42,469 nucleotides of DNA from assembly GCA_030374765.1 (NCBI GenBank), contig JARGXX010000038.1:1-42469 (forward strand), written 5' to 3'. The stretch comes from Agarophyton chilense. Its lineage: Eukaryota > Rhodophyta > Florideophyceae > Gracilariales > Gracilariaceae. Under the pieces are notes generated by a model. It ran no database searches, was not told where the DNA came from, and saw only the letters and a program-made list of their open reading frames with translations. Positions 1 to 42,469 of this stretch are shown here, one piece after another; position 1 is the stretch's first letter, and every line of letters starts with the position of its first letter. The position numbers and the translations under genes are program-made.

Positions 1-79
1 TTATGAATGGATACCGACGTCGCCGTGTGGCGAGAGGAAAGCCACCATTTCAGCTACTAGAAGCCATACCACCAAGAAT

Positions 80-420
80 GATACAGAGGAACCTCCTCTT
101 CTCAATGAGCGCTCTGTACTGGATGATTGCCAACAAGAGATCTTGGCAGGGACCATCGGTCGTGCCAATAGGATTGTAGAGCAGCTCCAACGTCAATATG
201 ATACAGCATCGGTTCAAGGTTGGAGATGAAGTATAAGTGGTACATGAAAAAGCTCTGAACCCGAACATTATTAAGTGGCCCCGTTCCAATCAAAGTTCTA
301 TGGTCCATACAGAACAGCGAAAGCAATGCACCCTAGATATGTGCTATTCTAACCGCTTCAAAGATACACTTGAAAGAGTGTACACACCCGACTATTTAGG
401 GCTTATAAGAGAAGATCCCA
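80..420 (+). pseudogene. decayed pol-like scrap (integrase C-terminal region)
   Basis: Two overlapping frames give pieces that look like the end of an LTR-retrotransposon integrase. A helical stretch containing RIVEQLQRQYD lies at about 170-205. In the next frame FKVGDEV, then a stop, then VVHEKALNPNIIKW follows at about 212-280. In Ty3 and Copia integrases a helical linker ending in a YD-type motif is usually followed by an F-x-x-GD-x-V module and a K-W-x-GP strand, and the order here fits. Frames change and stops interrupt it, so it cannot be functional. It is unrelated in sequence to the complete element that begins at 1372. The call rests on short motifs only. Confidence 0.35.
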
Positions 421-552
421 ACATCTGCATGACTTCACCATGACTATGGGCGAATAATGTTCAGGAAAACTATCCATATTATTTCAAAGCGCAAAGAGGT
501 TGTTTTGCTCCCAGTTTGCGCCAACTATGACAGACTCACATCAAGTTTTAGT

Positions 553-819
553 CTAAGTGGTAATATCTTCGCTGGATCTACAATCTCTCAGGGGATGGCC
601 CCTTTGCACCTTAAAAATCAGTTGGAATAATTCGTGTGGAACCTTTATCATTCCCTCCTTGCTTTGTTCAAGGTGTATGGACCATCCTTCGGAGGTCATC
701 GTAGCCACTTGCTTGGCACAATGGCCGATTTTGTCTACTTTGGCTTTGGCTTCAGAACCGTTGTCTATACTCGATTGAAAGCTTTTATATACCATTTTGT
801 AGTAAGCCAGTATGGACAT
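553..819 (-). CDS. unrecognised small ORF, 88 codons
   Basis: An open frame on the minus strand, rich in Lys, Glu and Ser, with no motif I recognise. It lies downstream, on the same strand, of the AATAAA signal at 1127-1122, so it would be a separate transcript from the interrupted gene. A weaker plus-strand frame of 113 codons overlaps it (634-975). Either or both may be chance. The stretch from 820 to 1115 holds nothing else I can identify; 1040-1115 is AT-rich. Confidence 0.18.
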   Translation of the reverse strand: MSILAYYKMVYKSFQSSIDNGSEAKAKVDKIGHCAKQVATMTSEGWSIHLEQSKEGMIKVPHELFQLIFKVQRGHPLRDCRSSEDITT

Positions 820-1121
820 TTACCCTATTCCGAGCTTTATGTGCAGGAAACAAAGGGTTTTCTAGAGCGTCACTCTGAAACTTCTAGAATTAGTTACCTC
901 CCCCACGAAGACTGTAGGTCTGTGCCGTTTATGTTGGACAGGGAACACAGAAAAGGCTCTCTTTTATTACATTAAGCAGACGATCGCCAGGCGAAGCGAT
1001 CTTTAATCGGGTGGGCATATGATATGCATACTTGTACAAGTGCACTCAAAACAAAAATCTTATAATAATTATAAAAAAACCAACCAAGAAAAATTCAAAC
1101 AATGAAAGCAAATATGAAACC

Positions 1122-1127
1122 TTTTAT
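1122..1127 (-). promoter_or_regulatory. polyadenylation signal AATAAA
   Basis: On the minus strand AATAAA begins 18 nt after the stop codon of the interrupted gene (TAA at 1147-1145) and sits in AT-rich sequence. This is the usual place for a eukaryotic cleavage and polyadenylation signal, and it supports a real minus-strand transcript ending here. Confidence 0.5.
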
Positions 1128-1144
1128 TTTAGTAAAAGAAAACC

Positions 1145-1366
1145 TTAGGTGCGTTGGAAGTCAAGCACCATGTCACGCACGCCAAGATCGATATCCACAA
1201 TGAAGCAGCTGACATCACATGCACTTAAGGAGAAAGCCATTCCATCTAATAGCTCACGCAGATACGGACAGGCACATGCAGCAGAGCCTCCTCCCTTTCC
1301 GCATTCGGTAAAGGCCAGCCACATGCCACCGCGTGCAGAATCTTGCCAGCCTCTTCAATTGCGGCA
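1145..1366 (-). pseudogene. 3' part of a host gene split by Element 1
   Basis: If Element 1 and one copy of its 5-bp duplication are removed, the minus-strand frame coming from 12646-12504 continues here without a break (residues AAIEEAGKILHAV). After about 15 codons the plausible coding frame shifts by one base. It then continues as MWLAFTECGKGGG and onward, with several Cys and a hydrophobic C-terminus, and ends at TAA 1147-1145. An AATAAA lies 18 nt further on. The one-base shift near 1325 could be a later mutation or a missed intron boundary. I do not recognise the protein. The reading across the empty site is seen in the sequence; calling it a host gene is an inference. Confidence 0.5.
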
Positions 1367-1371
1367 CCCTG
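1367..1371 (+). repeat. target-site duplication CCCTG, left copy
   Basis: CCCTG directly precedes the first base (TG) of the 5' LTR. The same five bases directly follow the last base (CA) of the 3' LTR at 12504-12508. Five-base duplications are typical of Ty3-type integrases. Confidence 0.85.
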
Positions 1372-2259
1372 TGAAGGACAATGCCCTTCAAGGGGGTTTC
1401 TTCGCAGGACTTAGGAAGTTCGCTCGCTTGAGGACTAGCTTGGTCTATGACAATCTATACCGCTATTACGTGCTAAAGGCCGGTTAGGACCGGAAGTGCA
1501 CACGGGGGGAACACGTGGACTACACGGATGCCAACGCTCGAGTACGAGGCGTGCCACACGTGGCCCGGATTCTACCTATTGGTTAGTATTATTTAGTAAT
1601 TTTTAGTATTTATTTGGCTACGCTATCGCTATTTAGTGTCTATTTTTCGGGCGAGCGCCCACTGTCAGGGGCCGCGCGCCACAGTACTGAGGAGGTTGAG
1701 CACTGCTCCCCAGTAAAGAACCTCTTGGGAGATCCCAAGGAGGGATTCTTGGCTCTGAACTTTTCGCCTTCGGCGCGTCTTCACCGCATACTGCGTGAGC
1801 GCCCGTTGCACGTTAGTTCATCCACCCTTCCGTCAACCAGAGTGCTACCACCACCGTGGGTTCATATTTAATCGCCGACACTTGTCGTAGTCTCGCCCCT
1901 TTATAGGGTTTCGCCCCCGTTTTCCTCTTGTTCTCCTTTTTGGCTCTCGTGAGTGGCCGTCTCACTCACCTCGCTGGTCCACCTCATACGAGTGTTTCCT
2001 CGCTCTTTTTCCGACAATCGCCGTGGTACCGCTCCGCATAGGATTGGTCACACCCCGGACTGTGCCGTGCTCACCTAAACACTCTAGGTATATCCCGCCG
2101 GATTGGCCTCGGTCTTACACCGGACTCCGTCGTGCCTTTCCAGAGTGGCTTTGTTTCTGTGCTCCGCTGGGACGCGTTTCCTCCGCCTGAGGCGTGTCTC
2201 TCAAGAGAGGAAGATCCCGAACATCTTCGTGGTGTCTCCGCTCCAAGCGTTGTCCTACG
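1372..2259 (+). repeat. Element 1 5' LTR (888 bp)
   Basis: Aligned without gaps to 11616-12503 at a constant offset of 10244 bases. It starts TGAAGG; its last base is G where the 3' LTR has A, so the canonical CA end is mutated on this side. A small palindrome CCCTT-C-AAGGG lies near the start (about 1384-1394), an AT-rich stretch at about 1587-1616, and a TTTATAG TATA-like motif at about 1900. The 85-codon frames inside both LTRs are open by chance in my view. Confidence 0.92.
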
Positions 2260-2262
2260 AAC

Positions 2263-2278
2263 TGGTCTCCCGACTTAG
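2263..2278 (+). promoter_or_regulatory. primer-binding site of Element 1
   Basis: TGGTCTCCCGACTTAG begins three bases after the LTR. TGG would pair with the CCA end of a tRNA primer for minus-strand DNA synthesis. The first ten bases are identical to the PBS of copies B and C of the other family. I cannot name the tRNA without the genome's tRNA set. Confidence 0.7.
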
Positions 2279-2424
2279 AAGTTTGAGTCGGGCACACTCA
2301 GTCACGATTAATCGGAAAGAGGACTCACAAATTGAGGTTGATCTCAGTTGCCCTCTTTGAGGAAGTTTCTTGGCCCCACTAGCCGATCGGGTTTGGATAC
2401 TCACGTGTAACGGATTCTGATCTC

Positions 2425-3930
2425 ATGTCGTCCAAAGACCGTCCGAGAACGCGGAGTCAAACCGGTGCACCGGAACCATCGCAACCATCCCGTATCCCGG
2501 TCCGTTCACGGTCTAATACCGGTGGATCGACTGGCGTGCCAGGTAGAAGGACCTCGAGACCTCCTGTCTCTGATTCAACACCCCCAGCAAGTGGAGCAGG
2601 ACCAGCGTCTGCCGCCGCCCAGATGCTCTCCCCTGCTAGGGATGTCACCCCCCATCCCAGCCTTGCAGCTGTGGAAGAGCAACTCCGCTCTATGCGGGAA
2701 GCTCAAGTCATCCTTGCAGAGGAGTTCGATTCCCTTCGCAAGAAGGTAAACGACACTGCTACGCAGGATTTTTCTGAGGACCTCCGTCTCCTCCGTGCCG
2801 ATGTGAACTCGATTCTAGAGTCCCTTGGTGGACCCTCGGCCTTTGTCAAGGACGTCGCCGACAAGTTATCGCGGGTCCGAAGCCGTCTCGAGACGTTGGA
2901 ACAAACCCTAATGTCGGGGGATGATCCGGCCGAGCCGGTTGCAGTATCTCACAAGGGAAGAAAGGAAGAGAAGCGCCAGGCTCGAAAGAAGCGAAGGAAC
3001 ACGGATCCCGAACCGTCAGACTCCTCATCCTCGGAGTCCGACTCTTCCGATTCATCGGTGGAAGTAGCTCGCCGTGAGCGCTCCTCAGGCTCTAAGCGGT
3101 CAACAGCCACCCACGGTGTGATCCGCGCCCGCACGAAGGGAAGGAAGCACACGGGTTTGAAGGGGCTGAAACTGACCAATTCGCTCTTTAAGAAGCTCTT
3201 ATCATACCGGTACTACCGTTTGGAGGACTCCTCTTTGGATCGTATACCCCGTAGTACGGGAAGAGTGAAGGACTGCATTAAGCGAATGCCGCTCTCACTA
3301 CGAAACCAGTTGTCTTCTGGAGAAGACCCAATATTGGTGTTGGATTTCTTGCCACGCTTTGTCGCGGAAGCTGACATCCTTGGAATGAACGAGGGACAGG
3401 GCTACACTACCTTACTGTACTTCTTACGTAGGCTTGCAGAAGACCAGTATCAATCTGTCAGAGGTACATCACGCGCGACCGAAGGAGGGGTAGCCTGCTG
3501 GCCCGAAGCAGTCCAGTACCTCCTGAGGTCGTATGCTACTAACTCCGCCATTCAGCAGGCTATACGCGCCCTGCGGGACACTCGCCAACGTCCAGGCGAG
3601 TCGGAAACCGATTATTCGTCGCGCCTTAACAAGGCCTTCCACCGCTGTGCCAATGTTTACCCCGCTGAAGAGCGTTGTACCATGTTTGTCGATGGTTTGG
3701 ACCCGGCGATCCGGACTCTTGTTGCTCGAAGTCGAGAAGATAGGCCTAAAGCCACGTATTTGGAACTAGTGCAGTTTGCTCGTGCAGAAGGTGAAGCCCT
3801 GCGCGCACGCACTCCTGGATCCAGGGTTAGGTCCGCAAAAGCGTTGATGTTACAACCGGGTACCCCGTCAGCTTCGATGATCGACGAACAGGCCTCTCGA
3901 AGGGATTATGATATCGTGCAGCTAAGCTAG
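2425..3930 (+). CDS. Element 1 Gag, main part (501 codons)
   Basis: Starts at an ATG about 165 bases after the LTR. Order of parts: Arg/Ser/Pro-rich N-terminus (1-75); a heptad-rich coiled coil (about 80-165); a basic patch with KEEKRQARKKRR (about 177-190); a Ser/Asp-rich linker (about 195-215). A retrotransposon capsid-type domain follows at about 300-460, containing YLLRSYATN, RPGESETDYSSRLNKAF and MFVDGLDPAIRTLV. These capsid patterns are typical of the Ty3 Gag family, which packages the element RNA. The frame closes at TAG 3928-3930. Sensible Gag sequence then continues one frame back, so this stop is probably the result of a single-base indel between 3912 and 3930. Confidence 0.85.
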   Translation: MSSKDRPRTRSQTGAPEPSQPSRIPVRSRSNTGGSTGVPGRRTSRPPVSDSTPPASGAGPASAAAQMLSPARDVTPHPSLAAVEEQLRSMREAQVILAEEFDSLRKKVNDTATQDFSEDLRLLRADVNSILESLGGPSAFVKDVADKLSRVRSRLETLEQTLMSGDDPAEPVAVSHKGRKEEKRQARKKRRNTDPEPSDSSSSESDSSDSSVEVARRERSSGSKRSTATHGVIRARTKGRKHTGLKGLKLTNSLFKKLLSYRYYRLEDSSLDRIPRSTGRVKDCIKRMPLSLRNQLSSGEDPILVLDFLPRFVAEADILGMNEGQGYTTLLYFLRRLAEDQYQSVRGTSRATEGGVACWPEAVQYLLRSYATNSAIQQAIRALRDTRQRPGESETDYSSRLNKAFHRCANVYPAEERCTMFVDGLDPAIRTLVARSREDRPKATYLELVQFARAEGEALRARTPGSRVRSAKALMLQPGTPSASMIDEQASRRDYDIVQLS

Positions 3931-4490
3931 CCCATAGCGACGTTCATTCCATCCTGACAACGGAGTTACCCTCAACCTTGGACGAGTCACAATACGTGAT
4001 TGGGGATGACACGCTACTCTATGCGGATAATAGTCGCGTCCGTGCGCCACTCGTCGCACAAGAGAGTGGTAATGTCCGCTTTTCGCGTCCTGGTTTGAGA
4101 GATACCCGCCCCGCGGTGAAGTTCGCCGAGCCTCGCCACCCAACGCCGGCTTCTGGTCTGATTTGTCATCTCTGCTACAAACCAGGCCATACTTCTCCAC
4201 AATTTGTGTTGTCTCTCCGAGAATGGGCACAGGTCGTAGTAAATTACGAGGCCGTATCCCCGCAGGACAAAGCAGCTGTTCCGATTGCATCTTATATCCG
4301 TGCTCGAACGGATGTTCCACATCACATGTCGCTTCCCTGAGATCGGGTGGTACCTGCACCGGAATTTCGTGTCACCGACGTGGTCGGTCACCCCACCGCT
4401 TCTGCGGTACCTTCTGGACCGGATGCCCAGGCGTTGCCTGATCAACTTTCTGAGCAGCCGCCTCCGGCGGAGCAGGCCCAGAAAAACTAA
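3912..4490 (+). pseudogene. Element 1 Gag C-terminal part (shifted frame)
   Basis: This frame, one base back from the main Gag frame, is open from 3912. It contains a zinc-knuckle-like CHLCYKPGH at about 4168-4194. In this copy the last ligand of a CCHC knuckle (C-x2-C-x4-H-x4-C) appears to be Phe. An in-frame TGA at 4338-4340 interrupts it. The frame then runs on as a Pro/Gln-rich tail (QPPPAEQAQKN) to TAA at 4488-4490. Nucleic-acid binding is the expected role of this part of Gag. The tail overlaps the open pol frame from 4454. Confidence 0.6.
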
Positions 4491-7426
4491 ATGTGGGAGT
4501 CTCCTCTCAAGGAGGGGCGCCCTCGGAGTCGAGGTCGACGGCGCCCGAGGCGTCCAAGCCTCGCTCCCCGGTCAAAATCCTTTCAAGGAAAGAGGCCGTC
4601 AATGACGTGAACTCGGAAGACTTTAGTGTTCTGCGTCGTCCGTGGAAACGTGTTTCCCATAACCGGTTCCCGGATAGAGTTCTGGTGATGGCCAAGAGAA
4701 ACTACAAGGTCTATGCTGACCTTGGCCTTTCACCCCAGTTTATGGTGCGACACCTTACCGTCTTAGACACCGGTGCCGGTCCGAACTTTGTCGTGGAGGA
4801 AGTGTTACCGCCTGCATTGCAGTCTAGGATCCGCCGCGATAACGTCCCGGAGGTGGTTGACGCGAACAACAAACCGTTGGATACGGTGGGGTTCATAGAA
4901 CTGGTATTCCGCGTTGGCGCTCGCGTGGTGAAACTCGACTTCGTCGTATGTCGGAAATTAGTCGCCCCAGTCATCTTGGGTTGCGACTTTTGCGACCGCT
5001 TCGTCGAAGCGATCTTCCCCCGCCAACGGCGTGTAGAGATGGAGGATGGATCGTCCACTCCGATCGTTCGTCGTCCGCTTTGGCGTGCCACGAAGAAGCA
5101 TGTCCCGCTACCGGCAGCACAGGAACCTGGACTGGATAAGCGTGGATCTAATAAGCTCCGCGTCGCAGCGTCGTTATGCGTCCGGCCTGAGTCCCAAATG
5201 ATGGTGAAAGTAACCTCCCGTCAACACGGACTCCGGGTCTTGCAACCATTGTCGTCACTGTATGACAGGCACAGCCTCGCAATTGCGAATGGAATCGTCC
5301 ATGTGGAGCCAAACCAATCGTTTCACGTGCTGATCGCCAATCTAGGGACTATACCCCAGTATCTGGTGAAGAACCAAGTGATAGGGTCCGTCATGCCGCA
5401 CCCCATCGCTATGGTGCCGACAAAGCTGACCGCAGCTGACGTTCTCGGACTCGTTCACTCTAAGGAGGGGGACAGCCCGGAACCCGTTTCATCGCCGGTA
5501 CCCGGGGTTCAACCTGTAAAATCAGTGACGCAGCCCGTTTCAACGAGTGGTGACCGCCCCGATCCAGTCCAAGAACTCGAGGACCTGGATCTCAGCCACG
5601 TCCCGGAGTCATACCGCCATCGATTGCGAGAACTTTTAAGGGGCTTCATCACTATGTGGGACGGCTCCCTTGGTGAGATTGCCACTACGGAACACCGGAT
5701 TGATTTGCTACAGGACACCCGACCCATCTCTCAGCACCCATACCGTGCCGGACCCGCCGCACGCGCGGAGGAAAAGGCACAAGTGAATAAAATGCCTCGA
5801 GCAGGAGTCATTGAACCGGCTCAGTCGCCGTGGGGTTCTCCAGTAGTACTGGCTCCAAAGCAGGATGGTTCCTGGGGGTCTTGCGTCGACTACTGTCGCT
5901 TGAATGCTGTTACCGTCAAGGACGTGTATCCAATCCCAAGAATGGACGAGTACATTGACTCGCTGGGCACCACCATCGTCTTTACAACCCTGCACGCCAA
6001 TTGGGGATACTGGCAAGTTCCGGTAAGGAAGCAAGACCAGGATAAAACCGCTTTCGCGTGTCACTCCGGTCTCTACCGTTTCAAACGGATGTCTTTTGGT
6101 CTTACCAACGCCCCCGCTACTTTCCAGCGAGCCATTGACATCCTATTGGCCCGCTTCAAATGGCGTACCTTCCTGGTCTACCTGGATGACATAATCGTTT
6201 TCTCAGATAATCTGGACAAACATCTCACTCATGTGAGGGATATAATGACCACGCTTCGAGATGCGGGTGTCACTCTTAAGTTGAAGAAATGTGACTTCTT
6301 CACGGACACCGTGAAGTATCCCGGCCATTTTATCCGTCCAGGACGTGTTACAATCGAGGAGACTCGTGTTAAGTCACTCAAAGAGGCTAAAGAACCGCGG
6401 ACGCAAACAGAGCTTCGTTGCTTTCTTGGACTCGCAAACGTCTACCGACGATTCATCCCGCACTTTGCGGACATGGCTGCACCGTTAAACGCGCTCTTGC
6501 GGAAAGGCCAACCACCAAAACTGGACCCCTTAACCCCCGTTCAAACGGAATCTTTCAACTCTCTCAAGGATTTTGTCGTCTCCGCCCCGATCCTCTCGTT
6601 GCCCAAGCCTGGAAGGCCCTTCACCGTAGATACGGACGCCAGCGACTACGAAATAGGTTGTGCACTGTTTCAAACTGTACCCAATGGGGAAAGACGCCCC
6701 GTAGGGTACTGGTCCCGATCGCTAAAGGTCCACGAGAAAAATTACTCCGTCTCGGAGAAGGAATGCCTTGCAGTAGTGTGGGCATTACAAAAGTTGCGCC
6801 CCTATCTCATGGGTAATCATTTCACCGTTTTTACAGGCCACTCATCACTTCGATGGCTACTCTCCATCTCGGAGCCTTCAGGCCGCTTGATGCGTTGGCG
6901 TCTCCGTCTAGCGGAATTTGACTTTGACGTGCAGTACCGAAAAGGATCGTGCAACACCCAAGCCGATGCTCTCTCCCGCCTGGTCACTACTGGCGAAGCA
7001 CTACCCGTCAAAGACGATGAAATACCCTGCCTTGCAGTGAATGGCGACGACGCTACCATCGAGGGCGAGGAACGAGACACAGACTTTTCAGATTCCGGTT
7101 CCGAATTGGACGACTTTCTTCTCTCGAAAGATTCCGAGAAACCCTTACCAGGGAACTTCGTGCCTATTACTCCAGAGGAGATGATACGGGAGCAATTCGC
7201 TGACCCGTTCTGCGCGAAGGTCCGCGCTCAACTCAATGGAGGAGGTACTCTCCCCTTTCAGGTGAATGATGCCGGATACCTTGCACGGACCGTCGGATCG
7301 CACCCACAAATCGTGGTACCACATAACCTCCAGTCGAGAGTCTTGCGGATGTCGCACTACTCCAAACTGAGTGGCCACGTCGGGGGACGGAATCTTTACC
7401 TCACCCTACGCCGTAACTTCTACTAG
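4454..7426 (+). CDS. Element 1 Pol, first part: protease, reverse transcriptase, RNase H, integrase zinc region
   Basis: The frame is open from 4454; no good ATG marks its start, as expected for a frameshift product. Counting from GTG 4493, the aspartic protease motif LDTGAGPN is at residues 91-98. RT follows with CVDYCRLNAV and YLDD (563-566), then RNase H with DTDASD (about 711-716) and DALSRL. The start of the integrase zinc region (SHYSKLSGHVGG) ends at the premature TAG 7424-7426. That stop replaces the Trp expected in the FYWP motif. RT motif A reads TTLHANWGYWQV, with His where the family has the first metal-binding Asp. This Pol should therefore not support reverse transcription. Pol normally copies the element RNA to DNA and inserts it. 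Confidence 0.9.
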   Translation, partial: AAASGGAGPEKLNVGVSSQGGAPSESRSTAPEASKPRSPVKILSRKEAVNDVNSEDFSVLRRPWKRVSHNRFPDRVLVMAKRNYKVYADLGLSPQFMVRHLTVLDTGAGPNFVVEEVLPPALQSRIRRDNVPEVVDANNKPLDTVGFIELVFRVGARVVKLDFVVCRKLVAPVILGCDFCDRFVEAIFPRQRRVEMEDGSSTPIVRRPLWRATKKHVPLPAAQEPGLDKRGSNKLRVAASLCVRPESQMMVKVTSRQHGLRVLQPLSSLYDRHSLAIANGIVHVEPNQSFHVLIANLGTIPQYLVKNQVIGSVMPHPIAMVPTKLTAADVLGLVHSKEGDSPEPVSSPVPGVQPVKSVTQPVSTSGDRPDPVQELEDLDLSHVPESYRHRLRELLRGFITMWDGSLGEIATTEHRIDLLQDTRPISQHPYRAGPAARAEEKAQVNKMPRAGVIEPAQSPWGSPVVLAPKQDGSWGSCVDYCRLNAVTVKDVYPIPRMDEYIDSLGTTIVFTTLHANWGYWQVPVRKQDQDKTAFACHSGLYRFKRMSFGLTNAPATFQRAIDILLARFKWRTFLVYLDDIIVFSDNLDKHLTHVRDIMTTLRDAGVTLKLKKCDFFTDTVKYPGHFIRPGRVTIEETRVKSLKEAKEPRTQTELRCFLGLANVYRRFIPHFADMAAPLNALLRKGQPPKLDPLTPVQTESFNSLKDFVVSAPILSLPKPGRPFTVDTDASDYEIGCALFQTVPNGERRPVGYWSRSLKVHEKNYSVSEKECLAVVWALQKLRPYLMGNHFTVFTGHSSLRWLLSISEPSGRLMRWRLRLAEFDFDVQYRKGSCNTQADALSRLVTTGEALPVKDDEIPCLAVNGDDATIEGEERDTDFSDSGSELDDFLLSKDSEKPLPGNFVPITPEEMIREQFADPFCAKVRAQLNGGGTLPFQVNDAGYLARTVGSHPQIVVPHNLQSRVLRMSHYSKLSGHVGGRNLYLTLRRNFY
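4481..4546 (+). promoter_or_regulatory. possible -1 frameshift signal between gag and pol
   Basis: The last Gag codons are CAG AAA AAC TAA, giving the heptamer G AAA AAC immediately before the stop. Pol is in the -1 frame and is already open here. Shortly downstream are two GC-rich stems: CTCC 4501-4504 with GGAG 4511-4514, and GGGCGCC 4515-4521 with GGCGCCC 4540-4546. A slippery heptamer, spacer and stem is the usual design of -1 programmed frameshifting. The heptamer is imperfect (G rather than A first), and a simple indel would also explain the frame change. Confidence 0.35.
5460..5472 (+). repeat. internal copy of the polypurine tract (1)
   Basis: CTAAGGAGGGGGA, identical over 13 bases to the sequence that includes the polypurine tract at 11601-11613 and to 8598-8610. 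It lies in the pol linker between protease and RT and encodes S-K-E-G-D. It could act as a secondary plus-strand priming site. Confidence 0.55.
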
Positions 7427-9499
7427 CCTGCCATGGCAGTGGACTGCTACACAACGGGGCGGTTTTGTACCGATTGCGCTCGGAACCTTGTCAAACTCCG
7501 CCGTCATGCGACGAAGTTGAAGCTGTTTCCAGCTCGCGCTCCATTGGATTTTGTGGCCATCGATATACTCGGTCCCTTCCTTACCACTAAGCGGAATTAC
7601 AAGTTCTTACTCGTAATTACGGATCGCTTCTCAAAGCTGGTCCGGACCGTACCGTTACGGAAGATCTCCGCTATGAGCGTGGCTCAAGCCTTCGTCCTAC
7701 ACTGGGTCTTCGTCTACGGTCCACCGGTCAACCTCCTCTCCGATAACGGGAGACAGTTCGCCTCTCGTTTCTTAGAAGATCTATGTCGCATCTTGGACAT
7801 TAAGAACCTGTTCACGACCACTTACCATCCCTAAACTAATGGGCAGGCCGAACAGTTCAACCCGACATTACTTGCGACACTCCGTCCATACATTGCAGTC
7901 CACCCCAAAGATTGAGACTTGTTCACCGATGCGCTCACCTTTGCGTACAATACGCAGGTGCACAGGACACCTGGATTAACGCCCTTCGAGCTGGTACTGT
8001 CCCGTACCCCACCGCCCGTGGCGCTTGAACCACAGCCCACGCTGGATACCTTTCCGTCACCGACTGCTTACCGCGAAGCGTGGAAAAGTTGGCTCACGAA
8101 GCTCGTTCCCGCCGCACGGCTTTCAATGGGCCGAGCCCAGGCCGCTTACAAGCGTGACTTTGATATCAAAGCCCCTCGCTCGCCGCCACGTCTCGCCCCC
8201 GACGGCTATGTATTCATCCGCAACGAGTATTGGAACCCAGAGAAGGAGAAACGCCACAAGCTGTCACTCGTTGCCGACAGCCCCTTTCGGGTTATTTCGG
8301 TGGCTCCCGACACTGTCGTTGTTGACCTCCCTGGTAATCACGAACGAATCTCCCGCGATCGCGTGGTATCGGCTCCTCCGCCGCTAACCTCCCAACATAC
8401 TGGTGTTACTGCTCCCGTTGAAACGGATTCATCGACCCCCTTACCCCAGGTCCACCCGCGTCTCTACGCGTTACCACACCCATCCCGGGGTTTGTCTGAC
8501 CTTCCACTACCCGCGGCGCCCAACCCGAAAGGAATCGTGTCGCGCATTCGTCGCTCCTCCCCAGTCCATCCGACGGACACCAACTCCGTTGCATCGTCTA
8601 AGGAGGGGGAGGCGCCCGACAGCAGTCGTAATCCGGTCGATACCGTCGCTGGAAACGCCGCACCGTCGCGTGTCATTCTTCGCCCATCAGGGGTGCCCGA
8701 TACCGACGTCCTCTACGACTCGACGCAGTCGCTATCCAAGCCTCAAAACGCAGCTGCGGATAACGCCATCAACACTCGCCGAGGTGTCACCACACGTACA
8801 ACACGGATTGCAAATGCGCTCGGCGCACCGCAGCCTGATACAGTACGAGTGGACGACGCACCGCCAAGTACCCCGAACAGGGAGGCGGATACATCCACGG
8901 CGCCGACGCCGGACAGCCAGCCATTGGAACGCTCACGTGACTACACGGAATCTCGCCGTGGGACAGAGAGGTGCGACAATGCGCCACCGCCCCAGCGAAT
9001 CTCACCGCCGAAGCAAGCTTCACCACGCCGATTAGCGGAACGACCACCCGGGTTACCCGCTGGTGTGGGCCCTCCAACCGGAGTGGGAAGCGCCGAAACA
9101 AGCCCGGCACTTGGGGAAAATGAACCGCCGAACTCGGGTCGACATTCTACTGAGCCGAGGACTGCCTTGAGCGCTACACGGTCCGACCGGAGCGAAGCCG
9201 CCCGACGCGTGATCACTTCGGTACCCACTGGCTCAGGACGGGTACCACCCGGAAATAGCGACACTATCATACGGGATGGCCGGGAAGTGTACCGACAAGA
9301 GTTCGTGGTCGGACGCATTTCGGAGCACTCCTACCACCCAAAGGGGTATATCCAATACTTGGTCAGTTGGTACGGGTACGGCCCCGAATGGGATTCAGAC
9401 GAACCGATAGAGCACCTACCTCGGTCAAAGGTGGCACAGTATCATCGTCGTACTGTCACGGCTTTGCCGGCTACCATAGACCAAGCCCAAGTGGGATAA
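7427..9499 (+). pseudogene. Element 1 Pol, second part: integrase and chromodomain
   Basis: Continues the pol frame after the TAG at 7424. The zinc region ends with C-T-D-C. The integrase core has DILGP (first Asp), LLSDNGRQF (second Asp) and TNGQAEQFN (Glu), so the catalytic triad is present. Two further in-frame stops interrupt it: TAA 7832-7834, where Gln is expected in YHPQTNGQ, and TGA 7913-7915, where Trp is expected. After a long Pro/Ser/Thr-rich linker, a C-terminal chromodomain is visible at about 9290-9450 (EFVVGRISEHSYHPKG, then YLVSWYGYG and WDSDEPIEHL). Such chromodomains steer integration towards particular chromatin. Ends at TAA 9497-9499. Confidence 0.88.
8598..8610 (+). repeat. 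internal copy of the polypurine tract (2)
   Basis: The same 13-mer CTAAGGAGGGGGA, in the linker between integrase core and chromodomain, encoding S-K-E-G-E. A weaker relative, TCAAGGAGGGGCG, is at about 4507-4519. Confidence 0.55.
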
Positions 9500-9712
9500 G
9501 AAGACACCCGATGGGGATAAAGGAACAGAAGATCTGGATAAGGACCCTTGGAAGAAGGAGAAGATGCCCAGAAGACCTGGAGGAGAGACACTCAGAAGAA
9601 GTGGAAGAGAAGAAAGAGAAGAAATACGCCATAGACGGAAGCAGTTTACTATTTTCGAAGTTGCTGCACACACTACCGCACAGCGGGATATACTAACCAA
9701 GATCACAAGGGA

Positions 9713-11580
9713 TTAGTTGGAAGAACCCAGATTGTCGTGCGCGCCAACCAAATCGCTAGAGGAGTTACTCCCGCCGGTCAGGCGTGCCACGATGGCGTCT
9801 CTCATCGCACCGATGTCGCCGCTCGACGCTTGCGCGTTCAGTCCAACACCCCGAAGGAACTGGGAGATCACGACCGCCACTGGGCGTATGGGAACCTCGA
9901 TAACTTCCGGTTCGTCCTGCAACGCCGCCGCCAATGGATCGATGACGCACCTGCGTGAGTCGCTCCCTGCGCCGGCTGCGCCGTAGTATCGGTACCATCG
10001 GGATCTCCAACGTCTTCCATGACCTCGTCGCCACGGTATTCGCCCTCCTCCTCCAGGAGATTATCACCGCCATAGGCGTAGTAGAAGTCATCCGAGTTGA
10101 CAAACCCCACGGGGTGCCCGTATGGTATGCCTCGCGGAGCCATCCGGGGTGCCGACGATTCCGCCTCGGAGATCTCTTGCTGCTCCCATGGGTTAAAGAA
10201 GATGAAATCTCCCGCCAACGGCGTGCGACGCTCCAGAGATCGATCAGCCCCACCGGCTTCTTGACCACGGCCGCTCTGCCGGACAGGCACGACAGCCCAA
10301 TCGACACGCCCAATGATGTCGATGAGCTCCTGAGCTTCATCAGCTTTATTGACACCTCCAAGAGGGAGTTGAAGGTCCAGCTGCCGGATGTAACCACGCA
10401 AACGCGGAGGAAGATACCACAGTCGATACTGGTCGTAGGCTTCCCACAAGATGTACGCCGCGGCGCGGACTGCCCATTAGGTTAGGACCACGGACCATAA
10501 GCCGGAGTGCAGATCCTCGATGAGGTACGAGCCCAGATAGGAGACGACTGGAGGCAACTCCACGTAACATCCCCGGCACACCTCGACGGAGGACCACCAC
10601 CCAGGCAGGGGAACGTATCGCCCGAACTGATAGAAGGGACTAATCCGGTTTATCTCCGTGTTCTGATGAGGGACAAGGAACCCAAAGCGGGATCTGCCCC
10701 GACGCTCCTCGCAGATGAAGCTCTGTAACCACCGATATCGGGACTCACGACGAAGGTGACGGAACTCGGCACGAATGATCGGACGGACCCAGCAGATCGC
10801 TTCTTGACGCGCTCGCGGTTGACCGCGCCATGCGTAAGTTTCCAACGCCGCAAGGCGGTCACAATAGCCGATCTCCCCCTGAGTCCGGTACATCCGTAGG
10901 TCGAAGCCGAATTCGTCGGGGATGGGGTATTGGAAGTTCGCCCGGCTGATCCGTGAGTAACCGATGCGGACGAATATACAATGCGCCTCTTCCGCCGACT
11001 CGCCCCTTCGCCGCAGAATCGCGTGAACGGGAACCGCCACACGGCGTCGCCAGTCCCACGAAGTAGTGATCAAAGCCGGCAGCTCGCCCGGGAGACGCGT
11101 ATTGCCATCAGCATACGCGGCCACGAGTTCTTCGTCGACGACGGCTGTCGGATGGAACCACGGAGCTCTCCGGAGAATCGCCGCATGTTGACACCGGTTT
11201 AACCCGACGAGCTCGTCGTAACTGGGCCAGGTGTCCCCCGCAGGAGTGATGTGGCTTGAAGCTTCAACGAGACGCCGGGATCGGCTCGGCGCGGTTGACG
11301 AGGCACTCCCCCGCGGAAGGGGAGCCGAATGGAAACCGGAGAAGTAACCCCGGCGGGAATTGTTACCACCGTTCATCGGGAGTGCTGGTCGCCGAGGTAT
11401 CAGGATGTGGTCGCTGGAAGTTGTCGTACGATGCGGAAGAGCGCTCGAAGTTCGAGGAGTGGTTACCGCGTTGTTGCGTTTGTCGTTGGGAGGTGCAGCT
11501 CTGCCTTCGACAGTCGAGTGGTCGCTGGACGCGTTACGCGGCTCGCTCTGATGCCGGTTGGACCGTTGCCTCCCCGCCAT
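9713..11580 (-). pseudogene. Element 1 antisense ORF (about 620 codons), protein of unknown function
   Basis: Starts at ATG 11580, only 36 bases inside the 3' LTR, and runs against gag-pol. A 367-codon frame stops at TAA 10479-10477 and continues in the same frame to 9868. The C-terminus then reads on one frame over to 9713, so one nonsense change and one frameshift (about 9940-9990) separate it from a single protein. Parts in order: Arg/Ser-rich N-terminus; YDELVGLNR; EEAHCIFVRIGYS; CDRL; RAEFRHL; CYVELPPVVSYLGSYLIED; DEAQELIDIIGRVDW; a strongly acidic stretch (NLLEEEGEYRGDEVMED); a C-terminal helix GDIGAMRDAIVARL. The same motifs appear in the same order in the antisense ORF of copy B, which argues that it encodes a real protein. 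Antisense ORFs at this position are known in some plant Ty3/Tat elements; I claim no homology. It ends 213 bases from the pol stop. Confidence 0.7.
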
Positions 11581-11600
11581 GTCGACGGCATATTCGTCAC

Positions 11601-11613
11601 CTAAGGAGGGGGA
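11601..11613 (+). promoter_or_regulatory. polypurine tract of Element 1
   Basis: AAGGAGGGGGA (11603-11613) lies two bases before the 3' LTR, where the family primes plus-strand DNA synthesis. With the preceding CT it forms the 13-mer found twice more inside pol. Confidence 0.8.
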
Positions 11614-11615
11614 TA

Positions 11616-12503
11616 TGAAGGAAAATGCCCTTCAAGGGGGTTTCTTCGCAGGACTTAGGAAGTTCGCTCGCTTGAGGACTAGCTTGGTCTATGACAAGCT
11701 ATACCGCTATTGCGTGCTAAAGGCCGGTTAGGACCGGAAGTGCACACGGGTGGAACACGTGGACTGCACGGATGCCAACGCTCGAGTACGAGGCGTGCCA
11801 CACGTGGCCCGGATTCTACCTATTGGTTAGTATTATTTAGTAATTTTTAGTATTTATTTGGCTACGCTATCGCTATTTAGTGTCTATTTTTCGGGCGAGC
11901 GCCCACTGTCAGGGGCCGCGCGCCACAGTACTGAGGAGGTTGAGCACTGCTCCCCAGTAAAGAACCTCTTGGGAGATCCCAAGGAGGGATTCTTGGCTCT
12001 GAACTTTTCGCCTTCGGCGCGTCTTCACCGCATACTGCGTGAGCGCCCGTTGCACGTTAGTTCATCCACCCTTCCGTCAACCAGAGTGCTACCAACACCG
12101 TGGGTTCATATTTAATCGCCGACACTTGTCGTAGTCTCGCCCCTGTATAGGGTTTCGCCCCCGTTTTCCTCTTGTTCTCCTTTTTGGCTCTCGTGAGTGG
12201 CCGCCTCACTCACCTCGCTCGTCCACCTCATACGAGTGTTTCCTCGCTCTTTTTCCGACAATCGCCGTGGTACCGCTCCGCATAGGATTGGTCACACCCC
12301 GGACTGTGCCGTGCTCACCTAAACACTCTAGGTATATCCCGCTGGATTGGCCTCGGTCTTACACCCGACTCCGTCGTGCCTTTCCAGAGTGGCTTTGTTT
12401 CTATGCTCCGCTGGGACGCGTTTCCTCTGCCTGAGGCGTGTCTCTCAAGAGAGGAAGATCCCGAAAATCTTCGTGGTGTCTCCACCCCAAGCGTTGTCCT
12501 ACA
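11616..12503 (+). repeat. Element 1 3' LTR (888 bp)
   Basis: Gap-free match to 1372-2259, with about 17 differences counted by eye (about 2%), most of them transitions. Starts TGAAGG and ends CTACA, giving canonical TG...CA ends. It is followed directly by the target duplication CCCTG. Confidence 0.92.
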
Positions 12504-12508
12504 CCCTG
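12504..12508 (+). repeat. target-site duplication CCCTG, right copy
   Basis: Matches 1367-1371. It also forms part of codons of the interrupted minus-strand gene (CAG GGT across the empty site). Confidence 0.85.
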
Positions 12509-12646
12509 CAACTCCGAGAGAGCAGGGTTGCTCTCATCGCGAGCAGCCGTGGCACTACGTGATTTGCCATACATCTTGCTGTCCTCAACGACGCGAACTC
12601 CCGACGTAGCATACGCGCAAATGTGATTTGATGGGTTTGGCCTCAT
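12504..12646 (-). pseudogene. 5' part of the host gene split by Element 1
   Basis: A minus-strand frame starting at ATG 12646 (MRPNPSNHICAYATS...), with a second Met in SKMYGKSRS. It reads into the duplication as NPALSELQG, and the same frame resumes at 1366 on the other side of the element. The frame is also open upstream to 12709 without an ATG. The protein, about 120 residues in all, has no motif I recognise. Inside the LTR the frame runs on only by chance. Confidence 0.5.
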
Positions 12647-12720
12647 GACGCAGGATGGAACGGATAGAGAAAGTATTCGGAGACGAAAAGTAACAGGTAG
12701 GAAGGTCAATTAATTTATAG

Positions 12721-12945
12721 TCACAAAGAATAGATTTCATCTAAAAAGCCTCTGATTTCATTGTACAACCGCTTTGTTGTCCATAAAAATTCAGACCACT
12801 TAGTTGGTAACGCAAGATCTTGCCAGCGCCTGAGCACCACGAATTGTACACACAAAGCAAATGCGTTTTGCGTATAGTAAGGCGTACAGTTAGAAACAAG
12901 CTGGCCAAGCCCGACCAGAAGCAGCACAACATTTCGAGCGAGCAT
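12721..12945 (-). CDS. unrecognised ORF, possible exon, 74 codons
   Basis: An open minus-strand frame starting MLARNVVLLLVGLG, with a hydrophobic N-terminal half and a charged end (WTTKRLYNEIRGFLDEI). Just upstream on this strand is a good 3' splice-site pattern at about 13002-12973: TGCTGAC, a T run, then CACAG. This could therefore be a downstream exon of a gene whose start lies further right. A TAG directly after that AG means this frame would need another junction. Function unknown. Confidence 0.25.
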   Translation of the reverse strand: MLARNVVLLLVGLGQLVSNCTPYYTQNAFALCVQFVVLRRWQDLALPTKWSEFLWTTKRLYNEIRGFLDEIYSL

Positions 12946-12979
12946 GTGTATGTAAGGCCGGCCTCCATCGGCTCCAACC

Positions 12980-13750
12980 TACTGTGAAAAAGTCAGCACT
13001 ACTAACGCAGCTCATCTGGAGATAGCCAAAGTGACGAAAAGCAAGCTCGGGGCACGCTATAATTCACAAAGTCAAAAAGGGGACGCCTCTGTAAAGATCC
13101 ACAACTCGGGCGAGTACGAGACGTATGAAAAGAATGAACGAAGCTATTTGGATGCCAGAGGTGCAGTAAATAAGATTAGATTCAGTTATGGGAGAAAAGA
13201 AGAGAAGTTTATGAAGCAATGGGCAAACAAGAGAGCTTGCCAGCTAATAGAGGAACGCCCAAGGAAAGAAAGTCAGAAAAAAGAGTGAGTCAAAGTATTC
13301 ACGTTATTGCTGGTGAGGATAACAATACCAAAGAAACTTCATTATTTGAAAAAGAGAGACGAGTACGGAATTAAAAGTGCAAAAGCCTTGCAATGGACAC
13401 AGAAAGTTTGTGGTTTATACAAATAATTATGTTTGATGACTTATTTAGACACTACCAAAAAGGCTTATTTAAGGTCAACGGAATAAATATAGAACTTTTG
13501 CTTGAAGAGAAAACGTATTCTAAAGTGGAATATAATGATAGAATAATTCTATGTTTTCATGGGTATTGTTTGTTAACATCAAATAAATTTAACTTTTTGA
13601 GGGACGAGGTGAGATGAGGAGTGTGAAAAGGGTTTACAGCCGTACCACTGTTCATAGCACGACCATATCTCTGCTTATCGTCCTGCAGCAACGGCGCGAT
13701 TGAGAACGTTTTTATGAAGTATAAAAATGTACGGGATGAGCTATCGTATC
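12980..13750. other. AT-rich stretch with two unrecognised plus-strand ORFs
   Basis: Two short plus-strand frames lie here: 13031-13288 (85 codons, very rich in Lys, Glu and Ser) and 13393-13617 (74 codons, hydrophobic and aromatic, ending NKFNFLRDEVR). Neither shows a domain I know, and they are in different frames. They could be pieces of a spliced gene or chance. No promoter is obvious. Confidence 0.2.
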
Positions 13751-13751
13751 C

Positions 13752-13871
13752 ACATTCGGCCATATCAAGTTGGCATACGCCGCATCCCATCCCGAACTGC
13801 GAAGCTAAGTCACTTTGAGCTGGGCTAGTACTGACATGAGGGATCGGTCTGGAATCCCCAGTGCCGAATGT
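13752..13871 (+). rRNA. 5S ribosomal RNA gene
   Basis: A 120-base sequence whose ends form a perfect 9-bp helix I (ACATTCGGC with GCCGAATGT). Inside are the conserved 5S landmarks: CGGCCATA at the start, CATCCCATCCCGAAC, GCGAAGCTAAG, GAGCTGGGCTAGTACT and GGAATCCCCAGTGC. These include the internal RNA polymerase III control region. A T-rich tract follows directly (TTTATTTTT), as expected for Pol III termination. The GAGYTGGGYTAGTA and GAATCCCCAGTGC variants resemble red-algal 5S as I remember it. It stands alone, not in an array or beside other rRNA genes in this window. A 5S-derived SINE is possible but no fused unit follows. Confidence 0.88.
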
Positions 13872-14001
13872 TTATTTTTGGCTTTGCCACATATTTGCCT
13901 CACTCCTACCATTCTTCTTCTTGCACCATCGCACCATCGCACATTTTGCTTTCTGCTTCAATAAAACCTTTTTTATTCTTCCCGCTCACCCTCATCCTCC
14001 T

Positions 14002-14054
14002 CTTCCCCAACCTCTCTTCCCCAACCTCTCTTCCCCAACCTCTCAGCCCCAACC
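14002..14054 (+). repeat. 14-bp tandem repeat, three perfect copies plus a partial
   Basis: The unit CTTCCCCAACCTCT occurs at 14002, 14016 and 14030, then a degenerate copy at 14044. It sits in a longer pyrimidine-rich strand (about 13978-14060). Confidence 0.85.
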
Positions 14055-14059
14055 CATCA

Positions 14060-15720
14060 AGCGCAACGCCCTACGACCTCGCTCCTTCGAAAACTCTGAA
14101 TCCGATCTATGTGCACCAATCCTGAATGCACTCTCTCTACCCAAACATGCTCGAAGGTGACCAGGACACAGAACAGTTTTTTGGATATCACACCGACCGC
14201 CCGCTCACAGGGCTGAGAGAACAGCACGCTCGCTTCACTCACGTCGCAGCGTTTCAGCTCTTCGAATGAGCCGCCAAATGGCCAGAGCGGCGGAGCCAGG
14301 CCGCCTGGCGCAGCTTCATGAGACACGCTCGCCTGTTCGCCTGTTTACCCGCTTGCGAGCGCTGTGCACGCAACTGTAGCCGTTGCTCGGCGGAGGCTGA
14401 AGGAAGGTGCCACCCGGAAGTGTAGATTGAAGGGTAGATTTCTGATCGCAGCCTGCTACACATGCACCGTTCCGTTTAAGCCCTGGCCTGTCTTTCAAAG
14501 CTCTTGTTCGCCTGAAAGCGGCGTGATTTGATTTCGGTGACCTGCCCCAATTCAGCTGGCCAAGCTCCCAACCGTTTGACCGTACCTGCAAGGAGCTGAA
14601 GGGCGCTCAACTCCATCAGCGGTGCCATCTCGCGTCTTTTAATCGGGCCCAACTCGCAGGTTCATAGTGTTTGACCTGTCTCTCGCCCACTTCACCATGA
14701 CAGCATGACAGCATTGATCAGAGCGTCGACGTCAGTGGCCGGAGGTGTTTTTGCCTCTGTTGCGCTTGTACTGGACAAGTCGATTGCTTTGATGGATGGA
14801 CGCTTGGCACTTGCATAGCCCGGTAGCGTTCGCCAAAAGTAGGAACAGCCGAGAATGAAGCATTGCACAAGGTGGGCGAAACGACGTGAGGAAAGGGATA
14901 CAGGGTTTCATCGCACAGCCGAGATCGCTGGTTACAATGCTAATGTATCCATCATGCGCTCAATGGCACGTGAAAAGAGTAGGGTCCAACTGAGATCTTC
15001 AGCCGTACAACCCACATTTGCTCCGAAACCCTTCGTTCGACATCGGTGGGATAGCCTTCCACAGCTCGGAACCGTCGCCGGCGAGAGACCTTGTGAGGCA
15101 ATGACAAGATCGCGATGCTTGCCAGACCTGAAGCTTTTTGTTGACTGTATGAACATGAACGCTACTGTCGCCCTCAATGTCGTTTTGAGAGCCACTCGTT
15201 CAGCTGAGCAACACATCGTGAAGATGCACAAAAAAGTACCATCTATTCTAGCTTTGTGCATGCGGGTTTGAGATTAATTTACTCGCGCTGCGAGAATAGC
15301 CGACGATTGGACTCAAGCAAAGCAAGTCACCACCAGAAATTGTCAGACAGTATGTTGTCACGGCGGGAAGCGATTCGGAAGGAGATGAGTTCTGAATGCA
15401 CAAACACCACGGTATCAATTCTCATGCCAAGCTTCTCTCCACCTCTAGACCGCCCCCCCTTCTCTTCAAAGCAACATCGGTAACCCATTTCGAAATCACT
15501 CAGCTTGATGAGTGAAAATCAGCGCGATCCAATCCGAATGCTTCGTGCATCGAATCTCGAAGCTTTGGCGCACGGAGCGTTGAGAACAAAAGCGCTTCAG
15601 TGCAGAGTTTTGCACTCGTAACCACATGGAGATACTATCGGATGAATGCGCGATCAGGAGAATTCGAAGGCTGTTCAAAGCACTCTTCGAATTAGTACGC
15701 ATCATGCCGTACTCCACAGG
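14060..15720. other. no recognised gene; one candidate ORF at 14855-15271 (+)
   Basis: The best plus-strand frame is 138 codons from ATG 14855. It is Arg-rich with no domain I recognise, and is overlapped on the other strand by 109 codons (15261-14932). Other short frames on both strands (for example 14591-14316 minus) are Arg/Gly-rich and unconvincing. I see no RNA gene or transposon end here. The region may be intergenic or hold spliced exons I cannot resolve. Confidence 0.25.
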
Positions 15721-15740
15721 GAATGAAGAGCTTAGAAGCG

Positions 15741-15747
15741 TATATAA
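15741..15747 (+). promoter_or_regulatory. TATA box of the PH-pseudokinase gene
   Basis: TATATAA lies about 310 bases before the start codon at 16053. It is followed by GACACTTCCCGGGG and, further on, a pyrimidine-rich leader (about 15890-15965, long C and CT runs). The position suits a core promoter with a leader of about 280 bases. Confidence 0.45.
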
Positions 15748-16052
15748 GACACTTCCCGGGGAGAGCATGGTTTCCTTCTGCTTCTGGTCGCCGTTTGGAT
15801 TGCGACATTTGTGTTACTATACATTGAGTCTCTCGTCTTTTGCATCCATCGTGGCCATTGTGAACTGAGCACCTCAGTCACCCAACCATCGTCTTCTTTC
15901 TCCCCTTTCCTCACCCTCCCCCCCTACTCCCCCCCACTGCCCCCTCTCCCTCGTTCCCAGCCATTTCGCCCTTCGCTTTACTTCGTGGTGCCCCCAATTG
16001 TTTCGCTTTGTGTCTGCACTGCCGCAGTCTCCCCGTCTTTGTTTGCTTGACA

Positions 16053-17519
16053 ATGGTTGTGCCAGCTATCATTCGCCAGAAGAAAATCTTCGAGCATGAG
16101 GGATACGTCAGAATCCACCAATCCCTCCTATCTCGCCGAGAAACTAGGTACATGCGCCTGCAGGGATCCATGCTTTCGTTGCATACTTCTGAGGATAAGA
16201 AAGCTGAAATGGAAAAGTCAGTTTTTGGTTGTAAAGTCGCATGCACACTTCTCCCCCGAAGCTTCGTGATAAAGTTCAAGAACGGTCAGAAACTTCGAGT
16301 TTCGTGCAGTTCCAAAGGTGAGGCCGGCAAGTGGAAACAAGTTGTGACCCTGGCCTCAACCAAATCATTTCAGAACGAGTACAAGGGTCGGGGAGAGGTC
16401 GACCTGTCCGGGCGCTGGGCGGTTTTCAACGCAGAAAGCTGTACGGACAAGACGGAAGTGTCCGTGCAGCGATTCCGCCGTCAACCTCAGGGGCGGAACA
16501 AGCTCTGTCACCAACTTGCGACGGGGCGCCATATGTATGCGCTCCAGAATCTGTACAATCCGTGCATTTTAACTCCGATCGATACCTTCGTGGAGAAGGA
16601 GTTCGCGTTTATCATCTACAGACCGATCCACGAAAAGAAGCTGCGAGATATCATCGCAGAAAGCGATGGGATACTCTCGGAAAGGGTTACGAAATGCATA
16701 GTGAGGCAAGTTGTATCGGCCATCAATCACTTGCATCGATCTGGATACGTCCACCGCAATATCTCACTGGACAGCATCCTTTGTGACTTTGCGAATCCTA
16801 CAGATCCGAGAGCTCTTCTGTCGACCTTCAACCATGTTGAATTCGTGGACGCTGAAGATGACCAAACCTTGAGTTCCGCTGTGGGCAGGTCACACTACCG
16901 AGCCCCGGAAATGATTGAAGGGAAGCGGTATAACGCCTCAGTGGATATGTTCGCCCTGGGGGTCTGCATTTACCGAATGTTGTGCGGCTCCTTCCCATTC
17001 AGAATTCCGAAAACTTGTAGGTCTGATATGATCGATGAGCGGAAGCGTGGGCTCATGTTTGACGGAAACGAATGGAAAACCGTTTCCGCAGAAGCCCAAG
17101 ATTTTGTGAAGTCTTTGCTTGACCCGGTCTGGCAGAATCGACCCACAGCCACAGCAGCGATGGAAAGCCGGTGGCTTTCTATGGATACAGCCCTGTGTCC
17201 TATTGGCCAAAATGAATCTGTTGCTTCCGAGACTTCCAGCCATCCAGCGGCAGAAGCTTCCGATGGCGCAGCGGATGAAGGGATACCCAGTGACTCCTCA
17301 TTATCCCATCAGAAAAACTGCATTGACGCCCTTCTGGAATCGTACCAACCACAGTTATCACCGTTTATGCAGCGCTTTCTACGGCCGCTTACGAGCGAAA
17401 CCTCGGTGGAATCTCCAGTGGACGCCTACAAAAGCATCTTTCAAAGCTATGGCAGATCTGCCAATAGCGATTTGCCACACTCGAAATCGCGACATGGCAC
17501 TTCAGATCCGTTAATGTGA
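16053..17519 (+). CDS. PH domain plus pseudokinase protein (488 residues)
   Basis: An intronless gene. I start at ATG 16053 (context GACAATGG), which leaves a complete PH domain; the frame is open a little further upstream without ATG. Residues 14-103 form a pleckstrin-homology domain, EGYVRIHQ to GKWKQVVTLAS, with the near-invariant C-terminal Trp at 94. Such domains bind phosphoinositides or proteins at membranes. Residues about 110-375 have a protein-kinase fold: HLHRSGYVHRNISLDSIL, RAPEM (283-287), VDMFALGVCIYRMLCG and the final Arg 363. The catalytic residues are changed: VSVQ for VAVK (Gln139), HRN for HRD (Asn236), TFN for DFG (258-260), and a degenerate Gly loop. It is therefore most likely a pseudokinase acting as a scaffold or allosteric partner. 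The C-terminus (380-488) is Ser-rich and disordered-looking. No stop or frameshift interrupts it. Confidence 0.85.
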   Translation: MVVPAIIRQKKIFEHEGYVRIHQSLLSRRETRYMRLQGSMLSLHTSEDKKAEMEKSVFGCKVACTLLPRSFVIKFKNGQKLRVSCSSKGEAGKWKQVVTLASTKSFQNEYKGRGEVDLSGRWAVFNAESCTDKTEVSVQRFRRQPQGRNKLCHQLATGRHMYALQNLYNPCILTPIDTFVEKEFAFIIYRPIHEKKLRDIIAESDGILSERVTKCIVRQVVSAINHLHRSGYVHRNISLDSILCDFANPTDPRALLSTFNHVEFVDAEDDQTLSSAVGRSHYRAPEMIEGKRYNASVDMFALGVCIYRMLCGSFPFRIPKTCRSDMIDERKRGLMFDGNEWKTVSAEAQDFVKSLLDPVWQNRPTATAAMESRWLSMDTALCPIGQNESVASETSSHPAAEASDGAADEGIPSDSSLSHQKNCIDALLESYQPQLSPFMQRFLRPLTSETSVESPVDAYKSIFQSYGRSANSDLPHSKSRHGTSDPLM

Positions 17520-18098
17520 CAAAGCCAATGACCACTCTCTTTTGTAAAAATACCTCTTGAATTTACCAAACTCTTCTAGTTGTAGACCATCATCATGACA
17601 CTGTATGTTGATATTCTTTGTGCGTTGAATGTAACACTTCGCGTGTTCATTCATCGCCCCCCTCCATGATTGTTTTACAATCCAAATAATCATGTGAATG
17701 ATGGCGGTTTAAAAGAATGATCTCTAGCGCCTCGGAGACGTTCGAATCACTTTTTATACATAGTTTTTATTCTCGAGTTAAGAAACCCGAAAAGTGAGGT
17801 AAGAAACAATGAGCTTGATCTGCGGGCGGGGGTTTTCAGTCATTCCAATTCGCTAATTTCGAGTCGCATCACGGTGTTGGTCGTCTTCTGCATGACAAAC
17901 AGAAGGTATGAAGGGCGATTCGTCTCAGGTAATCTGTATCGACTTTCATCTTTTTGCGGTCGACTGCATGAGCGATCAACCTTTAAAAGCGCACAATTTT
18001 GTTAAGGCTAAAAGTGGTATTCATTGGGCAGTTATGCTACTAGTGCAAAAGACGACAAACGGAAAGTAATGCATACCAAAGTGGTAATTGCGGGGATT
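17520..18098. other. 3' flank of the pseudokinase gene; nothing recognised
   Basis: AT-rich sequence without a convincing ORF. The only frame of note is 60 codons on the minus strand (17693-17511). It probably contains the 3' UTR of the upstream gene; I see no AATAAA close to the stop. GTTCGAAT at about 17741 resembles a tRNA B box but no tRNA folds around it. Confidence 0.4.
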
Positions 18099-18100
18099 TA

Positions 18101-19397
18101 CAGTGCGTTTCAAAAACATATCCTTTTACAAAAACTGCGCCAAAAAGGCATTTCCCGTACTGTAGAGCACATTTCACAACAAATAAAAACCAGTTAGTCA
18201 ATAACACTTTAAAAAGTATATCTTTTATACAATCATTAGCTCAATTATGGCTCGTGGCGCACCTCTGACACGCTCTGAACAGCTGAAAATCATGAAATTA
18301 GTAGGTCAGGGTATGATTCCAGCAGATATAGCCCGAAAACTCAAGCGCAGCCCAAAAACAATCAGCAACTTCATCAAAACCCCCGCTACATACCGAAAAA
18401 AGCGTTCAACTGGCCGTCCTACGTCATTATCCCCGGCCGATAAGCGTTTAATTAAGGGAAAACTATGCCGTAACACTTCATCTTGCGGAAAAATTGTCAA
18501 AAATCTAAATTGGCCTCTATCAAGATTTACAATATGACGTGAAGTCAACCGTCAAAATTTGTTGAAGTACACAAAAATGAGGAAAACGTTTTGTTAAAAG
18601 AAAAACACAAGAAAATCGAGTTGAATGGTGTGCTAAAAAGGCTTATTGGAAAACGGAATGGAATAATGTTATCTTTTCCGACGAAAAAAAGTTTAACTTT
18701 AATGGTCCAGATTGCTTTAAAGTTTATTGACATGATCTACGAAAAGAAAAGAAAGAATTTGTGACCAGGCATTCAGGAGGCGCATCAGTAATGGTTTGGG
18801 CTGGAATCTCTACGAAAGGAGCAACTGATATGGCTTTTGTTGAAACTACAATGACTTCTAAGAAGTATTCTGAGGTTCTAGAGAACTATCTTTTACCTTT
18901 TGCATACTATAGGCACGGAGAAGAATTCATTTTTCAACGAGATAATGCACCTGTGGATGAGTCTAATTCTATGAAACAGTGGTTCAATAGTCTAAATATG
19001 TCGGTTATGGAATGGCCTTCGCGCTCTCCTGACCTCAACCCTATCGAAAACATTTGGGGAATGTAGACCTGAATAGTTTATGGGCAAGGAAGGCAATTTG
19101 ATACAGATTTTGACCTAAAAATTTGTATCAAAGATTGCTGGGAAAGGATTTACTGTAATTATATCAATCCTTTTATAGAATCAATTCCAAAGCGTTGTAC
19201 AAGTGTTATACAGGCTAAAGGAGCAAAAATAAACTACTGAACTCGCCTTAGAATAAAAAGGATGCAATAAAGGTTATGTTTTTGAAACAGTTTTTTTACT
19301 TGAAATTTTTTTTCACACTGATTTTGTTAGTTTTGCTGTAGCCAAAACGTCGATTTTTGGAAAATTTGCGCGAGGGATATGATTTTGAAACAGACTT
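18101..19397 (+). mobile_element. Tc1-type DNA transposon with TA target duplication
   Basis: A 1297-bp element flanked by TA (18099-18100 and 19398-19399). Terminal inverted repeats of 23 bp (18101-18123 and 19375-19397) match at 19 positions, with the core GTTTCAAAA then CATATCC. The size, TA duplication and DD34E transposase place it in the Tc1/mariner superfamily. It is non-autonomous in its present state. Confidence 0.88.
18247..19240 (+). pseudogene. Tc1-type transposase, broken
   Basis: An intact N-terminal part (18247-18537, 96 codons from ATG) carries paired helix-turn-helix DNA-binding features: LTRSEQLKIMKLVGQGM, IARKLKRSPKTISNFI, then a GRPTSLSPAD linker. The catalytic part is in another frame from about 18600. 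It shows VIFSDEKKFN (first Asp), FQRDNAP (second Asp) and SPDLNPIENIWG (Glu), with exactly 34 residues between second Asp and Glu, the DD34E spacing of Tc1. Breaks: a frameshift and stop at about 18537, TGA at about 18728 where Trp is expected (VY-stop-HD), and TAG at 19064-19066. The frame then runs to TGA 19238-19240. It normally cuts and pastes the element at TA. Confidence 0.82.
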
Positions 19398-19499
19398 TAT
19401 AAGTGGTTTGTGGGTATGGATCAGGCCCGTACTCTTGACTTACTGACTATCCTCTTTTTGGGGTGACTTATAACCGAATGACTTGAAAAGCGTCAGACT

Positions 19500-22230
19500 A
19501 GTCACAAACTAAACATTTTGCGTGTTGTTTGTGTGGGTTTGTCAGTTCAGCAAATAGAAAGTGGTCTGAAAACAATTTCCTTTCACACTACAAGACAAAA
19601 CATGGAAAAAAGTTGAAGACAGTTGAACGCTTATTTGCAACTAATTCTAACAAACTTTTTATCTGTACTTCACTACAGAAGGAAGAAAAGCGGATGGTTC
19701 AAGTAGAAGAACAGATCAGTATCTGGAATTTTTTCTTAAGCAACAATGGTGAGTCCGGAAGTACAAAACAAAAGTCCGGGACATCCCTGATCGTCCCCAA
19801 ACATATGCAATCTGTTGCAGTCACACTGTTTGCGTGTGAAAGTCAGACTCCAACCTCAAAGATGACATTTTCTCTTCTCCAAGATCTGGTGGATGTTTTT
19901 GGTAGACGTCTGCAGAATGCCAGCAAGAAAAAAGAATAATGTGATGCTTTTTAACTGCTACAGTGCGACTTGTCATATTCTGAAAAACTCGGTAGCAGAG
20001 GCCAAGACCTGTTGTTTGACAGTAGATGCATGGAGGGCTGCTTTTGGTGCTCCTATTCTTGGCATGACATGACACTACGTGAATGCAATGTAGAAACAAC
20101 TCTTCTCTGTTCCTATTGCAACGTATAGTATGTCGTCAGAAAGCAAAAAAGCTGAGAAACTGTGTTCTACCATAAAAGTAATTCTTGCGCGAAATTCTGT
20201 TGTGGGATGTGAAAACATCAGATTGCATACTTTTACCAGCTATGAAGAGGCATCCACAGCGCTAGCGGTTGATCTATTGACAAATTACGTTCGTTTTGTT
20301 GTTCATTAATTGGTCTTGGTGGTGAAAGATGTGTTCGAACCGGGCACTGCGGGAGTGAAGTACTCGAAACATGTGAAAAAAGTGATTTTGTACCTCATTT
20401 ATCATCCTAAAGCTGCACAGGTATTTGTAAGGAAAAAACTCGAGATGGGCGATTGCCAAGATGAGATCAACCGCCTGAAGCGCCCGAAACATGGTATATC
20501 TACAAAATGGAAATTCCGCTTGGCTGAAATGTCATTCTTTTTGTGGAGAATAAAAGGCGATTTCTACTGGTCGAGAAGAACTAAACATTTCAGCTGAAGT
20601 CCTTCCCAGATTGTCTACTGAGCAGCAAGGTTTGTTTGTAGATTATATCGCTGTATTGTCATAGGCTCGTCGAGTTTCCCGTCAACTTGAGACCGCCAAG
20701 AAGGTGAAAATGTTTTGTGCACCACGGCTGCTTCACGAACTGTATGAGACAGTCGAAATTATGTCCGGTAACATGGTTTAAATCAATACTGCCAGGCAAA
20801 ATGTAGTATTCTATTATGTCGGGGAATCCGATAGGTTGTTTTTTCGCAAAGTTGCGGTTGGAACTCATAAATGAGTGTTATCATCAGCATTGTGATATGA
20901 AACGGCATCCCGCATAGGATGCCTAGAGGCAGAATGTCTTAGTGGAACACGTGGCCTCATGGGTCGAGTGGCTTACCACGGCGCGCGCATAGTTGCGACC
21001 CTTCCTAGGGGAATGCCATATTGGCAACGGCGCATGTAGTGGCCATCCACGAGAAGGGCTTTACTACCCTTTGTAGCTAGACGACCATTAGGGACCATAC
21101 CCATACAGTGGTTTGGCTAAGTGGCTGACCACTGGGTATTATTTATATATTTATTTGGGCACTCACCCTGGTACACAGTATATAGTGTACCAGAGGTGAG
21201 CGGCGACTCCAAATAAAGGAGACAACATGGGCATCATGACTATTCTGTTCCTCGCTTAGGATTCCTGAACCGGAGATCCGGACGAGCTATAATAGATAGT
21301 CAGCCCCCAACCACTTCACGAGCCGCCTCGTACCTACGTTCCATCAACGTTTTACAGTTGCACTGTTCACCCTCGCTGGCGAGTAGTGGCCTTACACCCC
21401 ACTTCCAGCTCGCTGGTGTTGTAGCTCTACCACCCCTTTTCCTTCGCCGCAAGCGACCCATCGGCAGTCTGAACGCTGTCGCAGGTGTCTACTCTCTCCG
21501 TTAGAGCGGATACTACACAAAATCTCAACCTCTTTGGACATGGACACATCAAGGATGATAATATGATACTCTTATCTACACTAACACGTGAATCCGTCGC
21601 CATTACAGATCAAGCACTGGATCAAGCCCGCACTTGTCGTTTACAGAAATTCCTTTCTCGCTCTCTGGCTTTGAACTTTTCAAACGTATTACAGCAGCGT
21701 CTGGAAACAATTTGGAAACATGTATATGGTACAGCTGCTTTACGGTCTGCAAGTGGAACAGACAGTGTTACTGACCCATTCCGGCATACAAAAAACCATC
21801 GAAGAGTGGTTTTATTTCATAATGCTGCACTCCGTGATGTTAAAGAGTACTGTGTCGATTTTTGAGGTGGGATGAAGAACGACCAATCATCCTACTTAGA
21901 CATGCTGTATCAAGTTGTAATTTGAAAATCCTTTGAACTTGAAATCGCTCTGAGTGAAACCGCTTCACAACAAGTTGTCATTCTTAAACATTTTCACAAA
22001 TTGATGCGAAGATCGTTGAAAAAGATTGGATGTCGAGCTCCAAGTGAGGTGCTCGAGTATTGAAGAGAAGATAATGGACACAATGGACTTCTTAGTGCTA
22101 TACCACTCCATGCATTTTCGAGAGCAACACTTTCGTCGCAAGCATCATCAGCCTCCGCGGAGCGCCTGTTCAGGATTTAGGACGCCGAAAAGAGAGAAAA
22201 TGACAGTCGTTGATGACTGGTACCCTTGAG
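19500..22230 (+). pseudogene. decayed hAT-type transposase with BED finger
   Basis: Pieces in the order of a hAT transposase occur in changing frames. A BED-type zinc finger (CCLCGFVSS...HYKTKH) is at about 19515-19600. The catalytic-region motif TVDAWRAAFGAPILGMT is at about 20015-20065. LVVKDVFEPG is at about 20310-20345, then ISTKWKFRLAEM at about 20495-20530. ARRVSRQLETAKK and LLHELYETVEIMSG are at about 20660-20770, and LELINECYHQHCDMKR at about 20858-20905. The C-terminal dimerisation motif SSQASSASAERLF is at about 22130-22175. There are many stops and shifts. The order breaks between 20898 and about 21517, where LTR-like sequence intrudes. The region 21520-22020 (ORF 21485-21865) is not clearly hAT. 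I could not find the terminal repeats. Confidence 0.65.
20898..21517 (+). mobile_element. solo-LTR-like insert inside the hAT remnant
   Basis: A block of about 620 bases with LTR character: start TGAAACGG, end TACTACA (compare TGAAGG and CCTACA in Element 1), an AT-rich stretch (21136-21160) and AATAAA at 21212-21217. It shares exact short words with the Element 1 LTR: GGAACACGTGG, CGCATAGGAT, GTATTATTTA and TATTTATTTGG, largely in a similar order. No PBS follows it and no coding region is attached. The five-base flanks do not match, so the ends are approximate. Confidence 0.45.
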
Positions 22231-23478
22231 ATGACAGAAACAATTCCTGTGTTGGTTTAAAGATGAGGTCCTGAGCATCTCAGTGAGACAAAACGGCTTG
22301 CTGCATCCTATCGCAAACAATTTCAAGCAGCTTTTACAGGTTGTAGCACTTGAAGTCCAGTGGCAGAACAGCATGACAGACGTCACTGACTGGAGCAGAA
22401 AAAGGTGTGACTAGTGCGGTAGACAAAATAAAAATAGTCAGTCATGAATACACCCCTGGTGTGGACTGCGTTGTTCGCTTGAACGTGACAGCAGACTTTG
22501 CGACCTTCGTCGAAGTGCAGGTTTAGTCTTCTAACGTCATTTTTTCCGAGGTTCTACATTGCTTTATCTGGAAATATCGATCTTTTCGCCTAAATATGTG
22601 ACTTTAAGTTCACTACAAGGAAAATCTTTCTATCATAGTACGTAGTACGATGAGTTGTTCTGTATACCGACAGATCTTTACTTTTACTTCAATAACACCT
22701 AGGGCATCACAACACAAGTCGAGATCACTTCGTCTATTTATTGATAATCGTCGCGAGGTGCTTTTATGTCATCTTTCGTTGTTATATGGAAATTAAATGT
22801 CGAGATTGTTATGTAACTGTGACAAATTTTCTTCCAGATAATACTGAAGCGTGGAAGATGCAATTATATTGTTACTTATATTTCCAAGTAAGATCCACCA
22901 GCCAGCCATCGTATAATTGCGGATAATTGCCGCAATAGGCAGATTTTAACGATTCATAGAAGGATCATGTGGGCACCATCTTTTGATTGTGATGCGGTAG
23001 GCCAAACATGACACTTAAATCGGCGGGGATAAAGCTTTTTCACAACTAAAACGTCCGAAAAGATGAATATGATATAAGTATTTCGAAATAAACGTCTTTT
23101 TCTTCTTAATCTTGTTGAAACGGCGCGCAGCCAAACATTTATGGCAATAGTTAGTAGAAGTCGCACTCCCTGGCTGCAGGTTAGGCACTGCGGATCTGTA
23201 ACGATTTCTTCAGCCTTCGCATTTCTGCGTCAGCCATAAGCAGGCGTGTACAATCCTTCAAGGCTTTCCGAGGGGAGATAAAAACAGAACGATATGCTTT
23301 CCTTCTATACCCGAAGCTGGGCTTTTGCAGGAAAGGTCACGCGGCACCACTTGCGGCAGCTTTCTGTTCAGTTCTAGATCGCAAATCGCCACCAAGTCTT
23401 GACAACCGTCACAGGCTTCTCACTCTGTGGGGGTTTTCTAGACAGATCTGTGGAGGAGCAACGATTACAATTGAGTTC
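22231..23478. other. no recognised gene
   Basis: Mostly AT-rich with short frames on both strands. One minus-strand piece (about 23330-23181; KPSFGYRRKAYRSVFISPRK..., ending KKSLQIRSA) looks coding in composition. It is short, preceded by an in-frame TGA, and unrecognised. I see no RNA gene. Confidence 0.35.
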
Positions 23479-23894
23479 TGTAAGCCGCCAGGGCTTGAGG
23501 TATCTTTCAGACGCCACGTGGACTGGCCGGCTTCAGCTGGACATATTTAGATTTTTATTTTATTTTATTTAGTGTGATAGAATTGCCTTACAGTGCAAGG
23601 GAGATCCCACCGCCTCGCCATTGATATTTATTTGGCTATAGTGACGCTTCTCCCTTAGAATCAGGTAGGAACCCTTAGGATACTAAATTCTCCTCTTTGA
23701 TACATTAGTTCCACCAATTGGTCTTCAAGCCATCGTTTTCGTAGTGCCGACCTGTAGGGCTACGCAGTAAACGCCCGCCCATTTCACCGAGTACTCTGAG
23801 AGTGCAACAGTCAAGGATACGGACCTTAGGACCCGCTCTACCACGCTATCTCAAGTTGAGACCAGTACGCTGACCCACCAGTCGTTGTGTTACA
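23479..23894 (+). repeat. copy B 5' LTR (416 bp)
   Basis: Starts TGTAAGCCGCC and ends TTACA, with inverted TGTAA/TTACA ends. Related to 33305-33718 and, inverted, 39222-39637. The complementary strand carries TGGTAGAGCGG (23843-23833), a perfect match to the Pol III A-box consensus. It is followed by GGTCCGTATCC (23825-23815), close to a B box but too near for a tRNA. Confidence 0.85.
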
Positions 23895-23897
23895 TTT

Positions 23898-23907
23898 TGG
23901 TCTCCCG
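23898..23907 (+). promoter_or_regulatory. primer-binding site of copy B
   Basis: TGGTCTCCCG starts three bases after the LTR. It is the same decamer as in Element 1 (2263) and copy C (39218 down), so the two families probably use the same tRNA primer. Confidence 0.7.
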
Positions 23908-24019
23908 TATTAGAATTCCTTAGGAATAATTTAGCTGATCACTGAAAAAAAGAATTATACGGATTCTAGACTTTGGTTTAATTCCCCAACGGACCAGAAG
24001 TACAGAAGCAACCGCCATT

Positions 24020-26347
24020 ATGGATGCAGGAAACACACCCAACCGACCAGACCATAAAACTCCTACGGAAGGACAAGTTGCGACTACAACGCCGACCATG
24101 TCGCCTGACTGTAAGGTTCGTACCGTTAGCGACCACAGGAGCACGAGAAGGCAGCCGCAGGAAGTACTGACTCCCGCGGACAACCCTGAAATTATTCGCC
24201 GAGAAGAACCCACGATGACAGCTCGTTTACGAGAACGTCTCACCAGGGCCACCTTTAGGCCAGGGACACCCCAAGGAGAACCCCACTAGACGGAAGGAAT
24301 TAGAGAGAACATGCCCGCAGGGCTTGCCGACCTTCTCTGGCCCCGTCTCCGTGAGCCCTGCTCAGCCCATGTGGATTCCGTTGTGGACATGCGACTCGCT
24401 AAAGCGATCGCTGACCAGACGGATTATCTCATTACGCGAATCGTCCTCAAGGTCATGGAGTCTGAGATAATCATAGACTTCCTCCTTCAGACCGTTCAAA
24501 AAGCAGTCACCAGCCAGTCAGGCAATACGGTCCCTAGGACAACTCCACAAGTCAACCATCCGGATTCCATATGGCAACCCCCTACCGAACCCGCAGGAGT
24601 GGCAGTATTACCCGCCCCTGGCCGGGAACACCATCAGAAAAATCCAATGGAAAGACAATCTAAGAGCACAGGAGAGGTTCCGCGTCTAAGAGAGAGACAG
24701 AATACCCTACCCAAAGGACAATATGAGGTACAGCGACCTCAGGGCTCCATCGGATCTGATAGAAAGATCGATCCTTTAGGTCGCCATTCCGCTGGAAAGA
24801 AAAGAAATAACCGCAGGAGAAAGAAGAAAAAAAGGAGTAAAAGAAGAGACAATTCGGACACGAGGGATTCCGAATCGGCCTCGACCGAAACGACCGACTC
24901 GGAAGTGATTGAGGCTGCCGTTAGAGGCCTCAAAGCACTGACAACCACAAACAAGCCTTTCTTTATGGTTCTAGACTACCGTAATTACCGGCTGGGCGAC
25001 AGGACGGCGAAATATTCTGGTCCTGGGGCTCGAAGAGTCGCCAAATGAGCCAAACGGATGCAACTGACCATTACGGACAAGTTCTCTGGTTCCGGTCCCA
25101 TTTCTGTCATTAGGTTTCTTATGTTGTTCCGTACAGCCTGTGCTCAGAACGGTGTCCACAAGGGCGCCATTCTGTACTTTTTCCAGTTCTTCCTCACAGG
25201 GCAGGCACGTGACCGAGTGGTTTGGAAGATGTCTGGCACAACTGACATCGTGGATACTCAAGACCGTGAGCTCCTCAGGTCATACCGTCAGGTTGTTCAT
25301 TGCCTCTTGGAAAATTACGCCACGGATGACGTTATAATGGACGCCCATCAAAAAGTAATATCCTTTAGGAAGAGCTCCGAAATGACCGAATCGGCTTTCG
25401 CCGACGACCTATGGAAGAAGGCTTACCGATGTGGAATCCTATTCCCCGAAGGACGGCTTAAACTTCATTTCATCACGGGATTACTCCCTGCCATTCGGAC
25501 ACATGTACGAAACTACCACACGCAAAACCCACAATACTCCTTCCGGAGGCTCGTCACGTATGCCAAAGGTTATTGCAAAACCTACAGGACTTCCAGGCGC
25601 AACGCTGATATATCCAGAGGAAACGCAACTCCATTGCGTAAACCCAACCAAGCCCATTTGGTTAGCTCCATGGAATCGGACATGGGATCATCACTCCGGT
25701 ATGCCGACTCGGGAGATGTCCTCACGGTTAGTTTCAGTGCTTCTCCGTCTGGGCCCCGACCATATACCTCCCAGGGAACTGCGGCGACCACTGGACCACC
25801 CACACCCAAGTATTCCCCCTTTCCACCCCGCAAGGACGTGTTTGTTCGCTCCCTAAGGACCTGCTTCCTCTGCTTTTAAATTATACAACCTTGTGAATGC
25901 ACGAGGTATCTGCCTGAGGACGCACGAAAAAACACCCTATCCTTAAGGGAAGAGAATCACCGGGGGCGGCGATCCGAAGGAATGTTTAACAGGTCACATG
26001 AACGAGCCACAAGAACACCTGGAAGCTCCCGCTATGCCACCTCTCCGGATACCCTGATGAAAACCACAAAGTTCCACGCCCTTGTAGACCCTACGGACGA
26101 GCTCAAAGGAGAACCCCATCCTCAGGAAGAAACAGAAACTCCATCGAAAAACGCTGTGATGGTCGATTTGAGGCAAATAATCCCTCTTTTAAGTCCATGC
26201 CTAAACCAATTGGACGGTCAGGGGCGAAAGAGCTCTTCACCTCCCAATACAAACCACAGCCATTGGACAACTCAGAATGGACTAGAATTGGGAGACAGTG
26301 AGGGCCCGTCTGAATGCTCAGGAAGGAAAATTATAAAGTTTGGGTAA
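24020..26347 (+). pseudogene. copy B Gag
   Basis: One frame from ATG 24020 to TAA 26345-26347, broken by TAG 24287-24289, TGA 25046-25048 and TAA 25877-25879. Order: Arg/Thr-rich N-terminus; a Lys/Arg-rich patch (about 24790-24850); the capsid-type domain (about 25058-25600; MLFRTACAQNG, FLTGQARDRVVW, LLENYATDD, SAFADDLWKKAYRCGI). A Cys cluster follows: CFLC, a stop, then QPCEC, where copy D reads CFLCLSVNQPCDC. This is not a standard CCHC knuckle. Copy D has Trp at the TGA site. The same stops occur in copy C. Gag would form the particle that packages the RNA. Confidence 0.8.
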
Positions 26348-29300
26348 CCATGAGACTACGTTCCAACAGCTCCTGAGTGGCAATAGCAGTATTGGACACA
26401 GGCGCTGGTCCCAATATTGTTCATTCTAGGCTACTCCCATTTGGTTGGGAAATTTTCGTTCAGGCAAGGAAGACCCCCAGGATTACCGACGCATCACGTA
26501 GACCACTGGATATTAAAGAGATAGTGCCACTTTGCATGCACATAGGACGATTAAAATTCCGCACGTGGTTCCTTGAAAGTCCTAATTTGGGGGCTGCCGC
26601 AATCCTAGGGACCTCCTTCATCGATCATTACGTTAAGGTCATTTATCCGGGCCTTTGGAAAGTCACATTTTATCGCAAACCTTCCATCTCCATAATTGAT
26701 TCCGCCCCATGGCCAGAATTTAACCGCAAACGAGCAGTTATCTCCGAAGATACTAAGCCCAATTAGGTTCGCTTGTCGAAGGCCATAACGATTCTCCCGA
26801 TGACCCAGATCACCGTATCGGTCCATTCCGAGTCCTAAGGTCTCGTGGCGATAAAAAATCACCCGAAAACGGTTCTGAAGCACCTCACCTTCATGGCCAA
26901 TGGAGTAATGGACATACGCACCAACAGACCCTTCTTGGTCACGATCAGCAACTTCCGAGATAAACACGTACGATTACCTAAAGGTACAGTGATTGGCATC
27001 ACCCTACCTGCCCCTGTGGCCATTATGGAGGCCTAATTGGATAGCTTTTCAACTACAACTCCCGACGAGGACGTCGAATCTTGGGAGGGGATAGTCGCTA
27101 TCGGCGCAAAATTTGAATCCTATAGACCCCAGGTAATTGATCTCCTCAGGAAATGCCAGATCATGTGGTGAGGTAGATTGGGAAACATCAGAGCCACTAC
27201 ACACCGCATTGACCTTCAGGACGATGCTAGAACACAGTTCCAGCACCCATACCGTACAAGCCTGAAGGGTATGAAAATGTTGCAGACCAGATGAACAAAA
27301 TGCACAAAGCTCACGTCATAGAGCCGACGCCTCCTAGCCAATCCGAATGGGCAAGTCTGCTTGTCCTCGCGACTAAGAAGGATAACTCCGTCAGATTCTG
27401 TGTCGACTATAGGAAGCTGAACGCAGTAACCAAGAGGGACTCACACCCGATACCCCGTATGGATGACTGTCTAGATTCCTGAGGTGAAGCAGCCGTATTC
27501 ACCACACTGGTCGCTAATTCGGGATATTAGCAAATCCCTATGGATGAGGATACGAGAGCGCTGACAAACTTCACCACCCACGAAGGTCTGTTCAGATTTA
27601 CTCCTATACCCTTTGGTTTAAGGAATGCGCCAGCGACCTTTCAACGAATAGTGGACATCATACTGTCCAAACTGAAATGGAAATTCGCGCTGGTCTATTT
27701 GGATGACGTAATAACATTCTCACGGACCGTGAAGGAACACCTTCGCCACGTGAAGACGGTGCTAAAATCCTACAGGACGCCGGAGTAACACTGAAACTCC
27801 GCAAATGCGCCTTCTTTCAGGCCTAGGTGGACCATCTCGGTCATGTCGTCCTCCCAGGAAAGTTAAAGGTAACCAAACAGACCCTGGATGCGATCTGTCA
27901 GGCAAAACCTCCCAGAACCCACACGGAACTACGATCCTCTTTGGGCATGTGCAATGTCTACCGAGGTTTCGTCCAAGGATTTGCTAAAATGTCGGCCCCT
28001 CTCAACGCAATGTTGAAGAAGGAAACACCTTCGGAGTTTGAATGCCTTACCGAAAACCAATATCAGGCATTTCAGACCCTAAAGGACAAATTGCTAAACC
28101 CACTCATACGGGCTTTACCAAAACCCAATAGGCCCTTTGTCCTGAATACAGACGCCTCTGATGTCTAAGTGGGATGTGCCCTGCTACAGGAACAGGAGTT
28201 ACCGAGAGACTATCAACCTATTGGATACTAGAGCAGAACGCTCACCAGCGCGGAGCGAAACTACAGTACTACCGAAAAGGAATGTCTCGCCATAGTATGG
28301 TCGGTATTAACACTCCGACCATACCTCGAGGAAACTAGGTTCACCATTAGGACAGACCACGATTTAACTCCGCTGCTTACTCAATATGACCGATGCATCA
28401 AGTCCACTCGCTCGTTGGTGCCTTAGGCTGTCAGAGTAAGACTATGATATAACCTATAGGCAAAGCATCAAGCACCAGGCAGCAGATGCCCTGTCGCGAA
28501 TCATTTCCGACGGAACCGATGACACCTCATTGGAAGACCTCATTCCTACTCCCTTCGCAGATGATGGACCTCAGGATAATACGGAAACGGGTTACCTTAT
28601 GGGTACGGTCAACGTGGATGATCCTGAGGTAGAGAAGAATAAAGTCTAATTATTGGACTGGGAGACAGTACCACCCAAATCGACACCGGCTCAGGTTAAT
28701 GTAATAACCCCAAAGGAAAAAAGCTCCTCCCTATAACTATTAAGGAACTCCTAGAGGCGCAGGTCGAAGACGAGTACTGCAAAGAAACAGCCCAATTGCT
28801 AGGAACACCTGAATAAATATTCGACTACGACCGATTCGGACTATTGTGTCGCCGCGCACCTCTAGATGACGCACTCCAACGGATAGTATCAAGGTCATTA
28901 AGGGCGCAATTCCTATACCTCGCCCATTTCCCTCGCTTAGCTGCTCACCCTGGAGGCCGACGAATGTACCAGACCCTAAGGAAGTTCTTCTCCTGGCCAC
29001 TAATGGCGCCAAAGCTATGGCAAACCGCACAGAACTGCACTTCGTGCGCACAAATACGAGGGTCTCGCGCCAACCATCGGGACAAATTGAAACTTTTCCC
29101 TGCCGGAGGCCCGATGGAATTCGTCGCAATGGATATACTTGGACCTTTGCCCAAGTCGTCTTATGGGAAACAGTTCGTCTTGGTAATAACCGATAGGTTT
29201 ACCAAACTTAGCCGAGCCCTACCTCTAGGAAGGACAACAGCCGCTGATGTCGCCACAGCATTCTTGTCTCATCGGGTATATCTCTATGGCATGCCACTCT

Positions 29301-29392
29301 ACCTCATCACGAATAATGGCAGTCAGTTTGTATCCAAATTGTTTTCGAACGTTTCTGCTACCTTAGGTATCAAACATGTAACCACAACAGCA
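24273..29392 (+). repeat. left arm of a 5.1-kb inverted repeat
   Basis: Reverse-complementary to 33721-38846. In a sampled gag stretch (25058-25879 against 38057-37236) I counted about 7 differences in 822 bases. Identity falls at both ends (before about 24290 and after about 29300). Shared defects include the stops at 24287, 25046, 25877, 27480, 27528 and 28166. Confidence 0.85.
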
Positions 29393-30475
29393 TACCACAC
29401 GCAAACCAATGGTCAAGGCAAACGCTTCAACCGCACCGTTCTGGAACAATTGGCACACTATTTATAGGATCACCAAGTGGACTCGCACGACTACGTTGAA
29501 CCACTTGTTTCTCCCTACAACACGCAATTACACGCTTCGATGGGGACAACAACTTTTGATTTAACTCTAAGGAGATCACCACCGCCGATAGATATTGACC
29601 TTTAGGAGTTCACTTTACCCCAGGACATAACCGAAGGGATGTCTCCTACTCAGGCGAAGCGCTACCCGCGCTGACGCATAGACAGCATTATCCAGTCGGC
29701 TAGAGCTGTACTGAGCAAATCCCAACGGCGCTACAAGGTCAAATTCGACAATTCCGTCTGAAACACACCTACTTTTGGGAAAGGATAATTGGTTTACCTG
29801 TACTGGCCACCGAAAGACAGTGATGAACTCGAGGAGACCACGCGGAAACTCCTACCCCGCTCGACGGGACCATATAAACTCCTTAAGGCCAGTCAACACA
29901 CAATTACGATAGTAATTGACAGCCTACAGGACACCATGTCTATTGATCGGGTGACATGAGCTCCGAGTTCCTCCGGACCATCAATGTCCTGGGCGCTTGG
30001 CCCAACGGTATCAACACGACCTCCGGTCGAGGCTCAAGTCCTCACAGCTTCTAATACAATGTCCGCGGACCTGAAAATACCCATGGACCCATTAGTCAAC
30101 GCCAATGACGATGACCCATCTCTCCCGACCGAGTCCGATGGATTCACCCCTCTGGACCACACTTCCCTTCCGGAGGAGGAATACCAACAGGAATACATTA
30201 TTGAACGAATAATCTCCGCCGGTCGAGGAAAAGATAAGATAATGTGCTATCGCGTCCGTTGGTTTGGCTACTCCACTGAAGAAGACACTACGCAAAAGCC
30301 TCAGACCATTCCGGCGAATTTTATCGCTTGCTACTGGCGCAAAATCGGCAGCACTGAGCGCAGAGTTCAGGAGGGGGCAGCCCTTGGCCCGAAGAATATC
30401 ATAACGCCTCCTAAAACGCCTCTCGATACTCCTCCAAACACGAAAAATTGCCGTAGCTTCCGAATCAGGTAACAA
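26320..30475 (+). pseudogene. copy B Pol: protease, RT, RNase H, integrase, chromodomain
   Basis: Protease LDTGAGPNIV lies at about 26390-26420; a TGA at 26374-26376 just before it is CGA in copy D. RT pieces are FCVDYRKLNAV, FGLRNAPATFQ and VYLDDVITFS (about 27693-27722). RNase H shows NTDASD, a stop, then VGCALLQ. The integrase zinc region and core follow (28844-29467), then a chromodomain at about 30178-30340 (EYIIERI, YRVRWFGY). Two frameshifts (27040-27290 and 27790-27825) and numerous stops interrupt it. RT motif A reads TTLVANSGY, with Val for the catalytic Asp. In integrase the second Asp is Asn (TNNGSQF) and the Glu region reads TNGQGKRFN. It cannot be active. Ends at TAA about 30470. 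Confidence 0.85.
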
Positions 30476-30609
30476 CGTCAGTCCTCAGGCGTCACCTGAG
30501 AACGACCTGAGAAGTTCTAAAGATTCGGACGCCGTCTCGGGGCACGCAAGTTGGGGGAAGTCTGGAGAAACTTTGGGAAAGCAGAAGCATTACTTTATTT
30601 GACTAACTT

Positions 30610-32644
30610 TCAGACACCTAACAGCCCTCGCCATGACCTCAAGGTTCGCAAATGCGCTCCAAACACCAATACGACTCTCCGCAGAGGCGCATGAGTAACT
30701 CGGTCGTCCTCATTGGAGCCTGCAGGAGCGAAAATGGGGCAGGGATGAACCGAGGGTCCCCTTGTATCAATAGGGCCAGCACCAGCGAGTTGAGGACGCT
30801 TCTGCGGCGGAGATTCATCTGAAGAACTATTGTCACCCTCGGGTGCCCCGCAGTCGCTCTAATTTAGACCATACCGGGCACCCAAGTCGGCAGTAACCCT
30901 CTGGGACATCATTTGTGCATTGTGCCGCAGGAGATTGACCATAGCGGTCTTCAGGTCTTCACCCTGGTTGAGATTCGAGGCGTAGCGCGCCGAGCGACGC
31001 ACCCAGGAGCAAGCTTCTCTCAGGACTGTCGCAATTTCCATAGAGGCAGTAATGCCAAGGGTACGGCAGACATGACGACGATCCGCGGCTGCAGCCGTGA
31101 CCGAAGCTGAAAAATGCAGCAATGGGGAGGACTGCGCGATGTAGAAGCCAGCAGTGGACGTCTGAGCCATCGGATCACCTATAGGACTAGCAATTTCGAC
31201 AGTAACCTCTTCAGGAGGGATGTCCATTTGAGCGACGGGAGGCCCATGTGAGAGTTCATCCTGAGGAGCAGCGACTGGAGGAGCTGGAGGAGGGGAGGCG
31301 GTGGGCAACACAACATTGGACTCGACCGGAGGATCGACGCCCTCCACGGGTAAGATGGAGGAATCTTCACCGAAGTAGTTTCCATCGGACATACCAGCAG
31401 GAACCACCGGTGTGGCTTCCAAATCAGGCTCGAAGCACAGTGAATTGAGACCAACGGCCTTCGGGTAATAGTCGGGCACATGACGCCTCGGAATGTCCGA
31501 TTTTTGATTCCTCAAAGGCTTGGCAGGATGGCCACAAGTGTCATTCTAACCCTGTGAATGTAGCGGAATCGGCGTGAACGAGTCGGTATCGTGTTCATAA
31601 CAAAAGAACCCGGGAGTCTCGCTCCACTCCACCTGTAGAACATGATCCCAAAGGGCTTTGGCCTCTTCGACAGCGATCTGGGTCCCATGGACGATGTTCT
31701 GGATGCCCAGGCTTTTTAGGAGAGGGATCATGATGTCCGGAAGCGGGACAAGACGAGCTCGAGGACTGGGTATGTGTTCGTCGGTCCATACCCTCCAATC
31801 GTCCGAACGGACACTACCACGGCCTCTTTACTTTGTCGTATCGAGGAAGGGCATAAGGGACATCACGACGAACTCAACGAAGTGTACCTGCCAGGACAAC
31901 CAAGACCTTCGGTCATTGTCGTTGCCCATGAGCTGGGAAGAATGATACGTGACTACAGATGGAGTGGGAATAAAAAGGGTTGCCGAAAAACGCCAGTAGA
32001 GGGCCCATTGGTTCTCATCCACGCGGAGAAGCGAGAGATATAACGGAGGACGTTTTTCTGCGCTCATGCCGTGAAACTCCACCTGGTTCCAATAGAAGAC
32101 GAACCCCAGGGATTGACCCAAACGACCATCGGGCTCATGCATCTCGTTCCGAGAGACCCTATTGTACATCTAAAACAGGCGGTCATACGGCGGTAGGGAA
32201 GCACATGAGCGCCAAAATGTTGTGATGCGCCGGAGTAAATCTCACGTGAGGCGACATGAAGTCCTCGTATAGGTCCGGAAAGAGTTTATTCACCCTGAAC
32301 TGGTACTCGGCTTCCTCTTCACAACAGACTTACTGCATGTCCGTTTGGATGAGGGGGCGACGGCGCGTCGCCGAACGCGGATCGACAGCACGATGCAATC
32401 AACGGTTATACCACGAGACGCTGCGCGCATTCTTACTGCCGCTCCGGAAATCGGGGATCTTAGCGAACCTCCGGGCGTCGACGAACAGATGAAAAAACGT
32501 CTGGTATTCTTGCACAGAAGAAGGCAGAATGGCATGACGCACGGCTCGCGGATTTCGTCCGATGGTATGGTCATAGCGGTCTCCGGGGCGCTCATAAGTC
32601 ACTTGTTATGCCGAAGAGCTCCTCGCTTGGTTGTTCGAAGCCAT
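30610..32644 (-). pseudogene. copy B antisense ORF (about 680 codons), counterpart of the Element 1 antisense ORF
   Basis: Read from ATG 32644 (MASNNQARSSS) towards TGA 30612-30610, with stops at 32608 and 30861 among others and two or more frameshifts. Recognisable parts in order: YERPGDRYDHTIGRN (about 32595); EEEAEYQFRVNKLF (about 32320); YDRL (about 32190); QVEFHGM; VHFVEFVVMSLMPFLD (about 31870); AVEEAKALWDHVLQVEW (about 31670). A 218-codon acidic and Pro-rich segment follows (31515-30859), ending with GEDLKTAMVNLL, then a Ser/Glu/Pro tail past the TAG. Each motif has a partner at the same relative place in the Element 1 antisense protein. It converges on pol with about 135 bases between stop codons. 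Function unknown. Confidence 0.62.
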
Positions 32645-33304
32645 AGCGCCGCTGTTCACAGATTCGTCCGCCGGAAAATGAATACGGGAACCGATGGAAG
32701 CGACAATATTCGGAGGGATAGTGGCACATCCGACGGGCTTATGAGGCGAGTTCGGCATCGCGCACGAACAATAGAGCAATACCACGACGGGAAGGAGGGA
32801 AGATGAAACCGAATCGGTCAGGATAACCGACGTGATCCCGAATGGACGAAGCGCGCGCCATGGTTCACGGCGGACGACGCGCGTAGGGTCACGAAAGAAA
32901 TGGCGAATGATAGGAAAAGCGGCAAGGACCCTTCCCTCCCTGGTGCGCGTACAGTACATTACATGAATTAATTACCGACCTGGCGCCAAGGTTCAGATCA
33001 TATGCACTGGTTCCCCCGAGGATGGTGGCGATACGACGCCCCGTTGCGCCCACTGGTAACGATAGCAACAAACCCCCCGATTGGTCATAAGACGCCGACA
33101 TGTCGGACACGGCACCGCTCGTGTCCAGGCCACTAGGACGCTGAGGATTATGACGTTCTGACCCCGAAGGCAAGATTGGAGGTTCACCTGTAGGTCCAAT
33201 TAGAGCCAGACCCCCAGGAAGGTGTGAGGCAATTTGGAATTCGCCGTGACGGTCGAATCCTAAGAAGGGAGATATGTGAAGAACCAAGGATTAAGGCTGA
33301 GTAT
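32645..33304. other. region between antisense ORF start and second LTR of copy B
   Basis: Upstream of the antisense ORF. The minus-strand frame 33287-32889 (132 codons, starting MVLHISPFLGFDRHGEF) begins 18 bases inside the LTR. It could be an N-terminal extension or a separate short ORF; I find no counterpart in Element 1. The expected polypurine tract before 33305 is poor (AAGGATTAAGGCTGAG). Confidence 0.35.
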
Positions 33305-33718
33305 TGTAAGCCGCCAGGGCCTGAGGTATCTCACAGATGCCACGTGGACTGGCCAACCTCAGCTGTACTCGTGTAGATTATTATTATTTTTAATTAGTGT
33401 AATATATTAGCATTACAGTGCCAGGGAGATCCCAGCGCCTTGCCATTCCTTTGTCTTGGCTCGAGTGACGCTTCTCCCTTAGAGTAAGGTAGGCACCATT
33501 AGAATACTAAATTACCTCCTTTGGTACATTAGTTCCACCAATTGGTCTTCCAGCTATCGTTTCCGTAGCTCCAACTTGTAGGACTACGCAGTAAACGCCA
33601 CCCCATTGCACCAAGTACTCTGGGAGTGCCGCCGACAAGGATACGAACCTTAGAACCCGCTCTAAAACGCTACTCCAGTTTGAGACCAGTACGCTGACCT
33701 ACCAGTCATTTCATTACA
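33305..33718 (+). repeat. copy B 3' LTR (414 bp)
   Basis: TGTAAGCCGCCAGGG to TTACA, the same orientation as 23479-23894 but clearly diverged from it. The base after it (33719) is already copy C integrase sequence on the opposite strand. Confidence 0.82.
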
Positions 33719-36700
33719 GCTATGCCGGTGTGGTTACATGTTTGATACCTGAGATAGCACAAACGGGCGAAAAGAATTTGGATACAAACTGGCTGCCATT
33801 ATCCGCAAGGAGGTAGAGTGGCATGCCATAGAGATATACCCTGTGGGACAAGAATTCTGTGGTGACATCCGCGGCTGTTGTCCTTCCTAGAGGTAGGGCT
33901 CGGCTAAGTTTGGTAAACCTATCGGTTATTACCAAGACGAACCGTTTCCCATAAGACGACTTGGGCAAAGGTCCAAGTGTATCCATTGCGACGAATTCCA
34001 TCGGGCCTGAGGCAGGGAAAAGTTTCAATTTGGCCCGATGGTTGGCGCGAGACCCTTGTATTTGTGCGCACGAAGTGCAGTTCTGTGCGGTTTGCCATAG
34101 CTTTGGCGCCATTAGTGGCCAGGAGAAGAACTTCCTTAGGGTCTGGTACATTCGTCGGCCTCCAGGGTGACCAGCTGAGCGAGGGAAATGGGCGGGGTAT
34201 AGGAATTGCGCCCTTAATGACCTTGATACTATCCGTTGGAGTGCGTCATCTAGAGGTGCGCGGCGACACAATAGTCCGAATCGGTCGTAGTCGAATATTT
34301 ATTCAGGGGTTCCTAGCAATTGGGCTGTTTCCTTGCAGTACTCGTCTTCGTCCTGCGCCTCTAGGAGTTCCTTAATAGTGATAGGGAGGAGCTTGTTTCC
34401 TCTGGGGTTATGACATTAACCTGAGCCGGTGTCGATTTGGGTGGTACTGTCTCCCAGTCCAATAATTAGACTTTATTCTTCTCTACCTCAGGATCATCCA
34501 CGTTGACCGTACCCATAAGGTAACCCGTTTCCGTATTATCCTGAGGTCCATCATCTGCGAAGGGAGTAGGAATGAGGTCTTCCAATGAGGTGTCATCGGT
34601 TCCGTCGGAAATGATTCGCGACAGGGCATCTGCTGCCTGGTGCTTGATGCTTTGCCTATAGGTTATATCATAGTCTTACTCTGACAGCCTAAGGCACCAA
34701 CGAGCGAGGGGACTTGATTCATCGGTCATATTGAGTAAGCAGCGGAGTTAAATCGTGGTCTGTCCTAATGGTGAACCTAGTTTCCTCGAGGTATTGTCGG
34801 AGTGTTAATACCGACCATACTATGGCGAGACATTCCTTTTCGGTAGTACTGTAGTTTCGCTCCGCGCTGGTGAGCGTTCTGCTCTAGTATCCAATAGGTT
34901 GATAGTCCCTCGGTAACTCCTGTTCCTGTAGCAGGGCACATCCCACTTAGACATCAGAGGCGTCTGTATTCAGGACAAAGGGCCTATTGGGTTTTGGTAA
35001 AGCCCGTATGAGTGGGTTTAGCAATTTGTCCTTTAGGGTCTGAAATGCCTGATATTGGTTTTCGGTAAGGCATTCAAACTCCGAAGGTGTTTCCTTCTTC
35101 AACATTGCGTTGAGAGGGGCCGACATTTTAGCAAATCCTTGGACGAAACCTCGGTAGACATTGCACATGCCCAAAGAGGATCGTAGTTCCGTGTGGGTTC
35201 TGGGAGGTTTTGCCTGACAGATCGCATCCAGGGTCTGTTTGGTTACCTTTAACTTTCCTGGGAGGACGACATGACCGAGATGGTCCACCTAGGCCTGAAA
35301 GAAGGCGCATTTGCGGAGTTTCAGTGTTACTCCGGCGTCCTGTAGGATTTTAGCACCGTCTTCACGTGGCGAAGGTGTTCCTTCACGGTCCGTGAGAATG
35401 TTATTACGTCATCCAAATAGACCAGCGCGAATTTCCATTTCAGTTTGGACAGTATGATGTCCACTATTCGTTGAAAGGTCGCTGGCGCATTCCTTAAACC
35501 AAAGGGTTTAGGAGTAAATCTGAACAGACCTTCGTGGGTGGTGAAGTTTGTCAGCGCTCTCGTATCCTCATCCATAGGGATTTGCTAATACCCCGAATTA
35601 GCGACCAGTGTGGTGAATACGGCTGTTTCACCTCAGGAATCTAGACAGTCATCCATACGGGGTATCGGGTATGAGTCCCTCTTGGTTACTGCGTTCAGCT
35701 TCCTATAGTCGACACAGAATATGACGGAGCTATCCTTCTTAGTCGCGAGGACAAGCAGACTTGTCCATTCGGATTGGCTAGGAGGCGTCGGCTCTATGAC
35801 GTGAGCTTTGTGCATTTTGTTCATCTGGTCGGCAACATCTCTATACCCTTCAGGCTTGTACGGTATGGGTGCTGGAACTGTGGTTTAGCATCGTCCTGAA
35901 GGTCGATGCGGTGTGTAGTGGCTCTGATGTTTCCCAATCTACCTCACAACATGGTCTGGCATTTCCTGAGGAGATCAATTACCTGGGGTCTATAGGATTC
36001 AAATTTTGCGCCGATAGCGACTATCCCCTCCCAAGATTCGACGTCCTCGTCGGGAGTTGTAGTTGAAAAGTTATCCAATTAGGCCTCCATAATGGCCACA
36101 GGGGCAGGTAGGGTGATGCCAATCACTGTACCTTTAGGTAATCGTACGTGTTTATCTCGGAAGTTGCTGATCGTGACCAAGAAGGGTCTGTTGGTGCGTA
36201 TGTCCATTACTCCATTGGCCATGAAGGTGAGGTGCTTCAGAACCGTTTTCGGGTGATTCTTTATCGCCACGAGACCTTAGGACTCGGAATGGACCGGTAC
36301 GGTGATCTGGGTCATCGGGAGAATCGTTATGGCCTTCGACAAGCGAACCTAATTGGGCTTTGTATCTTCGGAGATAACTGCTCGTTTGCGGTTAAATTCT
36401 GGCCATGAGGCGGAATCAATTATGGAGATGGAAGGTTTGCGATAAAATGTGACTTTCCTAAGGCCCGGATAAATGACCTTAACGTAATGATCGATGAAGG
36501 AGGTCCCTAGGATTGCGGCAGACCCCAAATTAGGACTTTGAAGGAACCACGTGCGGAATTTTAATCGTCCTATGTGCATGCAAAGTGGTACTATCTCTTT
36601 AATATCCATTGGTCTACGTGATGCGTTGGTAATCCTGGGGGTCTTCCTTGCCTGAACGAAAATTTCCCAGCCAAATGGGAGTAGACTAGAATGAACCATA

Positions 36701-36770
36701 TTGGGACCAGCGCCTGTGTCCAATACTGCTATTGCCACTCAGGAGCTGTTGGAACGTAGTCTCATGGTTA
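33719..36770 (-). pseudogene. copy C Pol, truncated in the integrase core
   Basis: Protease LDTGAGPNMV (about 36730-36700), RT with VYLDDVITFS, RNase H NTDASD then a stop (34949-34947), and integrase 34271-33720. It carries the same premature stops and frame breaks as copy B (for example 35635-35633). RT motif A again has Val for Asp. Unlike B, the second integrase Asp is kept (LADNGSQF). Coding is lost after GIKHVTTPA, where B continues into the Glu motif. Confidence 0.82.
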
Positions 36771-38846
36771 CCCACACTTTATAATTTTCCTTCCTGAATA
36801 TACAGACGGGCCCTCACTGTCTCCCAATTCTAGTCCATTCTGAGTTGTCCAATGGCTGTGGTTTGTATTGGGAGGTGAAGAGCTCTCTCGCCCCTGACCG
36901 TCCAATTGGTTTAGGCATGGACTTAAAAGAGGGATTATTTGCCTCAAACCGACCATCTTAGCGTTTTTCGATGGAGTTTCTGTTTCTTCCTGAGGATGGG
37001 GTTCTCCTTTGAGTTCGTCCGTAGGGTCTACAAGGGCGTGGAACTTTGTGGCTCTCATTAGGGTATCCGGAGAGGTGGCATAGCGGGAGCTTCCAGGTGT
37101 TCTTGTTGCTCGTTAATGTGCCCTGTTAAACATTCCTTCGGATCGCCGCCCCCGGTGATTCTCTTCCCTTAAGGATAGGGTGTTTTTTCGTGCGTCCTCA
37201 GGCAGATACCTCGTGCATTCACAAGGTTGTATAATTTAAAAGCAGAGGAAGCAGGTCCTTAGGGAGCGAACAAACACGTCCTTGCGGGGTGGAAAGGGGG
37301 AATACTTGGGTGTGGGTGGTCCAGTGGTCGCCGCAGTTCCCTGGGAGGTATATGGTGGGGGCCCAGACGAAGGAGCACTGAAACTAACCGTGAGGACATC
37401 TCCCGAGTCGGCATACCGGAGTGATGATCCCATGTCCGATTCCATGGAGCTAACCAAATGGGCTTGGTTGGGTTTACGCAATGGAGTTGCGTTTCCTCTG
37501 GATATATCAGCGTTGCGCCTGGAAGTCCTGTAGGTTTTGCAATAACCTTTGGCATACGTGACGAGCCTCCGGAAGGAGTATTGTGGGTTTTGCGTGTGGT
37601 AGTTTCGTACATGTGTCCGAATGGCAGGGAGTAATCCCGTGATGAAATGAAGTTTAAGCCGTCCTTCGTGGAATAGGATTCCACATCGGTAAGCCTTCTT
37701 CCATAGGTCGTCGGCGAAAGCCGATTCGGTCATTTCGGAGCTCTTCCTAAAGGATATTACTTTTTGATGGGCGTCCATTATAACGTCATCCGTGGCGTAA
37801 GTTTCCAAGAGGCAATGAACAACCTGACGGTATGACCTGAGGAGCTCACGGTCTTGAGCATCCACGAGGTCAGTTGTGCCAGACATCTTCCAAACCACTC
37901 GGTCACGTGCCTGCCCTGTGAGGAAGAACTGGAAAAAGTACAGAATGGCGCCCTTGTGGACACCGTTCTGAGCACAGGCTGTACGGAACAACATAAGAAA
38001 CCTAATGACAGAAATGGGACCGGAACCCGAGAACTTGTCCGTAATGGTCAGTTGCATCCGTTTGGCTCATTTGGCGACTCTTCGAGCCCCAGAACCAGAA
38101 TATTACGCCGTCCTGTCGGCCAGCCGGTAATTACGGTAGTCTAGAACCATAAAGAAAGGTTTGTTTGTGGTTGTCAGTGCTTTGAGGCCTCTAACGGCAG
38201 CCTCAATCACTTCCGAGTCGGTCGTTTCGGTCGAGGCCGATTCGGAATCCCTCGTGTCCGAATTGTCTCTTCTTTTACTCCTTTTTTTTCTTCTTTCTTC
38301 TGCGGTTATTTCTTTTCTTTCCAGCGGAATAGCGACCTAAAGGATCGATCTTTCTATCAGATCCGATGGAGCCCTGAGGTCGCTGTACCTCATATTGTCC
38401 TTTGGGTAGGGTAATCTGTCTTTCTTCTAGACGCGGAACCTCTCTTGTGCTCTTAGATTGTCTTTCCATTGGATTTTTTTTCTGATGGTGTTCCCGGCCA
38501 GGGGCGGGTAATACTGCCACTCCTGCGGGTTCGGTAGGGGGTTGCCATATGGAATCCGGATGGTTGACTTGTGGAGTTGTCCTAGGGACCGTATTGCCTG
38601 ACTGGCTGGTGACTGCTTTTTGAACGGTCTGAAGGATGAAGTCTATGATTATCTCAGACTCCATGACCTTGAGGACGATTCGCGTAATGAGATAATCCGT
38701 CTGGTCAGCGATCGCTTTAGCGAGTCGCATGTCCACAATGGAATCCACATGGGCTGAGCAGAGCTCACGGAGACGGGGCCAGAGAAGGTCAGTAAGCCCT
38801 GCGGGCATGTTCTCTCTAATTCCTTCCGTCTAGTGGGGTTCTCCAT
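33721..38846 (-). repeat. right arm of the 5.1-kb inverted repeat
   Basis: The partner of 24273-29392, separated from it by a spacer of about 4.3 kb that contains the integrase end, chromodomain, antisense ORF and 3' LTR of copy B. One arm end coincides with the LTR boundary at 33718/33719. Confidence 0.85.
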
Positions 38847-39096
38847 GGGGTTTCTCTGGCCTAAAGGTGGCCGTGGTGAAGCGTTCTCTTAAACGCGCTG
38901 CCGCCGTGGGTTCTCGGAGAATCCTTACAGGGTTGTCCAGGGGAGTCAGTACTTCTTGCGGCTGCCTTCTCGTGCTCCTGCGGTCGGTAACGGTATCAAA
39001 ATTACAGTCAGGCGACATGGTCTGCGTTGTAGTCGCAATTTGTCCTGACGTAGGAGTCTCATGGTCTGGTCGGTTGGGTTTGTTTCTTGCATCCAT
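36768..39096 (-). pseudogene. copy C Gag
   Basis: Same plan as copy B Gag: 39096-38830, then 38808-38275 after a TAG, a frameshift in the Lys-rich patch (about 38275), and the capsid part 38057-37236 after the shared TGA. The N-terminal 89 codons differ from B at about one residue in four, while the later parts are nearly identical. This places a sharp identity change near the shared TAG. Confidence 0.8.
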
Positions 39097-39208
39097 AATG
39101 GAGGTTGCTTCTGTACTTTTCTTCCGTTGAGGAATTAAACAAAAGATTAGAATCCGGATAATTCTTCGTTGCAGTGGTCTTTTTAATTATTTCTAAGGGA
39201 TTCAAAGT

Positions 39209-39218
39209 CGGGAGACCA
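39209..39218 (-). promoter_or_regulatory. primer-binding site of copy C
   Basis: On the minus strand TGGTCTCCCG begins three bases after the LTR end and continues ACTTTGAATCCC. It shares 14 bases with the Element 1 PBS. Confidence 0.7.
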
Positions 39219-39221
39219 AAA

Positions 39222-39637
39222 TGTAACGCAATGACTGTTGACTCAGCGTACGGGTCTCGCCCGGTGGTAGCGTGGTAGAGCGGGTGCTAAGATTCGAACA
39301 CTTGATGGCGGCACTCCGAGAGTACTGGATGCAATGGGCTGGCGTTTATTGCGTAGTCATATTGGTTCGAGCTACGGAAACGAAGGCTTGAAGACCAATC
39401 GGTGGAACCAATATACCAAATGGGGTTACTTAGTATCCTAACAGTGCCTACATTACTCTAAGGGAGAAGCGTCACTCGAGCCCAGTAAATAGTACTGGCG
39501 AGGCACTGGGATCTCCCTGGCACTGTATTGCTAATCTATTACACTAATTCAAATTATTTAATAATCTAAATCAGTCCAGCTGAGGTCGGCCAGTCCACGT
39601 GTCGCCTGTAACATACCTCAAGGCTCGGCGGCTTACA
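39222..39637 (-). repeat. copy C 5' LTR (416 bp)
   Basis: The same length and ends as the copy B 5' LTR, but clearly diverged from it. On the plus strand it carries the same A-box match TGGTAGAGCGG (39273-39283), followed by GATTCGAACAC (39291-39301). Confidence 0.83.
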
Positions 39638-39701
39638 TGTACCAACCGTTATTATCGCTCCTTCACACCCTCAGAGGATTCGACGAGAACCCACGATAGC
39701 A

Positions 39702-41483
39702 GTGGGTTTTCGAGAACGCCTCACCAGAGCCACCTCTAGGCCAGGAACACCACAACGAGAACCCCGTAAGACCAAAGGAATTAGAGAGAATATTCTTGTA
39801 GGGCTTGCTGAACTTCTCTGGCCCTGTCTCCGTGAGCTCTGCTCAGCCCATGTGGAATCCATTGTGAACATGCGACTCGCTATGGCGATCGCTGACCCTA
39901 CAGATTACCTCATTATGCGAATCGTCCCCAAGGTCATGGAGTCTGAGCTATTCTTAGAGTCCCTCATTCGGGCCGTTCAAAGAGCAGTCACCAGCCAGTC
40001 AGGGGTTACGGTTCCTAGGACCACTCCACAAGTCAACCATCCGGATTCCATATGGCAACCTTCTACCGAACCCAGGAGTAGCAGTACTACCCGCCTCTCG
40101 CCGGGAACGCCATCAGGAAAATCCAAGGGTGAGACAATCTAGGAGCAGAAGAGAGGCTCCTCGTCTAGAAGAGAGACGGATATCCCTTCCCAAAAGACAA
40201 TATGAGATACAGTAACCTCAGGGCTCCATCGGACCTGAAAGAGAGATCGATCCTTTATGTCCCTATTCCGCGGGAATGAAAAGAAAAAACCGCAGGAGAA
40301 ATAAGAACAGAAAGAGTAAAAGAAGAGACCATTCGGACACATGTGATTTCAAATCGGCCTCGACCGAATCGACCAACTCCGATGTGGATGAGGCTGCCGT
40401 TCGAGGCATCAAACCACTGACAACCTCAGAAGAACCTTTCCTTATGGTTCTAGACTACCGTAATTATCGGCTGGCCGACAGGTCCCCGAAATATTCTGGT
40501 TCAGTGGCTCGCAGACTCGCCAAATGGGCCAAACGGATGCAACTAACCATAACGGACAAGTCCTTGGGTTGCAATCCCATTGCTGTCCTTAGGTTTCTCA
40601 ATTTGTTCCGTAGGCCTGCGATCGGAACGGTGTCGACGAAGGCGCCGCTCTGTACCTTTTCCAATTCTTTCTTACAGGACAGCCGCGTGACCGAGTGGTT
40701 TCGAAGATATCTGGCACAACTGACCTCGTGGATGCTCAAGACCGTGAGCTAAGCAGGTCATACCCTCAGGTTGTTCAATACCTTTTGGAAACTTACGCCA
40801 GGGATGAAGTTATAATGGATGCCTACCAGGAAGTAATATCCTTCAGGCAGAGCTCTAACATGACCGAATCGGCTTTCGCAGACGATCTATGGAAGAAGGC
40901 TTACCGATGTGGAAACGTGTTCTCCGAAGGACGCCTTAAACATCACTTCATCACGGCATTGATCCCTGCCATTCGGACACATGTGCACAATTACCACACG
41001 GAAAACCCGCAATACTGTTTGCGAAGGCTCGTTACCTACGCCAAGGGTTATGGCAAAATCTACAGGACCTCCAGGTGCAACGCTGATATAAACAGAGGAC
41101 ACGCAACTCTATTGCAGAAACCCAACCAAGCCAATTTTGTTAGCTTCACGGAGTCGAAAATGGATGCTTCACTCATTCACGCCGATTCGGGAGATGTCCT
41201 CGCGGTCAATTTTAGTGCTTCTCCGTCTGGGCCCCTATCACATACCTTCCAGGGAATTACAGCGACCACTGGACCACCCACACCCAGGTATTGTCCCCTT
41301 CCGCCCCGCAAGGACGTTTTTGTTCGCTCCCAAAGGGCTTGCTTCCTATGCCTTTCCGTGAACCAACCTTGTGACTGTATGATGTATCTGCCTGAAGACG
41401 CACGCAAAAACCTACTAGCCCTGTGGGAAGAGAATTGCCGAGTGGGGAGATCCGAAGGAATGTATAACAGGGCACAGCAATGA
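39702..41483 (+). pseudogene. copy D Gag
   Basis: Pieces 39702-40142, 40276-40752 and 40695-41483, with frame changes between them. The last piece (262 codons) carries the end of the capsid-type domain (ESAFADDLWKKAYRCGN, FITALIPAIRTHVHNY) and the intact Cys cluster CFLCLSVNQPCDC. That suggests a C-x2-C-x6-C-x-C arrangement in place of the CCHC knuckle. Ends at TGA 41481-41483, where copy B has a CGA codon. Confidence 0.75.
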
Positions 41484-42469
41484 ACCAGAGGGACCTCTGG
41501 AAGCTCACGCTACGCCACGCCTTCGGATACTTTGATCAAAGCTCTCCAGGTCCACGCCATTGTAGATCCTACGAACGACCCCGTGGAAAAACCCTATCCT
41601 CAGGAAGAAACGGAAAACCCATCGGAAAACTCCTAGAGGGACGAAGGCGAGGCAAATCCTCCCTCTCAAAGCCCCTGTCTCAACCAATTGGACGATCATG
41701 AGCCAAAAAGCTCCTCACCTCCCAATACAACCCACCTACAATTGACCACTCAGGATGAACCACAATTGGAACGCAGTAACGACCCCGTCTGCATCCTCAG
41801 GAAAGAGAACTATAAAGTTCGAGTAACCGTAGGACTTCGTTCCAAAAATTCTCGAGTGACCACAGCTGTATTGGACACAGGCGCTGGTCCCAACGTGGTC
41901 CATCCTAAGCTGCTCTCACTGGGTTGGCAAGATTTCGTTCAGGCAAGGTAGACCCCTAGGATTACCGATGCGTCTCGTAGAGCAATGGACAATAAAGCGA
42001 TAGTTCCACTTCACCTCCAAGTCCGCACGTGGTTTCTTGTATGTCCTAACTTGGGCGCCGAGGCAATCCTAGGGACCTCCTTTATCGACCGATACATTAA
42101 GGCCATTTATCCAGGCCCTAGGAAAGTTGCGTTTTACCGCGTACCTTCCATCTCCATAACTGGTTCAACCCCAGGGCCAGAAGCAAACCGCAAACGAGCG
42201 GTTGTCTCCGAAAACACGAAGCCCAATAAGGTTCGCCTGTCAAAAAGGCCATAACGATGACGCCGATGACCCAAATCGCTGTATCGGTCCCTTCCCAGTC
42301 CTCAGGTCTCGTAACGATTCAGAACCACCCGAAAATGGTTCTGAAGCATCTTACCTTGACGGCCAATGGAGTAATGGACATCCACCCCAACAGGTCCTTA
42401 TTGGTCACAATCAGCAACTTCCGAGATAAACCCATGTGGTTACCTAAAGGTACAGTGATTCGTATCAAT
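41484..42469 (+). pseudogene. copy D: Gag-Pol linker, protease and start of Pol
   Basis: The frame after the Gag stop continues in phase (SSRYATPSDTLIK...). From 41688 it leads into the protease (LDTGAGPNVV at about 41872-41902), a TAG at about 41949 and the C-terminal protease region (AILGTSFIDRYIKAIYPG). It is cut by the window end before RT. Gag and protease share one frame here, so in this family Gag-Pol may be a single ORF. Confidence 0.7.

What the first reader, a model, noticed from the sequence alone, without database searches (positions are those of the whole stretch)
9713..11580. Conserved antisense gene in two distant Ty3 families (Element 1 and copy B)
Seen: in both families the space between chromodomain and 3' LTR holds a long ORF on the opposite strand (11580-9713 and about 32644-30610), of similar length (about 620 and 680 codons). 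By eye the two proteins share motifs in the same order: EEA-x(2)-F-x-V, DRL, EF, [YF]VE followed by a hydrophobic run, EA-x(2)-L-x-D-x(3)-V-x-W, an acidic segment, and D-[IL]-x(2)-AM. gag and pol of the two families differ greatly, so a chance open frame would not keep this order. Known: some plant Ty3/Tat elements carry antisense ORFs here, of unknown role. Inference: an accessory protein made from an antisense transcript, perhaps regulatory, under selection while the families were active.
Basis: partly seen in the sequence, partly recalled or inferred. Interest (0 to 1): 0.87.

Follow-up and report, generated by a model that had tools for sequence, protein, structure and literature searches.

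The report
Antisense gene in seaweed jumping genes
A large group of retrotransposons in what appears to be a red seaweed carries a second, real protein-coding gene on the opposite DNA strand, kept by natural selection across at least five element families, so these genomic parasites appear to use both strands of their DNA.

Summary
The window's ~80-Mb genome is inferred to be a red alga (Gracilariaceae). Between chromodomain and 3' LTR, Element 1 and copy B each carry an antisense gene (about 622 and 680 codons). Both window copies are broken; open copies exist elsewhere in the genome. The two proteins are homologous (hhalign probability 94%; 0 of 100 column shuffles reach the score). Three more families (E2-E4) carry the gene in the same place at 47-56% identity; fetched E3 and E4 copies are open for 652 and 673 codons. 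Gracilariopsis chorda encodes relatives. The antisense frame is under purifying selection: in family B dN/dS is 0.44 (0.39 against one reference; neutral simulation 0.84); in family E1 alone the signal is weak. In E1 and E3 the first ATG lies 35 bp from the LTR, so the mRNA should start inside or beyond the 3' LTR. No significant Pfam or PDB match and no usable fold. Best reading: a nuclear regulatory accessory protein made from a 3'-LTR antisense promoter, convergent with plant aORF-3R proteins and retroviral HBZ. The gene is well supported; transcription and function are inferred. It is not a plant Tat/TRP28 gene.

The parts
1372..2259 (+). 5' LTR of Element 1 (888 bp)
   Evidence: 98.2% identical to the 3' LTR; target-site duplication CCCTG at 1367-1371
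2425..3930 (+). gag of Element 1 (501 aa)
   Evidence: Retrotrans_gag E 9.2e-6
4493..7426 (+). pol of Element 1, first open stretch: RT, RNase H, start of integrase
   Evidence: RVT_1 1.7e-27, RT_RNaseH 3.2e-37, Integrase_H2C2 7e-4 (below its cut-off)
7919..9499 (+). Element 1 integrase C-terminal part with chromodomain
   Evidence: Chromo E 1.5e-4 at residues 462-511 (22.0 bits, cut-off 25.1)
9713..11580 (-). Antisense gene of Element 1 (about 622 codons; in this copy one in-frame stop at 10477-10479 and one frameshift near 9946-9982)
   Evidence: 111 places scored of 1,611 candidates in the genome
10477..11580 (-). Longest open part of the antisense gene in this copy, 367 aa from ATG
11604..11615 (+). 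Polypurine tract of Element 1; antisense ATG lies 35 bp from the LTR
   Evidence: closely similar tracts in families E2, E3, E4 and B
11616..12503 (+). 3' LTR of Element 1, presumed site of the antisense promoter; TSD CCCTG at 12504-12508
   Evidence: promoter role inferred from position only
30173..30343 (+). Chromodomain remnant of copy B
   Evidence: 30% identical to the Element 1 chromodomain, E 9e-6
30612..32758 (-). Antisense gene remnant of copy B (about 680 codons; frameshift near 32195 and internal stops)
   Evidence: 150 places scored of 660 candidates in the genome
33275..33718 (+). 3' LTR of copy B, at least to 33718
   Evidence: match to 23444-23894 at 82%

Best explanation
The interval is a true protein-coding accessory gene of a group of Ty3 chromodomain elements of a red alga, on the strand opposite gag-pol between the chromodomain and the 3' LTR. 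Shown: the frame is homologous across at least five element families, is open in many copies, evolves under purifying selection as protein, and has relatives in a second genus. Inferred: it is translated from an antisense mRNA that starts in the 3' LTR (an LTR working in both directions) and ends near the 3' end of pol, giving a convergent, two-strand element. Inferred and less sure: the roughly 590-680-residue protein (basic N-terminus, conserved Trp/Tyr-rich core, acidic segment, short conserved C-terminal stretch, and in family B a PKKRxRL-like nuclear signal) works in the nucleus on the element's own DNA, RNA or chromatin and tunes LTR expression or silencing. This is functionally like the antisense proteins of plant Grande/Retand elements or HBZ of HTLV-1, but of independent origin.
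For: Homology E1-B. Families E2, E3 and E4 at 47-56% identity, in the same place and orientation. Closely similar polypurine tract, and first ATG 35 bp (E1, E3), 46 bp (E4) and 97 bp (E2) from the LTR. Stop-to-stop frames of 600 codons or more with no stop in the matched stretch: 59 of 118 scored places and 8 of 111, tallied; six checked directly. Selection: dN/dS 0.44 in 37 B copies and 0.65 in 19 E1 copies in the antisense frame. Against one reference copy the means are 0.39 and 0.64, where neutral simulation gives 0.84 and 0.89. Across E1-E4 pN/pS is 0.46-0.52 per pair, against means of 0.64-1.43 in the other five frames, which hold 3-20 stops per sequence where the antisense frame holds 0, 0, 0 and 1. 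Second genus: Gracilariopsis chorda proteins P0010 (45% over 92% of the query) and P0011. Nuclear hint: KRAR and KRTR motifs in the two B proteins scanned. Precedents: nuclear GENE23 of Grande, HBZ (passages seen).
Against: No RNA or protein evidence was available. No Pfam match near a cut-off in ten proteins, no PDB relative and no usable structure model, so function rests on analogy. Only family B shows a clear nuclear-signal-like motif; of five E-type proteins scanned, four show none and E1 has only RRRR. In family E2, 2 of 9 elements have lost the antisense gene or most of its region, one of them beside a 1,823-residue open sense frame, so it is not strictly needed in cis. Family E1 selection is weak: the observed mean 0.64 lies within the range of the neutral simulation (minimum 0.52), and only 5 of 19 E1 copies and 2 of 37 B copies have no stop in the antisense frame. 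The copies were not chosen at random. In B the ATG lies 411 bp (L041) or 516 bp (window) from the LTR, so there the LTR promoter is not forced.
Confidence: 0.5

Rival explanations
1. The antisense protein is an anti-silencing factor: it acts on host chromatin or small-RNA silencing to keep the element expressed, as VANC proteins do for VANDAL transposons (recalled), rather than regulating the LTR promoter directly.
For: Own gene, conserved among high-copy families; an arms race would fit the strong divergence between E and B proteins (21-26% identity). Antisense transcripts of the element could themselves feed silencing (idea in passages), which a protein might counter.
Against: No domain or fold to support it; about 50% identity across E1-E4 is slower than expected for an arms-race protein.
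Confidence: 0.2
2. It is a structural or envelope/movement-like protein of the particle, simply encoded on the other strand.
For: Size near that of gag or env; Trp/Tyr-rich core; one hydrophobic stretch of KD 1.82 in a B protein.
Against: The five E-type proteins scanned have no stretch above 1.54; a particle protein on a separate antisense mRNA would be unusual; no similarity to Element 1 gag (best E 0.089).
Confidence: 0.15
3. Only the antisense RNA matters (double-stranded RNA regulation); the open frame is incidental.
For: Antisense non-coding transcripts exist in other elements (passages).
Against: Protein-level purifying selection, frame-specific openness in several families, about 50% protein identity with synonymous differences near saturation.
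Confidence: 0.03
4. The open frame is a mirror artefact of a sense-strand gene or of GC-rich composition.
For: The frame opposite in codon phase also has a lowered ratio (0.53 in B, 0.64 across E1-E4), and sense open frames of up to 411 aa overlap the gene.
Against: That mirror frame holds 14-20 stops per sequence in E1-E4 and a median of 26 in B; in E1-E4 no sense frame is without stops over the 560 shared codons.
Confidence: 0.01
5. The gene is a recently captured host gene carried by one or a few copies.
For: No relatives outside these algae and one unnamed source among the candidates scored.
Against: Present in at least five families and hundreds of places, at one fixed position where seen, with relatives in Gracilariopsis; an old capture stays possible as origin.
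Confidence: 0.03

Closest known systems
Antisense aORF-3R of plant Ty3 Tat/Retand elements (maize Grande gene23, rice RIRE2, Silene Retand; TRP28 domain, PF04195)
   Same: Antisense gene between pol and 3' LTR, present in most copies and in several families, unknown role; Grande's protein is nuclear (passages).
   Different: Retand elements are described as non-chromovirus elements of flowering plants; here chromodomain elements of a red alga. No TRP28 match listed at E up to 10 in ten proteins scanned. Grande uses a promoter in the region upstream of gene23; here in E1/E3 only 35 bp separate ATG and LTR.
HTLV-1 HBZ and related retroviral antisense proteins (APH-2, HIV-1 ASP)
   Same: Antisense gene near the 3' end of a provirus; the 3' LTR carries a negative-sense promoter (passages); proposed nuclear regulator.
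   Different: HBZ is a bZIP protein; no bZIP match here; no evidence of common descent.
Boty of Botrytis cinerea / Sclerotinia sclerotiorum
   Same: A non-plant LTR element with an antisense ORF between pol and 3' LTR (section text).
   Different: Fungal; its protein was not compared here.
Annotated hypothetical proteins of Gracilariopsis chorda (BWQ96_03215, BWQ96_10156) and unnamed products of Agarophyton chilense
   Same: True sequence relatives: 39-55% (G. chorda against E-type proteins) and 59-87% (A. chilense) identity.
   Different: Listed as unnamed proteins; nothing in the names links them to an element; their genomic context was not seen.

Membership tests
Ty3 chromovirus | LTRs with target-site duplication | tested here: met
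   (Element 1)
Ty3 chromovirus | RT - RNase H - integrase order in pol | tested here: met
Ty3 chromovirus | Chromodomain at the end of integrase | tested here: met
   the window copy scores 22.0, below the Pfam cut-off 25.1; E2 chromodomains score above it
Ty3 chromovirus | RT falls inside the chromovirus clade on a tree | not tested
   no RT tree was built
Plant Tat/Retand aORF (TRP28) family | Antisense ORF between pol and 3' LTR | tested here: met
Plant Tat/Retand aORF (TRP28) family | TRP28 domain PF04195 | tested here: not met
   not listed at E up to 10 in 10 proteins (HMMER filters drop most matches above about 0.1)
Plant Tat/Retand aORF (TRP28) family | Non-chromovirus element of flowering plants | tested here: not met
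   chromodomain present; relatives found only in red algae and one unnamed source
HBZ-type retroviral antisense gene | Antisense gene whose mRNA starts in the 3' LTR | not testable with these tools
   no RNA data; start codon 35 bp from the LTR
HBZ-type retroviral antisense gene | bZIP domain | tested here: not met
Real protein-coding gene | Purifying selection in that frame only | tested here: met
   decisive for B and for E1-E4 together, weak within family E1

The most novel reading that the evidence does not exclude
A whole clade of red-algal chromodomain elements is genuinely two-stranded. Each LTR fires in both directions, and the antisense gene, older than the split of Gracilariopsis from the host of the window, encodes a new family of DNA- or RNA-binding regulators. 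These act on the LTR tip, where E1-E4 all carry a short palindrome that differs in sequence between families but keeps its pairing (no chance control was run).
Probability: 0.2. Interest if true: 0.8.

Novelty: new variant of a known kind. Interest (0 to 1): 0.63.

Why it matters
Antisense accessory genes are known from plant Tat/Retand elements, a fungal element and some retroviruses; their role in the retrotransposons is unknown. A protein with no detectable tie to the plant domain, in the same place and orientation in chromodomain elements of a red alga, with clear selection and relatives in a second genus, argues that this layout has evolved more than once and does something useful for the element. 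It also means that public gene sets of these seaweeds list proteins related to retrotransposon genes as unnamed genes. The 113 positions invariant in six E-type proteins give a handle to look for it in other algae.

Tried and rejected
Oomycete origin: I first guessed Phytophthora from base composition and size. An Elicitin search found nothing (though the tool's controls were silent too), and relatives pointed to Gracilariaceae, so the guess was dropped. Structure: both AlphaFold jobs gave mean pLDDT about 31, so no fold search was run. Pfam and PDB: only two matches far below cut-off (DUF5575 E 0.32, Caskin1-CID E 9.3) among ten antisense proteins, and no PDB hit. Viral contigs: no confirmed relative of P0003. 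Similarity of the antisense protein to Element 1 gag or pol: none of weight. L062 is a host CHD1-type remodeller; antisense frames in L061 look by eye like a protease/pol fragment of another element (no domain scan). A first profile comparison was weak (probability 41%), and a forced global mode gave nothing (probability 0.2). Binning dN/dS by dS exaggerates the trend because both share noise; I rely on bins by total distance instead.

Selection bias: the 20 E1 loci and the first 20 B loci are the best protein matches, and the other 20 B loci were chosen for long open frames, so stop counts and, to a lesser degree, dN/dS are favourable. L066 and L067 were also picked as open copies. Four duplicate rows were dropped, and pairs with too few sites were skipped. 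Protein searches scored only the 7,990-7,997 best candidates each; one search missed a relative that one search found, so absence elsewhere is not shown.

Full report
What was checked. The window (42,469 bases) is contig C38 of an assembly of 79,762,974 bases in 135 contigs. Element 1 is a Ty3 element: LTRs 1372-2259 and 11616-12503, 98.2% identical over 887 bp, with CCCTG on both outer sides. Gag, RT, RNase H, integrase and chromodomain follow in order on the + strand. Its ATG is at 11580 and its stop codon at 9713-9715. In this copy it is broken by an in-frame stop at 10477-10479 and by a frameshift near 9946-9982, so the open part is 367 residues. Copy B carries a remnant from 32758 to about 30612, with one frameshift near 32195 and internal stops.

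Are the two proteins related? Yes. An open copy of the Element 1 type (P0001, 622 aa) and one of the B type (P0003, 682 aa) align with E = 3e-7 as a single pair; another B copy gives 3e-4. The Smith-Waterman score is 87, with none of 500 full shuffles (maximum 64) and none of 500 20-residue local shuffles (maximum 77) reaching it. A first profile comparison with near-identical E1 rows was weak (probability 41%). With four E families it rose to 94.4%, E 8.8e-8, score 67.5 against at most 29.1 in 100 column shuffles. The sense proteins of the two families differ comparably: gag 29%, integrase parts 26-32%, RT about 50%.

More families. A fetched element on C128 (L063) carries the same gene antisense between chromodomain and LTR. 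Searching with its open 342-residue part found 118 scored places among 1,646 candidates, in three identity classes: 94-100% (7 places, called E2 here), about 53-59% (E3) and about 57-65% (E4); the split between E3 and E4 by matched range is mine. Open copies fetched from E3 (L066, 652 codons stop to stop, about 645 from the first ATG) and E4 (L067, 673 codons stop to stop, 591 from the first ATG) align with E1 and E2 at 47-56% over 570-608 residues. The end of a chromodomain lies on the opposite strand beside each of L063, L066 and L067. For B, four antisense hits lie 503-552 bp from an opposite-strand chromodomain hit (C80 twice, C92, C68), and copy B in the window has a chromodomain match at 30173-30343. 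So at least five families (E1, E2, E3, E4, B) share the gene, with closely similar polypurine tracts and LTR starts.

Is it coding? Among 19 distinct E1 copies the antisense frame has dN/dS 0.65 and a median of 1 stop, against 0.78-1.06 and medians of 8-25 stops in the five other frames. Among 37 distinct B copies it has 0.44 and a median of 3 stops, against 0.53-1.30 and 13-26. Copies with no stop at all in the antisense frame: 5 of 19 and 2 of 37; in every other frame none. Neutral simulation with the observed spectrum gives 0.89 (minimum 0.52) for E1 and 0.84 (minimum 0.60) for B; observed means against the same reference are 0.64 and 0.39. So B is decisive and E1 alone only suggestive. In B the ratio falls from 0.54 to 0.39 with growing nucleotide distance, as expected if old divergence between active elements was constrained and recent decay was not. 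Across E1-E4, over 560 codons, pN/pS is 0.46-0.52 with stop counts 0, 0, 0 and 1; the other frames have mean ratios of 0.64-1.43 and 3-20 stops per sequence. The copies were not a random sample (see Tried and rejected). Stop-to-stop frames of at least 600 codons with no stop in the match make up 59 of 118 rows and 8 of 111 rows (tallied); I checked six of these directly.

Host and spread. Protein searches gave relatives only from Agarophyton chilense (59-79% for B, 87% for an E1 piece), Gracilariopsis chorda (two hypothetical proteins, 617 and 565 aa) and one unnamed source. The window's host is therefore inferred to be a red alga of the Gracilariaceae (taxonomy), perhaps Agarophyton itself. 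On a small tree the G. chorda protein P0010 and the unnamed-source protein P0009 sit together (100/99) and beside E4 with moderate support (88/99), while E1, E2, E3 and P0011 are not resolved. If the element was inherited vertically and that grouping holds, the E4 line is older than the split of the genera; horizontal transfer is not excluded.

How it may work. The first ATG lies 35 bp from the LTR in E1 and E3, 46 bp in E4 and 97 bp in E2, so an mRNA with an ordinary leader must start in the 3' LTR or in host DNA beyond it. In B the distance is 411 bp (L041) or 516 bp (window copy). In Element 1 the antisense stop codon lies 213 bp from the end of the sense frame, so the two units converge. 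The protein has a basic N-terminus, a conserved core, an acidic stretch and a conserved C-terminal segment. The two B proteins scanned carry PKKRxRL-like motifs; P0005 has a related PPKKRAPL. The E-type proteins have no hydrophobic stretch above 1.54, though one B protein reaches 1.82. This fits a soluble nuclear protein better than an envelope. No fold or domain was found, so the regulatory role rests on position and on precedents: the nuclear GENE23 of Grande and the 3'-LTR-driven HBZ (passages seen).

Against. In family E2, the C21 copy lacks the whole gene by a 2-kb deletion (sense positions 413-2429 of L063 missing, 98% identical flanks). It still has a 1,823-residue open sense frame. Another copy on C68 has the flanking halves only 523 bp apart instead of about 2,096. 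So 2 of 9 E2 elements lost the gene or most of its region; neither deletion form is seen more than once. The gene may thus be dispensable in cis, or supplied in trans by relatives.

What is known. Passages of PMC11963269, PMC7264820 and PMC10186651 describe antisense ORFs in plant Tat/Retand elements (TRP28 domain in Retand), Boty of fungi, and retroviruses with 3'-LTR antisense promoters. Searches listed no paper whose title or shown abstract start reports an antisense gene in red-algal retrotransposons; apart from the three named papers I saw listings only. I rate it a new variant of a known kind: known layout, a protein family not matched to any known one, new host group, with selection shown.

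Noticed in passing
L063, L065, L066, L067, Element 1 at 11616-11641: The first 25 bp of the LTR hold a short palindrome that differs between families E1-E4 but keeps its pairing (CCCTTCAAGGG, CCCTCTGAAGGG, CCCTCGTGAGGG, CCTCCAGGGAGG); it would lie in the antisense leader or promoter (no chance control).
   Followed up: partly
G000:C21:174089-174239 and C68:2781903-2782504: Two E2 elements have lost the antisense gene or most of its region by different deletions; one has a 7-bp overlap at the junction and an open 1,823-residue sense frame.
   Followed up: partly
window 8980-13080 and 29362-33015 versus G000:C17: C17 carries copies with 1 difference in 4,101 bases and 0 in 3,654 bases, but in another order and spacing, so C38 may be a haplotype or assembly duplicate that is rearranged.
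   Followed up: no
window 24205-29394 and 33721-38914: Two B-type copies form a large inverted pair (arms of 4.6 kb, 98% complementary), with a third copy at 39667-42467 at about 82%.
   Followed up: no
window 16008-17519: An open frame with a protein kinase domain (E 3.8e-35), probably a host gene, lies between the elements.
   Followed up: no
G000:C68:3139012, 3148209, 3157406: Three antisense genes of the E4 class spaced exactly 9,197 bp apart with identical scores suggest a tandem array of an element.
   Followed up: no
L061 (G000:C113:592400-595900): Downstream of another chromodomain, the antisense strand reads by eye as a protease-pol fragment of a second element in opposite orientation, not as the accessory gene.
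   Followed up: no
P0010, P0011 (Gracilariopsis chorda), P0004-P0006, P0012 (Agarophyton chilense): Public protein sets list relatives of this element gene as hypothetical or unnamed proteins.
   Followed up: partly
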